Below are positions 1 to 64,000 of a DNA stretch of 64,000 nt, in pieces. Positions within the stretch are counted from its first letter, which is position 1, and every line of letters begins with the position of its first letter. A model generated the notes under the pieces. The model searched no databases. It had not been told where the DNA came from and worked only from the letters and a program-made list of their open reading frames with translations. The stretch comes from Chryseobacterium joostei (GTDB lineage Bacteria; Bacteroidota; Bacteroidia; Flavobacteriales; Weeksellaceae), in contig NZ_CP033926.1 of the NCBI RefSeq assembly GCF_003815775.1, positions 2,046,001-2,110,000 of the forward strand. Direction: 5' to 3'. The position numbers and the translations under genes are program-made.

Positions 1-448
1 CATTAAACTTCACACTGCCTTCTGATTCTTTATTATAAAAATTATCGCATTTATAAGAAAAAACAGCATGGGTGCTTAATACAGAAAATCCGTGTCCAAA
101 ACCTCTAGGAACATAAAGCTGTAACTTGTTTTCGGCTGTAAGTTCAATACCAAACCACTTACCGAAAGTTGGAGAATCTTCTCGAAGGTCTACTGCAACA
201 TCCCATACACTCCCTTCAAGGCATGATACCAATTTGGCTTGTGCATGTTCTCCTTTCTGAAGGTGCAATCCTCTTAATACACCATAAGAAGACTTTGAAA
301 TATTGTCCTGAACGAAATGGCCATTCATACCGGTAAGCTCCTCAAACCTTTTTTCATTGTATTTTTCAAAGAAGTAACCTCTATCATCTTCGAATACAGT
401 AGGTTCTATAATGTAACAATCTTTAAGTGGAGTTTCTTTTATTTTCAT
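1..448 (-). CDS. rfbC: dTDP-4-dehydrorhamnose 3,5-epimerase, C-terminus cut by window edge
   Basis: The 149 visible codons read as RmlC/RfbC, the cupin-fold epimerase that converts dTDP-4-keto-6-deoxy-glucose to its L-lyxo isomer in dTDP-L-rhamnose synthesis. The protein opens with MKIKETPLKDCYIIEP and carries DDRGYFFE, the active-site stretch VLRGLHLQ (catalytic His region), DLREDSPTFG and the conserved VPRGFGHGFSVLS. The family is usually about 180 residues, so roughly 30 are missing at the left edge. The ATG at 446-448 is the only start that gives a normal N-terminus. It is the last visible gene of the capsule operon, 26 bases after the sugar transferase. The rhamnose genes rmlA, rmlB and rmlD are not in the window; they may lie to the left. 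Confidence 0.93.
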   Translation of the reverse strand, partial: MKIKETPLKDCYIIEPTVFEDDRGYFFEKYNEKRFEELTGMNGHFVQDNISKSSYGVLRGLHLQKGEHAQAKLVSCLEGSVWDVAVDLREDSPTFGKWFGIELTAENKLQLYVPRGFGHGFSVLSTHAVFSYKCDNFYNKESEGSVKFN

Positions 449-474
449 AATGGTTTGGAAATTCTATATAAATT

Positions 475-1044
475 TTATTTTACTATAATTAACAGGGTGT
501 TCAAAAGAATTTTAATATCATTTTTAAAAGACAAATGTTCCAGATATTCCAGATTCATCTTTACTTTATGCGGAAATAATACTTCATCATTGTACTTCAA
601 GGGATCTTCTTGTTTTTTCAAAAGATTTTCTTCATCTCTGTATACTATACTTGCTTCACAGGTTAATCCAGGTTTTAATTCCAATACTCTCCTATCATTA
701 CCTTTAAGTTTATCATAGTATCCTTCGATATCAGGTCTCGGCCCAACAAAGCTCATATCTCCTTTTACAATATTGAACAGTTGAGGAAGTTCATCTAGTT
801 TGAACTTTCTGAGAACTTGTCCGATTCTGGAACAATTCTTTGTTTTTTGGTGAATTGTTTTAAACTTAAAAATGGTAAAAACCTTTCCATATTGTCCAAT
901 TCTTTTTTGAAAAAAAATACCATTAGAAGATGTGTCAAAGCTCGCAATGATAAATAAAATAATCAGTAGTGGCATCAGAAAAACAGTCAGAATTATCGCA
1001 AAGATAAAATCAAAAAGAATTTTCCAATATTTATACTGATTCAT
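475..1044 (-). CDS. Small sugar transferase (monotopic phosphoglycosyl transferase family)
   Basis: This 189-residue protein belongs to the bacterial sugar transferase family (PF02397), which moves a sugar-1-phosphate from a UDP-sugar to undecaprenyl phosphate at the inner membrane face. A hydrophobic re-entrant helix spans about residues 11-34. The motifs FQKRIG (45-50), FKFKTI (59-64), the catalytic pair Asp84-Glu85 in LDELPQLF, and VGPRP follow in order. After VGPRP it departs from the PglC type: it has LKPGLTCEAS where the other copy at 9487-10092 has [12 protein letters not shown]. It may therefore use a different sugar or have another role. It sits downstream of the aminotransferase with a 16-base gap. 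The family is certain; the substrate is unknown. Confidence 0.85.
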   Translation of the reverse strand: MNQYKYWKILFDFIFAIILTVFLMPLLIILFIIASFDTSSNGIFFQKRIGQYGKVFTIFKFKTIHQKTKNCSRIGQVLRKFKLDELPQLFNIVKGDMSFVGPRPDIEGYYDKLKGNDRRVLELKPGLTCEASIVYRDEENLLKKQEDPLKYNDEVLFPHKVKMNLEYLEHLSFKNDIKILLNTLLIIVK

Positions 1045-1060
1045 TTATTTGAAAAGTATT

Positions 1061-2197
1061 TTAAGATCCGAAATAGGAATTGATTACTTTCAATATTCTT
1101 TCTCTGTCTTCGTCTGACAAATTAGAACCTGAAGGCAGGCATAGTCCATTATCAAATAACTTTTCAGAGATATTTCCACCATAATATGGAGCATTTGCAA
1201 AAACAGGCTGCAAGTGCATTGGTTTCCAAAGTGGTCTAGACTCAATATTATCTTCTAAAAATGCCATGCGTAATCCTTCTCTGTCTTTCCCAGTAAGTTC
1301 AGGATCTACAATGATTGCTGAAAGCCAGTGATTTGAATAAAAGTCACTTTCCGGTTCAGAAAATACGGTTACTCCATTTATATTTTTGAAAGTTTCTACA
1401 TAAAAGTCATGCATAGCTCTGCGTGCTTCCACTCTGTTATTAAGAACTTCCATTTGCCCTCTTCCGATACCTGCTACAATATTACTCATTCTATAATTGA
1501 AACCAATATGAGAGTGCTGGTAATGAGGGGCATTATCTCTTGCCTGTGTTGAAAGGAAAACGGTTTTATCTTTATCTTCCTGTGTGTGACAAACCAAAGC
1601 TCCACCACCTGAAGTTGTAATGATTTTATTTCCGTTGAAGCTCAGCACACCGAAACGTCCAAATGTTCCACAAGCTTGCCCTTTATAAGTAGAACCTAAA
1701 GCTTCCGCAGCATCTTCAATGATTGGAATTTGATATTCTTCTGCAATGGCAACAATTTGTTCCATTTTTGCAGGCATACCATATAAATGAACAACAATGA
1801 TAGCCTTAGGCTTCTTGCCTTTTTGTATTCTGTCTTCAATAGCTTCTTTTAAAGCTTTAGGACACATGTTCCATGTCTCTGGTTCGCTATCAATAAATAC
1901 GGGATCAGCTCCACAATATGCAATAGGATTGGCAGATGCAGAGAATGTCATTGATTGACAGATTACTTCATCCCCGTGTTGTACACCGCATTCTATAAGG
2001 GCAAGGTGAAGCGCTGCTGTACCCGCAGAAAGAACGGCTACTTTTGTATTTCTTCCTAAAAACTTCTCAAGGTCTTCTTCAAACCCGTTCACATTAGGAC
2101 CTAGTGGTGCTACCCAGTTTTCTTCGAAAGCTTCGTTGATATATTTTAATTCATTACCTCCCATATGTGGAGAGGAAAGCCAAATTTTTTCAGACAT
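1061..2197 (-). CDS. pglE: DegT/DnrJ/EryC1 aminotransferase, PglE-like (UDP-4-keto sugar 4-aminotransferase)
   Basis: This is a PLP-dependent sugar aminotransferase of 378 residues. The N-terminus (SSPHMGGNELKYI at 8-20, then APLGPNVNGFEE) closely resembles Campylobacter PglE, which makes UDP-4-amino-4,6-dideoxy-GlcNAc from the 4-keto sugar with glutamate. The PLP lysine is Lys191 in SFNGNK, and Asp162 in IIEDAAEALG should bind the pyridine nitrogen. The 4-keto substrate would come from the WbpM/PglF-type dehydratase at 24256-26184, the first gene of the same operon. Two PglD-like acyltransferases lie directly upstream in the operon. The family is certain, and the bacillosamine-pathway assignment is a strong inference. 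Confidence 0.9.
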   Translation of the reverse strand: MSEKIWLSSPHMGGNELKYINEAFEENWVAPLGPNVNGFEEDLEKFLGRNTKVAVLSAGTAALHLALIECGVQHGDEVICQSMTFSASANPIAYCGADPVFIDSEPETWNMCPKALKEAIEDRIQKGKKPKAIIVVHLYGMPAKMEQIVAIAEEYQIPIIEDAAEALGSTYKGQACGTFGRFGVLSFNGNKIITTSGGGALVCHTQEDKDKTVFLSTQARDNAPHYQHSHIGFNYRMSNIVAGIGRGQMEVLNNRVEARRAMHDFYVETFKNINGVTVFSEPESDFYSNHWLSAIIVDPELTGKDREGLRMAFLEDNIESRPLWKPMHLQPVFANAPYYGGNISEKLFDNGLCLPSGSNLSDEDRERILKVINSYFGS

Positions 2198-2213
2198 CTT
2201 TATATTTTTTTAT

Positions 2214-2816
2214 CTAATTATTAAGACTGTTTATTTTAATCACTCTACCTGGATTCCCAACGACAACTCCTCCATCCGGGATATCCTGTAAAATTACACT
2301 TCCTGCCCCAATAGTACACCATTTTCCAATGTTAATATTTTGAATAATTGAAGCTCCTAATCCAATATGTGTACCTTCTCCTACCACTACGTTTCCTGCT
2401 AAAGCAGCATTTGGTGAAATATGGGCAAAATCACCAATTTTGCAGTCATGATCTATAGATGAGTTTGTATTAATAATACAGTGTTTTCCAATATCCACTC
2501 CGGAATTAATGGATACGCCTGCCATAATAACAGTTCCCTTATCAATAGTAGTACGTAATGATATATTTGCACTAGGATGGGACAATGTTAAATAATTAAT
2601 ATTGTGATTTTTATGGGCTATCTCTCGTCTAGTCATATTATCACCAATAGAAATTATCATATCTAAGGTATTGCTTGGAATTTCATGCATTACATTATAG
2701 CCCAAAAATACTTGTTTATGAAAGTCTATATCAATAAATGCTTCTATTGATACTTTATTTTCTTCTGCTATCTCAGCAACAACTTTTCCATGTCCGTTAG
2801 CTCCATATAAAAACAT
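2214..2816 (-). CDS. pglD: PglD/NeuD-family sugar O/N-acyltransferase (left-handed beta helix)
   Basis: The 200-residue protein has the two-domain build of PglD/NeuD. A short Rossmann-like N-terminal domain (LYGANGHGKVVAEIAEE, 3-19) is followed by a hexapeptide-repeat beta helix from about residue 75, with repeats such as KGTVIMAGV, IGKHCIINTN, IGDFAHISPN and VGEGTHIGLG. The likely catalytic His is in NTNSSIDHDC. PglD acetylates the 4-amine of UDP-4-amino-sugars using acetyl-CoA. It lies just upstream of the PglE-like aminotransferase, the same pairing as in Campylobacter. The neighbouring ACP cassette leaves open that it accepts a larger acyl group. The ATG at 2814-2816 is used; the next gene upstream ends 3 bases away. 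Confidence 0.87.
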   Translation of the reverse strand: MFLYGANGHGKVVAEIAEENKVSIEAFIDIDFHKQVFLGYNVMHEIPSNTLDMIISIGDNMTRREIAHKNHNINYLTLSHPSANISLRTTIDKGTVIMAGVSINSGVDIGKHCIINTNSSIDHDCKIGDFAHISPNAALAGNVVVGEGTHIGLGASIIQNINIGKWCTIGAGSVILQDIPDGGVVVGNPGRVIKINSLNN

Positions 2817-2819
2817 ATG

Positions 2820-3479
2820 CTATTGTTTAATTATGGTTACCTTTTCTTTATATCTGTAAAAAACAGTTTCATTATCTGTTACATTTTTATCAATGACCAT
2901 TCCTGCTTGAATTGTATTATTAGAACCAATTGCTATAGATGGAATAACAGTACTTCTAATTCCAAAAAAATTTTTCTCTCCTATTTTTACATTTCCTGCC
3001 AGACCTGCAGTAGATAAGAAATTAAAACTTCCTATTTCACAATCATGGCTAATAAAACTATAAGATGTAATAAGATTAAAGTTTTCTATTTTACAATTTG
3101 GACCGATCACTGTATTTGGGTAGACAACATTTCCTTTTCCTAATTTTGCTGATTTGGATATTACTACTGAAGGATGGATAATATTAGGAAAGTCTAAACT
3201 TTCAAGGTCCAGTTCGCTTACAATTTTGCTTTTACCCTCTGGACTTGCAAAACCAAAAATATAAGCAAAATCTGATGAAAAATGATGATCTGCAATGGTT
3301 CCTAAATAAGGAGCATCGAATCCATATTTTTCGGACTTTAATTTAAAATCTTCCACATCATCATTTAAAAATCCATGAATAGAAAATTTTTGGTCAGGAT
3401 TTAGTTTTTGAATATCCTCTAAATATGAAATAACTTCCGACGCTACCGCACCACCACCTATAAAAATAATTTGCTTCAT
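2820..3479 (-). CDS. Second PglD/NeuD-like hexapeptide acyltransferase
   Basis: This 219-residue protein shares the architecture of its downstream neighbour. It has an N-terminal nucleotide-fold segment (IIFIGGGAVASEVISYLED, 4-22) and a C-terminal left-handed beta helix with hexapeptide repeats (SAKLGKGNVVYPN, IGPNCKIENF, IGSFNFLSTA, IGEKNFFGIR). A His in SYSFISHDCEIG matches the catalytic position. The sequence is clearly diverged from the 2214-2816 protein, so this is not a recent duplication. Two such enzymes side by side imply two acylation steps or two acceptor sugars. With an acyl-carrier-protein cassette directly upstream, this copy is a good candidate for transferring a non-acetyl group. 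That function is inferred. Confidence 0.82.
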   Translation of the reverse strand: MKQIIFIGGGAVASEVISYLEDIQKLNPDQKFSIHGFLNDDVEDFKLKSEKYGFDAPYLGTIADHHFSSDFAYIFGFASPEGKSKIVSELDLESLDFPNIIHPSVVISKSAKLGKGNVVYPNTVIGPNCKIENFNLITSYSFISHDCEIGSFNFLSTAGLAGNVKIGEKNFFGIRSTVIPSIAIGSNNTIQAGMVIDKNVTDNETVFYRYKEKVTIIKQ

Positions 3480-3491
3480 TTTATGTTTATT

Positions 3492-4088
3492 TTACTCGTA
3501 AATATAAGATTCACCATGTCCCGGATAGATTGTCAAACCTTTTAACAAGTGATCATATTTTTCTATACTTTCTTGATATTGCTTTTTGGATCCTGTTGGC
3601 AAATTGGTCACAATCCGACTTCCTTGAAGTAAAAAATCTCCTGAAAAAAAGGAATTTTCTAGAGATATGCTTATTGAAGAATCTGTATGCCCCGGAGTTC
3701 TAAAAACTTCGAAATTTAAATTAATCCAAGAGAATTTCCCCTCATTTATTAAAATATCTGCCTGCTGTACTACCAAATTAATTTGATTGTGAAATATAGC
3801 AAGATTCTTTTTTGGATTGGGTAATCTCTCCGAGGTTTTATCAGAGGCAATTACCTCAATTTCAGGAAACTGACTACGTAAATAATTAACTCCTAAAATA
3901 TGATCAAAATGCTCATGAGTTAAAAAAATAAATTTGGGAATTACAGCATTCTTTTCAAAATAATCCAATAGTCTATCATCATTTTCAGTACCCGGATCAA
4001 TAACAATTGCTAGATTATTCTCAGGGTTAGTGATAATATAAGTAACAGAATCTATTGGTGTATTTTCAAATTTCTGTACTGTAAACAT
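3492..4088 (-). CDS. Metallo-beta-lactamase-fold hydrolase (glyoxalase II-like)
   Basis: The 198-residue protein has the metal-binding signature THEHFDH (His58, His60, Asp62, His63), then RTPGHTDSS, FFSGDFLL and the final YPGHGE His. These are all the ligands of a dinuclear MBL hydrolase. Glyoxalase II relatives cleave thioesters. Position next to two SDR reductases, KAS III and two acyl carrier proteins suggests a thioesterase or proofreading role in the acyl cassette. Its start shares the A at 4088 with the stop of the SDR gene upstream, so translation is probably coupled. No signal peptide is seen, so it should be cytoplasmic. The fold is certain; the substrate is inferred from context. 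Confidence 0.85.
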   Translation of the reverse strand: MFTVQKFENTPIDSVTYIITNPENNLAIVIDPGTENDDRLLDYFEKNAVIPKFIFLTHEHFDHILGVNYLRSQFPEIEVIASDKTSERLPNPKKNLAIFHNQINLVVQQADILINEGKFSWINLNFEVFRTPGHTDSSISISLENSFFSGDFLLQGSRIVTNLPTGSKKQYQESIEKYDHLLKGLTIYPGHGESYIYE

Positions 4089-4831
4089 TAGCCCGTTATA
4101 TTTATACTTCTACCACCGTCAACGGTAAGTTGTTGTCCTGTAATCCATCTTGACTGCTCAGAAAGCAGAAAACCCACAGCTTCTGCAATATCATTGGGCA
4201 GGCCAATACCTAGTGGATATTGTGCAGACATTCTATTACTTACTTCTTCGTTTTCAAAAATACTTTTGGTCATTTCAGTAATAACAGCTCCTGGTAAAAC
4301 AGAATTTACACGTACTTTTGGAGCTAATTCTACAGCTAAGCTGCGCATTAATCCATCTAATGCAGCTTTTGAGGACCCATAAGTACTCATTGCCTTTGCT
4401 CCTCTATTACTGATATTACTTGAAATTAATACCACATTATTAAGTGCTGAGTTATTTGCCTTTTTATTGCAAAGAAGCTTTATAATCGTATTGGCTGAAA
4501 ATACATTAGTTTTAAAAGTCTCCAACATAAGATCTTGGCTCACTAATTTTAAAGGAACCATTTTCATAAATCCTGCACAGTGTACAAATTTTTCGATGGT
4601 AATATTATTTTCAGCAATAAAAGCCGGAATGTTTTTTTCTAAACTATCTAAATCTGAAAGATCAAGCGGAAGGGTATAAACAGAATTTTCTGTAGAGCAT
4701 TTTGCCTTTAGAGCTTCTAGCTTTTCAGTATTTCTTCCACTTAAAATAATATTATATTGCCTGGAAAGCACAATAGCTATTTCCTCACCTATTCCTGCCG
4801 TAGCGCCAGTTAAAAAAAGAGTTTCTTTCAT
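4088..4831 (-). CDS. SDR-family oxidoreductase (FabG-like)
   Basis: A classical short-chain dehydrogenase of 247 residues. The NAD(P)-binding glycine motif is TGATAGIG (8-15). The catalytic residues are Ser138 in VLISS, Tyr151 and Lys155 in YGSSK, and the C-terminus ends in the usual TGQQLTVDGG. It most resembles FabG-type 3-oxoacyl-ACP reductases. Together with the KAS III and ACP genes upstream in the operon it could reduce a short beta-ketoacyl-ACP to a 3-hydroxyacyl-ACP. A sugar reductase role is the alternative. It is followed by the MBL hydrolase with a one-base overlap, and the upstream SDR ends 9 bases before its start. Confidence 0.88.
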   Translation of the reverse strand: MKETLFLTGATAGIGEEIAIVLSRQYNIILSGRNTEKLEALKAKCSTENSVYTLPLDLSDLDSLEKNIPAFIAENNITIEKFVHCAGFMKMVPLKLVSQDLMLETFKTNVFSANTIIKLLCNKKANNSALNNVVLISSNISNRGAKAMSTYGSSKAALDGLMRSLAVELAPKVRVNSVLPGAVITEMTKSIFENEEVSNRMSAQYPLGIGLPNDIAEAVGFLLSEQSRWITGQQLTVDGGRSINITG

Positions 4832-4840
4832 AAAATTTTG

Positions 4841-5602
4841 TTATTGGGCAGTAAAACCACCATCTACCGATAAAATAGTACCAGTTACCCATTTACCCAT
4901 ATCGGATAAGAGATAAGTAATCCCATATGCTATATCTTCTGCTTCTCCTAATCCAAGAGGGTGCAGTTGATTTAGACGATTATTGTATTCATTATCAAAA
5001 GATCCGGAAACATCATCAAGCATTTGGGTTTTTATAAATCCAGGAGCAATACAATTTACACGAATATGTTTTGGTGCTAATTCTATAGCCAGAGATTTAG
5101 TGATACCATGCAATGCAGACTTAGACATTGCATATGCTACATTTGCAGCAGATCCAACCAATCCGTATACTGAAGAAATAAATACAATAGATGGATTTTC
5201 CGTCTTATAATTCTTATGTTTTGTGAAGATCTTTGCCAGTTCTAAAGCAGCAACCGTATTTACTTTTAAAACTTTATCTACAGTATCTGTATTTAATGTT
5301 TTCAATGGAGATAAATAAGGTATTCCTGCAATATGAACCATCCCATCAAGGGGTCCAAAGGTTTTAATCTTATCCTGCACTGGTATTTTAATTCCATGAC
5401 TATCAGACAAGTCTATTGCTAAATAATCACATTGATCATTACAAAGGCTAAGAGTTTCTTTTAAAGCATCTTCATTAATATCTAACAAAAGAAGCTTTGC
5501 ATTTATCGATGATAAATACAAAGCTGTAGCTTTTCCTATTCCAGAACCAGCACCTGTTATAAGGATTGCTTTTTCTGAAAAGTCCAAGAAGTTTTTATGC
5601 AT
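4841..5602 (-). CDS. SDR-family oxidoreductase (FabG-like), second copy
   Basis: A 253-residue short-chain dehydrogenase with TGAGSGIG (16-23), catalytic Ser143/144, Tyr157 and Lys161 (YAMSK), and the terminal TGTILSVDGG. It is a distant relative of the SDR that follows it, and the two differ in most positions. Its start lies 8 bases inside the end of the acyl-carrier-protein gene upstream, which suggests translational coupling with that ACP. A natural reading is that it acts on acyl groups held by the ACP. In the Pseudomonas syringae viosamine island an SDR (VioR) and a KAS III (VioS) make the 3-hydroxybutyryl group of a modified amino sugar. Here the same job is inferred, not shown. Confidence 0.88.
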   Translation of the reverse strand: MHKNFLDFSEKAILITGAGSGIGKATALYLSSINAKLLLLDINEDALKETLSLCNDQCDYLAIDLSDSHGIKIPVQDKIKTFGPLDGMVHIAGIPYLSPLKTLNTDTVDKVLKVNTVAALELAKIFTKHKNYKTENPSIVFISSVYGLVGSAANVAYAMSKSALHGITKSLAIELAPKHIRVNCIAPGFIKTQMLDDVSGSFDNEYNNRLNQLHPLGLGEAEDIAYGITYLLSDMGKWVTGTILSVDGGFTAQ

Positions 5603-5816
5603 TTTGTTTGCTTAAAATTAAATTAGATAAGCCATCAATTGTTTTTGCATCTGCAATCTCACTGTTAGTTAATGACACTTTGTATTCATCATCAGCTAAA
5701 GCAATAATAGAAAGCATTGTTAATGAATCCCAAGCTTCAAATGAATTTAATTCATCAGAAGGGTTTACACTGTCTACCTCCATTATCTCTGCAATTTGTT
5801 CCAAAAAATCTTCCAT
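5595..5816 (-). CDS. Acyl carrier protein (second of the cassette)
   Basis: A small acidic protein of 73 residues with the four-helix carrier-protein layout. The phosphopantetheine serine is Ser31 in EAWDSLTMLSI, preceded by the usual hydrophobic helix I and SDELNSF loop. It is not the housekeeping AcpP: the DSL site is preceded by Trp and the sequence is distinct from the other carrier protein at 6903-7133. It lies between the KAS III gene (20-base gap) and an SDR gene (8-base overlap). It probably holds the acyl chain built by the KAS III and reduced by the SDR. Confidence 0.88.
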   Translation of the reverse strand: MEDFLEQIAEIMEVDSVNPSDELNSFEAWDSLTMLSIIALADDEYKVSLTNSEIADAKTIDGLSNLILSKQNA

Positions 5817-5835
5817 GATATGATATTTAATATTT

Positions 5836-6903
5836 TTATTTATAAATTAATTTACAAAAGTCTAAGTTCCCAAGGTTCATAATAATTGTTCCCCAAGTTA
5901 ACCCTACTCCAAAGCCAGAAAAACAAACTTTCATTTCGGAGTGTTCTAATTGATCTCCAAGATTAAATGTGGTAACAACGGGTATTGTCACTCCACTTGA
6001 ATTCCCAAAATTTTCCACTACATTAAAAGGTAGTTTATCTCTACTAACTCCAATTTTATCTGCTAATTTTTGCAACATAAAACGGTTTGGCTGGTGAAAA
6101 AGAAAATAATCAATAGTATCTACATTGTCATTAGATGACTCAACTATATTTTTGATCTGTTCAGGAACTTTGGTTTGTACGAAATTGAAAACATTATCAC
6201 CTTGCATCACCAGATGGTTTTTACTACGCTTATTTCCAAAAGTATCTTCGTACAATTCGGAAGTTTCTTCTGTAATAGGCATTCTAGCTCCACCTGCAGG
6301 TACATTTAATGCCATTGCTCCAGACCCGTCCATCCTGATCTCTCCTATAATAGAGGTAGATTCTGTTGTATTTTCAATAATGGTAATTGCTGCTGCATCT
6401 CCAATTAATGGATTGCTATTTCTATCAAATTTAGAAACTTTCGGACTTAGAACGTCTGCATTACACAAAACAACTTTATTAATTCCAGGATTGTTCAGCA
6501 ACATAAAACTTTGCTGCAGCCCTACTACGAAACCGGCACATCCTTGATTAATATCTAGGCAGTATACTTTCTCATCCAATCCGTATTTGCCATGCAATAA
6601 ATTACTGGTTGGCGGCATAATATACTCAGGACTTTGACTTACAAATAGTATTGCATCAATAGAATCTTTGTCTAATAAATTATTTTCAAACAAATAATCT
6701 AACCCTTTTACCACCAAGTCAAAGCTAGTAGTAGATTCATCAGCAACCACTCTTTTTGATTTAAAGCCCATTGCTGCTTTTAGCTTTAATGATTTTGCTT
6801 CTGAGAAACTGTAATTATGCATTTCATCTTCAAACAAAACTTCATTTGATGGCAGAATGCTTAATATTCCCGTGATCTTTTTATTTGAAAAATCAATTTT
6901 CAT
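5836..6903 (-). CDS. 3-oxoacyl-ACP synthase III family protein (KAS III, FabH-like)
   Basis: A thiolase-fold condensing enzyme of 355 residues. The FabH-type triad is complete: Cys122 in INQGCAGF, His270 in LFHQPN and Asn301 in NFGNSSG. FabH condenses acyl-CoA with malonyl-ACP to a short beta-ketoacyl-ACP. Housekeeping FabH is about 330 residues, and this copy is longer and lies inside a capsule operon. Flanking ACP genes (one overlapping by one base at 6903) make a dedicated role likely, such as a C4 3-oxoacyl group for sugar acylation. Related enzymes also move acyl groups to alcohols or amines, so direct transfer to a sugar cannot be ruled out. Confidence 0.87.
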   Translation of the reverse strand: MKIDFSNKKITGILSILPSNEVLFEDEMHNYSFSEAKSLKLKAAMGFKSKRVVADESTTSFDLVVKGLDYLFENNLLDKDSIDAILFVSQSPEYIMPPTSNLLHGKYGLDEKVYCLDINQGCAGFVVGLQQSFMLLNNPGINKVVLCNADVLSPKVSKFDRNSNPLIGDAAAITIIENTTESTSIIGEIRMDGSGAMALNVPAGGARMPITEETSELYEDTFGNKRSKNHLVMQGDNVFNFVQTKVPEQIKNIVESSNDNVDTIDYFLFHQPNRFMLQKLADKIGVSRDKLPFNVVENFGNSSGVTIPVVTTFNLGDQLEHSEMKVCFSGFGVGLTWGTIIMNLGNLDFCKLIYK

Positions 6904-7133
6904 TACTGTACCCCGTTCTTTTTGATTAGAGCTTCGATGGAATCAACAGATTCAAAATTTTCAGGTAAAATATCTGTTCCATCTATTGAAATCCCGAAAG
7001 ATTCATCCAACTCTGTAACCAAAGTAATTAAATCAAACGAATCCAGCATTCCTTGAGAGATAAAGTTGGTTTCAGTACCAAAATCAAACTCCGGGCGAAT
7101 TCCGTTTAGTATATCAATAATTTGACTCTTCAT
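6903..7133 (-). CDS. Acyl/peptidyl carrier protein (first of the cassette)
   Basis: A 76-residue acidic carrier protein. The attachment serine is Ser32 in QGMLDSFDLITLV, a site that resembles DltC and other stand-alone peptidyl carriers more than AcpP. The gene overlaps the end of the GNAT-like gene by 20 bases and shares its last base with the KAS III start. It therefore sits in an adenylation enzyme / GNAT / carrier order. This suggests that the adenylation enzyme at 7953-9479 loads an acyl or amino acid onto this carrier, as DltA loads DltC. The loading partner is inferred from order and overlap. Confidence 0.87.
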   Translation of the reverse strand: MKSQIIDILNGIRPEFDFGTETNFISQGMLDSFDLITLVTELDESFGISIDGTDILPENFESVDSIEALIKKNGVQ

Positions 7134-7953
7134 ATTTTTTGTTTTTATTTATTAAAATCAGGTTGTGCATATCTTCTTCTGCAAACCCGAAATGTTTATA
7201 TCTTTTTATAGCGTTTTCGTTACTTTCAATTACCCAAAACAATTCCCGCTTCACATTTTCTCCTAAATTAAAAAAAAGTTGAATAAGCTTTGATCCAATT
7301 TTCTTTTCTCTATAATTAGGGTGTACAAACCAATATCTTAAATGACTGGTTATACCGTGAGATTCAAAAATTATAAACCCTTGAATTTCATCATTGTCTG
7401 AAAAGTAGTATGCATTCTTATTGGTAATAAAATGATCTATCTCAGCCCCTGAGGGTATTCGTTCGACAAATTTATCAAAATATTTATTATAAATTTTTTG
7501 AATTTCAGGTTTCTTATCCTCAGTTAGTAAATGAATTCCTTCAAAATTAACTTCATTTGTCTCTGAACGCATTTTATTCATTCTTATCATTGAAGAATAT
7601 TCATAAAATCCATTTTCAAGAAAAACTTGTTTTACATTTTCCAAATATTGTGAATTCCCAGCCGTTTCAACAGATATTTCACCACTAAAGTTTATGGAAA
7701 CATATTCCAATATTGTTTTTAATGCAGCGATTTCCGATACTATAAAATAAAATCTTGAAAAACCGTCATCTTTCGTTATCAAAAAACATGCCTTATCCGT
7801 CTTGAATACTTCAATTTTATTTTCATTTTGAAGTTCCTTGAATTGTGTTTCAGAAATAAAAAAATTAGTTTTCATTTCTTTACTTTTTAATCTGAACAAT
7901 TCATTTTTTATATCAGAAAATGTAAAGTTTAAGAGTCTTTCCATAGTCATCAT
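7114..7953 (-). CDS. GNAT-fold N-acyltransferase-like protein
   Basis: The 279-residue protein has a C-terminal GNAT domain (about 135-275). Its acyl-CoA pyrophosphate loop is in HPNYREKKIGSKLI, followed by the YKHFGFAEED element typical of motif B. The N-terminal half is not recognised and may be a degenerate second GNAT domain. The start is uncertain: ATGs at 7953, 7950 and 7944 are all possible, and the first overlaps the stop of the adenylation gene. It overlaps the carrier-protein gene downstream by 20 bases. Because of that pairing it may transfer a carrier-bound acyl or aminoacyl group to a sugar nucleotide. The acceptor is unknown. Confidence 0.75.
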   Translation of the reverse strand: MMTMERLLNFTFSDIKNELFRLKSKEMKTNFFISETQFKELQNENKIEVFKTDKACFLITKDDGFSRFYFIVSEIAALKTILEYVSINFSGEISVETAGNSQYLENVKQVFLENGFYEYSSMIRMNKMRSETNEVNFEGIHLLTEDKKPEIQKIYNKYFDKFVERIPSGAEIDHFITNKNAYYFSDNDEIQGFIIFESHGITSHLRYWFVHPNYREKKIGSKLIQLFFNLGENVKRELFWVIESNENAIKRYKHFGFAEEDMHNLILINKNKKYEESNY

Positions 7954-9479
7954 TATGAGTTTGCTTTCTGATTTAGATAAGCTCGATCTATTTTTCCATT
8001 TGGATTTCTTGGCATTTCATCATATCTGATGTAAACCGTTGGAATCATATATTTAGGTAAGCTTGCCAACAGTTCTTTTCTGAAAACGGCAGCTTCAATA
8101 TCTGTAGCATTTTCGTAATACAGAACAATTTCCTTTGACATTCGATTATAAACACAACAGGCATTTTTAGCAATTTTAAGAGTATTTACAATAATATGCT
8201 CAATTTCTCCTAGCTCTATTCTATATCCCTGATGTTTAATCAAAGTATCTTTCCTTCCTTTGAATATAATTTCGTTTCTATCATTTAATGCAACTATATC
8301 TCCTGTTCTGTAAATTACTTCCGGATAATGAGAATTCAAAGGATTCTGAACAAAAGCCGCCTGTGTTTTTTCCGGATTATTATAATACCCTAGAGCTAAA
8401 GAGCTTCCTCTTACGCATAATTCTCCTTCTTCACCTTTCTCTGCTAGTTTATCTTCATCTGTAATGATTAAGACATCAGTATTTCTATATGGTATTCCGA
8501 TTGGAAGAGGTTCGTTATCTTCAAAATCTCGATCTACAATAAAATAAGTACAATCTAGGGTAATTTCAATAGGGCCGTAAAGGTTTGCAAATTTTGTATG
8601 GGTTAAGTTTTTCTTCCAGTAATTAAATTGTTTTGTAGGGAACACCTCCCCTGCAAACCAAACTAATTTTAATGAATCCAGATTAACTTTTGTCAATAAA
8701 TCCATATTGGCAATATTCACCATAATAGTTGGAACCCAGAATATGAAACTTACTTTTGTTCTTTGCATTTCCTCTAAAATCTTAATAGGAAACGCCGCCA
8801 AATTTTCTGGTAATACAACGATGCAGCTTCCTTTTGAAATCAACATGCACAGTTCATAGCTGAAAATATCAAAAATTACCGGAGAAAGAGAACCTATAAC
8901 TTCATTATCTGAGAAATTGAAAATTTCATCAGATACTTCGATAAAATCTACAAAACTTCTATGATTTAAGGCTACACTTTTTGGAGTTCCTGTAGAACCT
9001 GAAGTATTAATAACGCAAGACATATCAGTATCTATACTTCTCTTCTGAAGTCTATCCAATAAAACATGATCATTGCCTTCAATATCAAAATTCAATTCAT
9101 CTATTAAAATAATTTTCTCCGAATCAAAAATAGGATCAATATTTTTTAATAGATTTCTTGTAGTAATAATAAATTCGGGTTTTACAAGCTCTAGAATATT
9201 TACTATACGCTGCTGTGGGCTTTTTACATCTAAATTCAAATAAGCATTTCCACTTATCATGACACCTAAGTCTGCTATTACACAATTAATGGATTTAGGT
9301 AAATAAATAGCAACTGGTTTATTAATAATATCAGACTGTTCCAGAATATAGTTTCCTAAAACGGCGATATTATTATATAATTTTTTGAATGTGATTTCTT
9401 GTTCATTTTCTATAACGGCTACATTATTTGCTTTAAGCTTTACTGTTTCCGCTAAGTATTCAATTAAATTCCTTTTCAT
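7953..9479 (-). CDS. Adenylation-domain acyl/amino acid ligase (DltA-like AMP-binding enzyme)
   Basis: A stand-alone ANL-superfamily ligase of 508 residues. The core motifs are in order: the P-loop TSGSTGTPK (159-167), YGPIEITLD, YRTGDIV, GRKDTLIKHQGYRIELGEIE and the catalytic Lys496 in NPNGKIDR. Length and motifs fit amino acid adenylation enzymes such as DltA (about 505 residues), rather than acyl-CoA synthetases such as the one at 58053-59672. It should activate a carboxylic or amino acid and load the carrier protein encoded two genes downstream. The start at 9479 follows the PglC-like gene by 7 bases. Substrate specificity cannot be read by eye. Confidence 0.88.
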   Translation of the reverse strand: MKRNLIEYLAETVKLKANNVAVIENEQEITFKKLYNNIAVLGNYILEQSDIINKPVAIYLPKSINCVIADLGVMISGNAYLNLDVKSPQQRIVNILELVKPEFIITTRNLLKNIDPIFDSEKIILIDELNFDIEGNDHVLLDRLQKRSIDTDMSCVINTSGSTGTPKSVALNHRSFVDFIEVSDEIFNFSDNEVIGSLSPVIFDIFSYELCMLISKGSCIVVLPENLAAFPIKILEEMQRTKVSFIFWVPTIMVNIANMDLLTKVNLDSLKLVWFAGEVFPTKQFNYWKKNLTHTKFANLYGPIEITLDCTYFIVDRDFEDNEPLPIGIPYRNTDVLIITDEDKLAEKGEEGELCVRGSSLALGYYNNPEKTQAAFVQNPLNSHYPEVIYRTGDIVALNDRNEIIFKGRKDTLIKHQGYRIELGEIEHIIVNTLKIAKNACCVYNRMSKEIVLYYENATDIEAAVFRKELLASLPKYMIPTVYIRYDEMPRNPNGKIDRAYLNQKANS

Positions 9480-9486
9480 ATTATTA

Positions 9487-10092
9487 TTAATTATTACCTT
9501 TAAAACCCTCTGTTGTTACCTGTCCTTCTTGTGAGATTCCCTCTCTAATAAATACTTTTTTAATTGTCAGGAAAAATATCTTGACATCCAAAGAAAAGGA
9601 TAAATGATCTACATACCAAACATCCAGTTCAAATTTTTTTGTCCAAGAAATAGCATTTCGCCCATTCACTTGTGCCCATCCTGTAATACCTGGCCTAACA
9701 TCATGGCGACGCTTTTGTTCATGGCTGTACAAAGGTAAATATTCTGGCAATAATGGACGTGGTCCAATAACTGACATATCTCCTTTTAGAACATTAATCA
9801 GTTGAGGGATTTCATCTAATGAAGTTTTTCGAATAAAGTTTCCGATAGCCGTAAGTCTTTCTGCATCGGACAGGAGATTTCCATTTTTATCTTTCTTATC
9901 ATTCATCGTTTTAAACTTTACTATTTTAAATATTTTGCCGTTTTTTCCAGGCCTTTTTTGAAAGAAAAAAGGTTTTCCTTGATTAGCAAACAAAAGCCCA
10001 ATCATTACAAATAAAAAAATAGGACTAAAAATAATTAAAAGGCTTAACGAAAGGATAAAATCTATGAGTCTTTTAAAAAAGTTTTTATACAT
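9487..10092 (-). CDS. pglC: PglC-like initiating phosphoglycosyl transferase
   Basis: A 201-residue monotopic phosphoglycosyl transferase, the same length as Campylobacter PglC. A hydrophobic re-entrant helix covers about 10-35. FQKRPG, KFKTMND, the catalytic pair Asp93-Glu94 in [24 protein letters not shown] and [14 protein letters not shown] follow. PglC attaches UDP-diacetylbacillosamine to undecaprenyl phosphate. The PglE and PglD counterparts lie downstream and the PglF-type gene at the head of the operon, so it probably starts the repeat unit with a bacillosamine-type sugar. It is 10 bases downstream of the EpsG-like gene. This is the more canonical of the two family members in the locus. 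Confidence 0.9.
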
Positions 10093-10102
10093 TATTATCA
10101 GT

Positions 10103-11179
10103 TTATAACTTAATTATTTTATAAAAAATTAAAAAAGTACATAAAATCACAAGTACTTTTGAAATCAATTTGTACTTAATATCTTTGTTATTAAGTAAAG
10201 GGTAAAACAGCAATACCGGAATTAAAAACCATGCCAAATATGCAAACCTATGTATATTATTTGCTCTGATAATAAGTACTATCAAAATATTACAAATCAA
10301 ATAAGTATTAAAGATTGTAGTATAAATTTTGTTATTAATTTTCTGAACCCAAATATAGTAAGCTCCTACTAAGACAAAAAAAAGATTGAAAATTAAAATA
10401 TCAATTCTAAAGCCTGATCTTGCAAGCCAATTTACATCTGTAGAAAAACTCGTAAGATATATTGTTCTTCCATCATCTCCTAAAAATTTAGCAAAGAAAA
10501 ACTCCCACCAATGTCCAGAAAAATAAGAAACTGGTATTGAAATAATCCACATGAATACATAAAACAGTGTTCTATTGTAAATAAAATCGCATATCAAATA
10601 AGCTCCAACTGGCAGTAATAATGATTTGTGAAACAAAATCGATAAAACAAGAAGAGGATATTTTATATATTTTTTATCAATAACAAATGCTAAAATTACA
10701 AAAGCAGACCCTATGCCCTGTCGAATCGTATAAACTTGATAATCAAAGAAATACAACGAGCAACAACTTGCTAAAAAAAACAAAAACCAGTTTTTATAAT
10801 TAATAATACGGCTTGTATAGAATAATATTGAAAACGAAATAAAACTACATAGAATAAAAAAACTTCTATAATTTAAAAAATAACTCGTAAAAAGCATCAT
10901 ATAATCAAATCCAATATCTTTTACTCGTTCTATTTCATGATTATTCTTTGCATAATTAAACATACCGGTATACATTCCTGTATCAAAAAAACCATACTCT
11001 CCGATGGGCCTGAAGCCTACAAGAAGGATACAAAAAAGAACAAATGAATATTGAAAATATTTAAACGATTTTTTATATTTTGAAAATAATTCTGTATTTG
11101 CATCAATAAAGATTAAGAGCACTACAAATACCAAAACCATATAATAAATTAACGAATAAATATCTGGTGATAGATTCAT
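10103..11179 (-). CDS. EpsG-family membrane protein, probable polysaccharide polymerase (Wzy-type)
   Basis: The 358-residue protein is almost entirely hydrophobic, with about ten membrane helices. A larger loop near the N-terminus contains [14 protein letters not shown], and a later stretch contains IRQGIGSAF. This pattern is characteristic of the EpsG family, whose members polymerise lipid-linked repeat units on the outer face of the inner membrane. It lies between the GT4 gene and the PglC-like gene with short gaps. A second Wzy/ligase-type protein is encoded at 16945-18195, so the locus has two candidates for polymerase. The family is fairly sure; which protein is the polymerase is open. 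Confidence 0.8.
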
Positions 11180-11197
11180 GATAATTATTTGGTAGGT

Positions 11198-12403
11198 TTA
11201 TGCTTTAATATTCTTTATAATAATTTCATAGGAATGATCAACAGTATAATTATTAATTAACAAATCCCAGCCATTGTTTCCCATTTCATCTATTAGATCT
11301 TTATTTAGACAAAATTTTAATATTTTTTCATTAATCCCTGAAATATCTCCTGATATTACTTTATATCCGCATATTGCCTTTTCTATAACATCTCCTATGT
11401 CTGTATTTTTATCGGTTGCCGCAATGACAGGCATCTTCATCTCTAAATAAGACAAAAGTCTTGATGGGAAATTAGGGATTGTAAAATCTTTATGTAAAAA
11501 AATAAGCCCAACATCACATGATGATAAAAGCTTATCATAATCATTTTTTGGAAGTCCCTGTAAAAGTTTAGCATTCTTTGGATTAATTTCCTTAAACCAA
11601 TTATATACCTTAGAATATTCTGTACCCGATCCAACAACTAAAAAATAAGCATTATGCTGATTATTTTGTAAAATTGTTTCTAATAAAAAATCGACTCCTT
11701 GGGGTTTTCCTAAGTTGCCTCCATAAATAAAAACAGTCTTATCAGTAGGAATATCATATTTTCTGCGGATTTCCTTTTTCTCTAATTCTGAATATTCTAA
11801 TTTAATAGGCTCAATAGTATTAGGATTAACATGAATTTTTTCTGTAGAAATCTCTTTATTATGTTTCAATAGAAAATCTACATTAGCCTGAGACATACAT
11901 CCTATTTTATCAGATATTTTATATAGCTTTTTCTCTTTTTTGGTAAACAACCTATGAAGAATCCCGTCTTTCTTCAACATCTTCATATCCACAGCATTCT
12001 GCGGGAAAATATCTTTCAATAGTAAATAGGTAAAGGCATTATCTCTTTTCTTCAAATACTCTACCACATTAGAAAAAGTAATAGGCGGAGTAGAATACAT
12101 TACCAAATCAAACTTAATATTCCCAAGATACTTCTTTACAGCTCCCAAAAATTGTCTTTCAATAGCTAAAGTACCTAATCCTTTTTCTACAATATTTGTT
12201 TTTTGAAGATTAAAAGTTTTTACTTTTAAAATTCTGTGATTTTCAAACTCGAAAAGTTGAGTCATTTTTTTTTCTCTCCTTTCTGTAGGGGTAACAACAG
12301 TAATATTATGCCCCTCTTCAAGAAATTTTCTTAAAAGATCAGTATATAATCCTCTTTCATAAAGAGAATCAACTTTTACCATTGTTAAAAATAGGATATT
12401 CAT
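11198..12403 (-). CDS. GT4-family glycosyltransferase (WbuB-like)
   Basis: A GT-B fold glycosyltransferase of 401 residues. The N-terminal acceptor domain has the LTPTERRE-like loop of WbuB relatives. The C-terminal donor domain includes VFIYGGNLGKPQGVDFLL, LLQGLPKNDYDKLLSSCDVGL and FPSRLLSYLEMKMPVIAA, where the conserved glutamates bind the nucleotide sugar. WbuB-type enzymes often transfer L-FucNAc or related sugars and usually sit next to the CapE/CapF/WecB genes, as here. The gene begins 2 bases after the WecB stop. The family is certain and the donor is inferred. Confidence 0.87.
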   Translation of the reverse strand: MNILFLTMVKVDSLYERGLYTDLLRKFLEEGHNITVVTPTERREKKMTQLFEFENHRILKVKTFNLQKTNIVEKGLGTLAIERQFLGAVKKYLGNIKFDLVMYSTPPITFSNVVEYLKKRDNAFTYLLLKDIFPQNAVDMKMLKKDGILHRLFTKKEKKLYKISDKIGCMSQANVDFLLKHNKEISTEKIHVNPNTIEPIKLEYSELEKKEIRRKYDIPTDKTVFIYGGNLGKPQGVDFLLETILQNNQHNAYFLVVGSGTEYSKVYNWFKEINPKNAKLLQGLPKNDYDKLLSSCDVGLIFLHKDFTIPNFPSRLLSYLEMKMPVIAATDKNTDIGDVIEKAICGYKVISGDISGINEKILKFCLNKDLIDEMGNNGWDLLINNYTVDHSYEIIIKNIKA

Positions 12404-12405
12404 AT

Positions 12406-13542
12406 TTATTTTTTACTCCAAACTACTCGGTTAACGTAATCTGTATAGCTAAGAATAATTCTTACCACTTTTTCTGAAACATTAGGCATTGAATAATCGG
12501 AAACTGGTCTAAAGTTTCTTTCTTCTCCAAGCTTTTGCTGCTGAACCTGAACTAATCCCTGAAGAATTCTTTCAGGTGATAATCCTACCATCATTACAGA
12601 AGCTTCTTCCATTGCTTCAGGTCTTTCATGAGCGTCTCGGATGTTAAGAGCTCTGAAATTTAAAATTGAAGATTCTTCAGAAATAGTTCCACTATCTGAT
12701 AAAACGGCATAACTTTTCATTTGTAATGCATTATAGTCATGAAACCCTAGAGGTTTTAAAAACTGAATTTCAGGACGAACTTCAACATTTTTCTTATCAA
12801 TCATATTTCTTGTACGCGGGTGTGTAGAAACAATGATTGGCATTTTATATAAATCTGCAATTGCATTAAGGCTATCAATTAGGCCATTAAAGTTCTTTTC
12901 AGAATTAATATTTTCTTCACGGTGAGAAGAAACTACAAAATATTTTCTTTCTTCAAGGTTTAATCTTGAAAGTACATCAGAGCTTTTGATTTCAGGCAAA
13001 TAATGGTTCAGTACTTCAAACATCGGTGATCCAGTTTTGATAATTCTGTCAGCTGGAAGCCCCTCTCTTAAAAGATATTCTCTAGCTATATCACTGTACG
13101 TTAAATTTACATCAGCAGTATGATCTACAATTTTACGATTGGTTTCTTCAGGAACTCTTTGATCAAAACAACGGTTTCCTGCTTCCATGTGGAAAATTGG
13201 GATCTGTCTTTTTTTAGCAGGAATTGCACAAAGACAAGAGTTAGTATCTCCTAAAACTAAGAATGCATCAGGCTGAAGTTCTTCCAAAAGCGGATCTATT
13301 TTTATTAAAATATTTCCCACAGTTTCCGTAGCGGTTTTTCCTGCAGCTTCTAAAAAATAATCAGGTTTACGAAGACCTAGATCCTCAAAAAATATCTGGT
13401 TAAGCTCATAATCATAATTTTGGCCTGTATGAACAATTATATGATCTACAGCTTCAGACTTATCTAAAGCCATAAGAACTCTTGCTAATCTAATAATTTC
13501 AGGACGTGTTCCCACGACCGTCATCACTTTTAATTTTTTCAT
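12406..13542 (-). CDS. wecB: UDP-N-acetylglucosamine 2-epimerase, CapG/WbjD type
   Basis: A 378-residue non-hydrolysing UDP-sugar 2-epimerase. The GTRPEIIR motif at 12-19, HTGQNYDYELN, FHMEAGNRCFD, SSHREENIN and SDSGTISEES are all present and define the WecB/MnaA family. With CapE and CapF upstream it forms the classic three-enzyme set that turns UDP-GlcNAc into UDP-N-acetyl-L-fucosamine. In that set CapG/WbjD does the last C2 epimerisation. Order in transcription is capE, small cupin gene, capF, wecB. Length and motifs are normal. Confidence 0.92.
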   Translation of the reverse strand: MKKLKVMTVVGTRPEIIRLARVLMALDKSEAVDHIIVHTGQNYDYELNQIFFEDLGLRKPDYFLEAAGKTATETVGNILIKIDPLLEELQPDAFLVLGDTNSCLCAIPAKKRQIPIFHMEAGNRCFDQRVPEETNRKIVDHTADVNLTYSDIAREYLLREGLPADRIIKTGSPMFEVLNHYLPEIKSSDVLSRLNLEERKYFVVSSHREENINSEKNFNGLIDSLNAIADLYKMPIIVSTHPRTRNMIDKKNVEVRPEIQFLKPLGFHDYNALQMKSYAVLSDSGTISEESSILNFRALNIRDAHERPEAMEEASVMMVGLSPERILQGLVQVQQQKLGEERNFRPVSDYSMPNVSEKVVRIILSYTDYVNRVVWSKK

Positions 13543-13565
13543 TTGTAAATATTTACATGTATTTT

Positions 13566-14684
13566 TTAGACTTCAACAAAATAAGTATCGGGATCTTCAG
13601 CATTAAATAGCTCATTGATCCAGAAAATAGTATAAAGATCTTCTTCTCCTATGTTTTTAATATTATGAGTATACCAGATAGGCATATCTACGTATGCAGG
13701 CTCATTTCCATCAAGATAGAAGTCTAAAACTTCATCAGTATCTATTTTTCTTAATTGAATTAAAGCCTTTCCTTTTATGACAGCAAAACGCTCAATTTTT
13801 CTTGTATGAAAATGATTCCCCCTAGTTATTCCAGGAACGGTTGTTGAAAAAGAACATTGTCCTCCAATTCCTAATCTGATAACTTCTACGAAAGCACCTC
13901 TCGGATCTATATTTTGTTTAAACTTAACAGGATAATGATTTGCCATATCAAAATAGCAGCGGAATGTATTGAACAAATTTAATTCAAAACTGGTATTCAA
14001 TTCTGGAACTTCTCCGTTATCAAAATATAAATTCTTATATATTTCCAGTTTAGCTAATACTTCAGAAACTTTATTTACTGAAGTATGAGGAACTTCATAT
14101 AATTCAATTGTTTCTGATCTTTCAATCTGAGTAATAATTTCTTGAACAAGTTCTCCTACATAAATAAGTTTTACTTCCCCATCATTATCAATCACCGGAT
14201 TTTCTCCATGGGTAAGTTTATGACAAAAAGTAGCAACAAAAGAATTATAGTTTGGTTTTCCAAAAGGACCAAAAACATTAGGAATAATCATTCCTGTAAA
14301 TTTTCCGCCAGATTTCTTCGCCCATTCAAGTAATAACTCTCTTCCTTCTTTTTTTGATTTACCATAAAGATTATCCCTTTCTTCCTGAGAAGATGAAGAA
14401 AATAAAACGTGCGATTGAGAATTTGTTTTTTCTAAAGAAAGTCTTAGCTTTTTTACTAAATCTAAGTTAGTGTTATAGATTACTTCTGCATCCTCATGTC
14501 TATTCATGGCTGCAAGATGTACAATAACATCACATTGTTTTACAAAATCGTCTAATTTAGTCTCATCTTCAAAGTAGCTTTTATCAAAATCTACTCGTTC
14601 ATATTTTTCAGGACTTAATCCTAAAGTATTATATAAATGGGACCCTACGAAACCGTTTTGCCCAGTAATTCCTATTTTTTTCAT
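13566..14684 (-). CDS. capF: CapF/WbjC-type bifunctional SDR reductase with C-terminal cupin
   Basis: The 372-residue protein has an N-terminal NAD(P)-binding SDR domain (GITGQNGFVGSHL, 5-17; YGKSKKE) and a C-terminal cupin domain (TRGNHFHTRKIERFAVIKG). This fusion is diagnostic of CapF/WbjC, which epimerises C3 and reduces C4 of the UDP-4-keto sugar made by CapE. The cupin histidines that hold the metal are present. It overlaps the small cupin gene upstream by one base at 14684 and lies 23 bases before wecB. Function is well supported by both domain order and neighbours. Confidence 0.92.
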   Translation of the reverse strand: MKKIGITGQNGFVGSHLYNTLGLSPEKYERVDFDKSYFEDETKLDDFVKQCDVIVHLAAMNRHEDAEVIYNTNLDLVKKLRLSLEKTNSQSHVLFSSSSQEERDNLYGKSKKEGRELLLEWAKKSGGKFTGMIIPNVFGPFGKPNYNSFVATFCHKLTHGENPVIDNDGEVKLIYVGELVQEIITQIERSETIELYEVPHTSVNKVSEVLAKLEIYKNLYFDNGEVPELNTSFELNLFNTFRCYFDMANHYPVKFKQNIDPRGAFVEVIRLGIGGQCSFSTTVPGITRGNHFHTRKIERFAVIKGKALIQLRKIDTDEVLDFYLDGNEPAYVDMPIWYTHNIKNIGEEDLYTIFWINELFNAEDPDTYFVEV

Positions 14685-15094
14685 TAATTGTTTTTAAAAT
14701 ATTCTAATGGAAATCTATATTCATCATCAATTTCTCCAAGGAAGTAATCTGACAAAATCAAAAGTTTACTATTTTCCTCTAGCGATTGAACAGAGGTAAT
14801 GTTACCTGCGGGAATATGCAAAAAGTCCAATTGATCTGTATTTAATTCGAAGTAAAGCGGTTCTAGAGTTGGCGATGGTGTATCAAAATCATCAATTTTT
14901 ATAACTCCAATTCTAAATTTACCTGACATACATGCAAACCACCTTTGTTCTATTTTATGCCCTTGCCATCCTCTTATAAAATCTGTGGATGCATTTTCTA
15001 TAGTATAAATTCTTTTAACAAGAGAAGCATCATAAGTATTATTGTATGTAATGATTCCTCTTTCGTCTTGAAATTTATTTCCTTTTAGCATCAT
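14684..15094 (-). CDS. Small cupin protein, FdtA/WxcM-like sugar isomerase family
   Basis: This 136-residue single-domain cupin carries DERGIITYNN, RGWQGHKIEQRWFACMSGKFRIGV and HIPAGNITSVQSLE, a layout shared by FdtA/WxcM ketoisomerases and RmlC-like sugar epimerases. Such proteins act on nucleotide-linked 4-keto sugars. Its position between capE and capF, coupled to capF by a one-base overlap, implies that it acts on the same UDP-4-keto intermediate or stabilises a pathway step. CapF already has its own cupin, so the extra one is unexplained. The exact reaction cannot be assigned from sequence alone. Confidence 0.72.
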   Translation of the reverse strand: MMLKGNKFQDERGIITYNNTYDASLVKRIYTIENASTDFIRGWQGHKIEQRWFACMSGKFRIGVIKIDDFDTPSPTLEPLYFELNTDQLDFLHIPAGNITSVQSLEENSKLLILSDYFLGEIDDEYRFPLEYFKNN

Positions 15095-15105
15095 TTCTGA
15101 ATATT

Positions 15106-16140
15106 CTAATATGGATATTGCATTATATCTTCACCAAAAATCTCTTTTCTTATTAATGGTAACGTAGATATAAGTTTTTTTAATCCCTCAACCCCCTGTT
15201 GCTCTGTATTGTGAGAATGATAGTCTTCTATCTTAGATACATCTTCTTCACCTTCAGAGAAATATTTAGCATAATTCAGATCTCGATTATCAGCAGGGAT
15301 TCGGTAGAATTCGCCCATATCTTCAGCTTTTAGCATTTCCTCTCTTGTACATAAGGTCTCATAAAGTTTCTCTCCATGACGCGTACCTATTATTTTGATT
15401 GGAACTTCTTTTCCTGTAAGCTCAATTAATGCTTTTGCCAAATCTCCAATACTTCCAGCCGGAGCTTTATTTACAAATAAATCTCCAGAATTACCATTTT
15501 CAAAAGCAAATAGTACTAAATCAACAGCATCTTCTAAAGACATGAAAAAACGAGACATATTGGGATCAGTAATTGTAATTTCTTCACCTTTTTGAATTTG
15601 ATTCAAAAACAAAGGAATTACAGATCCACGAGAGGCCATCACGTTACCATAGCGTGTAAGACATACCGTCGTTTCTGACAAACTACGAGATTCTGCAACA
15701 GCTACTTTTTCCATCATTGCTTTGGAAATTCCCATTGCATTAATAGGATATGCCGCCTTGTCTGTGCTTAAACAGATTACTTTTTGAACTTTATTAAAAG
15801 CAGCAGCTCTAATCACGTTTTGAGTTCCCTCTACATTTGTTTTTACAGCCTGCATTGGGAAAAATTCACATGATGGAACTTGCTTTAAAGCAGCAGCATG
15901 AAAAATATAGTCGACACCTCGGGTTGCTGGTTCTACACTTACATAATCTCTTACATCACCAATATAATATTTGATTTTGTCGTTTTTGTACAAATTACGC
16001 ATGTCATCCTGCTTCTTTTCATCACGAGAAAATATTCTAATTTCTTTAAAGTGATCTGTTTTAAGAAACCTATTTAAAACAGCGGTACCAAAAGATCCAG
16101 TACCTCCTGTTATAAGAAGTGTTTTATTTTGAATTTTCAT
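15106..16140 (-). CDS. capE: CapE-type UDP-GlcNAc 4,6-dehydratase/5-epimerase
   Basis: An extended SDR of 344 residues. It has GGTGSFGTAVL near the N-terminus, the active-site stretch STDKAAYPINAMGISK, and a C-terminal YRIPADNRDLNY tail typical of CapE/WbjB. It dehydrates UDP-GlcNAc and inverts C5, the first step towards UDP-L-FucNAc. A start 42 bases further upstream (16182) is open. The ATG at 16138-16140 gives the normal family N-terminus (MKIQNKTLLITGG) and lies one base after the stop of the glycosyltransferase gene, so it was chosen. Function is strongly supported by capF and wecB downstream. Confidence 0.92.
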   Translation of the reverse strand: MKIQNKTLLITGGTGSFGTAVLNRFLKTDHFKEIRIFSRDEKKQDDMRNLYKNDKIKYYIGDVRDYVSVEPATRGVDYIFHAAALKQVPSCEFFPMQAVKTNVEGTQNVIRAAAFNKVQKVICLSTDKAAYPINAMGISKAMMEKVAVAESRSLSETTVCLTRYGNVMASRGSVIPLFLNQIQKGEEITITDPNMSRFFMSLEDAVDLVLFAFENGNSGDLFVNKAPAGSIGDLAKALIELTGKEVPIKIIGTRHGEKLYETLCTREEMLKAEDMGEFYRIPADNRDLNYAKYFSEGEEDVSKIEDYHSHNTEQQGVEGLKKLISTLPLIRKEIFGEDIMQYPY

Positions 16141-16141
16141 A

Positions 16142-16948
16142 TTATAGATACTTTCTGTAGATTTTATAAGATTTTTGAACAATTTTATATTTGTGCTTTA
16201 AATTCATTTTCGATGTTGTGGATGATTCGTTATGATAACAAATCAGTTCAGGATCATAAATGATATTTCCATTAACTTTATTTATCTGGCCTGTAAGAAT
16301 TGCTTCTTCACCATATAAAAAGACTTCCTCTGATAGTTTCTCATAATGCTTAAAAAAATTAGGAGTAAGGATATAAAGAGCCCCAATCCCCATATATATT
16401 TTTTTCTTAATAGGATCATGAGGATTAAAACGTCTTTCCGTTGACTTAATCTTTCCTAATATTTTTGCGACAGCAAAATTAGAAAAATAGACATCATATT
16501 TTAACTTCCGTAAAAAGCTCATTTTATCAATAACATGAGGGTTTTCATGACTTCCTTCAGTCGTAATAACATCTGGAGCTATAACCATGTCTGCATCCTC
16601 TGCATGATAAGAAAGAAGTTTTATTATGAAATTTTCTTCAAATGTGATATCATTATTTCCTACAACAAAATAGGTATTATTTATTCCTTTTTTTTGCGCA
16701 AATTCAATACCATCATTTAATCCCTGAAAATATCCTCTATTTTCTTTTTTAATAATAACTACTTTATTTTCACTGATTGATTTCTCCTCTACATATTTTT
16801 TTAAAATATTAAAACTCACATCTGTGGGTGAGTTGTCAACAACCACAATTAAAGTGTTACCATTTATATCTAATAATAAAACATTATCAATATACTTAAT
16901 TGTTTCTTCGTGGGAATTATAGTTCACACAAATAAATGGAATTATCAT
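16142..16948 (-). CDS. GT2-family glycosyltransferase
   Basis: A 268-residue GT-A fold transferase. It starts MIIPFICVNYNSHEET, followed by VVDNSPTD and then NRGYFQGLNDGIEFA, FVVGNNDITFEENF and GIGALYIL, the usual GT2 donor-binding pattern with NND in place of the common DDD. A longer open frame starts at 17041, but the ATG at 16946-16948 gives the family N-terminus and overlaps the upstream stop as ATGA, which decides the start. The protein probably adds one sugar to the repeat unit on the cytoplasmic face. Donor unknown. Confidence 0.87.
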   Translation of the reverse strand: MIIPFICVNYNSHEETIKYIDNVLLLDINGNTLIVVVDNSPTDVSFNILKKYVEEKSISENKVVIIKKENRGYFQGLNDGIEFAQKKGINNTYFVVGNNDITFEENFIIKLLSYHAEDADMVIAPDVITTEGSHENPHVIDKMSFLRKLKYDVYFSNFAVAKILGKIKSTERRFNPHDPIKKKIYMGIGALYILTPNFFKHYEKLSEEVFLYGEEAILTGQINKVNGNIIYDPELICYHNESSTTSKMNLKHKYKIVQKSYKIYRKYL

Positions 16949-18195
16949 ATTATTTTCTTTTTTCGACTGATACAAAAATCTAGGGTTCCACAAAAAAATG
17001 CAAATAGCGCCATCACGTTTGGTGCTAAAAAAGCATCCCAAAAAAGGTTAACAAATAAAATTGATAAAATAAATATTTTTATTAACAATGTAGCATCATC
17101 ATTTAGAATCATAGGATTTTTAATCCTAAACAATCCTTTTATTATTTTTAACCAATATATAAAATAAAACGCAAATGCAAAGATGCCCATCTTCCATAGT
17201 GCGGTTAAATAATATATGTGAGTAGACCATCCATCAAGATTGTCATAGCCTTTGTAGCTTTTAAAATTTAAAATATACCCCTGAAATCCAGTACCAAAAA
17301 AAGGATTAAAAAATAACTGTTGTATCGCCAGCTCTTGTAAATCAATCCTTCCACTACTTAATTCGTTTAGGTTACTGGAACTTTTTGTAACATCAAGCTT
17401 AGTTGCCCATGCATCAAGAACAGCGTCAAAATATTGTAAAAAAAACACTTTACCAATAATTGCTATCAAAATGACAGCCAAAAATGTTCTAATTACTCCT
17501 AATTTTTTCCAATAAAATACTGCATAATAAAATAAAAGGGCAAGTACTAACTCTCTTGAGAGGGAGAGTACAATCATATAAATAACCTGCAGTATAGAAA
17601 TAATAATAATAACCTTAGCAGGTGTAGATACTTTTTCAAGAACCAAATAAAAGTGCAATACAAACATCAGAATAAACAAATGTGCTCCTAAACTATGGAT
17701 ACCATACGAACCACTTAATACAAGCCCAAAAAAGTCGCCATTAAAGTAGCTATCAGTTCTAACCATTCCATTATGCTTTAAAATGATTGAAATGAATAAT
17801 ACCCATACAAAGACCACAGAAACAATACACATTATTCTATAGATTCTATGTAAATCAAATGAATTGGAAACAACTTTCTTCCCTAAATAAAAAGTGAGTA
17901 CGGGTGCAAAAAAATAGATGACTGAAAAGAAATGCCTACTTTCAAACTTGCCACTCAAGAATTGTGTTACAATAACCGATAAAATTGAAAAACAAAATGC
18001 TAGTGTTAAATACTTTTTATGATTATGTTTAACTATTAAATAAAATAATAATGAGGGAGCAACCAAAATCAACGAAATAGACATACCAGATACATTATCT
18101 GCGTTCTGCAATAAATCGATTGGTAAACATAAGAATACTGCAATTAAAAAAAAGATAATTACATTTTGTTTACTATTTGAAATTTGTTTAGTCAT
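16945..18195 (-). CDS. O-antigen polymerase/ligase family membrane protein (Wzy/WaaL type)
   Basis: A 416-residue integral membrane protein with about eleven hydrophobic helices. The largest periplasmic loop (about 270-325) contains LNELSSGRIDLQELA, NPFFGTGFQGY and STHIYYLTALWKMGI. The arrangement of a loop with a G-TGF element and a following H is characteristic of the O-antigen ligase/Wzy superfamily (PF04932). It should polymerise or transfer lipid-linked glycan outside the inner membrane. The next gene overlaps its stop by 4 bases. With the EpsG-like protein at 10103-11179 it gives the locus two polymerase-like enzymes. Confidence 0.82.
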   Translation of the reverse strand: MTKQISNSKQNVIIFFLIAVFLCLPIDLLQNADNVSGMSISLILVAPSLLFYLIVKHNHKKYLTLAFCFSILSVIVTQFLSGKFESRHFFSVIYFFAPVLTFYLGKKVVSNSFDLHRIYRIMCIVSVVFVWVLFISIILKHNGMVRTDSYFNGDFFGLVLSGSYGIHSLGAHLFILMFVLHFYLVLEKVSTPAKVIIIISILQVIYMIVLSLSRELVLALLFYYAVFYWKKLGVIRTFLAVILIAIIGKVFFLQYFDAVLDAWATKLDVTKSSSNLNELSSGRIDLQELAIQQLFFNPFFGTGFQGYILNFKSYKGYDNLDGWSTHIYYLTALWKMGIFAFAFYFIYWLKIIKGLFRIKNPMILNDDATLLIKIFILSILFVNLFWDAFLAPNVMALFAFFCGTLDFCISRKKKII

Positions 18196-18233
18196 TAATA
18201 ATTTATTATGTCAAAATACTTTTACAAATGTTT

Positions 18234-19496
18234 TTAGAAAAAAATCTTAAATATTTTCCTCGAATAAAAATAGATTCCCAAACAATAAAGTAGATGGCTA
18301 ATTAGTGATATATAAATTGATGAAACAATACCATGCTTTTTAATAAATATAATATTTAACAAGATACTTATACAAGCAACAAGCAATGATATTTTTAGCA
18401 TTAGCATAGTATTCCCTTTCGACTCAATTCCTTTTTGTAAATAAATTGAAATGCATCCTAATAAAATTGTAAATAAAACAACAGACATTAAAACAGGATT
18501 TAACAAATATTTTTCCCCAACTATGTATTTTATTAAATCTTCACCATAAAAATAACTGATTACAATAATTGGAAGAAAAATGGCTGTTAGAATTAGTATA
18601 TTTTTACGAAGCAAGCTTTCAATATCCGGCTTATTTTCTTCATTTTTAGACAATTGCATAATAATTGGGTGAGAAGCAAATAACAGAGGCATTGATATAA
18701 AGCCAGATAAACCAACTGCTAAATCACGGAAAGAAACATAATTTCCTACATGATCTGTAAAATTAAAATATTTGAATAATATCCTATCTCCAATTTGGTA
18801 AAGTTGAGTTGAAAAAAACCACAAACATATAGGAAGTCCATAAGATAATATTTTTTTACAAAAAGTTATATCAAAAGAAGTCTTTAGATTAAAGTCAAAG
18901 TGCATTAGATTTTTTTTCTGTAAAACTATAAATACACTAGTAACAGCATAACTTAGCAATAGGAAAAAGAATACAGCATCTAATGATCCTTTAAAAAAAA
19001 AATAACAAACAATAATTCCTACAATTTGAAAAAGAGCTTGAATAAACGTTGCATTTATTTGTCTCGTTATTTCCCTTTTTGCTTGAAAAAAACTATAATT
19101 AAAATTTAAAAATATTTGAAATACTAATATTAATACTATAAATAATGATATTAACAGCGACTGTATTGCTATGAAAATCGTAAAAAATAAACCGATACTC
19201 CCTAATAAAAGAAAAAACCATTGCAAATATGAAATATTAATTATAAAAAATTTCTTTTCTTCATCATTATCAAAACTTGAATGATAATAAATTACACTGC
19301 TATTCACCCATCCACCCACGATTTGAGCAAAAATAAGTAAAGCAGCCATAATAAAAGTATAATTAACATATGATGCCGTGTCTAATAAGCTTTGCTTTGT
19401 TAGAAAAAACACGGTTAATACACCTGCAAAGGCTGGTAAAACCTTTATAGGAATGTATTTTAATGTATCAAATATGAATGTTTTATTTACTGACAT
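18234..19496 (-). CDS. wzx: Oligosaccharide flippase, Wzx/MATE-like
   Basis: A 420-residue membrane protein with about twelve predicted helices and no large soluble domain, matching the polysaccharide translocase family (PF01943/PF13440). Recognisable elements are the N-terminal LPAFAGVLTVFFLT and a mid-protein stretch FKYFNFTDHVGNYVSFRDLAVGLSGF of the kind seen around helix 7-8 of Wzx proteins. It should flip undecaprenyl-linked repeat units to the periplasm. It lies between the autokinase and the Wzy/ligase gene, the usual place in Wzy-dependent capsule loci. Family is confident; sequence is too diverged to infer substrate. Confidence 0.83.
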   Translation of the reverse strand: MSVNKTFIFDTLKYIPIKVLPAFAGVLTVFFLTKQSLLDTASYVNYTFIMAALLIFAQIVGGWVNSSVIYYHSSFDNDEEKKFFIINISYLQWFFLLLGSIGLFFTIFIAIQSLLISLFIVLILVFQIFLNFNYSFFQAKREITRQINATFIQALFQIVGIIVCYFFFKGSLDAVFFFLLLSYAVTSVFIVLQKKNLMHFDFNLKTSFDITFCKKILSYGLPICLWFFSTQLYQIGDRILFKYFNFTDHVGNYVSFRDLAVGLSGFISMPLLFASHPIIMQLSKNEENKPDIESLLRKNILILTAIFLPIIVISYFYGEDLIKYIVGEKYLLNPVLMSVVLFTILLGCISIYLQKGIESKGNTMLMLKISLLVACISILLNIIFIKKHGIVSSIYISLISHLLYCLGIYFYSRKIFKIFF

Positions 19497-19530
19497 TATT
19501 AGAACCTTATATACTTAGAGAAAATATTTT

Positions 19531-21894
19531 TTAGAATTTATCTTTAATTCTCTCTAAAAATCCTTTTTTCTCTGCATGATATCCATAACCATATTTATTC
19601 CCATATCCTAAATAGTTCCTATCCACATCGTTCAATACAAATGCAACATTTTTGATTTTTTGATTTTCCGCATTATTATTAGCAAATCCAATCAAAGCTT
19701 TTTCTGTATATCGTGATCTGGTAACATATAAAGTTGCGTTTGCCATTTCAGCAAAGAGGAAAGTATCAGTAACCAACATTAAAGGAGCTGTATCCAGTAT
19801 GATATAATCATATTGTGTTTTTAACTCTTCTATTAATTTTTCATACCTGCCATTAGTTAATAGCTCTGTTGGGTTTGGAGGGATGCTTCCTGAGTAAATA
19901 ACATCTAGATAAGGATTAAATGAAGAAGCATGTACTATTTCTTTAATATCCGTTTTATCATCATACAAGTACTCAGTAAGTCCTCTAAGACCTTTTCTAG
20001 AGGTATTATACCTTTGAAGTTGAGGGTTTCTAATATCAGATCCTATAATAATCACTTTCTTACTGGGAGTCGCAAGGGTAAGAGCTAAGTTTACAGAAAC
20101 AAAAGTTTTTCCTTCTCCTTTTACTGTAGATGTTACAAAAATGACTTTAGCTTCTTTCTTTTTAGGTAAAATAAAATTCAAATTAGTAATAAGAATTCTA
20201 AATGCTTCCGCAAGAGGAGATAGATCATTTAATTCAACCAATTCATTCTGTCCTCTTTGTATACTTGGCAATTCACCTAAAACAGGAATATGAGATAGCT
20301 TTTCTAAATCATGTTTAGTTTCAACTTTATTATTTAAAAGTTCAGATAAATAAATAAATCCAAAAGGAAGTAACAAGCCTAAAATCAATGCACTGGCAAA
20401 AACTATACTCTTTTTAGGTGCAACAGGATATTTTGAAGCATAAGCATAATCCACTATTCTAGCTTTATTAGCTGTTACAGCCAAAGAGATAGCTGTTTCT
20501 TCTCTTTTCTGTAATAATAATAAATATAGATTTTCTTTAATCTGTTGCTGACGCTCAATACTTCTAAACATTTTTTCCTGATTTGGAATTTTTATTATTT
20601 TAGAAGTTATCAAGTTTTGTTCAGAAACATATTGATCTTTAGCAAGCTGAAGCCCAGTCTTATTTTTAATTAGACTTTCCATTACAGAAGATTTCATAGA
20701 TGAAATCTGCTTATTAAGATCAATTATTAATGGGTTTTGTGGAGTTGCGTTTTCTGCTAATCTATTTCGTTCAAGAACCAATTGATTATATTGAGAAATA
20801 CTTGCAGTAGCTGAAGCATTATTAAGACCTACGTTTGTTGGCAAAACCTGGCTATCTCCTTGTTTTCCCATATAATTTATAAGAGCATTTGTCAATTCAA
20901 GCTGAGATTCTAACTCTACTTGTTTAGTTCTTGCTCCCGCAGATGTTTCAAGGTTTATTTTTGCTTCAGTTTCTAAGTCTGTAATTTGATTATCATACTT
21001 AAATCGCTCTTTTTGACTTTCAACTTGTCCTAATTCATTTGCAATGATGCTAATCCTTTCATCTATAAAATCTTTTGTTTTCTTTGATTCTGAATTTTTA
21101 TCATAAATAGCATCATTATTATAAACCTCAACTAGCTTATTAAGAATATCTTTAGCCTTGTCTACATTACTGTAATTTAATGATAGATCAATAATAGTAG
21201 CATCTTTATTTGTCAAACTTACACTAATATTAGTCTGAAGATTATTTAACATATCTTCAAGAGTAGAATAGGTAAAATAAATTTCTTCTAGATCTCCTGC
21301 TTTAGCCTTATTAAATTCTGGATTCTTTAAAATGATAAAATTAGCATAAGGAAGACTTATCGTTTTATTAAACGTCGTTTTAATATCATTTTTAAACTCG
21401 TCAGATTGAAGTATGATATTATTTCCCGAAATTTTAATATTAATTGGTGATTTAGGCCCTTTTCCTAAAGGCTTTTCATTAACTAATTGAATAATAATAG
21501 GAGAGGTATCTTTATATAGCTCTATATTTTTGAAACTAGATTTGTTGTAAATTGATGTTTGTAATCTTAATTGATTGATAACTTCATTAATTAATTTTCT
21601 AGATTTAAAAATTTGAATTTCATTATTAATACTATTGGTATCCATTCCTCCAAATCCTGATAGATCTTTTAGAATCGTAAAATCACCATTTGCAGATGGC
21701 ATTTTTTTTGCATCTTTTATTAATACAGCAGTTTGAATACTATAAACAGGAACCGTTGATTTCAAATAAAAAAACGCTATAAGTAAAGTTAAAATAGGTA
21801 AAATAACAAACCAAATCCATTTTTTTAGATAAGGCTGAATGATATTTTGAATATTTATTCCTTTTTCTGAATCTTCAATTAAATTATTGTCCAT
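19531..21894 (-). CDS. wzc: Polysaccharide co-polymerase with tyrosine autokinase domain (Wzc-like)
   Basis: The 787-residue protein combines a Wzz-like chain-length domain and a BY-kinase. One membrane helix lies near 30-50 and a second near 495-515. The long periplasmic part between them includes coiled-coil stretches (about 270-330 and 365-430). The cytoplasmic kinase has Walker [11 protein letters not shown] (about 587-597), a second Walker-type motif in [12 protein letters not shown] and the ILDTAPL motif. The tail holds a tyrosine cluster ([13 protein letters not shown]), the autophosphorylation site in this family. It controls chain length and export with the Wza-like lipoprotein. No cognate low-molecular-weight phosphatase is seen in the locus. 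Confidence 0.93.
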
Positions 21895-22051
21895 TATTTA
21901 AATTACGATTATTTATAAATTGCAAATTTATAGTTATAAATAGCAAATATTTTATACAATTTTCAGAATAAATATAACTAAATATTCATTCTTTATTATT
22001 TATAATTAATTAATATTTTATATCTTATAGAAAATAAGCTTTCTTAAAAGT

Positions 22052-23347
22052 TTATAGCCTTGCATCTACGAGATTCCGATCCATACAAGCTTTTGTATCA
22101 AAAATCACCGTATTTTCCTTTTTTAAAGTTTCAAATTTCATTTCAGTAAATTCTTTATGAGAAACTGCAACAATTATAGAATCATATTTGCTAGATAGCT
22201 CACTTATTAGTTCAATCCCATATTCATGCTTCACTTCTTCTTTACTTGCCCAAGGATCATAAATATCAACATCAATTCCATAATCTGTAAGTTCATGATA
22301 AATATCTACAACTTTTGTATTCCTAACATCAGGACAATTTTCCTTAAAAGTAATACCAAGAATCAACGCTTTAGAGTTTTTTATTATACCACCCTTAGCG
22401 ATTAATAATTTCACAACTTTTGATGCTATAAATTTAGCAATGGAATCATTAACACGACGTCCTGATAAGATAACATCGGGATAATACCCTAGTTGCTCTG
22501 CTTTATGAGCCAAATAATATGGATCCACAGAAATACAATGTCCTCCAACTAAACCTGGCTTGTATTTTAAAAAATTATACTTAGTACCAGCTGCCTCCAA
22601 AACATCCATAGTATCAATACCTATTCTATCAAATATTAATGCTAATTCATTAACAAACGAAATATTTACATCTCGCTGGGCATTTTCGATAGCCTTTGAA
22701 GCTTCTGCAACTTTAATACTTGGAGCTCTATGAGTACCTGCTACTATTATTTTTTTGTATAGTTGGTCTATTTCCTCTGCAATTTCTTCTGTAGAACCAG
22801 AAGTTACCTTTTTAACATTAGTGAGGGTATTTATTTTGTCTCCAGGATTAATTCGTTCTGGCGAATAGCCTATAAAAAAATCTTTATTGTATTTTAAACC
22901 TGAATATTTCTCTAAAACAGGTACACATTCTTCTTCTGTACAACCTGGGAAAACGGTTGATTCATAAATAACAATATCACCTACTTTTAGAATTTCACCT
23001 AGCATTTTTGAAGCAGAAATCAAAGGTCCCAAATCAGGAGCATTATATTTATCTATAGGAGTAGGTACAGTAATTATAAAAACATTGCTATCTTTTATTT
23101 CATCTAATAAATAGGATGCCTTATAACCAATCTTACCGTTTGATATTTCATAATCTTTTAGAGAACTATTAAGTTTGTTTAAATCTGATTCCATGGTAAT
23201 GTCCTTACCATTATTCAATTGATTAGTTCTCTCAATGTTAATATCAAATCCTATAACGGGATAATGAGATGCAAATTCAAGAGATAGAGGTAACCCTACA
23301 TATCCTTGTCCTATAACTGCTATTTTGTATGTTTTAATTTCATTCAT
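22052..23347 (-). CDS. Nucleotide sugar dehydrogenase (WbpO/TviB type)
   Basis: A 431-residue UDP-sugar 6-dehydrogenase. The N-terminal NAD site is VIGQGYVGLPLSLEFA, followed by the substrate stretch VPTPIDKYNAPDLGPL. The catalytic cysteine is in GLVGGHCISVDPYYL around residue 268-270. The C-terminal domain has ILGITFKENCPDVRNTK. It resembles TviB/WbpO enzymes that oxidise UDP-N-acetyl hexosamines to uronic acids rather than UDP-glucose dehydrogenases. It would supply an acidic sugar for the capsule. It is separated from wzc by 157 bases, the largest gap inside the operon. Confidence 0.9.
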   Translation of the reverse strand: MNEIKTYKIAVIGQGYVGLPLSLEFASHYPVIGFDINIERTNQLNNGKDITMESDLNKLNSSLKDYEISNGKIGYKASYLLDEIKDSNVFIITVPTPIDKYNAPDLGPLISASKMLGEILKVGDIVIYESTVFPGCTEEECVPVLEKYSGLKYNKDFFIGYSPERINPGDKINTLTNVKKVTSGSTEEIAEEIDQLYKKIIVAGTHRAPSIKVAEASKAIENAQRDVNISFVNELALIFDRIGIDTMDVLEAAGTKYNFLKYKPGLVGGHCISVDPYYLAHKAEQLGYYPDVILSGRRVNDSIAKFIASKVVKLLIAKGGIIKNSKALILGITFKENCPDVRNTKVVDIYHELTDYGIDVDIYDPWASKEEVKHEYGIELISELSSKYDSIIVAVSHKEFTEMKFETLKKENTVIFDTKACMDRNLVDARL

Positions 23348-23400
23348 TGTGGTGTATTATGAGCTTTAAAATCTAAAATTTAGAACTATAATCAGTCATT

Positions 23401-24219
23401 TTATTTTTTAAATAATCCTACAACTACAGCAATTGCAGTTACAAAAATTGAAGCAGCCGTTAAATAAAGTGGTGTATTTGGATTTTGTCTAGAAGCTATG
23501 TTTCTTGATTTATTTGCCGAAATAATTATAACATCCCCTTGTTTTAAATTATAGTATGGAGAGTTTATAAGGTTGGCATCTTGAAGATCAATTTTTCCAT
23601 GTGTAATTTTACCATCTTCATTTCTTATAATTACAACATCATTCCTTTTTCCAAACATAGTCAAATCTCCAGCTAGTGCCAAAGCATTAAAAATTGTTCC
23701 TTGTCCGTTTACTATTGTATAATCACCTTGCTTATTAACCTCTCCAAGAACAGAAATTTTAAAATTTGCTAATCTCACATTAACCGTTGGGTTAATTACA
23801 TATTTTAGCATTTTTTCTCTCAATTCATTTTTAAACTCAACAAGTGTTTTGTTTCTGGTCTCAATTTTTCCAATAATTGGGAAATCAATATTACCTTCAG
23901 CATCTACAATATATGTAGGTCCTGTAAGATTTGTAATTCCTTGTGCAGGAGTATTACCTCCAGCAAAATTATTTGCTTGAATTAGTTCGGATGATGAATA
24001 ATTTTGATTAAAAGGTCTCACAACATCCATATCTTTTGCTGTAATCAAAATAATTAATTGATCACCTGTTTGTATAGTAGAAACAGAGTTTTTTTCAGAA
24101 GTTTCTATTGCTACCTTTTCTATATTTTGTATATAGTTTAGATCGTTTTTTGCATTTTGACTAGTTTTACAAGAAACTAAAACAATCGCAGATAAGATCA
24201 CTAAAATTTTACGCCTCAT
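23401..24219 (-). CDS. wza: Polysaccharide export lipoprotein (Wza-like)
   Basis: The 272-residue protein has a lipoprotein signal peptide (MRRKILVILSAIVLVSC) with the lipid cysteine at 17. The export domain (PF02563) follows around 55-145, with QTGDQLIILITAKD and AEGNIDFPIIGKI, then a SLBB domain (FKISVLGEVNKQGDYTI). A single membrane helix lies at the C-terminus (TAASIFVTAIAVVVGLF), as usual in Bacteroidetes Wza homologues. It forms the outer-membrane channel of capsule export and works with Wzc. It lies between the dehydratase and the dehydrogenase. Confidence 0.9.
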   Translation of the reverse strand: MRRKILVILSAIVLVSCKTSQNAKNDLNYIQNIEKVAIETSEKNSVSTIQTGDQLIILITAKDMDVVRPFNQNYSSSELIQANNFAGGNTPAQGITNLTGPTYIVDAEGNIDFPIIGKIETRNKTLVEFKNELREKMLKYVINPTVNVRLANFKISVLGEVNKQGDYTIVNGQGTIFNALALAGDLTMFGKRNDVVIIRNEDGKITHGKIDLQDANLINSPYYNLKQGDVIIISANKSRNIASRQNPNTPLYLTAASIFVTAIAVVVGLFKK

Positions 24220-24255
24220 AATTTAAAATTGTACAAATATACATTTATATTTTTT

Positions 24256-26184
24256 CTATTTATCTAACGCCTCATAGATAGAATTATTACTTCTAAATTC
24301 CGGCACAATTGTTTTTAATATTCTTACAACATCTACCTTATCTCTTCTTAAAGAGGCCTTAGTAATCTGTTTTGTTAATGCATCTATTTCTTCAAATCCT
24401 ATAGATGGATCTTTAGAAATCATAATTTTCTCATTGTGAGTTGGTAATGTTTTTGCATCATCACTCAAAAGCTCTTCATAAAGCTTTTCACCCGGCCTTA
24501 AACCAGTATAAATAATTTTGATATCTATATTAGGTTCAAATCCAGACAGCTTAATCATTCTTTTTGCTAAATCCAAGATTTTAACAGGCTCTCCCATATC
24601 AAATACAAAAATTTCGCCTCCTTCACCCATGGTTCCTGCTTGAAGAACTAGCTCACAAGCTTCCGGAATGGTCATAAAGTATCTTACAATTTCTGGATGG
24701 GTAATCGTTACAGGGCCACCTGCTTCAATCTGTCTTTTAAAATGAGGAATTACGGAACCGTTGGAACCTAATACATTTCCAAATCTTGTAGTAATGAACT
24801 TAGTAGTATTTCCTTCTACATTTTGAAGGGATTGTACAAATAGTTCAGCAGCTCGTTTTGAAGCTCCCATTACATTGGTAGGATTTACTGCCTTATCGGT
24901 GGATACCATTACAAAACGATTTACTTTATATTTACTCGATAATGTTGCAATAATTTTAGATCCTAATATATTGACAAAAATTGCTTCGTGTGGGTTTTCT
25001 TCTACTAAAGGTACATGTTTATAGGCAGCAGCATGATATACCATAGAAAAGTTATAATATTGAAATAAAGCTTCCATTCTGTGCTGATTAGAAACATCTC
25101 CCAAAACAAATTTAAAAGCAATATCAGGGAACTTTTCTTTCATTTCAAGTTCAATATCATAAAGAGGGGTTTCTGCCTGATCTAAAACAACAACTAGAGA
25201 TGGATTGAAAAGGGCAACCTGTCTTACAATTTCACTACCTATGGATCCTGCTCCTCCGGTTACCAGGACAATTTTATCAGAATGTCTGCTGCTAATTTTT
25301 TCATTCTGAATTTTGATTGGCTTTCTATTCAATAAATCCTCTATTTGAAGATTTTTAATGGATACCCCCAAATCACTGTCTCTTAATTTTTGTACAGATG
25401 GAGCTTTGAAAACATTAAGATCTTTTTCCAGAAATAGATTCACCCAAGAGTTTACCTCATCTCTGGCCATCATTTCTTTAATAATAAGAACACCATCAAT
25501 AATAAGATCCTCTTTTGTATTTTCTTCAATTTTTTTCTTTTCATAAATAGGTTTTCCTAACAATGAAGCTCTTTTAGAATCAGTTCTTTGTGTCAGAAAA
25601 CCAACCACCTGATAAGGTAAACTCGGATTATCCAAAATAGCTCTGGCAATTGCAATAGATTGTTCATCAATTCCTAATACTAGAATTCTTTTCTTTAAAG
25701 CACTTCTTCTATATTCTCTGACAATATGGAAAAACTCTTTAACATATAATCTGAAAAGAAATAATCCCATAAAAGAGATAACGAAATACAGAATCAGATA
25801 AGGAGTTAATATAAATTTCCCTCCTGTAGTCCAAAAATAGAAAATGTTTACTGTACCAATAGTAAACATGGTACAAAAGCAGGATATAAAGAGTTTAAAT
25901 AAATCTATAAATGTTGAATGACGAATAATACCCGCGTACGTTTTAAAGATATACATAAAGATTATATTAACCGTAATAATAGAAGCAAATACGATGCTTT
26001 TATCATCATGATAAATAAATTCTCTTTGGGTAATTTTTTCAATAATATAGGTAGATAGAAACAGGGATATAACCAGAATAATAATATCTATGATAAGTAT
26101 TATCCATCTAGGAAGATACCTTACGTCTGAGAGATTGACAACATTATCCCCTCCAAATAGTTTTTTTCTAAGAGAATTGTACAT
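24256..26184 (-). CDS. Membrane UDP-sugar 4,6-dehydratase (WbpM/PglF/CapD family)
   Basis: A 642-residue protein with four N-terminal membrane helices (about 30-145), a CoA-binding-like Rossmann domain (about 160-280) and a C-terminal extended SDR domain. The latter has VTGGAGSIGSEIVRQ near 307-321 and the active-site stretch STDKAVNPTNVMGASK. Such enzymes convert UDP-GlcNAc to UDP-2-acetamido-2,6-dideoxy-4-keto-hexose, which is the substrate of PglE. It is the promoter-proximal gene of the capsule operon. A -7/-33 promoter lies about 50-80 bases upstream. Length and motifs are normal for the family. Confidence 0.92.
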   Translation of the reverse strand: MYNSLRKKLFGGDNVVNLSDVRYLPRWIILIIDIIILVISLFLSTYIIEKITQREFIYHDDKSIVFASIITVNIIFMYIFKTYAGIIRHSTFIDLFKLFISCFCTMFTIGTVNIFYFWTTGGKFILTPYLILYFVISFMGLFLFRLYVKEFFHIVREYRRSALKKRILVLGIDEQSIAIARAILDNPSLPYQVVGFLTQRTDSKRASLLGKPIYEKKKIEENTKEDLIIDGVLIIKEMMARDEVNSWVNLFLEKDLNVFKAPSVQKLRDSDLGVSIKNLQIEDLLNRKPIKIQNEKISSRHSDKIVLVTGGAGSIGSEIVRQVALFNPSLVVVLDQAETPLYDIELEMKEKFPDIAFKFVLGDVSNQHRMEALFQYYNFSMVYHAAAYKHVPLVEENPHEAIFVNILGSKIIATLSSKYKVNRFVMVSTDKAVNPTNVMGASKRAAELFVQSLQNVEGNTTKFITTRFGNVLGSNGSVIPHFKRQIEAGGPVTITHPEIVRYFMTIPEACELVLQAGTMGEGGEIFVFDMGEPVKILDLAKRMIKLSGFEPNIDIKIIYTGLRPGEKLYEELLSDDAKTLPTHNEKIMISKDPSIGFEEIDALTKQITKASLRRDKVDVVRILKTIVPEFRSNNSIYEALDK

Positions 26185-26235
26185 TGTCTATATTTGTGTT
26201 CATATTTAAATTAATGTAGGATTCGATATATCTAT

Positions 26236-26264
26236 CAAAGATAATTTTGATACAATCATGCAAA
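26236..26264 (-). promoter_or_regulatory. Predicted promoter of the capsule operon
   Basis: On the minus strand TTTG (26261-26264), a 17-base spacer and TATCTTTG (26236-26243) match the Bacteroidetes promoter pattern TTTG-N17-23-TAnnTTTG. A second overlapping -7 candidate, TACTTTTG, is at 26261-26268. The rest of the 331-base gap between the dehydratase and recX (26185-26515) is very AT-rich. It holds a 71-codon open frame (26256-26471) that looks spurious. No hairpin leader or UpxY-type antiterminator gene is visible. Confidence 0.6.
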
Positions 26265-26515
26265 AGTAAAATAAAAATTCAATTCTACATTGAAATCAAA
26301 AATAAATTTGATGTTTTCATATTTTTTAAAATTGCTAGAAGTCAAGCTATAAAGGTAATGCCTGACAAAAATCATACCATAAAAATTCAGTCCTCCGTGA
26401 AATTTCTGAATTAAAAGCACTTTTGTTAAATAATTTCTCAGCAATTTATTTATTAAATAATTTTGCACCAATCTATTTGATAAAAGCTACAAAAAAATTT
26501 AAAGGTTATTAATAA

Positions 26516-26974
26516 TTAGTCAAAAATATCATTTATTTTCTCATATTCAAAACCTCTTCCCATCAAATATTTTATGGTTTTCGATTTTTTCTGATATTCC
26601 TGAAGACCTTTCTGCTTGGAAGAGTAATCTTCGTAGATTCTTGTGATCGTTTTTGTATAGTCATCATCATGTATTTCATCAAAGCACATATTGATCAGTT
26701 TTTCAGAGATTTGTTTCTGTTTAAGATTCATTTTAATCTTATTTTTCCCCCAGTGTTTGATGTAGAATTTCCCTCTGATATAGCTCCTCGTGAACCGCTC
26801 TTCATTGAGATAATTTTCTTTCATGAGATATAGAAAAATTTCTTCTTTTGCTTCATCAATAAGCAAAAATTCTCTCATTTTCTGTTCTATTTCTGCATGA
26901 CAGCGATCCTGATAAACGCAGTAATTAACAAGCTTCTGTTTAATCTCATCAAAAGTAAAAGACTTCTTTTCCAT
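26516..26974 (-). CDS. recX: Regulatory protein RecX
   Basis: A 152-residue, highly charged all-helical protein with the three tandem three-helix repeats of RecX. Visible family features are the first-repeat stretch YCVYQDRCHAEIEQKM, LMKENYLNEERFTRSYIRGK and KHWGKNKIKMNLKQKQIS, followed by the closing YLMGRGFEYEKI. RecX limits RecA filament extension. The gene stands alone and starts 64 bases after the glyA stop, with a strong terminator in between, so it probably has its own promoter. recA is not in the window, which is common in this group. Confidence 0.88.
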   Translation of the reverse strand: MEKKSFTFDEIKQKLVNYCVYQDRCHAEIEQKMREFLLIDEAKEEIFLYLMKENYLNEERFTRSYIRGKFYIKHWGKNKIKMNLKQKQISEKLINMCFDEIHDDDYTKTITRIYEDYSSKQKGLQEYQKKSKTIKYLMGRGFEYEKINDIFD

Positions 26975-26983
26975 GTAGATAAA

Positions 26984-27014
26984 AAAAGAATGAGCGTTTC
27001 GCCCATTCTTTATA
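26984..27014 (-). terminator. Terminator after glyA
   Basis: A ten-base-pair stem (AGAATGGGCG / CGCTCATTCT with one G-U pair on the minus strand) around an AAA loop, followed by a run of T on the minus strand. It lies between the glyA stop (27039) and the recX start (26974), so it should separate the two transcripts. Confidence 0.8.
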
Positions 27015-27038
27015 TTATATTTTATATTATAGGCAATA

Positions 27039-28304
27039 TTAATAATTAAATAATGCCTTACCTTCCATTAACTCGTTAACATTCTTTCTTACTGATGCAA
27101 GGACTTCTTCATTCTTGATGTTGTCTACTACTTCAGAAATTAACCCTGCAATAGTATTCATATCATTTTCTTTAAGTCCTCTTGTAGTAATAGCAGCTGT
27201 TCCTAATCTGATACCAGATGTTGTAAACGGAGATTTATCATCAAAAGGAACCATGTTTTTGTTACATGTAATATCAGCAAGAACCAATGCTTTTTCTGTT
27301 TCTTTACCGTTTACTCCTTTATTTCTAAGATCTACTAACATTAAGTGATTATCTGTACCACCACTTACGATATCAAACCCTCTATCAATCATTGCTTTTG
27401 ATAATGCCTGAGCGTTTGCTTTAACTTGCTTTGCATACGTTTCGAATTGTACATCCAAAGCTTCTCCGAAAGCGACTGCTTTACCAGCGATAACATGCTC
27501 CAATGGACCTCCTTGAATTCCTGGGAATACAGCTCCATCCAATACCTGGCTCATCATTTTAATATCTCCTTTTGGAGTTTTGTGGCCATATGTATTTTCA
27601 AAGTCTTTCCCCATCATGATCATCCCTCCTCTTGGACCTCTTAATGTTTTGTGAGTGGTAGTGGTTACTACGTGGCAGTGCTCAAACGGAGAATTTAATA
27701 GTCCTTTTGCTACTAAACCTGCAGGGTGTGCAATATCAGCCCAAAGAGTTGCTCCAATCTCGTCTGCTACTTCTCTGAATTTAGCATAATCTAAATCTCT
27801 TGAGTACGCTGAGAAACCTGCAATAAGCATTTTCGGTTTTTCTCTCAATGCTACTTCTCTCATCTGGTCATAATCAATAAGACCTGTTTCCTGTTGAACT
27901 CCGTAAGAAACTACGTTGTATTGAATTCCTGAAAAATTCACTGCAGAACCGTGAGTAAGGTGCCCTCCCATAGAAAGATCCATACCCATAATCTTATCTC
28001 CAGGTTTCAAAACTGCAAGATAAATGGCTGCATTCGCCTGAGAACCGGAATGTGGCTGAACGTTCACATAGTCTACACCGAAAAGCTCCTTTGCTCTGTT
28101 GATAGCCAATGTTTCAACCTCATCTACTACTTCACATCCCCCGTAATATCTTTTTCCGGGATATCCTTCAGCATATTTATTTGTCAGTACACTTCCCATT
28201 GCTTTCATCACATTTTCAGAAACGAAGTTTTCTGATGCGATAAGCTCTAACCCATGGGCTTGTCTTTGTCTTTCCTTCTCAATCAGGTCGAAAATAATAT
28301 CCAT
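27039..28304 (-). CDS. glyA: Serine hydroxymethyltransferase
   Basis: A 421-residue PLP enzyme that interconverts serine and glycine with tetrahydrofolate. All family landmarks are present: [16 protein letters not shown] at the start, [26 protein letters not shown], the Asp/His pair in [10 protein letters not shown], and the PLP lysine near residue 225 in [14 protein letters not shown]. The length is normal. It is monocistronic, with a -7 element TACATTTG (minus strand, 28335-28342) just upstream and a terminator downstream. Confidence 0.97.
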
Positions 28305-28334
28305 TTTACTTTTAGTTTTTGAAATTTTTCACCC

Positions 28335-28342
28335 CAAATGTA
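28335..28342 (-). promoter_or_regulatory. -7 promoter element of glyA
   Basis: TACATTTG on the minus strand matches TAnnTTTG and lies 31 bases upstream of the glyA start. No TTTG stands at the ideal distance upstream; the nearest is 26 bases away, slightly too far. Only the -7 element is claimed. Confidence 0.45.
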
Positions 28343-28438
28343 CGGAATTTTCATCGAGATTTTGATATCAAAAAATATGATTTTTGGTACAAAATTTTAA
28401 ATATCATTCATTATTTTGGTTATAATTATTGAGTTTTT

Positions 28439-29473
28439 TTATTTCAGTTGATATCTTTTTTTTAAATAAAGACTCGCTTTTACCAATAAAATTAATACTG
28501 GTACTTCTACTAAAGGACCAATCACTCCTACAAAAGCCTGAGATGAATGAATCCCGAAAACGGCAATACTTACGGCAATAGCCAACTCAAAATTATTTCC
28601 TGTAGCTGTAAATGCAATTGAAACATTCTTATCATACGGAACTTTCATTAATTTATTGATTGAAAAGCTAATAAAAAACATCAATACAAAGTAGATAATC
28701 AACGGAACTGCAATTTTCACAACATCCATCGGAAGCTCTAATATTTGATCCCCTTTTAAGCTAAACATTAAAATAATGGTAAATAACAATGCATATAATG
28801 TAACCGGTGAAATCATAGGAATGAATTTTCGGTTATACCATTCTTTTCCTTTTGACTTTATCAGAAAATAGCGGGATAGAAAGCCTGCCAAAAATGGTAT
28901 TCCCAGATAAATAAAAACACTTTCAGTAACATCCTGAACGGGTACAGAAATATTAAAACCTCCAAGACCTAGTTTCTGAGGAAGAACATTAATAAACAGC
29001 CAAACCAGAAAACTGTATGATACAATCTGAAAAACGCTGTTTAATGCAATCAGTAATGCTGCATACTCTCGATTTCCTTTGGCCAGATCATTCCAGACAA
29101 TAACCATGGCAATGCACCTTGCCAGACCTATCAGGATCAATCCTATCATAAAGTCTGGTTCATTTCTTAGAAAAATAATTGCCAGTACAAACATTAATAC
29201 TGGTCCCACTACCCAGTTTAATAATAAAGAGATAGATATGACTTTTGTATCCTTAAAAACTTGTGGTAATAAAGAATAATCTACTTTTGCCAACGGCGGA
29301 TACATCATTAGAATAAGGCCGATAGCTAGGGGTATATTGGTTGTACCGGATGATAATGAGTTTATCGTTACAGAAATATTAGGAAAAAAACATCCTAATC
29401 CTATTCCGATTATCATTGCCAAAAAAATCCAAAGGGTCAAATACCTATCAAGAAATTTTAATTGAACGTTCAT
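28439..29473 (-). CDS. acr3: ACR3-family arsenite efflux permease
   Basis: A 344-residue membrane protein with ten hydrophobic helices. It carries the ACR3 signature [19 protein letters not shown] with its essential cysteine, and [18 protein letters not shown] with the conserved Asn/Glu near helix 9. It exports arsenite, driven by the proton gradient. The ATG at 29471-29473 ([12 protein letters not shown]) was chosen over an alternative 9 bases upstream because it lies just after the stop of the ArsC-like gene. It is the last gene of a four-gene arsenic operon. Confidence 0.92.
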
Positions 29474-29475
29474 TA

Positions 29476-30087
29476 TTAACAACTGATTTTGGAAAAAACA
29501 TAAAACATTTCAGCACCAATTTCCAGACTTCTTTCCTTGTAAATTTCTTGTTGTTTTGGGGTATCATCCGAAATTTTGGGATCTTCATACGTAATAACAA
29601 TACGTCTCTCTGCCCCTCCAATGAATGGACAGCCACCATCTGCTTGCGAACAGGTCATAACCGCCACAAAATCAGTATCCGGATTAAAAGCATCATCATA
29701 TTTCTTAGAAAACCCAATAATGGGCAAAGCATTCTGAGAATACTTTATAGAATATATTGGATTCTCACTTTCATTTAATTTCCAAATATTGAAACCCGAA
29801 TTTATCAGGGTATCTGCAACTTTTGGAAACAGGGCTGTAGCTTCTGTTCCTCCCGAATAACAATAAATATTAGATATTTTAAAATAATCCGATGCCGTTT
29901 GTGCCCAAATTTGCGCCAGATGACTTCTTCTTGAGTTGTGGGTACAGATAAAATTAATATTTACAGACTCTTGATTTTTCACTTTTTCCTGTATAAAATC
30001 TATCAATGGTTGTAACACTTTTTTTCTTTCCTCACTAATCTTTTGAGAAAGAACTTCTTCTATGTATACTGATAACTTAGGATTCAT
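29476..30087 (-). CDS. ArsC-like low-molecular-weight phosphatase (thioredoxin-type arsenate reductase family)
   Basis: The 203-residue protein has the phosphatase loop Cys48-X5-Arg54 in ICTHNSRRS and the acid YEDPK (Asp169). It also has a second cysteine pair Cys146 and Cys153 in [12 protein letters not shown], similar in placement to the redox cysteines of thioredoxin-coupled ArsC. An N-terminal extension of about 40 residues is not in classical ArsC (about 130-140 residues). It ends SKISC. In the operon arsR, DUF6428, this gene, acr3 it most likely reduces arsenate to arsenite for the pump. A plain protein tyrosine phosphatase is the alternative. Confidence 0.82.
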
Positions 30088-30110
30088 TTTTTTTTGTTAT
30101 AAAATCAATA

Positions 30111-30584
30111 TTAACAGCAGCCCCCTCCGGGTGTACAACTTGTATTTTGGTTTCCAGTCAATTCATTCAAGCTTATTTTTTGTTTCTGTGGTGGAATTCC
30201 ACAGGCATCTGTAGCCAGACAAGCTGTTAGTTTATTTTTCAGAATAAAATTTTTTCCATTGAATTCCAAATCATACTTCCCGATGGTGGTATCCTGATAC
30301 TCTACTTCAATTTCAAAATCACCAATTCCTAACTTCTCTTCCGAAAGATGAATGATATGCAATAATTTTCCTGGTTTTAAACGATGTTCGTAGTCATCAG
30401 CATTCCAAAGCTGAAAGTTTACTTTTTCTTCTTTTCTGATCACTCCTCCACAATCAATAAAATTCTTGGTAACCATTCCTATTTCTGTTACATGAAAATG
30501 CTCAGGAACAAATGTTCCGTTTTCTAATTGAAATTCTACATTCTCCAATTCAGGTAAAATGCTTTTTATTTCTGATAATTTCAT
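30111..30584 (-). CDS. DUF6428-type protein with cysteine tail, arsenic operon
   Basis: A 157-residue cytoplasmic protein of the DUF6428 type, a family usually seen in flavobacterial arsenic operons and without known function. The visible body is beta-rich (VEFQLENGTFVPEHFHVTEIG, GDFEIEVEYQDTTIGKY; each a short part). It contains CGG near 50, CLATDACG and a C-terminal TSCTPGGGCC. The ATG at 30582-30584 (MKLSEIKSILPEL) is chosen over an upstream one at 30635 because the longer version would run across the operator-like repeat at 30611-30625. The cysteines could bind arsenite; this is inference. Confidence 0.75.
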   Translation of the reverse strand: MKLSEIKSILPELENVEFQLENGTFVPEHFHVTEIGMVTKNFIDCGGVIRKEEKVNFQLWNADDYEHRLKPGKLLHIIHLSEEKLGIGDFEIEVEYQDTTIGKYDLEFNGKNFILKNKLTACLATDACGIPPQKQKISLNELTGNQNTSCTPGGGCC

Positions 30585-30610
30585 AATTGAATATTTTAAA
30601 TTGTTATAAT

Positions 30611-30625
30611 GCAATATTACGATAA
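30611..30625 (-). promoter_or_regulatory. Second ArsR operator-like site, inside the operon
   Basis: The 15-mer GCAATATTACGATAA here is identical to the sequence at 30986-31000 in front of arsR. It lies in the 58-base gap between arsR and the DUF6428 gene. It may be a secondary ArsR site controlling an internal promoter. Confidence 0.5.
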
Positions 30626-30642
30626 AGATTTTCAAAAAAATT

Positions 30643-30969
30643 TTAACAGCAGTTTTGTTTCTTTACTGTTGAAATAATATTTGAAAAGTAAAGATTTAAG
30701 CTTTCAAATACTTTTTCGTCAATACAGTAGCAAATTGAGTTTCCCTCAATATTTCCTTTGATAAGACCTGCATTTTTCAGTTCTTTCAGATGTTGAGAGA
30801 CTGTAGGTTGTGCCAGGGGTAGTTCATTAACGATATCACCACAAATACATTCGTTTACTTTAAGCAGGTATTCAATAATTGCAATTCTGGCAGGATGGCC
30901 TAATGCTTTCGCAATAAGTGCCATCCTATTTTGTTCTTCTGTAAAAAAGTCTGTTTTTGTAGCTCCCAT
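30643..30969 (-). CDS. arsR: ArsR-family arsenite-responsive repressor
   Basis: A 108-residue winged-helix regulator. The recognition helix region is LAQPTVSQHLKELKNAGLI. A CxC pair (Cys41 and Cys43 in NECICGDIV) matches the arsenite site ELCVCDL of plasmid R773 ArsR, and a second pair (Cys107-Cys108) ends the protein as KKQNCC. It should repress the operon and release DNA on arsenite binding. An imperfect palindrome at 30982-30999 directly overlaps the promoter region upstream of its start, which fits autoregulation. Confidence 0.93.
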   Translation of the reverse strand: MGATKTDFFTEEQNRMALIAKALGHPARIAIIEYLLKVNECICGDIVNELPLAQPTVSQHLKELKNAGLIKGNIEGNSICYCIDEKVFESLNLYFSNIISTVKKQNCC

Positions 30970-30973
30970 AATT

Positions 30974-31000
30974 CAAAAGTATATCGCAATATTACGATAA
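30974..31000 (-). promoter_or_regulatory. ars promoter and ArsR operator
   Basis: On the minus strand a -7 element TACTTTTG (30974-30981) lies immediately downstream of the imperfect palindrome TATCGCAATATTACGATA (30982-30999, 16 of 18 positions symmetric, read on the plus strand). Sixteen-to-twenty-base inverted repeats over the promoter are typical ArsR sites. The operator overlap predicts repression by blocking polymerase. Confidence 0.6.
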
Positions 31001-31065
31001 TAAATTATCATCACAAAATTTGAATTAAAAAATCTATACATTCTTCAAAAAATAAAATATGTCAT

Positions 31066-31971
31066 TTAAAATGCTTCTTCTGATAATTCTTTATTCACAA
31101 CAGCTCCAGCTAAATTCCCTTGTGCTATAGCATTGGCTACAGACCTCATCATGGTTACATTATCTCCGCAGGCAAAAACTCCGGGAATAGTTGTTTTCTG
31201 CATGGGATCAACTTTAATAAATCCTTGTTCTGTCAGCTCGCAGCCTAAACTTTCTGTGATATTGAAATTTTGCTCAAAAGGTCTTTTTGCATACAATGCT
31301 TTTAACAAAGCAGAACTTCCATTTTTAAAGATAATTTTTTGAATGAAGCCGCTCTCATGTTCAATCCTATCAATTTCTTCTTCATTCAGATTAATCTTGT
31401 TTTGCTTTAATTTTTCAATCTGTTCTTGAGTAAGGGTAGATTTTCCATTAGTAAACAAAGTGAGATTTTTCGTCATATTAAAGATGAGCTTTGAAAAGTC
31501 ATATGCCATATCACCATTGGAAAGAATTCCTGTTACTTCGTTTCTTACTTCATAGCCATGACAGTATGGGCAATGCAATACGGATATTCCCCAGCATTCT
31601 TCAAATCCGGGAATATTAGGCATAATATCTTTTACTCCGGAAGCCAGAATAATTTTTTTAGCGTAAAATCTTTCATTGGATAGTGTTTCAATCTCAAAGC
31701 CATTATTATTCTTTAATATCTGTGTAGCAATTCCTTCATGAAACTGCACTGTAGTGTATTTTTCAACATCTTTCCTCGCCAAACTACTAATTTCTTTTGG
31801 GGTATTTCCATCGTGGGTAATAAAGTTATGCGAATGTGGAGTCTGTCTGTTACAAGGTTTTCCGCTATCTATGATTAAAACATTTCTTAAAGATCTGCCT
31901 AAAGCCATTGCTGCAGATAACCCGGCATAGCTTCCTCCTATTATAATGACATCAAAGTTTTTATTTTGCAT
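31066..31971 (-). CDS. Thioredoxin-reductase-like NAD(P)/FAD oxidoreductase
   Basis: The 301-residue flavoprotein has an FAD-binding GGSYAGLSAAMALG (12-25), a redox CPYCHGYE (Cys134 and Cys137), an NADPH-domain stretch and a closing PGVFACGDNVTMMRSVANAIAQG that contacts FAD. This is the class II TrxB fold. It differs from typical TrxB (CATC site), so it is better described as a TrxB-like disulfide oxidoreductase. It stands 96 bases upstream of arsR but has its own promoter. A 15-base inverted repeat overlaps the -33 region, which suggests regulated expression. Confidence 0.85.
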   Translation of the reverse strand: MQNKNFDVIIIGGSYAGLSAAMALGRSLRNVLIIDSGKPCNRQTPHSHNFITHDGNTPKEISSLARKDVEKYTTVQFHEGIATQILKNNNGFEIETLSNERFYAKKIILASGVKDIMPNIPGFEECWGISVLHCPYCHGYEVRNEVTGILSNGDMAYDFSKLIFNMTKNLTLFTNGKSTLTQEQIEKLKQNKINLNEEEIDRIEHESGFIQKIIFKNGSSALLKALYAKRPFEQNFNITESLGCELTEQGFIKVDPMQKTTIPGVFACGDNVTMMRSVANAIAQGNLAGAVVNKELSEEAF

Positions 31972-31992
31972 CGTTTAATTATTTGATGTTTG

Positions 31993-32039
31993 CAAAGTTA
32001 AAACAAATCTAATTAACGCAACCGTGTTGCGATTTGTTT
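31993..32039 (-). promoter_or_regulatory. Promoter with overlapping inverted repeat, TrxB-like gene
   Basis: A -7 element TAACTTTG (minus strand, 31993-32000) has a TTG 18 bases upstream, inside the perfect inverted repeat CGCAAC-CGT-GTTGCG (32017-32031). A second pair, AAACAAATC (32001-32009) and GATTTGTTT (32031-32039), encloses it. The overlap of repeat and -33 element looks like an operator for an unidentified regulator. Confidence 0.55.
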
Positions 32040-32071
32040 TTTCAATAATCTTTATATGAAAAAGGCTGATT

Positions 32072-33601
32072 TTATCTTTCGTACTCTTTTTTATCTTCAT
32101 CAATTTCATCCTGAATTCTCTTCCTTATGTCTGTTTTTGCTCCTTCAAAACTAAAAATCAGGGTTCCTTTCTCTCGGGCAAAAGGATTTGTTATAGAACC
32201 TGTAAGCCGGGAATGTTGAAAGTAGGGTCCGGTTTCTTTAAGTTCATCTTCATTTTCTGAATATTCTTTAACCCGAATAAGGTTTTCATATTTTTTACTT
32301 AAATCAAACCAATTGATATAATCAGCATTGAAAGACACTGCCCACACTCCTTTTTGAGAATAATAGTTAATGGCTCCGGCCTGACCATAGTTATCACACA
32401 AAACCAAAGTATGTCCAGATTGAGATAATCTGGAATATTCTCTATCTACTTTTTGAGCTAACTCTTTCCAGCCCTGCATATCGGCAAAATCCTGTGGTAA
32501 GGAATGTTCTTTTCCATCTTCCCAGCGAAGCAATCCTAATTTCCTGTACTCTTCCTGATGATTTATAATATACTCCGGACTTTTATTGGGAAAGGCAACA
32601 TTATATAGAGGAAGAAATAGTAACACGGGAATGAATATACAAACCGGCTTTAGAAATCTCCGCCATCCATTCTCCAGAAAGTAAGCCAGAAAAACGGAAC
32701 CAAATGCTATATAAACCGGATACAATCCTATAGCATAATAATCTTTTGCCTTAAAGAATAAGAACAATGCTATGGTAATAATATAACTCCAGAAAAATAA
32801 TCTGAATTTCTCGAAAGGTTTGTACAATAGCAATGAACCCCAGCCTGCAATAACAACAACAATAGATCCAATAAAGAATAAAATCTGGGATTTGAGAAAA
32901 TCAATTCTGTTTACATTCACCAGCTGTCTTTCCGATAATTCTTTCATATGATGGATGACAGGAAATTTGTTTTGATACTGCCAGAGAAGATTAGGGAAAA
33001 TAATGACTAATGCTAAAAGTCCTGCCCAATAAAGATGGGGTTGTGTAAAGATTTTCCTTTGTCTGGTAAGTAATAAAGCAGGGATAAGTCCTAAGACTGA
33101 AAAAGCAATGTTGTATTTATTTAAAAACCCAATTCCGAAAGCTATTGCTCCAATGTAAAGCCATTTTACTTTTTCTGAATTAATATATTTTATCAGCGAA
33201 TAATAAAGAAACGTCCACAAAAGAATCTCCAGAGATGTTGGCTGAAACAGCATATTTACACGAAGAAGAACTGACAATAAAATTCCCAGAGAGGCAAGAA
33301 CTTTTGCAAAAAGATTACCATTGAGTTCTTCAATGGTTTTCCAGACAACTGCTATTGTTAATGCCCCAAACAATGCCGGAAAAAATTTTACCCAAAATAC
33401 AGAATTGCCTAATATTTTAATCAACCAGGCAAATAGTGAGTTCACTGGTGGAACAGAATGATATCCCCAAGCGAGATGATTCGCCTGATCCAGATGCAGA
33501 TATTCATCCCTGTGCAATTCATACTCCGCATTTGTTAATGAATATTGGAGAACAAATTTTACGATAATAAAGAGAAACAGAATAAGATAGCTTTTCTTCA
33601 T
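32072..33601 (-). CDS. GT39/ArnT-like membrane glycosyltransferase
   Basis: A 509-residue membrane protein with about eleven helices in the first 360 residues and a soluble C-terminal domain. The first periplasmic loop holds YELHRDEYLHLDQ with the acidic pair typical of the GT-C fold ArnT/PMT family. It uses a polyprenyl-phosphate sugar to glycosylate lipid A, protein or another acceptor outside the membrane. It stands alone with a 199-base gap upstream. The fold is confident and the acceptor unknown. Confidence 0.8.
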   Translation of the reverse strand: MKKSYLILFLFIIVKFVLQYSLTNAEYELHRDEYLHLDQANHLAWGYHSVPPVNSLFAWLIKILGNSVFWVKFFPALFGALTIAVVWKTIEELNGNLFAKVLASLGILLSVLLRVNMLFQPTSLEILLWTFLYYSLIKYINSEKVKWLYIGAIAFGIGFLNKYNIAFSVLGLIPALLLTRQRKIFTQPHLYWAGLLALVIIFPNLLWQYQNKFPVIHHMKELSERQLVNVNRIDFLKSQILFFIGSIVVVIAGWGSLLLYKPFEKFRLFFWSYIITIALFLFFKAKDYYAIGLYPVYIAFGSVFLAYFLENGWRRFLKPVCIFIPVLLFLPLYNVAFPNKSPEYIINHQEEYRKLGLLRWEDGKEHSLPQDFADMQGWKELAQKVDREYSRLSQSGHTLVLCDNYGQAGAINYYSQKGVWAVSFNADYINWFDLSKKYENLIRVKEYSENEDELKETGPYFQHSRLTGSITNPFAREKGTLIFSFEGAKTDIRKRIQDEIDEDKKEYER

Positions 33602-33742
33602 AGTTATATTTTGATATTAAAAGTAAGACATTTTGAAATTCCTGTTTATTACATCTCACCATATTTTTGTTAAACCATTTTTACCAGACCATCGATTTTC
33701 CAGGTTACCAATAAGATGGATTTCTGCATTTTTCAAATAAAA

Positions 33743-33768
33743 ATCCCGAAGAAAAATTTCTTCGGGAT
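33743..33768 (-). terminator. Terminator of the HlyD/ABC export operon
   Basis: A perfect 12-base-pair palindromic stem (ATCCCGAAGAAA / TTTCTTCGGGAT) with a T-rich stretch on the minus strand. It lies 33 bases after the stop of the adaptor gene, the last gene of the operon. Confidence 0.85.
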
Positions 33769-33800
33769 CTAACAGTTAAATAGTTTATAATATCAGTTTA

Positions 33801-35012
33801 TTATTTTGCTTTCGATTTTTCTTTTAATTCTTCTTTGTCTTTATCAGAAGGGTTCCAAACTTTTACTTCAGAATCTTTTGTAATATTTGATCCCGGAAGA
33901 ACCTGAACATTAATACCATCGCTGGCACCCAATTTCACGTATACTTTCTTGAATTTCCCATCTTTTTGTTTTACCTCTATAAATGGAACATCTTTCCCTT
34001 GTTTCTTTTCATACTGAACTAAGGACTCGTCCAGTAATAAGGCATTCTTTTGAGAGCTTAATACGATTTCTCCGTTTGCTGAGAAACCAGCTCTGATATA
34101 TTCGTTGTTAGGATTATCTACGTTTCCTTCTACAGGGAATTTAATGGTTCCTGCATTATCTTTTCCTTTAGGAGCAATCATTGTCAGCTTTCCTGGGAAT
34201 GTTTTGTTTTGTAATGCACCAATCACAATATTCATGTCCATACCCTGGCTTAATTTTCCGGCCTGAGCTTCATCAATTTCTCCTTTAAAGATCAAAGAGT
34301 TCAGATCCGCTACAGAACAAATGGTTGTTCCTGCATTGAAGTTATTGGCCTCAATTACCTGGCTACCTACTTTTACAGGTACCTCAAGAACAGTTCCTGA
34401 AGCCTTGGAACGAATTTGTGTCGTTGCCAAACCTTGCCCCTGCAGTTCAGGTGTTGCACCTGTCTTAGCAATCTGTAATCTTTTCTGAGCTGTATTTAAT
34501 TGTTGTTGAGCATTCTTAAGAGATTGCTGCTGAGAATATAACTGCTGCTGAGAGTTAAGATATTCCTGTCTGGAAGCTACTCCTTGTTTAAAAAGCTTAT
34601 CCTGCATTTCAAACTGCTTTTGCATATTCGCAACATTTAGCTGCGAATTATTGATCTGAAGCTGAGCGTTCTGAACTTCTTGCTGAGCAGCATTCACTTC
34701 AGAGATACTTGGTACAATTCTGATGGTAGCAATAAGCTGACCTACTTCTACCTTATCTCCTTCTTTCACTAAGATCTTATCAATAATCCCTGTAATATTG
34801 GGTTTAATTTCAATTTCTTCTTTTGGAACAATTTTTCCAGTAGCCATTACTTTATCATCCATGTTCTGAACGCTAGGTTTACGGGTAAGGAAGGATTCGC
34901 TTTCTTTAGAATTTGATTTTACTAGATAGCCAATCCCTGAGAACAATGCCACTGCAAATAAAAGCCCCAACACTATATAAATGGCTTTTTTCCAAGTGAA
35001 TTTCTTTTTCAT
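33801..35012 (-). CDS. HlyD-family periplasmic adaptor of an ABC exporter (MacA-like)
   Basis: A 403-residue membrane fusion protein. A single N-terminal membrane helix (about 9-30) is followed by a lipoyl half-motif (GIIDKILVKEGDKVEVGQLI), a long Gln-rich coiled coil (about 105-185) and a beta-barrel domain (RSKASGTVLEVPVKVGSQV and following). It links the inner-membrane MacB-type permeases to an outer-membrane channel, which is not encoded here. It is the last of four genes transcribed together: ATPase, permease, permease, adaptor. Substrate unknown. Confidence 0.88.
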   Translation of the reverse strand: MKKKFTWKKAIYIVLGLLFAVALFSGIGYLVKSNSKESESFLTRKPSVQNMDDKVMATGKIVPKEEIEIKPNITGIIDKILVKEGDKVEVGQLIATIRIVPSISEVNAAQQEVQNAQLQINNSQLNVANMQKQFEMQDKLFKQGVASRQEYLNSQQQLYSQQQSLKNAQQQLNTAQKRLQIAKTGATPELQGQGLATTQIRSKASGTVLEVPVKVGSQVIEANNFNAGTTICSVADLNSLIFKGEIDEAQAGKLSQGMDMNIVIGALQNKTFPGKLTMIAPKGKDNAGTIKFPVEGNVDNPNNEYIRAGFSANGEIVLSSQKNALLLDESLVQYEKKQGKDVPFIEVKQKDGKFKKVYVKLGASDGINVQVLPGSNITKDSEVKVWNPSDKDKEELKEKSKAK

Positions 35013-35062
35013 ATGTATAGTTTATTTTTTATTAAAGATTGAATGATTTAAAAATGACAAGA

Positions 35063-36334
35063 TTATTCTGTTCTTAATGCTTCAATCGGCTTAATCTTCA
35101 CAGCCCTTTGTGCCGGAATCATACCGATAATTAATCCTAAAACCACCATAACAGCCATTGCGGCGAACACATTCCCATAGTTTACTGTAGGGTTATAGAA
35201 AGGAAATGCATCCTGCCCCTGCGTCACGGCATTCAGGATCATCAGTACAAAGACGCCAAAGAGGAATCCCAATAATCCCGAGGAGAGTGTAATGACAACA
35301 CTTTCCAGCAATATTTGATTTCTTACTTCTGCAGGTTTTGCTCCTAGCGCTCTTCTGATCCCAATTTCCTTGGTTCTTTCTTTCACGGTAATCAGTAGGA
35401 TATTTGAAATAGCAATAACACCGGCAAGGATCGTCAGCGTTCCAACAATAATGGTCAAAAGCTGCATTCCCGTAAGGAAACCTGTAAGTTTTTTGAACTC
35501 CTTCCCTAGGTTAAAGCTTCCAAACGCATTGGTATCTTCTGGAGACACTTTATTTTTAGCTTTCAATACCTGCTTTACATCTTCTTCTACTGCATTAACG
35601 TTGGCATTGGGTTTACTTACAATGGCAAACATGTCTATCTGATCTCCGGCATTATACATTTTAGTATACGTGGAAAGTGGAATAAAGGCTGTCTGGTCAT
35701 TCTCAAAACCACCTCCTTTTTTCACTCTGAAAACACCAATTACATTGAAGAAAAGTCCTTTTATATTAACAGATTTCCCGATTGGGTTTTCTTTTTTCTT
35801 GGAATCGAAAAAGTTCTTATAAATTTCTTCTCCAATTACTACTACATTTTTATTTCCGGAAACATCTGCATCATTGATATAGCGTCCGAAAATAAGTTTC
35901 TTTTCTGAAATTTTGTTTCCTACAGAGTAATCTCCTGTAAGAGAATAGGTAGCACTTTTACCGTTTCTGGACATAGATTCTCCAGGGGTTCCTGTAAAGC
36001 TTCCTCTTGCATTCTGAGGAGAAATATAATCTACGGCTGTCACTTTTCTTTTCAGCATTTCCATATCGGATAAATTCAAGTGAACCTCTCTTCCCTTAGG
36101 AAATCCTTCGTAAGGAATAGAGGTTTTCTGCGCCCACAGGAAAATGGAATTGGTAGCAAAACCTGAAAATAATTTATCAAAACCATTCTCCATTCCTTTT
36201 GCTGCCCCAAGAAGGCTCACATACAAAAACATCCCCCATCCTACTCCAATCATGGTAAGAAATGTACGAAGCTTATTATTCCTCAATGAATAATAAATCT
36301 CCTGCCAAGTATCTATTTTAAATATGATATTCAC
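35063..36334 (-). CDS. MacB-like ABC transporter permease (second of pair)
   Basis: A 423-residue FtsX/MacB-type permease. One helix near the N-terminus (about 22-42) is followed by a large periplasmic MacB-PCD domain (about 50-275) and three C-terminal helices. The coupling motif KERTKEIGIRRALGAKP contacts the ATPase, and the end reads RAVKIKPIEALRTE. It is a diverged paralogue of the permease at 36430-37659, with the same N-terminal layout (DTWQEIYYSLRNNKLRTFLT). The two probably form a heterodimer served by one ATPase. Confidence 0.9.
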   Translation of the reverse strand: MNIIFKIDTWQEIYYSLRNNKLRTFLTMIGVGWGMFLYVSLLGAAKGMENGFDKLFSGFATNSIFLWAQKTSIPYEGFPKGREVHLNLSDMEMLKRKVTAVDYISPQNARGSFTGTPGESMSRNGKSATYSLTGDYSVGNKISEKKLIFGRYINDADVSGNKNVVVIGEEIYKNFFDSKKKENPIGKSVNIKGLFFNVIGVFRVKKGGGFENDQTAFIPLSTYTKMYNAGDQIDMFAIVSKPNANVNAVEEDVKQVLKAKNKVSPEDTNAFGSFNLGKEFKKLTGFLTGMQLLTIIVGTLTILAGVIAISNILLITVKERTKEIGIRRALGAKPAEVRNQILLESVVITLSSGLLGFLFGVFVLMILNAVTQGQDAFPFYNPTVNYGNVFAAMAVMVVLGLIIGMIPAQRAVKIKPIEALRTE

Positions 36335-36429
36335 CTTTTTGAATTATAAATTATAAACTGTGAGTTATGAATTACTCATTTAATTTTTCTTATTTCAGAG
36401 CTTTTTACCTTTTATGGTTTCAAAAAATA

Positions 36430-37659
36430 TTACTCTGTTCTTAATGCTTCAATTGGTTTAATCCTTGACGCTCTGTATGCCGGAACAAATCCTGCGATTA
36501 ATCCAGAAAAGACCAATGCAATAAATGCCATCAGGATCGTTGCCCATCCTACACTTGGACTTTTGATGAAAAATTCTTCCAGGCTGTCACCAATAAGGCT
36601 TAGGGTTAAAACCCCTACTCCAACTCCTACAAGTCCGGAGACTACTGTAATGACAACACTTTCCTGAACAATTAAAGCAACAATTCCTTTTGGTTTTGCG
36701 CCAATGGCTTTTCGTACTCCTATTTCCTTAGTTCTTTCTTTTACGATATATACCATGATATTACTGATTCCGATGATCCCTGCTAAAAGAGTTCCCATAC
36801 CAATAAATCCAACAATAGCTGTAAGAACCGCCATAAAGGTGAATGTATCATTCATGTTTTTGGCATTATTCCAAATACGGACACCATTTTCATCGTCAGG
36901 AGAAACATTTTTTCTCGATTTCAATTTATCTTTTAGTTCATCTCCATACTTAATTGCTTCCTGTGGGGTAAGCTTGTCACTATAGGAAATGTAGGCTATA
37001 TTTACAGTGTCAGACCCTTTTTTCATTTGCTGCAAGGTCGTTATAGGAACGGTAATATGTCTTTCATCCCAGTCTCCACCGTCATCTGAAAATACTCCAA
37101 TGATTTTAAACATTGTTCCATTGATATCCAGATCTTTTCCTATGGGGCTTCCATTTTTAATTAAATCTCTCTGAACCATTCTACCAATCACGGCAACATT
37201 CTGCTTTCCGTTCAAATCCCTAGGAGTAATATAGCGACCATCTATCATTTTTCTGTTTTCAATCACCTGCTCTCCGGGTTCCGCACCATGTATCTGATAG
37301 ATTCCGCTTTCTTTCCCATATTTTACCATTAAACTTGCATTATATCTGGGACTGGAAGCTCCAACGTTTTTTTTCTCTGCATTGATCAGAAAGTCGTAGT
37401 CGTCATTATTCATGGTAACATTTCGTTCAGACTGCAGCCCTTTATAAGCCAAAGTTGTTTTTCCTGTAGAAATGGTAATCAGGTTTTTGGCATCTCCGGA
37501 GAACCCTTCCGAAAAGGCATTTTGAAGTCCTTTTCCAATTCCAAAAAGCACAATGAAGATAAACAGTCCCAAAGCCACTGTAAATCCCGAAAGCACCGTC
37601 CGAAGTACATTACTACGGATAGAACTGAATATTTCCTGCCAACGATCTAGGTCAAACAT
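36430..37659 (-). CDS. MacB-like ABC transporter permease (first of pair)
   Basis: A 409-residue permease with the same domain order as its downstream paralogue. It has an N-terminal helix after MFDLDRWQEIFSSIRSN, a periplasmic domain, the coupling motif KERTKEIGVRKAIGAKP and three terminal helices, ending RASRIKPIEALRTE. A longer frame starts at 37698, but the ATG at 37657-37659 gives an N-terminus that lines up with the paralogue, so it was chosen. Function is export across the inner membrane together with the ATPase at 37725-38414. Confidence 0.9.
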   Translation of the reverse strand: MFDLDRWQEIFSSIRSNVLRTVLSGFTVALGLFIFIVLFGIGKGLQNAFSEGFSGDAKNLITISTGKTTLAYKGLQSERNVTMNNDDYDFLINAEKKNVGASSPRYNASLMVKYGKESGIYQIHGAEPGEQVIENRKMIDGRYITPRDLNGKQNVAVIGRMVQRDLIKNGSPIGKDLDINGTMFKIIGVFSDDGGDWDERHITVPITTLQQMKKGSDTVNIAYISYSDKLTPQEAIKYGDELKDKLKSRKNVSPDDENGVRIWNNAKNMNDTFTFMAVLTAIVGFIGMGTLLAGIIGISNIMVYIVKERTKEIGVRKAIGAKPKGIVALIVQESVVITVVSGLVGVGVGVLTLSLIGDSLEEFFIKSPSVGWATILMAFIALVFSGLIAGFVPAYRASRIKPIEALRTE

Positions 37660-37724
37660 TTTTTTTGATATTAAAAGATTGAAAAAATTGTTCAGCAAAT
37701 TTGCCTTTCAATTTTCAAATTAAT

Positions 37725-38414
37725 TTAAAGCACAATCTGCTTAATAAACTCATCACTTTCAATGATACCGTCTTTCAGTATTACATTCCTTTTAGTCTGT
37801 GCTGCCACATCAGGTTCATGGGTTACAACAATAATTGTTTTTCCCTCATTATTAATATCCTGAAGAAGCTTCATAATATCATGGGTAGTTTTGGAGTCCA
37901 ATGCACCGGTAGGCTCATCCGCCAATACTACCTTAGGATTGGTAATCAAAGCTCTCGCAATAGCTACCCTTTGCTTCTGTCCTCCTGATAGTTCATTGGG
38001 AAGGTGATTGGCCCATTGTGTAAGGCCTACTTTTTCCAGGTATTCCATAGCCTTCTCATTACGTTCTTTCCTTGGTACATTCTGATAGTATAAAGGAAGT
38101 GCTACGTTTTCCAAAGCCGTTTTATAGCTGATCAGGTTAAAGGACTGAAAAATAAATCCTAAAAACTTACTCCTGTATTCCGCTGCTTTTACCTCAGACA
38201 GATGTTCGATAGGAACCCCATCCAATTCATAGGTTCCTGAATCTTTTTCATCCAGAATACCAATAATATTAAGAAGAGTAGACTTTCCGGAACCGGAACT
38301 TCCCATAATAGAAACAAACTCGCCCTCTGAAATATTCAGATTAATTCCCTTCAGAACATGAAGCTTGCTTTTTCCTGTATCGTATGACTTGTGTAAATCC
38401 TGAATTACTAACAT
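37725..38414 (-). CDS. ABC transporter ATPase (MacB/LolD type)
   Basis: A 229-residue nucleotide-binding protein with Walker A GSSGSGKST, the Q-loop FIFQSFNLI, signature LSGGQKQR, Walker B VVLADEPTGALD and switch His in VVTHEPDVA. The EPTGALDS form is typical of the LolD/MacB group that energises permeases with a periplasmic domain. It is the first gene of the export operon and its upstream region is the divergent 425-base gap in front of nrdB. Confidence 0.93.
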   Translation of the reverse strand: MLVIQDLHKSYDTGKSKLHVLKGINLNISEGEFVSIMGSSGSGKSTLLNIIGILDEKDSGTYELDGVPIEHLSEVKAAEYRSKFLGFIFQSFNLISYKTALENVALPLYYQNVPRKERNEKAMEYLEKVGLTQWANHLPNELSGGQKQRVAIARALITNPKVVLADEPTGALDSKTTHDIMKLLQDINNEGKTIIVVTHEPDVAAQTKRNVILKDGIIESDEFIKQIVL

Positions 38415-38571
38415 TAAGTGATGTATGTTTTATACCCAATAAGTAGATGATATTTTCAAATTGTTACAAGATTGAAAATTTATTCAAATATTTTTTTGTT
38501 TAACTGATTAATCCTTTATTTAAAACAAATTACACAAAAGTGTTTAACCGTAACTCTGGTTTTACATCTAT

Positions 38572-38803
38572 TTATCCCCCAGATACCTGTCTAAGCTATT
38601 ATCCGTGCCTGTTTCATGTAAATGTGGAAAACTTTTACAGCTAAAAGTCAGCCTATTAGTATTTACCCCTTTCAAAATCAGTTCTTTTTTTCGAACTTTG
38701 TACTTAGTTCTTTACAAGAAATATTGAAATGCCCCCGTGAATAACTTTTATTCACAATAAGCAGAAAAACAAAAAGTTAGGTATTTCCTGAACGTTATCC
38801 ACA
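38572..38803 (+). promoter_or_regulatory. Cluster of DnaA-box-like sites upstream of nrdB
   Basis: The 425-base gap between the ABC ATPase and nrdB (38415-38839) holds several sequences near the DnaA box TTWTNCACA. TTATTCACA at 38748-38756 and TTATCCACA at 38795-38803 are perfect. TTTTCCACA is present on the minus strand at 38623-38631. Weaker sites are TTATCCCCC (38572-38580), TTATCCGTG (38599-38607) and TTATTCACG (minus, 38736-38744). The short palindrome ACACAAAAGTGT lies at 38532-38543, and a near -7 element GAACTTTG at 38693-38700. DnaA control of nrd genes is known in E. coli; here it is inferred. Confidence 0.55.
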
Positions 38804-38839
38804 GAGATCTAAATTATTTAAATTATAAAGATATTTAAT

Positions 38840-39814
38840 ATGGGAATTTTTGATAAAAGAGTAAGTTATAAGCCATTTGAATACCCGGAGGTTCTTCAAT
38901 TTGTAGAGGCAATCAACAAATCGTTCTGGGTGCATTCGGAAGTGGACTTTACTGCAGATGTTCAGGATTTTCATTCGCAGTTGGAACCACATGAAAAGCA
39001 TGCTGTGAAAAATGCGCTTTTAGCCATTGCACAGATCGAGGTGTCTGTAAAGACATTCTGGGGAAATTTATACAACCACCTTCCAAAACCGGAGTTCAAT
39101 GGATTAGGATCTACTTTTGCAGAATGCGAGTTCCGTCATTCTGAAGCATATTCCCGTTTATTAGAGGTATTAGGATATAATGATGAATTCCTTAACGTAA
39201 TTGAAATCCCTGCTGTAAAAGGTAGAATTGAGTTTCTTGGAAATGCCTTAAAACATGCCAACTCTGCTACTCCTAAAGAATATGTTTCTGCATTATTGCT
39301 ATTCAGTATTTTAGTAGAAAACGTTTCTCTTTTCTCTCAATTTGCCATCATCCTTTCTTTCACAAGATTTAAAGGATTCATGAAAAATGTTTCCAACATC
39401 ATCGCATGGACTTCTGTAGATGAGCAGATTCACGCGAATGCAGGAATCTATCTGATCAACAAAATTCGTGAAGAGCAGCCGGACCTTTTAACTGAAAGCG
39501 ATATTGAAGATATTTATACGCTTGTAGATGAGTCTATCGAAAAAGAAGGGGATATCCTTAGCTGGATCTTTGAATTAGGGGAAATCGACAATGTATCTAA
39601 AGAAGATCTATTGAACTTCATGAAGTACCGTGTAGACGACAGCTTGAAGAAAATCAACATGAAGACAAGATACAACATCACTCCTGAACAGTACAGACCA
39701 ATGGTATGGTTTGAAGAGGAAGTTTTTGCCAATTCATTAGATGATTTCTTTGCAAAAAGACCAGTAGACTATACAAAACACGATAAGAGTATTACAGCAA
39801 ACGATTTGTTTTAA
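38840..39814 (+). CDS. nrdB: Ribonucleotide reductase class I beta subunit
   Basis: A 324-residue ferritin-fold radical subunit. Metal ligands by family position are Glu67 (QIEVSV), Glu97 and His100, Glu160 (LVENV), Glu195 and His198 (DEQIHA). The radical Tyr104 is present in EFRHSEAY, so this is a tyrosyl-radical type. There is no N-terminal ATP-cone, which some flavobacterial NrdB proteins carry. It starts a plus-strand cluster nrdB, small protein, nrdA. The leader contains DnaA-box-like sites. Confidence 0.95.
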   Translation: MGIFDKRVSYKPFEYPEVLQFVEAINKSFWVHSEVDFTADVQDFHSQLEPHEKHAVKNALLAIAQIEVSVKTFWGNLYNHLPKPEFNGLGSTFAECEFRHSEAYSRLLEVLGYNDEFLNVIEIPAVKGRIEFLGNALKHANSATPKEYVSALLLFSILVENVSLFSQFAIILSFTRFKGFMKNVSNIIAWTSVDEQIHANAGIYLINKIREEQPDLLTESDIEDIYTLVDESIEKEGDILSWIFELGEIDNVSKEDLLNFMKYRVDDSLKKINMKTRYNITPEQYRPMVWFEEEVFANSLDDFFAKRPVDYTKHDKSITANDLF

Positions 39815-39924
39815 TGTAAAAGGCGCGAGCACAGCGAGCGTCAAAGCAGATAGTATTAGGATGACAGCATCCATAATACCATAAAACAGAATCCCAATTG
39901 ACTTAATAAGCACAAATATAAAAG

Positions 39925-40215
39925 ATGATTAATGTAATCGTAAGCTATACCGTAAACCCTGAATTTGTTTCTACAAATAAAGCCAATATTCAAACATTTT
40001 TGGATGATTTCAAGAACTTGGATCAGTCCACATTTGAATACAAGGTTTATCTAAAGGAAGACGGAGTTACTTTTGTACATTATTCAAACTATCGTAATGA
40101 AGAAGTTCAGCATGAAGTTTTGAATGTTCCATCTTTTAAGGAATTTCAGAGATTAAGAGATGAAAGTGGACTGAACGGTTCTCACAAAGTAGAAATTTTA
40201 CAACCAATAATATAA
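39925..40215 (+). CDS. Small ABM-like (dimeric alpha-beta barrel) protein between nrdB and nrdA
   Basis: A 96-residue protein that resembles the antibiotic biosynthesis monooxygenase fold: a beta strand (INVIVSYTV), a helix (TNKANIQTFLDDFKNL), strands FEYKVYLKEDGVTFVHYSNY and a helix (VPSFKEFQRLRDESGL). Members of the fold range from true monooxygenases to proteins of no known activity. It lies 110 bases after nrdB and 55 bases before nrdA on the same strand, so it is probably co-transcribed. A role in nucleotide reduction is not established. Confidence 0.7.
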   Translation: MINVIVSYTVNPEFVSTNKANIQTFLDDFKNLDQSTFEYKVYLKEDGVTFVHYSNYRNEEVQHEVLNVPSFKEFQRLRDESGLNGSHKVEILQPII

Positions 40216-40270
40216 AAAAACAAAATTCCGGAGTGATACCCTCATTCCGGAATTCGAAAATATAACATCT

Positions 40271-41929
40271 ATGGAAGAGCAAAATTCAAATATATGGTGG
40301 CTCAATGAAGAGTCTGAGCAGATGCTGAACAGAGGATATCTGTTGAAAGGTGAAACGGTAGACGGAGCTATCGACAGAATCACTACTGCGGCTGCAAAAA
40401 GATTATACAAACCGGAACTTCAGGCGGCATTCAAAGAAATGATCACTAAAGGCTGGATCAGTTTCTCTTCTCCTGTATGGGCTAATATGGGAACAGAGAG
40501 AGGTCTTCCTATCTCATGTTTCAACGCTCACATTCCGGACAGTATTGAAGGGATTACCCACAAAATGGGTGAGGTCATCATGCAGACTAAGATCGGAGGT
40601 GGTACTTCAGGATATTTTGGAGAATTGAGAAACAGAGGAACAGCGGTAACTGATAACGGAAAGTCTTCAGGAGCAGTTTCATTCATGAAGCTTTTTGATA
40701 CAGCAATGGATGTAGTTTCTCAAGGTGGCGTAAGAAGAGGTGCCTTTGCTGCTTACTTAGATATTGACCACGGAGATATTGAAGAATTTTTATCTATCAA
40801 AGATATTGGTAGCCCGATTCAAAACCTGTTTACAGGAGTTTGTGTACCAGATTACTGGATGCAGGATATGATTGACGGTGATATGGATAAGCGTAAAATC
40901 TGGGCAAGAGTATTGGAAAGCCGTCAGCAAAAAGGTCTTCCATATATTTTCTTCACAGACAACGTGAACAGAAATAAGCCTCAGGTTTATAAAGATTTAG
41001 GAATGACGGTAAACGCAAGTAACCTTTGTTCTGAAATCATGCTTCCGTCTACTATGGAAGAATCTTTCATCTGCTGTCTGTCTTCCATGAACCTTGAACT
41101 GTATGACGAGTGGAAAGATACAGATGCAGTGAAATTAGCAGTATACTTCCTTGATGCTGTTTTATCCGAATTCATTGATAAAACCGAAGGAAACTACTAT
41201 CTACAAGGAGCCAGAACCTTTGCTATGCGTCACAGAGCGCTTGGATTAGGAGTTTTAGGATACCACTCTTATTTACAGAAAAATATGATTCCGTTTGAAA
41301 GCTTTGAAGCTACCCAGTTCAACGCAAGAGCATTCAGACACATCAAAGAACAGGCTGAGCAGGCTTCAAGAGAACTTGCCAACATCTATGGAGAACCAGA
41401 AGTATTGAAAGGATACGGATTAAGAAATACCACTACAATGGCTATTGCTCCTACCACTTCAAGCTCTGCAATTCTAGGACAAACTTCTCCGGGAATTGAG
41501 CCTTTCTCTTCTAACTATTATAAAGCAGGTCTTGCTAAAGGAAACTTTATGCGTAAGAATAAATACCTGGCAAAACTATTGAAAGAAAAAGGATTGGATA
41601 ATGAGGAAACATGGAGAACAATCATGTTGAACCACGGTTCTGTACAACACCTAAACGAGCTTACTCCTGAAGAAAAGGCAGTATTCAAAACGTTTAAGGA
41701 AATTTCTCCTATGGAAGTTATTTCCCAGGCAGCACAGAGACAACAGTACATTGACCAGGCTCAATCTCTGAATCTTCAGATTCCTTCTACAATGCCGGTA
41801 AAAGATGTAAACTACCTATATATTGAAGCTTGGAAAAAAGGAGTAAAGACTCTTTACTACCAAAGAAGTTCTTCCGTTTCTAAAGAAATGATGGTGAACT
41901 TTGTATCATGTTCAAGCTGTGAAGCATAA
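40271..41929 (+). CDS. nrdA: Ribonucleotide reductase class I alpha subunit, short form without ATP-cone
   Basis: A 552-residue catalytic subunit. By alignment in mind with E. coli NrdA, the disulfide pair is Cys83 and Cys268, the active-site trio Asn251, Cys253 and Glu255 (NLCSE), the radical-transfer pair Tyr529-Tyr530, and the C-terminal redox pair CSSC (547-550). E. coli NrdA has 761 residues. The missing part includes the N-terminal ATP-cone that senses dATP. The allosteric specificity site region remains. The beta subunit is encoded upstream, and a terminator follows. Confidence 0.95.
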   Translation: MEEQNSNIWWLNEESEQMLNRGYLLKGETVDGAIDRITTAAAKRLYKPELQAAFKEMITKGWISFSSPVWANMGTERGLPISCFNAHIPDSIEGITHKMGEVIMQTKIGGGTSGYFGELRNRGTAVTDNGKSSGAVSFMKLFDTAMDVVSQGGVRRGAFAAYLDIDHGDIEEFLSIKDIGSPIQNLFTGVCVPDYWMQDMIDGDMDKRKIWARVLESRQQKGLPYIFFTDNVNRNKPQVYKDLGMTVNASNLCSEIMLPSTMEESFICCLSSMNLELYDEWKDTDAVKLAVYFLDAVLSEFIDKTEGNYYLQGARTFAMRHRALGLGVLGYHSYLQKNMIPFESFEATQFNARAFRHIKEQAEQASRELANIYGEPEVLKGYGLRNTTTMAIAPTTSSSAILGQTSPGIEPFSSNYYKAGLAKGNFMRKNKYLAKLLKEKGLDNEETWRTIMLNHGSVQHLNELTPEEKAVFKTFKEISPMEVISQAAQRQQYIDQAQSLNLQIPSTMPVKDVNYLYIEAWKKGVKTLYYQRSSSVSKEMMVNFVSCSSCEA

Positions 41930-41958
41930 GATCAAATAATAAACGCACTATATAGTGG

Positions 41959-41986
41959 AGCACACCTAAAAGGTGTGCTTTTTTTA
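41959..41986 (+). terminator. Terminator after nrdA
   Basis: A nine-base-pair stem AGCACACCT / AGGTGTGCT with an AAA loop is followed by seven T. It lies 30 bases after the nrdA stop. Confidence 0.88.
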
Positions 41987-42472
41987 TTGCAATTAAAATT
42001 TAACAAAAATTTAACATTTAGGTTTTAAAAAACTATTTTCTTTTAATCATCTATTAATACTGAAAATATTAGGCATTCACTCCCTAAATAGTGAATCAAG
42101 TCCCTGTATCATTGATTTTTTATTATTAATATGTAGTGATTTTATTTACATTTGTTGAAGATAAACCAAATAAAAAAGTTTTTAGTAAATAAAAAATTAA
42201 CCATCAGGCTTATTATTAAACAAAAATTTAATACGAAATTAAGATTGTATTTTATTTAAATTAATAAAAAAACCTCTTTGATGATTGAAAAAAATTCTTA
42301 GAACTGGTTATTTAAAAAAAACACAACATAAAAGAGAAAAGTAAATACATTACAAGCACAATACAGTGTGTTCTACCCCCTTTAATTAAAAAAACACAAA
42401 AATAAAACTCAGATAGCAAATTACTCCTAGCAAAAAAATTGCTACAATATAAACACAAAAAATTATTTCGAA
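41987..42472 (+). other. AT-rich leader region before the secreted protein pair
   Basis: No coding frame of interest is visible in these 486 bases. A -7 promoter element TACATTTG lies at 42147-42154, which would give a leader of about 310 bases. A weak hairpin (ATTCACT / AGTGAAT) is at 42073-42094, and CACAATACAGTGTG at 42358-42371 can fold back on itself. The stretch 42160-42470 is unusually rich in A. No riboswitch family was recognised. Confidence 0.4.
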
Positions 42473-43045
42473 ATGAACAAAATTATTACCCTAATGATGG
42501 CAATGGCCAGCATTACTTACTATGCACAAGTAGGAATTAATACTACTTCTCCCGATCAGAGCGCAGCTTTAGATGTTACAAGTACTTCCAAAGGGTTACT
42601 TCTCCCAAGAATAAGTAACCTATCTTCTGTTACCAATCCAGCCACAGGGCTTATTATTTTTGATGCCAACAAAAAATGCATCAGCCAAAATGTAGGAACT
42701 CCTACAACCCCTGACTGGACATGCCTTTCTCCGTATGTATCTAAATTTTTCTACATGCCGAGTGTAGTTTTTGATACCACAACAACTTCAACAGGCCAAA
42801 CGAAAGATCTGTACACCTTGTATAAAAATCAGTTTTCGAATGTCCCAACCAATGCAAGAAGTGCATCTGCTCCGGCTTCGATACCTTTTTTCCCCAATGC
42901 AACAGATTTATACTATTATGTAACGGGTTATGACGCTTCTGTTTTTAAAATAAACAGCGTCAGCAGCACGGGTGTATTGAATTATGATGTTTTATCCAAT
43001 GCAACTTCAGCATCTTTCATCAATATCGTATTTGTTGTAAAATAA
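42473..43045 (+). CDS. Secreted hypothetical protein with GIN-P-ALDV-GLLLPR opening
   Basis: A 190-residue protein with a signal peptide (MNKIITLMMAMASITYYAQ, cleavage likely after Ala or Gln about 18-19). Next comes VGINTTSPDQSAALDV and GLLLPRIS, an opening very common in Bacteroidetes surface proteins and phage-tail-fibre-like proteins. The remaining 130 residues are Thr/Ser-rich and not recognised. No type IX sorting domain is seen at its C-terminus. It is followed after 6 bases by the lectin gene, so the two are probably co-expressed and act at the surface. Confidence 0.78.
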   Translation: MNKIITLMMAMASITYYAQVGINTTSPDQSAALDVTSTSKGLLLPRISNLSSVTNPATGLIIFDANKKCISQNVGTPTTPDWTCLSPYVSKFFYMPSVVFDTTTTSTGQTKDLYTLYKNQFSNVPTNARSASAPASIPFFPNATDLYYYVTGYDASVFKINSVSSTGVLNYDVLSNATSASFINIVFVVK

Positions 43046-43051
43046 GCAGTC

Positions 43052-44620
43052 ATGGAAAAGAATTTTAAAAGGCTGTCTTTGATGAGCCTGCTTTTTGCGC
43101 TGCTTACAAACTTTATGTATGCACAGACAGACAGTACGGAAGTTGCAAGTATCTACGGATTTTATTCTTATTCTAATTCGCTTATGAATGCTTCTTCAGC
43201 TTCTGAACTTACGATACAGGGAAATGCCTCACATACCTCAACCGGAGTACAGCTTACTCCTGCAAGCTCAGGGCAGTTTGGGGGATTATTTATCAATGGC
43301 AGGACATTTACTTCTGTAAACGGACTTCATGTTGAGTTTGAATATGACATGAAAAACGGAACCCCTTTAAGTGGTACTTATGGAGACGGCTTATCTTTTT
43401 TCTTATATGATGGAGCAGTGACAAGCCCTACAATAGGTGCTCCTGGAGCCGGCCTTGGTTACGCCTATAACAGGACACAGAATACCTATGCAAGCCAGAG
43501 AAAGGCAGGTTTATCATCAGCTTATCTGGGTATTGCCCTGGATGAGTTTGGGAATTTTAAATCAAAGCGTTTTCAGGGTGAGTCAAGGGTAAATGGAATT
43601 GCAGGGGTAGCCTGGTCTCAACCGACAAGCCATATAACCTTAAGAGGTGCAAAAGGTGCTGCGATTAATACCACAGGATTAGGAGATGGTTTTACAGGAT
43701 ATCCTGTTCTGATTACACGATCTACTTTAAGTAATACAGGAACTGTAGGCAGGGTATTGCAAACAGACAGAAGCTATCTGGCTACTTCCAACACCCTTAC
43801 TTCAGTGTTTGATCTCAGAAATAATGCCGGAGAATTCAGAAAAGTATATCTTGACCTGATTCCCCATTTTATAAGCAGTACCGTTACAGATGGATTTGAT
43901 ATAAAAGTTGATATCCAGACAATACAAAACGGAACTCCTGTGAATGTCATCAATTATTATCATTATAAGACCTCAGTGCCGTATACGGAAAATGCCAATC
44001 CTCAAACTTCAGATTTTAATAATTCTGATGTGGAAGGAGCTGCAACTCCCCAGACGCTTAATGCAACAACCCCAGCCTTTCTAAAGCTAGGTTTCGCAGC
44101 CTCTACAGGAGCTGCATTCCAGCAACACATTATCCGGAATGTAAAATTAACACTGCCTTATTCAGCAGTAACCAATGATGATGTAGCTTCTACATGTAAG
44201 TTTCAACCGGTTAATATCCCGGTTTTCAATAATGATATAGCATACAAAGGCCCTATCAGCATTACAACTCCGCCCACAGGAAGCAATGCCAATATTGATT
44301 ATTCAACATTCAGTTTTGCAAAGACCAGCGATACAGACCTTACCTTATACCGTAAAAAAGTAACTGCTGCAGGTACATGGACTTACAATAAGTCAACAGG
44401 TATTGTAACCTTCAGCCCGTCAAGCGGATTTACAGGAACGGCAACAATGACCTATACCGTAAAAGGAAGAACAGTGAAAGATTCAAATGGTAAAATTGTT
44501 GAACCTTATGGTGACACCGCTTACCGGTCTGTTCCGGCAACAATTACTGTTAATCTAAAAACCACCGGATGTATCTATGCTACCGTTTCAAACAGAATGG
44601 TAACACAAACGATAAAATAA
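43052..44620 (+). CDS. Secreted L-type (legume-like) lectin domain protein
   Basis: A 522-residue protein with a signal peptide ending near residue 25 (FALLTNFMYAQ). The L-type lectin fold covers about 30-370, with VNGLHVEFEYDM, GDGLSFFLYDG and LGIALDEFGNF, which hold the acidic residues and asparagine that bind calcium and sugar in this family. A second domain (about 375-505) begins DDVASTCKFQPVNIPVFNNDI and continues PSSGFTGTATMTYTVKGRT, like the CshA-type/Ig-like repeats that follow lectins in adhesins. It may bind glycans outside the cell. The tail is not a recognisable type IX sorting signal. Confidence 0.82.
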   Translation: MEKNFKRLSLMSLLFALLTNFMYAQTDSTEVASIYGFYSYSNSLMNASSASELTIQGNASHTSTGVQLTPASSGQFGGLFINGRTFTSVNGLHVEFEYDMKNGTPLSGTYGDGLSFFLYDGAVTSPTIGAPGAGLGYAYNRTQNTYASQRKAGLSSAYLGIALDEFGNFKSKRFQGESRVNGIAGVAWSQPTSHITLRGAKGAAINTTGLGDGFTGYPVLITRSTLSNTGTVGRVLQTDRSYLATSNTLTSVFDLRNNAGEFRKVYLDLIPHFISSTVTDGFDIKVDIQTIQNGTPVNVINYYHYKTSVPYTENANPQTSDFNNSDVEGAATPQTLNATTPAFLKLGFAASTGAAFQQHIIRNVKLTLPYSAVTNDDVASTCKFQPVNIPVFNNDIAYKGPISITTPPTGSNANIDYSTFSFAKTSDTDLTLYRKKVTAAGTWTYNKSTGIVTFSPSSGFTGTATMTYTVKGRTVKDSNGKIVEPYGDTAYRSVPATITVNLKTTGCIYATVSNRMVTQTIK

Positions 44621-44652
44621 GCTATCAAAAAAAGATCTTTTTTGGTGGAATG

Positions 44653-44695
44653 GAAGAAATAATATTACTCACCTATTGAGTAATATTATTTCTTC
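44653..44695 (+). terminator. Long perfect hairpin after the lectin gene
   Basis: An 18-base-pair perfect stem (44653-44670 and 44678-44695) with the 7-base loop ACCTATT. It lies 33 bases after the lectin stop and is followed by TATTATTTT. Its stem is AT-rich but long, so it probably acts as a terminator or protects the mRNA 3' end. Confidence 0.65.
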
Positions 44696-44710
44696 TATTA
44701 TTTTACATAG

Positions 44711-44744
44711 CAAAAAAGGCCCGGAAAGAAAATCCGAACCTTTG
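44711..44744 (-). terminator. Minus-strand terminator-like hairpin with no minus-strand gene upstream
   Basis: On the minus strand AAAGGUUCGGA pairs with UCCGGGCCUUU (two G-U pairs) and is followed by UUUUUU. On the plus strand the same stem has C-A mismatches and no T run. No minus-strand gene lies to its right: the next gene, 44872-45762, is on the plus strand. Confidence 0.5.
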
Positions 44745-44871
44745 AAAAAGAAGTATATTGAGTAGTATAAAAAAACTTAATATACCCAGCAGCCTACTGC
44801 GCGATATTTCATCCTTATCATGAGAATTACAGCAAAAAAATGCTTAATTTTAAAAATTAAAACCGCTTAAT

Positions 44872-45762
44872 ATGAAATTCGGACAAGTAGAAGACCCATC
44901 AAAAATAGACTTCACCCTTCCAAAAGATCATTCCAGAACCAAGGAAATTTTAAGCCTTAATAAAAAAGGACTGGAAAATATTTCTATCGGATGTGCCAAA
45001 TGGAATAAAACGGATCTTAAAGGATTCTATCCTAAAGGAACCAAGGATGAACTTACATATTACGCCACACAATTTAACTCTATTGAATTAAATGCAACCT
45101 TTTACGGAATGCCAACTCCGGATCAGGTAAAAACATGGAAAGAAAAAACTCCGGATAACTTCAAATTCTTTCCTAAGATCACCAATACGGTTTCCCATTT
45201 CAGAAGACTGATTGACGTTACAGATCATGTTACTCACTTTGCTTCAGCAGTTATCAATTTTGATGAAAAACTGGGAATGGCTTTCCTACAGCTTCATGAC
45301 AACTTTAAACCTAAAGATTATGACAGACTGGAAAAATTCGTGAAAGAATGGCCCAAGGAAGTTCCGCTAGCCATAGAGCTTAGAAATACAGAATGGTTTA
45401 CGAATGAGGAAATCCTTAATACAACCTGTGAGCTCTTTGAAGCTAATAATATCACCAATATCATTGTAGATACTGCAGGAAGAAGAGACATGCTTCATAT
45501 GCGTCTTACAACACCCAATGCATTCATCCGCTACGTAGGAGCTAATGCAGAAAGTGACTATGAAAGACTGGATGACTGGTTGAAACATCTTAGCCAATGG
45601 AAAAAGGACGGTCTTCAAAATCTTTATTTCTTTGTACACCAAAATATTGAGAAAGCGTCACCTCTTCTATCAGCTTACTTTATCAAAAAACTGAATGAAG
45701 AATGGAAAACGGATATTCATATTCCACAAATGGCTACTGAAAGTACAGGTACTCTTTTTTAA
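44872..45762 (+). CDS. DUF72 family protein
   Basis: A 296-residue cytoplasmic protein of the DUF72 family (TIM-barrel-like, related to YecE). Family features are IGCAKWNKTDLKGFYPKGTKDELTYYA (here in part), FNSIELNATFYGMPT, FKFFPKITNTVSH, LGMAFLQLHDNF, VPLAIELRNTEWF and YFFVHQNIEKASP. No biochemical function is established for the family. It stands alone, with a 251-base gap upstream that holds two hairpins. Confidence 0.88.
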   Translation: MKFGQVEDPSKIDFTLPKDHSRTKEILSLNKKGLENISIGCAKWNKTDLKGFYPKGTKDELTYYATQFNSIELNATFYGMPTPDQVKTWKEKTPDNFKFFPKITNTVSHFRRLIDVTDHVTHFASAVINFDEKLGMAFLQLHDNFKPKDYDRLEKFVKEWPKEVPLAIELRNTEWFTNEEILNTTCELFEANNITNIIVDTAGRRDMLHMRLTTPNAFIRYVGANAESDYERLDDWLKHLSQWKKDGLQNLYFFVHQNIEKASPLLSAYFIKKLNEEWKTDIHIPQMATESTGTLF

Positions 45763-45939
45763 TAAAAATATATCATTATCATCTAAAAACAACAATTATT
45801 TAACAGTTAAAAAATTAAATAGACTAATTTTAATTTACCCCGCAACAGCAATAAAAGTCCTTTCATATCAGAAAATTTTATACATTAGAGTACATCATAT
45901 TTCACTAAACGAATATGAGGTACTTAAAAAAAATTGATC

Positions 45940-46170
45940 ATGGAAAAGGAAATTTGTAAAATCAGTGTTGCGAGCAACTGGCTTGGCGATGAATATATCT
46001 TTTATGAGGATCATACCATAAAAAGAGTATATGATAATCACAGCCTGAACTCCAATAAAACGGAATGGCTGAAACCAAATGAAATCAGTAAACAAAGTAA
46101 AGACAAGATAGTGAAAGGCTGTCCGGAAGAATTTAAGGAACAAGTTATGCAGATCTTAGACTACCCTTAA
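45940..46170 (+). CDS. Small hypothetical protein
   Basis: A 76-residue hydrophilic protein starting MEKEICKISVASNWLGDEY. A TTG six bases upstream could serve as start, but the ATG at 45940-45942 is preferred. The sequence predicts short beta strands followed by a charged helical C-terminus (WLKPNEISKQSKDKIVKG). It is 177 bases downstream of the DUF72 gene and ends before a hairpin. No family was recognised. The composition is that of a real protein and unlike the AT-driven frames nearby. Confidence 0.6.
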   Translation: MEKEICKISVASNWLGDEYIFYEDHTIKRVYDNHSLNSNKTEWLKPNEISKQSKDKIVKGCPEEFKEQVMQILDYP

Positions 46171-46192
46171 TGAACAACCAATAATAATTAAC

Positions 46193-46226
46193 AGGTAATG
46201 AGTATTTTTCACATTACTCATTACCT
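46193..46226. terminator. Hairpin between convergent genes
   Basis: A 12-base-pair stem AGGTAATGAGTA / TACTCATTACCT with a ten-base loop lies between a plus-strand gene ending at 46170 and a minus-strand gene ending at 46236. It can serve both directions. T runs are short. Confidence 0.6.
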
Positions 46227-46235
46227 ATAAAATAT

Positions 46236-46832
46236 TTATTTTTTATTTTTTTTCAAAAGCAGCGCCAGATTAAGGAATAAAAGCAGAAAATCTAATGTAA
46301 TCCAAATTCCTAACTTCGTATTTTCATAATTGTAAGCATCTACCTGCTTTTTTGCTGCATCAGAAAGCTTCATGCTTTGGTTAATATAATTCTGCACTTC
46401 TACAATCTGATCTATATTCTTATTGGGAACAGAATGCTGGGAAAAGTATACAAGGTTCTTTTTACCAAGGTAGCCCACAATCCAGTACTCGTCAGACTTA
46501 TCCATTTTTAGATATTCTACCCTATAATATTCCGGACGTACTTTCCCGATGTGCTTCGGTTCTAGCGAAATGTTTTTATCAATCTTATTTACATTAATCA
46601 GATAAAAATCCAGGGTCTGTGGAAGCTTATTGATGACCTGCAGTCCTACAGAGTTATCTACAAACGCTACAGCACTTTTCTTAATAAACCAATAAGTGAA
46701 AACAGAGATAGCTGAAACCACCGTTACAATACGGAACAACCTTGCCCATTTTGCTATTCTTCCTGATTTTATTTTATACAAAATCAAGGAAAGGATACAA
46801 GCCCAAAAGATAACAAGAATGAAAAATACCAT
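46236..46832 (-). CDS. Hypothetical membrane protein
   Basis: A 198-residue protein with hydrophobic helices at about 1-18, 34-52 and 174-192 and a central soluble segment (about 60-165). That segment has strands such as LDFYLINVNKI and YRVEYLKMDKSDEYWIVGYLG. No family was recognised. It ends in KKNKK. It lies 39 bases downstream of the HD-domain gene on the same strand and may share its transcript. Confidence 0.65.
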   Translation of the reverse strand: MVFFILVIFWACILSLILYKIKSGRIAKWARLFRIVTVVSAISVFTYWFIKKSAVAFVDNSVGLQVINKLPQTLDFYLINVNKIDKNISLEPKHIGKVRPEYYRVEYLKMDKSDEYWIVGYLGKKNLVYFSQHSVPNKNIDQIVEVQNYINQSMKLSDAAKKQVDAYNYENTKLGIWITLDFLLLFLNLALLLKKNKK

Positions 46833-46870
46833 ATTGCAAAGATACTGATTTCAGAATTTTTCAGAGAATG

Positions 46871-47515
46871 TTAATCCACATTCCACTCTTTATAAAACTC
46901 GTCAAGGAAATTCAGCATATAATTATGCCTTTCCTCAGCCATTTTTTTCCCTTTTTCAGTATTCATAAGATCCTTTAGAAGTAATAATTTTTCATAAAAA
47001 TGATTAATTGTTGTACCATTAGACTTTTTATATTCTTCTTTGGACATTCCTAAGTTGGGCTCAATCGCCGGATCATACATTGGGTTATTTTTAAATCCTC
47101 CAAAATTGAAAGTTCTGGCAATACCAATGGCTCCAATAGCATCAATACGGTCAGCATCCTGTACAATCTGCAATTCAAGAGACGGCTCTATAGGAGCATT
47201 ACCTCTGTTTTTAAAAGAGATATTTTCAATGACATATAGCACCTTTTCAATAGTTTCATCAGGAACATTCTGTTGTTCAAGAAACGCTCTTGATATTTTC
47301 GGGGCAATGGTTTCATCCCCATTATGAAATTTAGGATCAGCAATATCATGTAGTAATGCAGATAATTCTACCACTTCCTGATTACAGTTTTCTGTTTCTG
47401 CAATTTTTTTAGCCAGCTTCCAGACTCTTTCAATGTGAAACCAATCGTGGCCAGCTTCTGCTCCCTCTAATTTTTCCTTTACAAATTCTACGGTATTGTC
47501 AATAGTACTTTTCAT
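46871..47515 (-). CDS. HD-domain phosphohydrolase
   Basis: A 214-residue metal-dependent phosphohydrolase of the YedJ/HD superfamily. Its ligands are seen in HDWFHIERVWKLA, LSALLHDIAD (the His-Asp pair) and IVQDADRIDAIGAIGIART. The C-terminal part has HFYEKLLLLKDLMNTEKGK, common in this group. The start codon overlaps the end of the alpha/beta hydrolase gene by 4 bases (ATGA), which indicates an operon. Substrate unknown, probably a nucleotide or similar phosphate. Confidence 0.87.
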   Translation of the reverse strand: MKSTIDNTVEFVKEKLEGAEAGHDWFHIERVWKLAKKIAETENCNQEVVELSALLHDIADPKFHNGDETIAPKISRAFLEQQNVPDETIEKVLYVIENISFKNRGNAPIEPSLELQIVQDADRIDAIGAIGIARTFNFGGFKNNPMYDPAIEPNLGMSKEEYKKSNGTTINHFYEKLLLLKDLMNTEKGKKMAEERHNYMLNFLDEFYKEWNVD

Positions 47516-48357
47516 TTATCTATCAGTTCATTTAAAATAATATCCCAAAGTTTATGATTGTAGCTTCTAAAAAAATTAATGTGCCCTATTTCTTTTTTCT
47601 CAGATTCTGATGTTTTTACAAGTCTGTAGGTTGGTTTAAGGTTAGGATAGGTAGTATTTAATAAGCTCAATACCCCTTTCTCTGTCAGCCAAACATCATC
47701 CTCCGCACGAATTACAAAAACTTTTTGTGTTAAATTTTTAGAATAATCATCAATCTTTTCCAACAATCGGTTGGTTGATTTCTTATTTAAAATTAAGGTT
47801 CTCCAGTCATATGCGCAATTTTTTGGAAGACTTTCTCCAAGCCCAAACCAATTTGCAGGAAAATAACCTAGTAATGAAGTGGTTACTGGCTGCACAATTC
47901 CAAACCCCAAGTAGGCTTCAATTTTTGTTTTCAGCTTTAGATTACCCACAAATGCATTTTGAGTTCCTACAAAAACAAACTCCTCAAACATTTCCGAATC
48001 ATTGTTCATTCCTAGAATCAATGCTCCAACAGAATGCCCCAGACAATATTTTCTATGGTCAGGAAACTGAGTCTTGATATATTCGGTTAATGCCTTATAA
48101 TCCCGTGACCCCCAAACCCTCATGGAGCTATGAAAACCTTTCATATTCTTTGGTTTAGAAAGCCCAATTCCTGTATAATCATAAGTGATTACTGTAAAAC
48201 CTTGCTCAGAGAAGTATTTGGCAAATGAGAAATACACCTGTTGTTTTACACCGGTTGCAGAGTTAATCAACAGCAGTTTTCCATTATTTTTTTCAGGTTG
48301 AAAAAGATGTACAGCCAGTGAAGCTTGATCTTTTGTGGTAAGTATTAGTTTTTCCAT
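47512..48357 (-). CDS. Alpha/beta hydrolase
   Basis: A 281-residue alpha/beta-hydrolase. It starts MEKLILTTKDQASLAVHLFQP and has the oxyanion stretch LLINSATGVKQQ, YDYTGIGLS and the nucleophile elbow CLGHSVGALI (Ser in GHSVG). The acid is near VIRAEDDVW and the His in IGHINFFR. A longer frame from 48399 was rejected because its extra 14 residues cross the hairpin at 48366-48391. The gene overlaps the HD phosphohydrolase downstream by 4 bases. Substrate unknown. Confidence 0.86.
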   Translation of the reverse strand: MEKLILTTKDQASLAVHLFQPEKNNGKLLLINSATGVKQQVYFSFAKYFSEQGFTVITYDYTGIGLSKPKNMKGFHSSMRVWGSRDYKALTEYIKTQFPDHRKYCLGHSVGALILGMNNDSEMFEEFVFVGTQNAFVGNLKLKTKIEAYLGFGIVQPVTTSLLGYFPANWFGLGESLPKNCAYDWRTLILNKKSTNRLLEKIDDYSKNLTQKVFVIRAEDDVWLTEKGVLSLLNTTYPNLKPTYRLVKTSESEKKEIGHINFFRSYNHKLWDIILNELIDK

Positions 48358-48365
48358 AGGATAAA

Positions 48366-48391
48366 AGAAAAAATCCACTATAAAAGTGGAC
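48366..48391 (-). terminator. Terminator after the ribokinase-like gene
   Basis: On the minus strand a short stem TCCACT / AGTGGA is followed by TTTTTT. It lies between the ribokinase-like stop (48447) and the hydrolase start (48357). Confidence 0.65.
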
Positions 48392-48446
48392 ATTTTCAAT
48401 ATATTTTTATGTTAAGTTTCTGACTTTTGATATGTCTTAAATAACT

Positions 48447-49337
48447 TTAGAACTTAAAATCTGATCTTCTTGGGAGTCCTGTCTGAGATCCTTTACCTCC
48501 AGAAACCCTTGAGGAAACCTCATTTCCAAATTTCACACAATCTTCAATGGAATTTCCGTGGCAAAGCGCTATGGCAAACCCCGATGTAAATGCATCTCCC
48601 ATTCCCATCTTATAAACAGTGGTATCTTTATCGTTTCTGTAATATTTCATCTCCGTTCCATCAAAGTAAATGGTAGAATTGGAATCATCTCTTACAAAAA
48701 CCTTATTAAAGTATTTTTTAAGTACCTCTTCTCTCTGTTCTTCACCAAAAATGATATACAGCTCACTACTTTTGGTTACAATAAAATCTACCGCCTCCAG
48801 GATTTCATCACTTACCCTCATTGCAGGAGAAGCATATAAACCTACTTTTTTGCCATATTTTTTGGCTTTTCTAACGGTATATTCCACTACTTCCATGGAA
48901 ACTTCAAGCTGTACAAGGACAAGATCAGAGGTATGAAAATACCGGTCTGCTTCATCAATATGGGCTGTATTAAGATATTTGTTGGCTGCAGGCACTACTA
49001 CAATCGCAGCATTGCCCCCAGAGGTCGTCACATAGGCAGTACCTGTTGACTCTCTATCTGTCTCATGTACAAAACCTACATTTACACTTTCGCTCACCAG
49101 ATTTCTCATGATTTGCTGTCCCAGCGGGTCCATTCCTACACATCCTATAAAGTAAACACTTGCCCCCAATCTGGCAGTACCTACCGCCTGATTTGCGCCT
49201 TTTCCTCCAAAATAGCTTTCTGAATTAACAGCCAGAACGGTTTCGTTAGGTAAAGGAAGTTTATCGGTTTCTAAAACAAGATCTATTGAGGAACTACCTA
49301 CAACAATAATTTTGGGTTGATCTGATGAGAAATTCAT
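48447..49337 (-). CDS. rbsK: PfkB-family carbohydrate kinase, ribokinase-like
   Basis: A 296-residue kinase with the ribokinase pattern: VVGSSSIDLVLETDKLP at the N-terminus, GGKGANQAVGTARLGA (substrate lid region), FIGCVGMDPLG, and DTTVYKMGMGDAFTSGFAIAL with the catalytic Asp of the GxGD motif. Ribokinase phosphorylates ribose with ATP. Distant PfkB relatives use other sugars, so the exact substrate is not certain. The gene is not in an obvious sugar operon and has its own terminator. Confidence 0.82.
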   Translation of the reverse strand: MNFSSDQPKIIVVGSSSIDLVLETDKLPLPNETVLAVNSESYFGGKGANQAVGTARLGASVYFIGCVGMDPLGQQIMRNLVSESVNVGFVHETDRESTGTAYVTTSGGNAAIVVVPAANKYLNTAHIDEADRYFHTSDLVLVQLEVSMEVVEYTVRKAKKYGKKVGLYASPAMRVSDEILEAVDFIVTKSSELYIIFGEEQREEVLKKYFNKVFVRDDSNSTIYFDGTEMKYYRNDKDTTVYKMGMGDAFTSGFAIALCHGNSIEDCVKFGNEVSSRVSGGKGSQTGLPRRSDFKF

Positions 49338-49404
49338 TGTGTTTTATATTAGTTTTAAAAATTATAACAGACGAAATTTCATGTCAAAAATAACTAATTT
49401 TTAC

Positions 49405-50040
49405 TTAACTTATTTCAATAAATTCAGTAATAATCTTCACGGGTGATTGATCTTTACTATAAGCAATATAGCTGGCGTAAAAACCTTCCCCGTAGCCCGT
49501 CTCGAAAGCAAATATAGTTCCGGGATGAGTTTCTGATGGCTTTAAAAATGCATATTGATCTATAGCACCTTTTTCATCAAAGAAATACTCATGAAAAAAT
49601 TCTTCATAAATCCCCATGAAATCAGCGCCTTTATTATGATATAGCTTTTGTTCCAGATCATTAAGGCTGTTTTGGGTATCTACGTCCATGAAGCATCCCA
49701 TTCCACTTTCTACCGGATATCCAAAAACCTCTTCTTTTGCAAGTTCTTTGATGTTTTGCCCTGCCGTGGTCGCAAGTTTCCAGTCTGTAATTTCGTCATT
49801 ACTGAATACAATTTCTGCATAGGCAACACAGTTGCTTTCTCTCTCTTTATGAAGCATTACAGAGAATTCTCCTTTCGGAAAATTTGTAGAAAAAGCAAGC
49901 ATATCATTCGTAATTAACGGATCACAGGCTACTAGCTTTCCACTGGAAAGATAGATTTTTCCTACCTCAAAACTTTCTAACAAGGGGCTTTCCACAAAGT
50001 CCTTCGAAAATAGTTTTTTAATGTTTTCTATATGTGTCAT
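49405..50040 (-). CDS. DUF4241 domain protein
   Basis: A 211-residue cytoplasmic protein of the DUF4241 family. Visible elements are GKIYLSSGKLVACDPLIT, FPKGEFSVMLHKE, VCYAEIVFSN-like strands (here CVAYAEIVFSN), GYPVESGMGCFMD and TGYGEGFYASYIAY. The family is common in Bacteroidetes and Firmicutes and has no established activity. It lies between valS and the ribokinase-like gene on the same strand, with a long hairpin just upstream. Confidence 0.8.
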   Translation of the reverse strand: MTHIENIKKLFSKDFVESPLLESFEVGKIYLSSGKLVACDPLITNDMLAFSTNFPKGEFSVMLHKERESNCVAYAEIVFSNDEITDWKLATTAGQNIKELAKEEVFGYPVESGMGCFMDVDTQNSLNDLEQKLYHNKGADFMGIYEEFFHEYFFDEKGAIDQYAFLKPSETHPGTIFAFETGYGEGFYASYIAYSKDQSPVKIITEFIEIS

Positions 50041-50060
50041 TTTATCTCTTTTCTTAAACC

Positions 50061-50120
50061 ATCAGGCTGGATACAAGTTTTCATCTGTATCCAGCCTGAT
50101 ATTAAGACAACATGTTGTCT
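50061..50120. terminator. Long hairpin plus adjacent palindrome after valS
   Basis: A perfect 15-base-pair stem (50061-50075 and 50086-50100) with a ten-base loop is followed five bases later by the perfect 16-base palindrome AGACAACATGTTGTCT (50105-50120). They lie between the valS stop (50132) and the DUF4241 start (50040). There is no T run, so this may be a non-canonical terminator or an mRNA-stabilising structure. Confidence 0.5.
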
Positions 50121-50131
50121 CTATTTCTAAT

Positions 50132-52747
50132 TTACAAACTTTTCAGCTTCTCTTCCAAGATCGCAATCTTGTCAATAGCATCCTTTTGTTTTTTACGTTC
50201 CACTTCTACAACCTCAGGCTTTGCATTAGCAACAAACTTTTCGTTGGAAAGCTTCTTCTCTACTGAAATCAAGAATCCTTTTAAATATTTTACTTCTTCT
50301 TCGGTTTTTGTTTTTTCTTCTCCCAAATCTAAGTTTTCACTTAAAGGAATAGAAACCTCAGTTGCTCCTACCAGGAAAGTAAAGCTTGGCTTATCTGTTT
50401 TTTGTCCGAAGTTAATGTCAGCAATATTCGCCAATTTTCTTACAACTGCTTCATTGGCAAATTCTGTAGCATTGGTAAATACCTCAACTGTTTCTCTTGG
50501 TGAAATTCCTTTTGTCTGACGGTAGTTTCTAACACCGGAAATCAATTCTTTTGAAATTTCAAAGTTCTTAATTACATCTTCGCTGAACTCATCTGCATTT
50601 TTCTGCTGCGCAATAACAAGAGCATCCTCAATACTTCTTTCTGAAATCAAATGCCAAATTTCTTCTGACTGGAAAGGCATAAACGGATGAAGTAATTTCA
50701 TCAATTCTTCAAAGAAAATAATCGTTCTGTCATAAACCTCCTTAGAAATCCCTTCTCCATAGTTTGGCTTGATTGCCTCAAGATACCAACCACAAAAATC
50801 ATCCCAAATTAATTTATAAATCAAATGAAGTGCATCGGAAATTCTAAATTTCTCGAATTGATCATTGATCTCAACAATTGTTTTGTTTAATTTATTTTCA
50901 AACCATTCAATAGCCTGATGATCGGTAGCAATTGCCGGCTTGTCTTCATGATTCCACATGTTGATCAAACGGAAAGCGCTCCAGATTTTTGTCATAAAGT
51001 TTCTTCCCTGAAGCATTAAATCTTCATCAAAAAGAAGGTCGTTTCCTGCTGCAGAACTCAATAGAATCCCAACACGAACACCATCTGCACCATATTTATC
51101 CATCAGTTCAAGTGGATCCGGAGAGTTTCCTAAAGATTTTGACATCTTTCTTCTCTGCTTATCTCTTACAATCCCTGTGAAGTAAACATTCTTAAACGGA
51201 ACTTCTTTTCTGTATTCCAATCCGGCCATGATCATTCTGGCTACCCAGAAGAAAATGATATCCGGACCTGTAACCAAGTCAGATGTAGGATAGTAATAAT
51301 TGATATCCTTATTTGCAGGATCAAGAATTCCATCAAATACAGACATTGGCCACAACCAAGATGAGAACCAGGTATCCAGTGCATCATCATCCTGTCTAAG
51401 GCTTTCTATTGTTAAATCCTCATTTCCTGTTTTTTGTTTTGCCTGTACTAAAGCTTCTTCCTTAGTTTCAGCTACTACAAAATCTTCATCTCCTGTCCCA
51501 TAAAAGTAAGCGGGAATCTGCTGTCCCCACCAAAGCTGACGGGAAATATTCCAGTCACGGATGTTTTCCATCCAGTGTTTGTAGGTATTTTTAAATTTCT
51601 CAGGATAGAACTTCACCTCATCATCCATTACTACATCCAATGCAGGCTTAGCAATTTCAGACATTTTAAGGAACCATTGTACTGAAACCTTTGGTTCAAT
51701 AACGGCACCTGTTCTTTCGGAAGTTCCTACTTTATTTACATAATCTTCTGCTTTTAGCAAAAGATCTTTTTCTTCTAATTCCTTTGCGATTTGCTTTCTT
51801 ACCTCAAATCTGTTTTTTCCTGCATAATGCAGACCATGCTCGTTAAGGTTTCCGTCATCATCTAAAGCATCAATCATTTTCAACTGGTACTTTTGTCCGA
51901 TTTCATAGTCATTGATATCGTGTGCCGGAGTAATTTTCAAGGCTCCTGTTCCGAACTCAATGTCTACATATTCATCTTCAATGATTGGGATAACTCTATT
52001 TACGATCGGTACAATTACGTTTTTACCTTTTAAATGGGCATATCTTTCATCATTAGGATTGATACATACCGCAGTATCCCCAAAAATTGTTTCAGGACGT
52101 GTTGTAGCCACTGAAAGGAACTCTTCAGACCCTTCAATCTTATATTTAAGGAAATATAATTTCCCGTTCTGCTCTTTAAATATTACCTCTTCATCTGAAA
52201 TATTGGTCTTCGCTTCAGGATCCCAGTTTACCATTCTGTAGCCTCTGTAGATTAATCCTTTATTGTAAAGGTCTACAAAGCTTTTGATAACCTGTTGAGA
52301 AAGCTTTTCCTCCATCGTGAAACGGGTTCTGTCCCAGTCACAAGAACAACCTAGTTTTTTAAGCTGCTCAAGGATCGTTCCTCCATATTTATTCGTCCAT
52401 TCCCAAGCGTGCTCAAGGAACTGTTCACGAGTAATATCAGACTTATTGACCCCTTCAGACTTCAATTTAGCAACAACTTTAGCTTCGGTAGCAATTGAAG
52501 CGTGATCTGTTCCCGGAATCCAACAAGCATTAAACCCGCGCATTCTTGCACGACGGACCAGAACATCTTGAATGGTATTGTTCAACATATGCCCCATGTG
52601 TAGTATCCCCGTAACGTTTGGCGGAGGAATAACTATGGTATATGGTGGTTTGTCATTAGGCTCTGAGTGGAAATATTTGTTTTCCAACCAGTAATTGTAC
52701 CATTTTTGTTCTGTTTCCTGTGGATTGTACTTTTCTGAAATCTGCAT
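50132..52747 (-). CDS. valS: Valine--tRNA ligase
   Basis: An 871-residue class I synthetase. It has PPPNVTGILHMGHMLN (HIGH box), the editing domain with TTRPETIFGDTAV, WNISRQLWWGQQIP, RKMSKSLGNSPDPLEL (KMSKS box) and a C-terminal coiled coil (KTEEEVKYLKGFLISVEKKL). The annotated start at 52745-52747 (MQISEKYNPQ) is chosen over 52771, which adds eight residues not seen in the family. It is monocistronic and in the normal size range. Confidence 0.97.
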   Translation of the reverse strand: MQISEKYNPQETEQKWYNYWLENKYFHSEPNDKPPYTIVIPPPNVTGILHMGHMLNNTIQDVLVRRARMRGFNACWIPGTDHASIATEAKVVAKLKSEGVNKSDITREQFLEHAWEWTNKYGGTILEQLKKLGCSCDWDRTRFTMEEKLSQQVIKSFVDLYNKGLIYRGYRMVNWDPEAKTNISDEEVIFKEQNGKLYFLKYKIEGSEEFLSVATTRPETIFGDTAVCINPNDERYAHLKGKNVIVPIVNRVIPIIEDEYVDIEFGTGALKITPAHDINDYEIGQKYQLKMIDALDDDGNLNEHGLHYAGKNRFEVRKQIAKELEEKDLLLKAEDYVNKVGTSERTGAVIEPKVSVQWFLKMSEIAKPALDVVMDDEVKFYPEKFKNTYKHWMENIRDWNISRQLWWGQQIPAYFYGTGDEDFVVAETKEEALVQAKQKTGNEDLTIESLRQDDDALDTWFSSWLWPMSVFDGILDPANKDINYYYPTSDLVTGPDIIFFWVARMIMAGLEYRKEVPFKNVYFTGIVRDKQRRKMSKSLGNSPDPLELMDKYGADGVRVGILLSSAAGNDLLFDEDLMLQGRNFMTKIWSAFRLINMWNHEDKPAIATDHQAIEWFENKLNKTIVEINDQFEKFRISDALHLIYKLIWDDFCGWYLEAIKPNYGEGISKEVYDRTIIFFEELMKLLHPFMPFQSEEIWHLISERSIEDALVIAQQKNADEFSEDVIKNFEISKELISGVRNYRQTKGISPRETVEVFTNATEFANEAVVRKLANIADINFGQKTDKPSFTFLVGATEVSIPLSENLDLGEEKTKTEEEVKYLKGFLISVEKKLSNEKFVANAKPEVVEVERKKQKDAIDKIAILEEKLKSL

Positions 52748-52825
52748 AAATTCTATTTCTTTGGCTTGCAATTTGCAAAAATAGTCTAAAGAAAAAAATT
52801 TTTAAGCATGAATTAAAATAATTTT

Positions 52826-52833
52826 TAACTTTG
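52826..52833 (+). promoter_or_regulatory. -7 promoter element of the DUF1573 gene
   Basis: TAACTTTG matches TAnnTTTG and lies 43 bases upstream of the start at 52876. An earlier in-frame start at 52831 would overlap this element, which supports the later start. Confidence 0.5.
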
Positions 52834-52875
52834 TTTCACAAAATTTATCTAACAAACATATTAACATTCAAGAAT

Positions 52876-53340
52876 ATGAAGAAATTAATCGCAGGAATTG
52901 CATTATTCGGAACATTTGCTCTTGCATCTGCACAAACTATTACATTTGATAAAACTACTTTCGACTACGGTACTATTAAGCCTAGTTCTGACGGTACAAG
53001 ATTTTTCACAGTAACCAACACTGGTGATAAGCCTTTGATTATTTCAAATGTAAAACCATCTTGTGGATGTACAACTCCTGAATTCAGCCAAGACCCGATC
53101 ATGCCAGGAAAATCTGCTAAGATCAAGGTTGGATACAACACTGCCCTTACAGGAGGTTTCAACAAAATGATCGAAGTTTTTTCTAACGACCCTGCAAACA
53201 GCAGAAGCGTAATCTACATCAAAGGTAACGTAGATGCTAATGCTCCTGAGCCAAAAGTATTGACTCCTGCTGAGCAAAAAGAAGCTGCTAAAGCTGAGAA
53301 AAAAGCTGCTAAACTAGCTAAAAAGACTGCTGCAAAGTAA
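52876..53340 (+). CDS. DUF1573 secreted protein
   Basis: A 154-residue protein with signal peptide MKKLIAGIALFGTFALASAQ. The single DUF1573 domain (an Ig-like beta sandwich) has FDKTTFDYGTIKPSSDGT, FTVTNTGDKPLIISNVKPSCGCTTPEF (given in part), with the conserved CGC, and GFNKMIEVFSNDP. The tail after 130 is an Ala/Lys-rich stretch of EKKAAKLAKK type. The family is abundant in Bacteroidetes and functionally uncharacterised. It has its own promoter and terminator. Confidence 0.9.
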   Translation: MKKLIAGIALFGTFALASAQTITFDKTTFDYGTIKPSSDGTRFFTVTNTGDKPLIISNVKPSCGCTTPEFSQDPIMPGKSAKIKVGYNTALTGGFNKMIEVFSNDPANSRSVIYIKGNVDANAPEPKVLTPAEQKEAAKAEKKAAKLAKKTAAK

Positions 53341-53362
53341 GCTCTACACAAAAAAATAAAGA

Positions 53363-53390
53363 AACCGCCTCCACTGAGGCGGTTTTTTTA
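53363..53390 (+). terminator. Terminator after the DUF1573 gene
   Basis: A nine-base-pair G/C-rich stem AACCGCCTC / GAGGCGGTT with a four-base loop is followed by T residues. It lies 23 bases after the stop. Confidence 0.92.
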
Positions 53391-53449
53391 TTACATTTAT
53401 CTAAGAGTAGATCAGAGGCGTAAAATAATCTTTTAATCTTAAACAAAAT

Positions 53450-54319
53450 ATGGACACCAATTTCTCAGATGATTTTAAAGTAAACGGAAAATTTTCAATA
53501 AAAAAAACATCAACATCCTATCAGGGGAAACTAACCAAAGAAGAGGGAACCCAGCTATTAATTCAGGAAAAAGAAAAGCTTCGTGAATTACAGGAAAGAC
53601 TTTATGCGGATGGAAGCCAATCTCTTTTGGTAGTACTTCAGGCAATGGATGCTGCGGGAAAAGATAGTATGATAGAACATGTCTTTGGTGGAGTAAATCC
53701 GCAGGGATGTAATGTAACCAGCTTTAAGACACCAAGTTCCAAAGAGTATTCTCATGATTTTTTGTGGAGGCATTATCTGACCTTACCTCAAAAAGGAATG
53801 ATTGGAATCTTTAACCGCTCACACTACGAAAGTGTTTTGGTCTGCAAGGTTCACCCTGAATATAATTTAAGCGAAAAAACTTGGTCTTCAGTGCAAGACT
53901 TTGATGATAAATTCTGGGAAAACCGTTATGAAAGTATCCGAAATTTTGAAAAACATCTTTCACAGAATGGAACAACCATTATCAAGATATTCCTGAATGT
54001 ATCTAAGGATGAACAAAAGAAAAGATTGTTAGACAGGATTGACGAACAGGAAAAAAACTGGAAATTCTCTGCAGCTGATCTTCCTGAAAGAGCTTTATTC
54101 AGTCAATATATGGAGGCTTATGAAACAGCCATTAACGAAACGTCAAAAGATCATGCCCCTTGGTATGTACTTCCTGCAGACAATAAATGGTTTGCAAGAG
54201 TAGCTGCAATTCAGATTATCATAGACACTTTAGAAAAAATGAACCTTAAATATCCAAAGCTTTCAGAAAAAGATAAGGAAGATCTCCAAAAGGCTAAACA
54301 GCAATTATTGGACGAGTAA
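53450..54319 (+). CDS. Polyphosphate kinase 2 family protein (PPK2)
   Basis: A 289-residue PPK2-type polyphosphate:nucleotide phosphotransferase. The Walker A is in QAMDAAGKDSMIEHV, then GVNPQGCNVTSFKTPS, HDFLWRHYLTLP, a lid with FNRSHYESVLV and a Walker B-like IIKIFLNVSKDEQKKR. The GVNPQGC-TSFK and NRSHYE-VLV motifs resemble class III members that make nucleoside di- and triphosphates from polyphosphate. The gene stands alone, converging on the GRDP-like gene. Confidence 0.9.
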   Translation: MDTNFSDDFKVNGKFSIKKTSTSYQGKLTKEEGTQLLIQEKEKLRELQERLYADGSQSLLVVLQAMDAAGKDSMIEHVFGGVNPQGCNVTSFKTPSSKEYSHDFLWRHYLTLPQKGMIGIFNRSHYESVLVCKVHPEYNLSEKTWSSVQDFDDKFWENRYESIRNFEKHLSQNGTTIIKIFLNVSKDEQKKRLLDRIDEQEKNWKFSAADLPERALFSQYMEAYETAINETSKDHAPWYVLPADNKWFARVAAIQIIIDTLEKMNLKYPKLSEKDKEDLQKAKQQLLDE

Positions 54320-54331
54320 TCCGGAATTAGC

Positions 54332-54919
54332 TTACTTGTAAACTGATTTACCGTGAATATATTTAAAGACTTTTGAATGTAAGTTTTCAAAGGTCTTTTT
54401 CCATGTGAACTGCTCGGTAACTTTTATCTTATTATTTTCAGGTAATAGGAATGGTATAATTTCTTTAGGAATCCGCCAAAAAACTTCGGGAGGGTTCTGC
54501 CTGAAAACATGGATGTAAAGTTTTAGGGTTTCTAAATACCAATCCTGATGCTTATTATAATCATTAATTCCACCTACATTCGGAAAATGATGAAGTTCTC
54601 TTTCCAGAATATTCGGGCAGTATTCTTTCCAGTATTCGGTGGTATAGAGCAGATGCAAATGCCACACTTTATCTACGACTATGGAAGGAGATGCTCCATT
54701 TTTAGAAACACAGCATAAGTAAACAAATTTTTTATATTCTTCAATGGCAAGCAAACAGAATCTTCTCATCCAGCCTTCTGTCTGAGCCAGTTTTCTGGAA
54801 AAAGGAATGGCTAATTCAGCCTGATCAATCTGATAATCTGAAATCCTTTTCCATAAAGGATTCCGGAGATAATCAAGTTGGGTACTATCTAATAGAACGG
54901 AGGTAAATTCAGGTTTCAT
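54332..54919 (-). CDS. GRDP-like (glycine-rich domain-containing-type) protein
   Basis: A 195-residue cytoplasmic protein. VVDKVWHLHLLYTTEYWKEYC (about 82-102, quoted here in part as DKVWHLHLLYTTEYWKEY) matches the WHxHLL-x-T-x-Y-x-x-x-C core of the GRDP/PF07173 family. A helical segment (EGWMRRFCLLAIEEYKKFVYL) precedes it. The rest is helical, and the family's function is unknown. It is the last of three minus-strand genes, 45 bases after the second SCGCG-tailed membrane protein. The shared operon suggests that the three proteins work together. Confidence 0.7.
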   Translation of the reverse strand: MKPEFTSVLLDSTQLDYLRNPLWKRISDYQIDQAELAIPFSRKLAQTEGWMRRFCLLAIEEYKKFVYLCCVSKNGASPSIVVDKVWHLHLLYTTEYWKEYCPNILERELHHFPNVGGINDYNKHQDWYLETLKLYIHVFRQNPPEVFWRIPKEIIPFLLPENNKIKVTEQFTWKKTFENLHSKVFKYIHGKSVYK

Positions 54920-54964
54920 GATATTAAAATCTTAATCCATTAATTCTTATTAATATGTATCTAA

Positions 54965-55492
54965 TCAACCGCCACATCCACAAGATGGAGGGGTATAATA
55001 GGTATGAATTTCTTTCTTGTAATGTTTTCTAAGTAAGTTTTCAAAATCCTCTCTGGTCATTTGACTGTAAACATCTGTATCGGCTAAATTAAGCTGAAAA
55101 TCCTTTTCAGGATGGGGATCTACCGTCACCGAAAGAACTGAATCAATAATCTGGATCTCGGAAATTTCTTCCCAGATCAATTGTTTTTTTGCCCTATAAT
55201 TAAAAATTCCTTTTGAACTGACGGATAATTTTTTCACAGGCTCTTCGTCCGGCTTCATCCGTTCCTTAATACATCTGATGAAGATTTTTACTGAAGCATT
55301 AAAAAAAACAGATATTAATAAGAAAACAATGATGGAAATTAAAATTTTAAAGGGATTTTTGTTTGTAAACACAAGATAGATCAGTATACAAAGAACTGCC
55401 AGTAAACCAACCGTTAATATCAAAGAAAATACAATGTTTACATACCTCGGTTTTTCTTCTGATAACTTGTATAAAGTAATTTCTGATTCCAT
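54965..55492 (-). CDS. Membrane protein with C-terminal SCGCGG tail
   Basis: A 175-residue protein. Two membrane helices (about 18-43 and 48-68) are followed by a cytoplasmic domain with the strands KGIFNYRAKKQLIWEEISEI and IQIIDSVLSVTVDPH. The tail reads YYTPPSCGCGG. It is a paralogue of the 55525-56055 protein: the ISEIQIIDSVLSVTVD stretch is identical in both. The two share the cysteine-glycine tail. No family was recognised. Cys-Gly tails may bind metal or be modified. Confidence 0.68.
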   Translation of the reverse strand: MESEITLYKLSEEKPRYVNIVFSLILTVGLLAVLCILIYLVFTNKNPFKILISIIVFLLISVFFNASVKIFIRCIKERMKPDEEPVKKLSVSSKGIFNYRAKKQLIWEEISEIQIIDSVLSVTVDPHPEKDFQLNLADTDVYSQMTREDFENLLRKHYKKEIHTYYTPPSCGCGG

Positions 55493-55524
55493 TTTAATTT
55501 ATTTATCTGTACCTAGTATTAAAA

Positions 55525-56055
55525 TTAACAGCCACACCCACAGGATGAGGGAGTATTGTAAATATAGACTTCTTTTTTATAATGATATTTCAATAGTTTT
55601 TCAAAAATTTCCTGTGTCATTTGTGTATGAAGATCTGTCTTGGATAGGTTCAGCTTGAAGTCTTTTTTAGGATTAAGATCCACGGTTACAGAAAGTACAG
55701 AATCTATAATTTGTATTTCTGAAATACTTCCCCAAACCATTTCTTTGCTTTCTGTGTAATAATTAATTCCCTCTCTGGAAATACCTAACACAGGGTAAAT
55801 AACAGGTCGTTTTCTTTGCTTATTGATCAGGTGAAGGAAATATTTCACAACTTTATAGTGCAAAAACATAAATCCGATCCACAAAATATTGTTAAGAGTT
55901 TTTATTAATAGCTCATTGGTTATGTCTTGAAAAAAATACATCAGACATTGATTAATTCCCCAAAACAATCCATATACAAAAGCCACATATAGTATTATGG
56001 CAATAAAGCCTGGCTTTTCTTCCGGAACTGACTGTAAAGTAATTTCTGTTTTCAT
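55525..56055 (-). CDS. Membrane protein with C-terminal SCGCGC tail (paralogue)
   Basis: A 176-residue protein with membrane segments at about 18-42 and 54-72, a domain containing SREGINYYTESKEMVWGSISEI and IQIIDSVLSVTVDLN, and the tail YNTPSSCGCGC. The order of segments and the conserved middle stretch show that it arose by duplication with its neighbour. The gene starts 181 bases downstream of the rnpB 3' end, and a promoter was not identified by eye. It is the first gene of the three-gene minus-strand cluster. Confidence 0.68.
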   Translation of the reverse strand: MKTEITLQSVPEEKPGFIAIILYVAFVYGLFWGINQCLMYFFQDITNELLIKTLNNILWIGFMFLHYKVVKYFLHLINKQRKRPVIYPVLGISREGINYYTESKEMVWGSISEIQIIDSVLSVTVDLNPKKDFKLNLSKTDLHTQMTQEIFEKLLKYHYKKEVYIYNTPSSCGCGC

Positions 56056-56237
56056 CTCGATCTCTTTATGTTAAAGTTGAGATAACAGAAAAATATAAAA
56101 GTCTTTCGTAGATCTTATTTGGTTTCTTAAAAGTCTTATATTAGAATTACAAATACATAATATATTGTATTACAAACAAATGCAATAACATTAGACTCAA
56201 GAATAAAAATGTAAGAAAAATTGAATCATAAGAAAAA

Positions 56238-56557
56238 CGAGAAAATCTATAAGCCGGATTTTGTACTTCCTAAGAAGCGCTTGTTATTTATCTACGCTTT
56301 ACATTGCTGCAAAACTTGAGCTGATTACCCCTCGGTTTTCAGGACGAGCCGCCCCTATTTTCATTACTGAAAAGAACCGATATACTTACCATTGCACCGC
56401 AAAGAGTTTACCTGGTTTCACTACAGCCGAACTGTACCTGCTTTCTGTTGCACTTGTCCTACCCTCACGGGTGACGGATGTTATCCGCTTTGCTGCTCTA
56501 TGGTGTCCGGACTTTCCTACCCCTGCCGAAACAGGAATCAACAAGCCGATTTTCTCG
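56238..56557 (-). ncRNA. rnpB: RNase P RNA
   Basis: Read on the minus strand, the RNA has the bacterial RNase P landmarks: the 5' GUAGGAAAGUCCGGACACCAU region, GAGGGUAGGACAAGUGC, the ACAGAAAGCAG segment and a closing AAUCCGGCUUAUAG. The 5' end CGAGAAAAUC (56548-56557) pairs perfectly with the 3' GAUUUUCUCG (56238-56247), forming P1. The 3' end is followed by UUUUUCUU, a likely terminator. Length is about 320 bases. The open frames over it are not genes. Confidence 0.94.
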
Positions 56558-56833
56558 TGGGCGCAAAGATACATAAATTTCGTGGTAAAAGGGCGAAAAG
56601 ATGCAACAGCAAAGAGGTTAAATAAGAGAAAAAAGTTTTTCATTAACAATCTCATTCCCCAGCAGTTTTTATTACCTTGATATCATTATCAAATTTTTAT
56701 TTTCCCAATAACTCCATTATTTTCCTCATTCGTTGCTTATTCACCTTTTTACGATTTTACCTTTTAATGATTTTGCTATTATTATTCTTCATCAATTACT
56801 ACTTTATCGTTATCTTCGTGCCATTATACATCT

Positions 56834-57325
56834 ATGAATTCCAGAGAAAAAGAATTTGCGCAACTTATTAAAGATAATCAAGGCCTGATTATTAAAGTTT
56901 CGCGCTTATATACCAATTCCCTGGAAGATGAAGAGGATCTTTTTCAGGAGATTGTCTTGCAACTTTGGAGAAGTTATGATTCTTTTAAAGGAAATTCTAA
57001 GATTTCCACATGGATGTACCGCGTAGCGCTTAATACCGCCATTACTCTTTTTAGAAAAAAAAGCAAAAGCTTTCCTACCAATGAACTGGACATCAACCAC
57101 AAAGACTTTGTGGAAGATGATGATGAAAAACAACAACAGATCTCGCTTTTGTATACTGTAATCAAGACTCTTCCTAATATAGAAAGAGCCATTGTCATGA
57201 TGTATCTTGACGATCTGCCTTACAAGGATATTGCAGAAAACCTCGGAATCACTGAAGTCAATGCACGTGTGAAAATGAACAGATTAAAGAAAACCCTTAA
57301 AGAACAGATGGAAAAATATGCCTGA
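56834..57325 (+). CDS. ECF-type RNA polymerase sigma factor
   Basis: A 163-residue sigma factor with region 2 (DEEDLFQEIVLQLWRSYDSF, GNSKISTWMYRVALNTAIT) and region 4 (IKTLPNIERAIVMMYLDDLPYKDIAENLGIT, given in part). The linker between them is charged. It directs RNA polymerase to a small set of promoters. The downstream membrane protein gene overlaps its last 8 bases and is a likely partner. The upstream region 56558-56833 is AT-rich and holds no gene. Confidence 0.92.
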   Translation: MNSREKEFAQLIKDNQGLIIKVSRLYTNSLEDEEDLFQEIVLQLWRSYDSFKGNSKISTWMYRVALNTAITLFRKKSKSFPTNELDINHKDFVEDDDEKQQQISLLYTVIKTLPNIERAIVMMYLDDLPYKDIAENLGITEVNARVKMNRLKKTLKEQMEKYA

Positions 57326-57992
57326 ATTTGATTTAGATAGCTTTAAGAAAACATGGCAGGAACAACCTGTACAGCCAAAATATGACAACAGTGAAATTCT
57401 TCAGATGCTGAATAGAAAGTCACGTAATTATGTAAAGTATATTTTCTGGATCAGTGTTGTAGAATTTTTGTTCTTTTCTGTTTTGGGCTTATTCTACTTC
57501 TTTCAGGAGGAAGAATCTGATAGCTTCCGCAAAATGCTGGAAAGATTGGGTGCCCAGGAAGCTCCTGAAGTTGAAAATAACTTTGGCCACGTTTATTTAG
57601 CTATAAAAGTTCTGAGCTTATTGATTACGGCTTATTTTGTCTTAAAATTCTACCAGAATTATCGAAAAATAAAGATCGAAGAAAACCTTAAAGGGCTTAT
57701 TACCAGAATCATTAGTTTCAAGAAAACGGTGAATGCCTTTATTCTTATAAGTATTGTATTACTGATTACCTTTACGTTTGTATTGATTGCTTTTATATTT
57801 TATACCTTAAGTTCTCAAAATATACAGCCTACTAATTCCAATCTTACCATCATTATTGTTGGAATCACCATCAGCACGTTGCTGGCCGTATCCATGATTT
57901 GGTTTTACTATAGATTGGTGTATGGAAGCATTATTAAAAAACTTGATAAGAACCTGAAACAGCTAAAAGAAATAGATTCACAGGAAAATTAG
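57318..57992 (+). CDS. Membrane protein, probable partner of the sigma factor
   Basis: A 224-residue protein that begins with a soluble stretch (PEFDLDSFKKTWQEQPVQP), then has membrane segments at about 40-60, 90-110, 135-160 and 170-195. The WQEQP opening is typical of proteins next to flavobacterial ECF sigma factors, which may act as anti-sigma factors. No zinc-binding anti-sigma motif is present. The gene overlaps the sigma factor by 8 bases, so co-translation is likely. The anti-sigma role is inferred. Confidence 0.68.
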   Translation: MPEFDLDSFKKTWQEQPVQPKYDNSEILQMLNRKSRNYVKYIFWISVVEFLFFSVLGLFYFFQEEESDSFRKMLERLGAQEAPEVENNFGHVYLAIKVLSLLITAYFVLKFYQNYRKIKIEENLKGLITRIISFKKTVNAFILISIVLLITFTFVLIAFIFYTLSSQNIQPTNSNLTIIIVGITISTLLAVSMIWFYYRLVYGSIIKKLDKNLKQLKEIDSQEN

Positions 57993-58052
57993 TATTCATA
58001 GGCTATAGTTCAAGATATTATTGTTAATTTTATTTCACCAAATCTTTTTACT

Positions 58053-59672
58053 ATGCCTTTATCTTATGTATATGGAGCTTCTGAGGTTCCATTATTAGGA
58101 CAGACTATTGGAGGAAATCTTAAAAGTACTGTCGAAAAATACCCCAATCAGGAAGCACTTGTCTGTGTTCATCAGGACTACAGAGCTACTTATCAAGAGT
58201 TTTACAACCAAACGACTGCCATTGCAAAAGCCCTATTATTTTTAGGAGCAAAATCGGGTGACCGAATAGGAATATGGTCTTCCAACCGTTATGAGTGGGT
58301 TCTTTTACAATATGCCACTGCCAGAATCGGAACTATTTTGGTCAATATCAATCCGGCATACCGAACTCATGAACTCACTTATGTTCTGAACCAGTCTGAA
58401 GTACGCTTCATTTTCTCTTCCTTATATTTTAAAAGCAGTAATTACAAGGAAATGGTAGAATACGCCAAGGAAGTGTGCCCTACCCTTGAACATGAAATTT
58501 TCTTTGATGATAACTGGGAAGACTTTGTCAATAACGGGCAGGATATTTCGGATGAAGTTTTACATAGCTTCGAAGAACATGTACAGTTCGATGATCCGGT
58601 GAATATTCAGTATACATCAGGAACAACAGGCTTCCCCAAGGGAGTAACGCTTTCTCATCATAATATTCTGAACAATGGCTATTTTATTGGTATAAGATTA
58701 AAATATACAGAGAAAGACCGCGTCTGCATCCCCGTACCATTTTATCACTGCTTTGGAATGGTAATTGGAAATATCTGCTGTACCACTCATGGCGCATGTA
58801 TGGTTATTCCCAATGACAGCTTTGATCCTGACATTACTTTAAAGGCGGTTTCTGACGAAAAATGCACCTCACTATATGGTGTTCCTACCATGTTCATTGC
58901 TGAACTGGCGGTAAAAGATTTTGATACCTACGATTTTTCGAGCCTAAGAACAGGCGTGATGGCAGGCTCAGTTTGTCCTCCTGAGATTATGAAAAAGGTG
59001 GAAAGTCTGATGAATATTAAAGAAATGAGCATCTGCTATGGAATGACAGAGACTTCTCCTGTTTCCACACAGACTTTAATTGGTACTTCTTTGGAAAAAC
59101 AGGTAAGTACTGTAGGCACGGTTCAGGATCATCTTGAAATAAAGATCATTGATGAAAATGGAAAAGTCTTGAAACGCGGTGAGCATGGAGAGCTTTGTAC
59201 AAGAGGTTACTCTGTGATGCTAAAATACTGGAATGATCCTGAAAACACAAAAAAGGTACTGGATGATGCCCGCTGGATGCATACCGGAGATATGGCAGTA
59301 ATGGATAAAGATGGATACATTACCATTTCCGGAAGAATTAAGGATCTTATTATCCGAGGTGGAGAAAATATCTCTCCAAAAGAAATTGAAGACTTTTTAT
59401 ACACTTATACCAATATTTTGGATGTTCAGATCATTGGAGTTCCAAGTGAAAAGTTTGGGGAAGAAGTAATGGCATGGGTAAAAGTGAGAAAAGGATTCAC
59501 TATCACGGAAGAAGAACTAAACGACTACTGTAAAGGAAAAATTGCTCATTATAAAGTTCCAAAATACTGGAAATTTGTGGATGAGTTCCCGATGACCATT
59601 TCAGGAAAAATCAGAAAGGTGGAAATGCGGGAAATATCCATGAAAGAGTTGGGATTGAGTACTAGAGTTTAA
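58053..59672 (+). CDS. Acyl-CoA synthetase (AMP-binding enzyme)
   Basis: A 539-residue ANL-superfamily enzyme. The P-loop is in YTSGTTGFPKGV, followed by CYGMTETSPVS, HTGDMAVMDKDGY and GRIKDLIIRGGENISPKEIE, with the catalytic Lys in SGKIRK. Length and motifs fit medium- or long-chain fatty acyl-CoA synthetases of the FadD/AcsM group. Unlike the adenylation enzyme at 7953-9479, its motifs (GGENISPKEIE) match acyl-CoA synthetases. The gene stands alone. Confidence 0.92.
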   Translation: MPLSYVYGASEVPLLGQTIGGNLKSTVEKYPNQEALVCVHQDYRATYQEFYNQTTAIAKALLFLGAKSGDRIGIWSSNRYEWVLLQYATARIGTILVNINPAYRTHELTYVLNQSEVRFIFSSLYFKSSNYKEMVEYAKEVCPTLEHEIFFDDNWEDFVNNGQDISDEVLHSFEEHVQFDDPVNIQYTSGTTGFPKGVTLSHHNILNNGYFIGIRLKYTEKDRVCIPVPFYHCFGMVIGNICCTTHGACMVIPNDSFDPDITLKAVSDEKCTSLYGVPTMFIAELAVKDFDTYDFSSLRTGVMAGSVCPPEIMKKVESLMNIKEMSICYGMTETSPVSTQTLIGTSLEKQVSTVGTVQDHLEIKIIDENGKVLKRGEHGELCTRGYSVMLKYWNDPENTKKVLDDARWMHTGDMAVMDKDGYITISGRIKDLIIRGGENISPKEIEDFLYTYTNILDVQIIGVPSEKFGEEVMAWVKVRKGFTITEEELNDYCKGKIAHYKVPKYWKFVDEFPMTISGKIRKVEMREISMKELGLSTRV

Positions 59673-59785
59673 CCCAGAAGTCAAAACATAAAGTCACAAA
59701 AATTTTTTCAAATTCTAATAGAAATGATGAGAATATCCTTCTTTCGAAAAGATATTTTACACATTTTTATGATCTTGTATAAAAA

Positions 59786-59817
59786 CAAAAAAAGCATTTC
59801 AAATTGAAATGCTTTTT
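59786..59817. terminator. Bidirectional terminator between the acyl-CoA synthetase gene and rpoN
   Basis: A stem AAAGCATTTC / GAAATGCTTT with an A run on the left and a T run on the right serves both strands. It separates the stop at 59672 from the rpoN stop at 59824. Confidence 0.9.
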
Positions 59818-59823
59818 TATTAT

Positions 59824-61287
59824 TTAAAGTTCTTTTCTTAATCTGGCAACAGGAATATTGAGTTGTTCACGATATTTTGCAATCGTTCGTCTTGCAATAT
59901 TATACCCTTGTTCCTTTAAGATGATCACTAAGGCATCATCTGTCAAAGGTTTTCTCTTATTCTCTTTACTGATTACCTCCTGAAGATGGGTTTTAATTTC
60001 CTTGGTAGAAACTTCTTCTCCATCATCATTGGTTAAACTATCCGAGAATAGATCCTTAAGATATACAATACCATTTGGAGTGTCTGCATATTTACTTTTT
60101 ACTACCCTTGAAATGGTAGAAATATCAAATCCTGTAATGTCTGCAACATCCTTTAGGATCATCGGCTTCAAGGATTTTTCGTCTCCTGTAATGAAATAAT
60201 CTTTCTGGAACTTCACAATAGCATTAATTGTTTGCAATAAAGTATTCTGACGCTGATTAATTGCATCAATATACCATTTTGCAGCATCCAGTTTTTGCTT
60301 GATAAATAAAGCTGCCTGCTTATGCTCAGAAGATTTTTTATCGTGTGAGTAGGTGGTAAGAATATCTTTATATTCCTCAGAAACCCTTAGTGTAGGTGCA
60401 TTCTTGCTGTTAAGCATAGGAATTACCAATCCATCTTTCACCTGAATCACAAAGTCCGGAATAATTTCCTGATTAATTGTAATGGTCTGGGTATCAAAGT
60501 TTCCTCCAACCTTTGGTGATAGTTTAGAAATTTCATCCAACGCATCTTTCAGGTCATCTTCTTCAATATCGTACTTCTGAATAATCTTGTTGTAATGCTT
60601 ATTGGTAAGGGCATCAAATTGATGTCTCAAAATATTAGCAGCCAAAGAAACAGCTTTATCTGAGCTTACTTTCTTTTCAATCTGTAATAATAGACATTCC
60701 TGTAGTCCTCTTGCTCCTACACCGGATGGATCCAGCTTTTGAACATAGTTCTCCAAAATATCCTCTACCTTTTCCTTTGTAGTATAGATTCCTTGTGAGA
60801 AAGCCAGATCATCCACAATAGATTTAATCTCTCTTCTCAAATATCCATCTGTATCTAGGTTTCCTATTAGATATTCTGCAATCTTAAGGTCTTCATCACT
60901 GATATTTACCAGGTGAATCTGCTCCATAAGATAATCATATAATGACTGTCCTTCCGTTAAAAGGCTTTCGTTATCAAATTCCTCATCATCCGGAGAGTAG
61001 TTGCTGGATGCAGTTTTATAGCTAGGTTCGTCGTCGTAAAGATATTCGTTAACGTCGAAGTCTGTTTCAATGCTTTCTGTACCCTCATCCTGATAAGCGT
61101 CTTCAAGGGAAGAATATTCATCTTCCTTAGAATCCTCCTTTGCAATTTCCAAAGCAGGGTTCTCTTCTAGCTCTCTCTCCAACTCCTCTTCAAATTCAAG
61201 AGTATGAAGCTGAATAAGCTTCATCAACTGGATCTGCTGAGGGGCCAGCTTTTGTCCTAATTTGAGTTGTAAGTGTTGTTTAAGCAT
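59824..61287 (-). CDS. rpoN: RNA polymerase sigma-54 factor
   Basis: A 487-residue protein with region I (LKLGQKLAPQQIQLMKLIQL) and its glutamine/leucine-rich pattern, an acidic linker (about 50-120), a core-binding domain and the C-terminal DNA-binding RpoN box ARRTIAKYRE. Region I contacts the AAA+ activator. No activator gene is in the window. The gene is monocistronic. It is normal in length for this group. Confidence 0.96.
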   Translation of the reverse strand: MLKQHLQLKLGQKLAPQQIQLMKLIQLHTLEFEEELERELEENPALEIAKEDSKEDEYSSLEDAYQDEGTESIETDFDVNEYLYDDEPSYKTASSNYSPDDEEFDNESLLTEGQSLYDYLMEQIHLVNISDEDLKIAEYLIGNLDTDGYLRREIKSIVDDLAFSQGIYTTKEKVEDILENYVQKLDPSGVGARGLQECLLLQIEKKVSSDKAVSLAANILRHQFDALTNKHYNKIIQKYDIEEDDLKDALDEISKLSPKVGGNFDTQTITINQEIIPDFVIQVKDGLVIPMLNSKNAPTLRVSEEYKDILTTYSHDKKSSEHKQAALFIKQKLDAAKWYIDAINQRQNTLLQTINAIVKFQKDYFITGDEKSLKPMILKDVADITGFDISTISRVVKSKYADTPNGIVYLKDLFSDSLTNDDGEEVSTKEIKTHLQEVISKENKRKPLTDDALVIILKEQGYNIARRTIAKYREQLNIPVARLRKEL

Positions 61288-61404
61288 ATTCGTATTTGCG
61301 TTTTAACATAACATATTCTACGAATTTAATAAATTTATTTGATAAAAAATGCATTTAGCATGATTTTTGCTTTATACATTCTACATAATAAACTATAGAA
61401 AAAT

Positions 61405-61440
61405 AAAAAAAGCCTTAAACAAATGTTAAGGCTTTTTTTT
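61405..61440 (-). terminator. Terminator after asnS
   Basis: A stem AGCCTTAA / TTAAGGCT (61411-61433) is flanked by an A run that gives UUUUUU on the minus strand. It lies seven bases after the asnS stop. Confidence 0.88.
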
Positions 61441-61446
61441 ATGTCT

Positions 61447-62895
61447 CTAGAATTCAGCGCTTTTCGGCGTTCTTGGGAAAGGAATCACATCTCTGATATT
61501 CGTCATTCCTGTTACGAAAAGAACTAGTCTTTCCAATCCTAAACCGAAACCTGCATGAGGTACAGAACCGAATTTTCTGGTATCAAGATACCACCAAAGT
61601 TCGTGCTCATCTACATGCATATCTGCCATTTTCTGTTTTAAAACGTCTAATCTTGCTTCTCTTTCTGATCCACCAATGATCTCTCCAATACCAGGGAAAA
61701 GAACATCCATAGCAGCAACGGTTTTATTGTCTTCGTTCAGCTTCATATAGAAAGCCTTGATTTCTTTTGGATAATCGAACAATACAACCGGACACTCAAA
61801 ATGTTTCTCAACTAGGTATCTTTCGTGCTCAGACTGAAGATCTGCTCCCCAGCTCTCAACCGGATAAACAAATTTTCCTTTTTTGTTTTCTTTTGAGTTT
61901 AATAAAATCTCAATAGCTTCTGTATAGCTTACACGCTTGAAACGCTTAGCTATTACATTTCCAAGTTTCTCGATAAGTCCCTCTTTCGCTCTTTCCTTTT
62001 CTGGTTTTGTCTTTTGCTCTTCTTCAAAACGTTTGTCCAGGAATTCAAGATCATCTTTACAGTTATCCAATACATACTGGATTACATATTTTAGGAAATC
62101 TTCCGCTAGGTCGATGTTATCTTCAAGATTGTTGAATGCCACTTCCGGTTCAATCATCCAGAATTCTGCAAGGTGTCTTGTTGTGTTTGAATTTTCAGCA
62201 CGGAAAGTAGGTCCGAAAGTATAGATTCTTCCTAATCCCATTGCTGCAGTTTCTCCTTCAAGCTGTCCTGAAACGGTAAGGTTAGTCTTTTTCCCGAAGA
62301 AATCCTGTGCAAAATCAATTTCACCTTCTTCAGTTCTTGGCATATTGTTCAGGTCAAAGTTTGTTACTCCAAACATTTCTCCCGCTCCTTCTGCATCTGC
62401 ACCTGTAATTACCGGTGTGTTAATATAGAAGAATTGATTTTTGTTAAAGAATGAATGAACTGCAAAGCTTACCGCGTGACGTACTCTGAAAACAGCTCCA
62501 AAAAGATTGGTTCTGAATCTTAAGTGTGCCTGCTCACGAAGCTTTTCTAAACTGTGTTTCTTAGGCTGAAGAATTGTACTTTGAAGTTCTTCTGTAAAGT
62601 TATCTCCTAAAACTATGATTTTTTTAGCAACAATTTCTACAGACTGCCCTGCTCCCTGACTTTCCACAACTTCACCTATTACTTTAAGGGAAGAAGCTGT
62701 ACTAATATTCTTGATGATTTCTTCATCAAAATTTTCGAAATCAACAACTATCTGCAAATTATTAATCGTAGATCCATCATTAAGAGCTATAAAGCGATTG
62801 GCACGGAATGATCTTACCCATCCGTAAACTGTAATGTCATGATGTAATACTTTCTTGTAATCCTTTAGGATTTCTTTGATCGTTTGCTTTTTCAT
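61447..62895 (-). CDS. asnS: Asparagine--tRNA ligase
   Basis: A 482-residue class II synthetase. The N-terminal OB fold ([20 protein letters not shown]) binds the anticodon. The catalytic domain has motif 2 ([21 protein letters not shown], given in part) and motif 3 ([15 protein letters not shown]). Length and motifs identify AsnRS. A -7 element TAACTTTG lies at 62934-62941 (minus strand), inside the T run of the terminator for the gene upstream. Confidence 0.96.
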
Positions 62896-62933
62896 TTGTT
62901 GATAATAAATTTTCGTATAAAAATTAATGTTTG

Positions 62934-62974
62934 CAAAGTTACAAAAAAACGGCGCAACTTGATGATTGCGCCCT
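62934..62974 (-). terminator. Terminator of the phosphatidyltransferase gene, overlapping the asnS promoter
   Basis: On the minus strand the stem GGCGCAA / TTGCGCC is followed by seven T (62943-62949). The T run leads directly into TAACTTTG (62934-62941), the likely -7 element of asnS. Terminator and promoter are thus back to back. Confidence 0.8.
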
Positions 62975-63006
62975 CTTTAAAAATCATTAATCAATTATTT
63001 AATACA

Positions 63007-63606
63007 TTAGTTAAAGAAAATAGACTTTTTCCTCTGTTTTCCGTTCCTTATTTTCAGGGCATGATAACAGCTGGGAACATCATATTGCCATTGTGCAAGG
63101 AATAAAATAATGAGGATAACGTCAACGTGAGAAATCAACCCAAGAATAATCGCCAGATTGAAAGCCCATCCCGCTTCCTGAAAACCTATCAGATAAGTAA
63201 ATGCCAACAGCAAACTCAAGCCCCACATTTTTGACAAAAAAGCATGAGTACAGGTTTCTTTACCAAACTTCCAGATACTGACAACATAGCAAAGTGCTTC
63301 CATGATGAAAATTAAAAGGATGCCATGCCATTCCCCTATAATTAATTCAGGATTCAGAAAATAAGATGCAAACCCTAGAGAGAGCCAGAAGATCAAATCA
63401 GTCTGGCTATCCAGTCTTCTTAATTTTTCTGAGGAAATTCCTGCTTTTCGGGCAATAATTCCATCAAAAATATCGGTTAATATTCCGAAATACATTAACG
63501 CAAGAATATACTTAGTGGCAGATTCTCCTACGTAGTATCCCAAATACAGAATTACAAAAGCTGTTATAAAACGGGATAAGATGAGTAAATAGGGTATATT
63601 TTTCAT
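63007..63606 (-). CDS. CDP-alcohol phosphatidyltransferase family membrane protein
   Basis: A 199-residue membrane protein with about six helices. The family signature D-G-x2-A-R-x8-G-x3-D-x3-D appears as DGIIARKAGISSEK-L-RRLDSQTD, with Leu where Gly is expected but all three aspartates kept. The family transfers phospho-alcohols from CDP-alcohols to lipid acceptors. The start overlaps the repeat-protein gene upstream by 4 bases. The substrate is unknown. Confidence 0.82.
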   Translation of the reverse strand: MKNIPYLLILSRFITAFVILYLGYYVGESATKYILALMYFGILTDIFDGIIARKAGISSEKLRRLDSQTDLIFWLSLGFASYFLNPELIIGEWHGILLIFIMEALCYVVSIWKFGKETCTHAFLSKMWGLSLLLAFTYLIGFQEAGWAFNLAIILGLISHVDVILIILFLAQWQYDVPSCYHALKIRNGKQRKKSIFFN

Positions 63607-64000
63607 AATTCTTTCTTTTCATGTTTCTTAAAATTCCAATTGATTAAAGGCAGCTTTCGTTTTCCATTTTTATTCCATGCCCCAATCTGTATTCCGCGAA
63701 AATCTTTACAACTGTTGTAAAGTCCAATCTGAAGTCCTCTGCATTTCTGACCTATATTTGCCAAGGGAGCTACAGAAACACCTTTTACTTCATGATGCAA
63801 ATTGAAAAAAGGAGATAGAGCAGCTCCATTTGTTGTGGCATAGGTGTTTATATTACTTGAGACATTAATTTCCAAACCATTGGTAACCGTTGGCTCCATA
63901 TTGATGAGGGATAGCTGAACTCCGTTAATCTTGTTCATTTCATTTTCAGGAACAATTCCATAATCATTGTTTAAGTTCCATTTCCCTGCGTCGGGTAGAT
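63603..64000 (-). CDS. LA_2272-type surface repeat protein, N-terminus cut by window edge
   Basis: The frame stays open to the right edge, so the first Met at 63936-63938 is not the true start: 20 more codons (LPDAGKWNLNNDYG and so on) continue to 64000. The visible part has repeated units of the form GLEINVSSNIN, GAALSPFF, GVSVAPLANIG, GLQIGLYNSC, GIQIGAWN, typical of LA_2272 family repeat proteins with beta structure. The gene overlaps the phosphatidyltransferase by 4 bases. Function unknown; probably exported if the missing N-terminus has a signal peptide. Confidence 0.78.
   Translation of the reverse strand, partial: LPDAGKWNLNNDYGIVPENEMNKINGVQLSLINMEPTVTNGLEINVSSNINTYATTNGAALSPFFNLHHEVKGVSVAPLANIGQKCRGLQIGLYNSCKDFRGIQIGAWNKNGKRKLPLINWNFKKHEKKEL

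Follow-up and report, generated by a model that had tools for sequence, protein, structure and literature searches.

A carrier-protein cassette with an adenylation enzyme and a KAS III in a Chryseobacterium polysaccharide operon, probably for amino-acid-using sugar decoration

What would an amino acid adenylation enzyme, a KAS III and two carrier proteins be doing among sugar genes? The question is raised by a locus in the 64,000-nucleotide stretch of Chryseobacterium joostei DNA analysed here (the window), where an initial annotation had described a one-way run of genes with mostly overlapping ends and complete catalytic residues. Our analysis confirms that this cassette is real, with its gene set, order, tight spacing and catalytic residues all present. 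Eight ORFs are located on the minus strand: a stand-alone adenylation enzyme (A; 9479-7953, 508 amino acids, Lys496, Pfam AMP-binding), a tandem N-acyltransferase (GNAT; 7953-7114, 279 amino acids), a first carrier protein (ACP1; 7133-6903, 76 amino acids, Ser32, Pfam PP-binding), a KAS III (6903-5836, 355 amino acids, Cys122/His270/Asn301), a second carrier protein (ACP2; 5816-5595, 73 amino acids, Ser31), a FabG-like ketoreductase (SDR 1; 5602-4841, 253 amino acids, Tyr157/Lys161), a second SDR (4831-4088, 247 amino acids, Tyr151/Lys155) and a GloB-like MBL hydrolase (4088-3492, 198 amino acids, HEHFDH), which scores below the GloB cut-off. Adjoining genes overlap by 1-20 bases or are separated by 9-19 bases, and the Pfam families of all eight ORFs agree with their assigned roles. 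One operon carries the KAS III Cys-His-Asn, carrier Ser and SDR Tyr-Lys residues that mark pathways of the vio and wfp type.

A polysaccharide operon surrounds the cassette and contributes FnlA/B/C-like, aminotransferase and phosphoglycosyltransferase genes, all on the minus strand. As had been reported, the cassette is followed by two PglD/NeuD-like acyltransferases, AT1 (3479-2820) and AT2 (2816-2214), and then by a LegC-like sugar aminotransferase (2197-1061; 395.2 bits, cut-off 420). One phosphoglycosyltransferase gene is found at 475..1044 and a second directly upstream of A at 9487..10092, both below the NCBIfam cut-offs. A UDP-L-FucNAc-type group recognized with NCBIfam (12406..16182) comprises WecB/FnlC-like (12406-13542; WecB 241.8, above the cut-off of 210.15), WbjC/FnlB-like (13566-14684; WbjC 248, below 500) and FnlA-like genes (15106-16182; 537, below 730), with a small ORF between the latter two (14684-15094) that has no NCBIfam match at 1e-20. 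The sugar 4,6-dehydratase at 24256..26184 (PseB, 192 bits, below cut-off) is presumably of the PglF/CapD kind. A set of about nine genes within this surface-sugar operon is probably an amino-acid-using sugar decoration cassette.

AT1, a hexapeptide-repeat protein, is the candidate for acyl transfer to a 4-amino sugar. It scores 137.1 bits with NeuD_NnaD (cut-off 160.8), and PglD, perosamine N-acetyltransferase and VioB are among its matches by sequence in the PDB. The His that we take to be catalytic is kept, and the C-terminal GNPA-type loop, presumably a PglD-type feature, is replaced by an F-Y/H-R/K-F/Y-K-E stretch in 14 of 43 rows (the window AT1 and 13 locus proteins). AT2 exceeds the same NCBIfam cut-off (213.6 versus 160.8) and lies outside the block that is conserved in relatives.

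The best-scoring NCBIfam model for A is AA-adenyl-dom (TIGR01733; 300 bits, E 2.4e-89, just below the cut-off of 317.4), and its top PDB sequence match is LgrA. NRPS-type specificity letters are found at D204, I205, Y208, F247, W274, A276, L300, L308, D309 and K496, with the code columns placed on what we take to be GrsA numbering; we know of no specificity code that matches the resulting DIYFWALLDK. The equivalents of Asp235 and Lys517, presumably the NRPS A-domain numbering for these aligned proteins, are both present in the window A; of 66 aligned A proteins, counting that of the window, 64 have the aspartate and all 66 the lysine. The activated amino acid is probably a small one. Among eight PDB sequence matches of ACP1, five are named peptidyl or aminoacyl carrier proteins and two acyl carrier proteins; the top match is a 77-residue chain named 'alpha/beta hydrolase fold protein'.

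Within the genus, A and KAS III occur together in nine of 173 genomes and neither occurs in the remainder (thresholds 1e-60 and 1e-70), which indicates co-occurrence beyond chance; three further A matches, at 29-33% identity and in open frames 1119-3295 residues long, were left out of the cassette count. The order A-GNAT-ACP-KAS-ACP-SDR-SDR-MBL is identical in seven genus stretches, in locus L006 and in the window. The proposal of a dedicated carrier-protein acyl pathway adjoining amino-sugar genes, conserved as a block in relatives, is supported. (Stretches L091, L093 and L095 are from the same contigs as L007, L008 and L009.) AT1 follows the MBL gene in five of nine genus loci. The expected co-conservation with sugar genes holds in part: an aminotransferase is present in six of seven genus stretches, of which three are only 25-30% identical to that of the window, and in a wider set of 72 loci, 35 have one no more than 7 kb away.

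These 72 loci were gathered via KAS III, so its presence in them is given, and an A label (from an HMM) is found in 69, that of L062 being a poor match; checks anchored on A are the nine genus loci and L101. Labels beyond Pfam and NCBIfam come from HMMs built from our own clusters, and low-scoring ones are unsure (the formyltransferase of L056, 58 bits; MBL in L016). ORFs were called mechanically, and small carriers may escape detection. A search of 395 genomes sampled from the order found A in four, all within the genus and already known; a phylum sample, also of 395, yielded A in two genomes and KAS III in one, the KAS III of L101 falling under the threshold. Across phyla, A, ACP1 and KAS III form a single core that stays together. 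The accD/accA pair beside A in the Trichococcus locus L026 (cluster labels in L029 and L031) was considered as a dedicated malonyl supply and rejected, the pair being several genes away in L027 and L030.

The KAS III proteins themselves form a distinct group. The Cys-His-Asn triad is common to all 73 rows (72 loci plus the window), and in a quick tree 70 of 71 cassette KAS III proteins, that of the window included, fall in one clade apart from 21 other KAS III rows; L071 (partial) and L023 (length filter) are not in the tree, and L076 is in it but outside the clade. Eleven phylum names appear on this tree. Several Clostridia loci carry both an A-linked KAS III and one of a plain hydroxyacyl module. 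The CoA-stacking Trp (32 in E. coli FabH) is lost in 70 of 70 members of the A-linked clade but also in 20 of 21 others, so its loss was rejected as proof of an ACP-bound starter. Positions in the pocket, from a residue list that we presume to line it, gave no signal of tracking the A-code class (p 0.61; seven pocket columns versus 252 others; 29 W, 18 DN and 9 DIL rows). The window KAS III has 4,338 matches at E up to 1e-60, a count that does not establish clade membership of each.

The role of GNAT had been left unexplained in the initial annotation. The protein comprises two GNAT folds in one chain (structure model pLDDT 93; whole-length matches to tandem GNATs) and resembles mycothiol synthase MshD (2c27, 1ozp) at 11-12% identity. 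Its acyl-CoA loop, for which we assume the motif R/Q-x-x-G-x-G/A, reads R-E-K-K-I-G in the window; in the alignment it is canonical in several rows and degenerate in Clostridia rows. In other loci a formyltransferase replaces GNAT; the KAS tree implies nine or more such switches, and in one case the formyltransferase is fused to a carrier. Neither cap is found in 15 to 19 of 69 loci (L071, L076 and L077 have no A label and are excluded; the switch analysis also excludes L023 and adds the window). The best matches of the formyltransferase are Met-tRNA formyltransferase and ArnA, which allows for another substrate, sugar included; that of L015 also matches LgrA, weakly.

An SDR label is absent from 25 of the 72 loci, indicating that reduction is not general. 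Fourteen of these 25 belong to the DN code class, in which 14 of 18 loci lack SDR, as against 27 of 28 W-class loci that have it. Mutual exclusion of NeuD-like and AAC(3)-like transferases was also considered and rejected: both occur in three of 58 representatives (two-sided p 0.059, not significant). Within the genus the split is clean, five versus four; the AAC(3)-like match there shares 24-25% identity with the protein of L014.

The A-ACP1-KAS III core, the separate KAS III clade and the interchange of GNAT with formyltransferase fit one convergent line with a capped amine. We give close to an even chance to the reading that the cassette is a single free-standing hybrid assembly line making an amino-acid-derived acyl group for a 4-amino sugar, in which the chemical steps, amino acid and sugar are what we infer from the genes. 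A would activate the amino acid and load it onto ACP1, and the tandem GNAT (the formyltransferase elsewhere) would cap its alpha-amine, which would prevent a gamma-amino-beta-ketothioester from closing to a tetramic acid. KAS III would then condense the capped aminoacyl group with malonyl-ACP2, lengthening it by two carbons, and one or both SDRs would reduce the ketone. Finally, AT1 may attach the gamma-acylamino-beta-hydroxyacyl ('statine-like') product to a nucleotide sugar at its 4-amino group, and the MBL hydrolase might serve in editing or release by hydrolysing stalled thioesters. The earlier suggestion of two alternative loading routes is not supported, because A, ACP1 and KAS III form one core, with KAS III in its own clade and the cap genes interchanging beside it.

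An unlikely but reasonable alternative is that two branches are joined by an amide: KAS III, ACP2 and SDR would make a 3-hydroxyacyl group and A and ACP1 an aminoacyl group, which GNAT would couple into an N-(3-hydroxyacyl)-aminoacyl unit for transfer by AT1 onto a 4-amino sugar. This would account for two carriers and the SDRs, and an acyl-ACP donor would be in keeping with the CoA loop being degenerate in some GNAT rows. Hydroxyacyl-aminoacyl glycan substituents are already known, and the accessible text of one source records N-acetyl-alanyl amides of Qui3N and Qui4N and N-acetylglycyl on Qui4N (PMC3210612). However, formyltransferase takes the place of GNAT while KAS III, and in most such loci ACP2, stays; with a formyl cap there would be nothing for KAS III to do, with the proviso that KAS III was the basis on which the loci were selected. 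The separation of the A-linked clade from plain hydroxyacyl-module KAS III, and the Clostridia loci with both kinds, also speak against it.

It is improbable that the cassette makes two independent groups, an N-capped aminoacyl and a 3-hydroxyacyl, for two amino positions via AT1 and AT2, which corresponds to the two loading routes of the initial annotation. The window has two acyltransferases and two carriers, but no AT2 match was found in stretches L091-L093, which keep the block and AT1, and the core stays together across phyla. More doubtful still is a non-condensing KAS III that passes the aminoacyl group from one carrier to the other or onto the sugar: loci lacking SDR, such as L015 and L017 (labels only for A, formyltransferase, ACP1, KAS, ACP2 and NeuD), would suit it, but the condensing-type triad of all 73 rows and the SDRs of W-class loci argue against it. 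DltA/DltC-like D-alanylation of the polysaccharide, with the remaining genes serving another purpose, is very improbable. In its favour are the scores of A with the two DltA models (239.6 and 257.7 bits) and of ACP1 with DltC (28.8 bits), but these lie far below the respective cut-offs of 559.85, 476 and 68.

The assembly-line reading can be extended. It is possible, if somewhat less than evenly probable, that a widespread free-standing NRPS-PKS-like line, represented under the eleven phylum names, makes N-capped gamma-amino-beta-hydroxyacyl groups for surface sugars with an exchangeable A code, cap, reduction and final transferase. The exchangeable parts would be an acetyl (GNAT) or formyl cap, SDR present or not, and a NeuD-like, AAC(3)-like or WecD-like transferase. 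If so, peptide-polyketide hybrid acyl groups occur on bacterial surface glycans, where routine sugar analysis would not seek them, and their makers are small individual enzymes, each open to testing on its own. Many KAS III proteins that are uncharacterised would gain a role, and the line could help explain serotype differences among bacteria with such loci.

The closest known systems that we found are the wfp genes of Flavobacterium psychrophilum and the vio genes of Pseudomonas syringae; wfpC-wfpG, the nearest published case, was absent from the initial annotation. In the accessible text on wfpC-wfpG, which are R-group genes for the O-polysaccharide, NMR identifies the product as a bacillosamine-type sugar 4-N-acylated with 3,5-dihydroxyhexanoyl, gene roles are predicted, and KAS, carrier, ketoreductase and PglD-like acyltransferase are shared with the cassette; fln genes, pglE/pglF and a PglC-like transferase are also present, and that text names one carrier and two KAS but no adenylation enzyme, GNAT, second carrier or MBL (PMC6519341). 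The vioS/vioR/acp/vioB genes likewise share KAS III, reductase, carrier and sugar acyltransferase; the island makes N-(3-hydroxy-1-oxobutyl) viosamine, a vioR mutant loses modified viosamine, and the accessible account names seven ORFs with one carrier and no amino acid activation (PMC3927599). The cassette differs from these acetate-only acyl groups in the NRPS-type A near ACP1 and KAS III, by HMM label, in the 69 loci noted above. In some Enterobacteriaceae flagellin glycosylation islands, glycan genes are accompanied by one or two carriers, a CaiC-type ligase and FabG; the available text names the ligases fatty acid CoA ligases, names no KAS III or amine cap, and reads the product as a liposugar (PMC4875605). 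A ligase, carrier and reductase in a glycan locus have therefore already been published.

Matches to the NCBIfam KAS model PRK12880 occur in nine of 14 control genomes, none above the cut-off and none of the nine from Campylobacter. The Campylobacter jejuni flagellin-modification genes Cj1299-Cj1308 presumably include FabH2, carriers and an 'amino acid activating enzyme', names that suggest the same parts. Among the literature matches listed we found no description of this gene set, and the accessible text of one source mentions Cj1303 and Cj1307 only as primer sites (PMC3283744). Related gene sets occur in many bacterial phyla, and no published description of them was found among the literature matches listed; nor was an A-cap-carrier-KAS III combination in a glycan locus found there (titles and abstract starts; few subscription papers, no supplementary files). 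As originally proposed, VioS/VioR and DltA/DltC are partial precedents, the latter sharing a stand-alone A enzyme and a carrier, with cassette scores far below the curated cut-offs. Linear gramicidin synthesis by LgrA begins with a formylation domain-A-PCP module, and statine units occur in NRPS-PKS products. In both LgrA and, as proposed, the cassette, the amine is capped on the carrier-bound amino acid; the cassette differs in having free-standing proteins in a polysaccharide operon, a cap that is mostly GNAT, and a proposed extension by KAS III.

The cassette runs from position 9479 to 3492 on the minus strand of the window and consists of eight genes encoding, in this order, a stand-alone amino-acid adenylation enzyme (A), a GNAT-like protein, a first carrier protein (ACP1), a KAS III, a second carrier protein (ACP2), two SDRs and an MBL hydrolase. 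Neighbouring genes overlap by 1-20 bases or are separated by gaps of 9-19 bases. Every catalytic residue that the initial annotation had named was located in the cassette proteins. Downstream of the MBL gene lie genes for two PglD/NeuD-like acyltransferases (AT1 and AT2), an aminotransferase and a phosphoglycosyltransferase, and a second phosphoglycosyltransferase gene is immediately upstream of A. The surroundings also include FnlA/FnlB/FnlC-like genes and a PglF/CapD-type dehydratase gene. By eye, Wzx, Wzy, Wza and Wzc were assigned to other ORFs of the window, and the gene crossed by its left end was assigned as rmlC-like (15904-16449 of L099, a stretch from the same genome). Two polytopic membrane proteins (10103-11179 and 16945-18195), both resembling polymerases by eye, share the operon with the two phosphoglycosyltransferases. 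A small ORF between the FnlA-like and FnlB-like genes (14684-15094) has no NCBIfam match at 1e-20, and a bacterial class A RNase P RNA is located at 56234-56557.

Within the genus, A is present at an identity of at least 72% in nine of 173 genomes, and KAS III is found in the identical nine. The order of the eight genes is the same in seven stretches from these genomes, in locus L006 and in the window. AT1 follows the MBL gene in five of the nine genus loci, whereas in the other four an AAC(3)-like protein is encoded directly ahead of A instead, with a NeuD-like gene lying farther upstream. The eight genes are therefore an exchangeable block, and the variable part is the final transferase. The block is rare at the phylum level, where two genomes of a 395-genome sample had A and one had KAS III at E 1e-85.

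A KAS III scan of genome contigs produced 72 loci, and the presence of KAS III in these proves nothing because they were selected by it. Labels were given by HMMs built from our own clusters and counted within 7 kb of KAS III, which placed A in 69 loci, ACP1 in 60, ACP2 in 59, SDR in 47 and GNAT in 42, followed by NeuD-like proteins (37), aminotransferase (35), MBL (26), formyltransferase (15) and AAC(3)-like proteins (15). Loci from Bacteroides fragilis S82 and Marinifilum, for example, carry the complete set in the same order (the eight cassette genes with NeuD-like and aminotransferase genes). Two checks are free of the selection bias, namely the A-anchored genus survey and L101, a divergent locus in genome G469 located through A alone. 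The latter contains KAS, A, GNAT, ACP1, two SDRs, ACP2, MBL, NeuD, aminotransferase and phosphoglycosyltransferase genes. Eleven phylum names occur among the rows of the KAS tree, many of which are metagenome bins.

Several of these loci have distinctive features. The planctomycete versions (L049, L055, L057 and L060) include a WecD-like acyltransferase and differ in the A code, which reads DVQCTLTIAK or has V as its eighth letter. GT2 and EamA/SMR-type genes adjoin the spirochaete and Clostridia versions L046, L048 and L072, which suggests a route through a polyprenyl-phosphate sugar and a small flippase rather than Wzx/Wzy. In Trichococcus (L026, 6500-14902), the cassette is adjoined by accD/accA, an ATP-grasp gene (carbamoyl phosphate synthase-like) and a beta-keto acid cleavage (KCE-like) gene.

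The code letters of A in the window are DIYFWALLDK. Most of the 66 aligned A proteins, the window's included, fall into three classes (W as fifth letter, DNLF.. and DIL/DHL..), and 59 have Asp as the ninth letter. The bulky pocket letters suggest that the substrate may be a small amino acid. SDRs are present in 27 of 28 W loci and nine of 10 DIL loci but in only four of 18 DNLF loci, and thus the products of these classes should differ in reduction. ACP1 has eight PDB sequence matches, of which five are carrier proteins of the peptidyl or aminoacyl type and two are of the acyl type, and ACP2 weakly matches one acyl carrier. These low-scoring matches would suit ACP1 as the carrier for the amino acid and ACP2 as that for malonate.

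PglD-type enzymes head the PDB sequence matches of AT1. The His is retained in AT1, whereas the G-N-P-G of AT2 is replaced by an F-Y-R-Y-K-E loop. Such a loop occurs in 14 of the 43 NeuD-type rows of these loci, that is, in AT1 and 13 others, 12 of which are encoded on the same strand as the cassette and one (in L042) on the opposite strand. The altered loop would suit an enzyme whose donor is not acetyl-CoA. Other cassette loci encode NeuD-like proteins that retain the usual loop, so the altered form is not required.

A quick maximum-likelihood tree built from 92 KAS III proteins groups 70 of the 71 cassette enzymes in a single clade (SH-aLRT 90), outside which fall all 21 other rows, including the four other KAS III proteins of the window's genome and those of the ordinary KAS-ACP-SDR modules of the same Clostridia loci. 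No A label lies within 7 kb of the sole cassette row outside the clade (L076). Each of the 73 KAS III proteins from the loci and the window has the Cys-His-Asn triad, and no association was found between KAS pocket columns and A-code class. Elsewhere in the window's genome, another pair of KAS III and SDR genes flanks an ACP2-like ORF (G000:C1:3525593-3527607; L100:6594-8608) and sits among genes assigned by eye as glycosyltransferase-like. A single ORF in L064 (151-1374) fuses an ACP2-like domain to an ordinary-type KAS III, and a KAS III recorded for Flavobacterium covae (P0043) is 75% identical to the window's.

We tentatively favour, at close to an even chance, a reading of the cassette as one putative line. 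An amino acid would be loaded and then capped, the capped aminoacyl group would be lengthened by two carbons and reduced, and the finished acyl group would be transferred. The MBL hydrolase, which is placed close to hydroxyacylglutathione hydrolases, might serve as a thioester editor. Confidence in this line is limited by an alternative in which GNAT couples a 3-hydroxyacyl group, made by KAS III, ACP2 and the SDRs, to an aminoacyl group made by A and ACP1; products of this kind are known from other bacteria. The formyltransferase loci, the separate clade of the cassette KAS III and the loci holding both kinds of KAS speak for the single line, and we consider GNAT-mediated coupling less likely.

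Among the published systems found, the F. psychrophilum R-group pathway (PMC6519341) is the nearest; next come the P. syringae viosamine island (PMC3927599) and the flagellin islands of enterobacteria, which contain carriers, FabG and a ligase of the CaiC type (PMC4875605). None of the three is said, in the portions of these reports that were available, to unite a KAS III, a cap and the activation of an amino acid, as proposed for the cassette, and this combination is likewise not described among the literature matches listed. Accordingly, carrier-dependent acyl pathways serving amino sugars are known as such, and the cassette would newly add an amino-acid starter and a cap.
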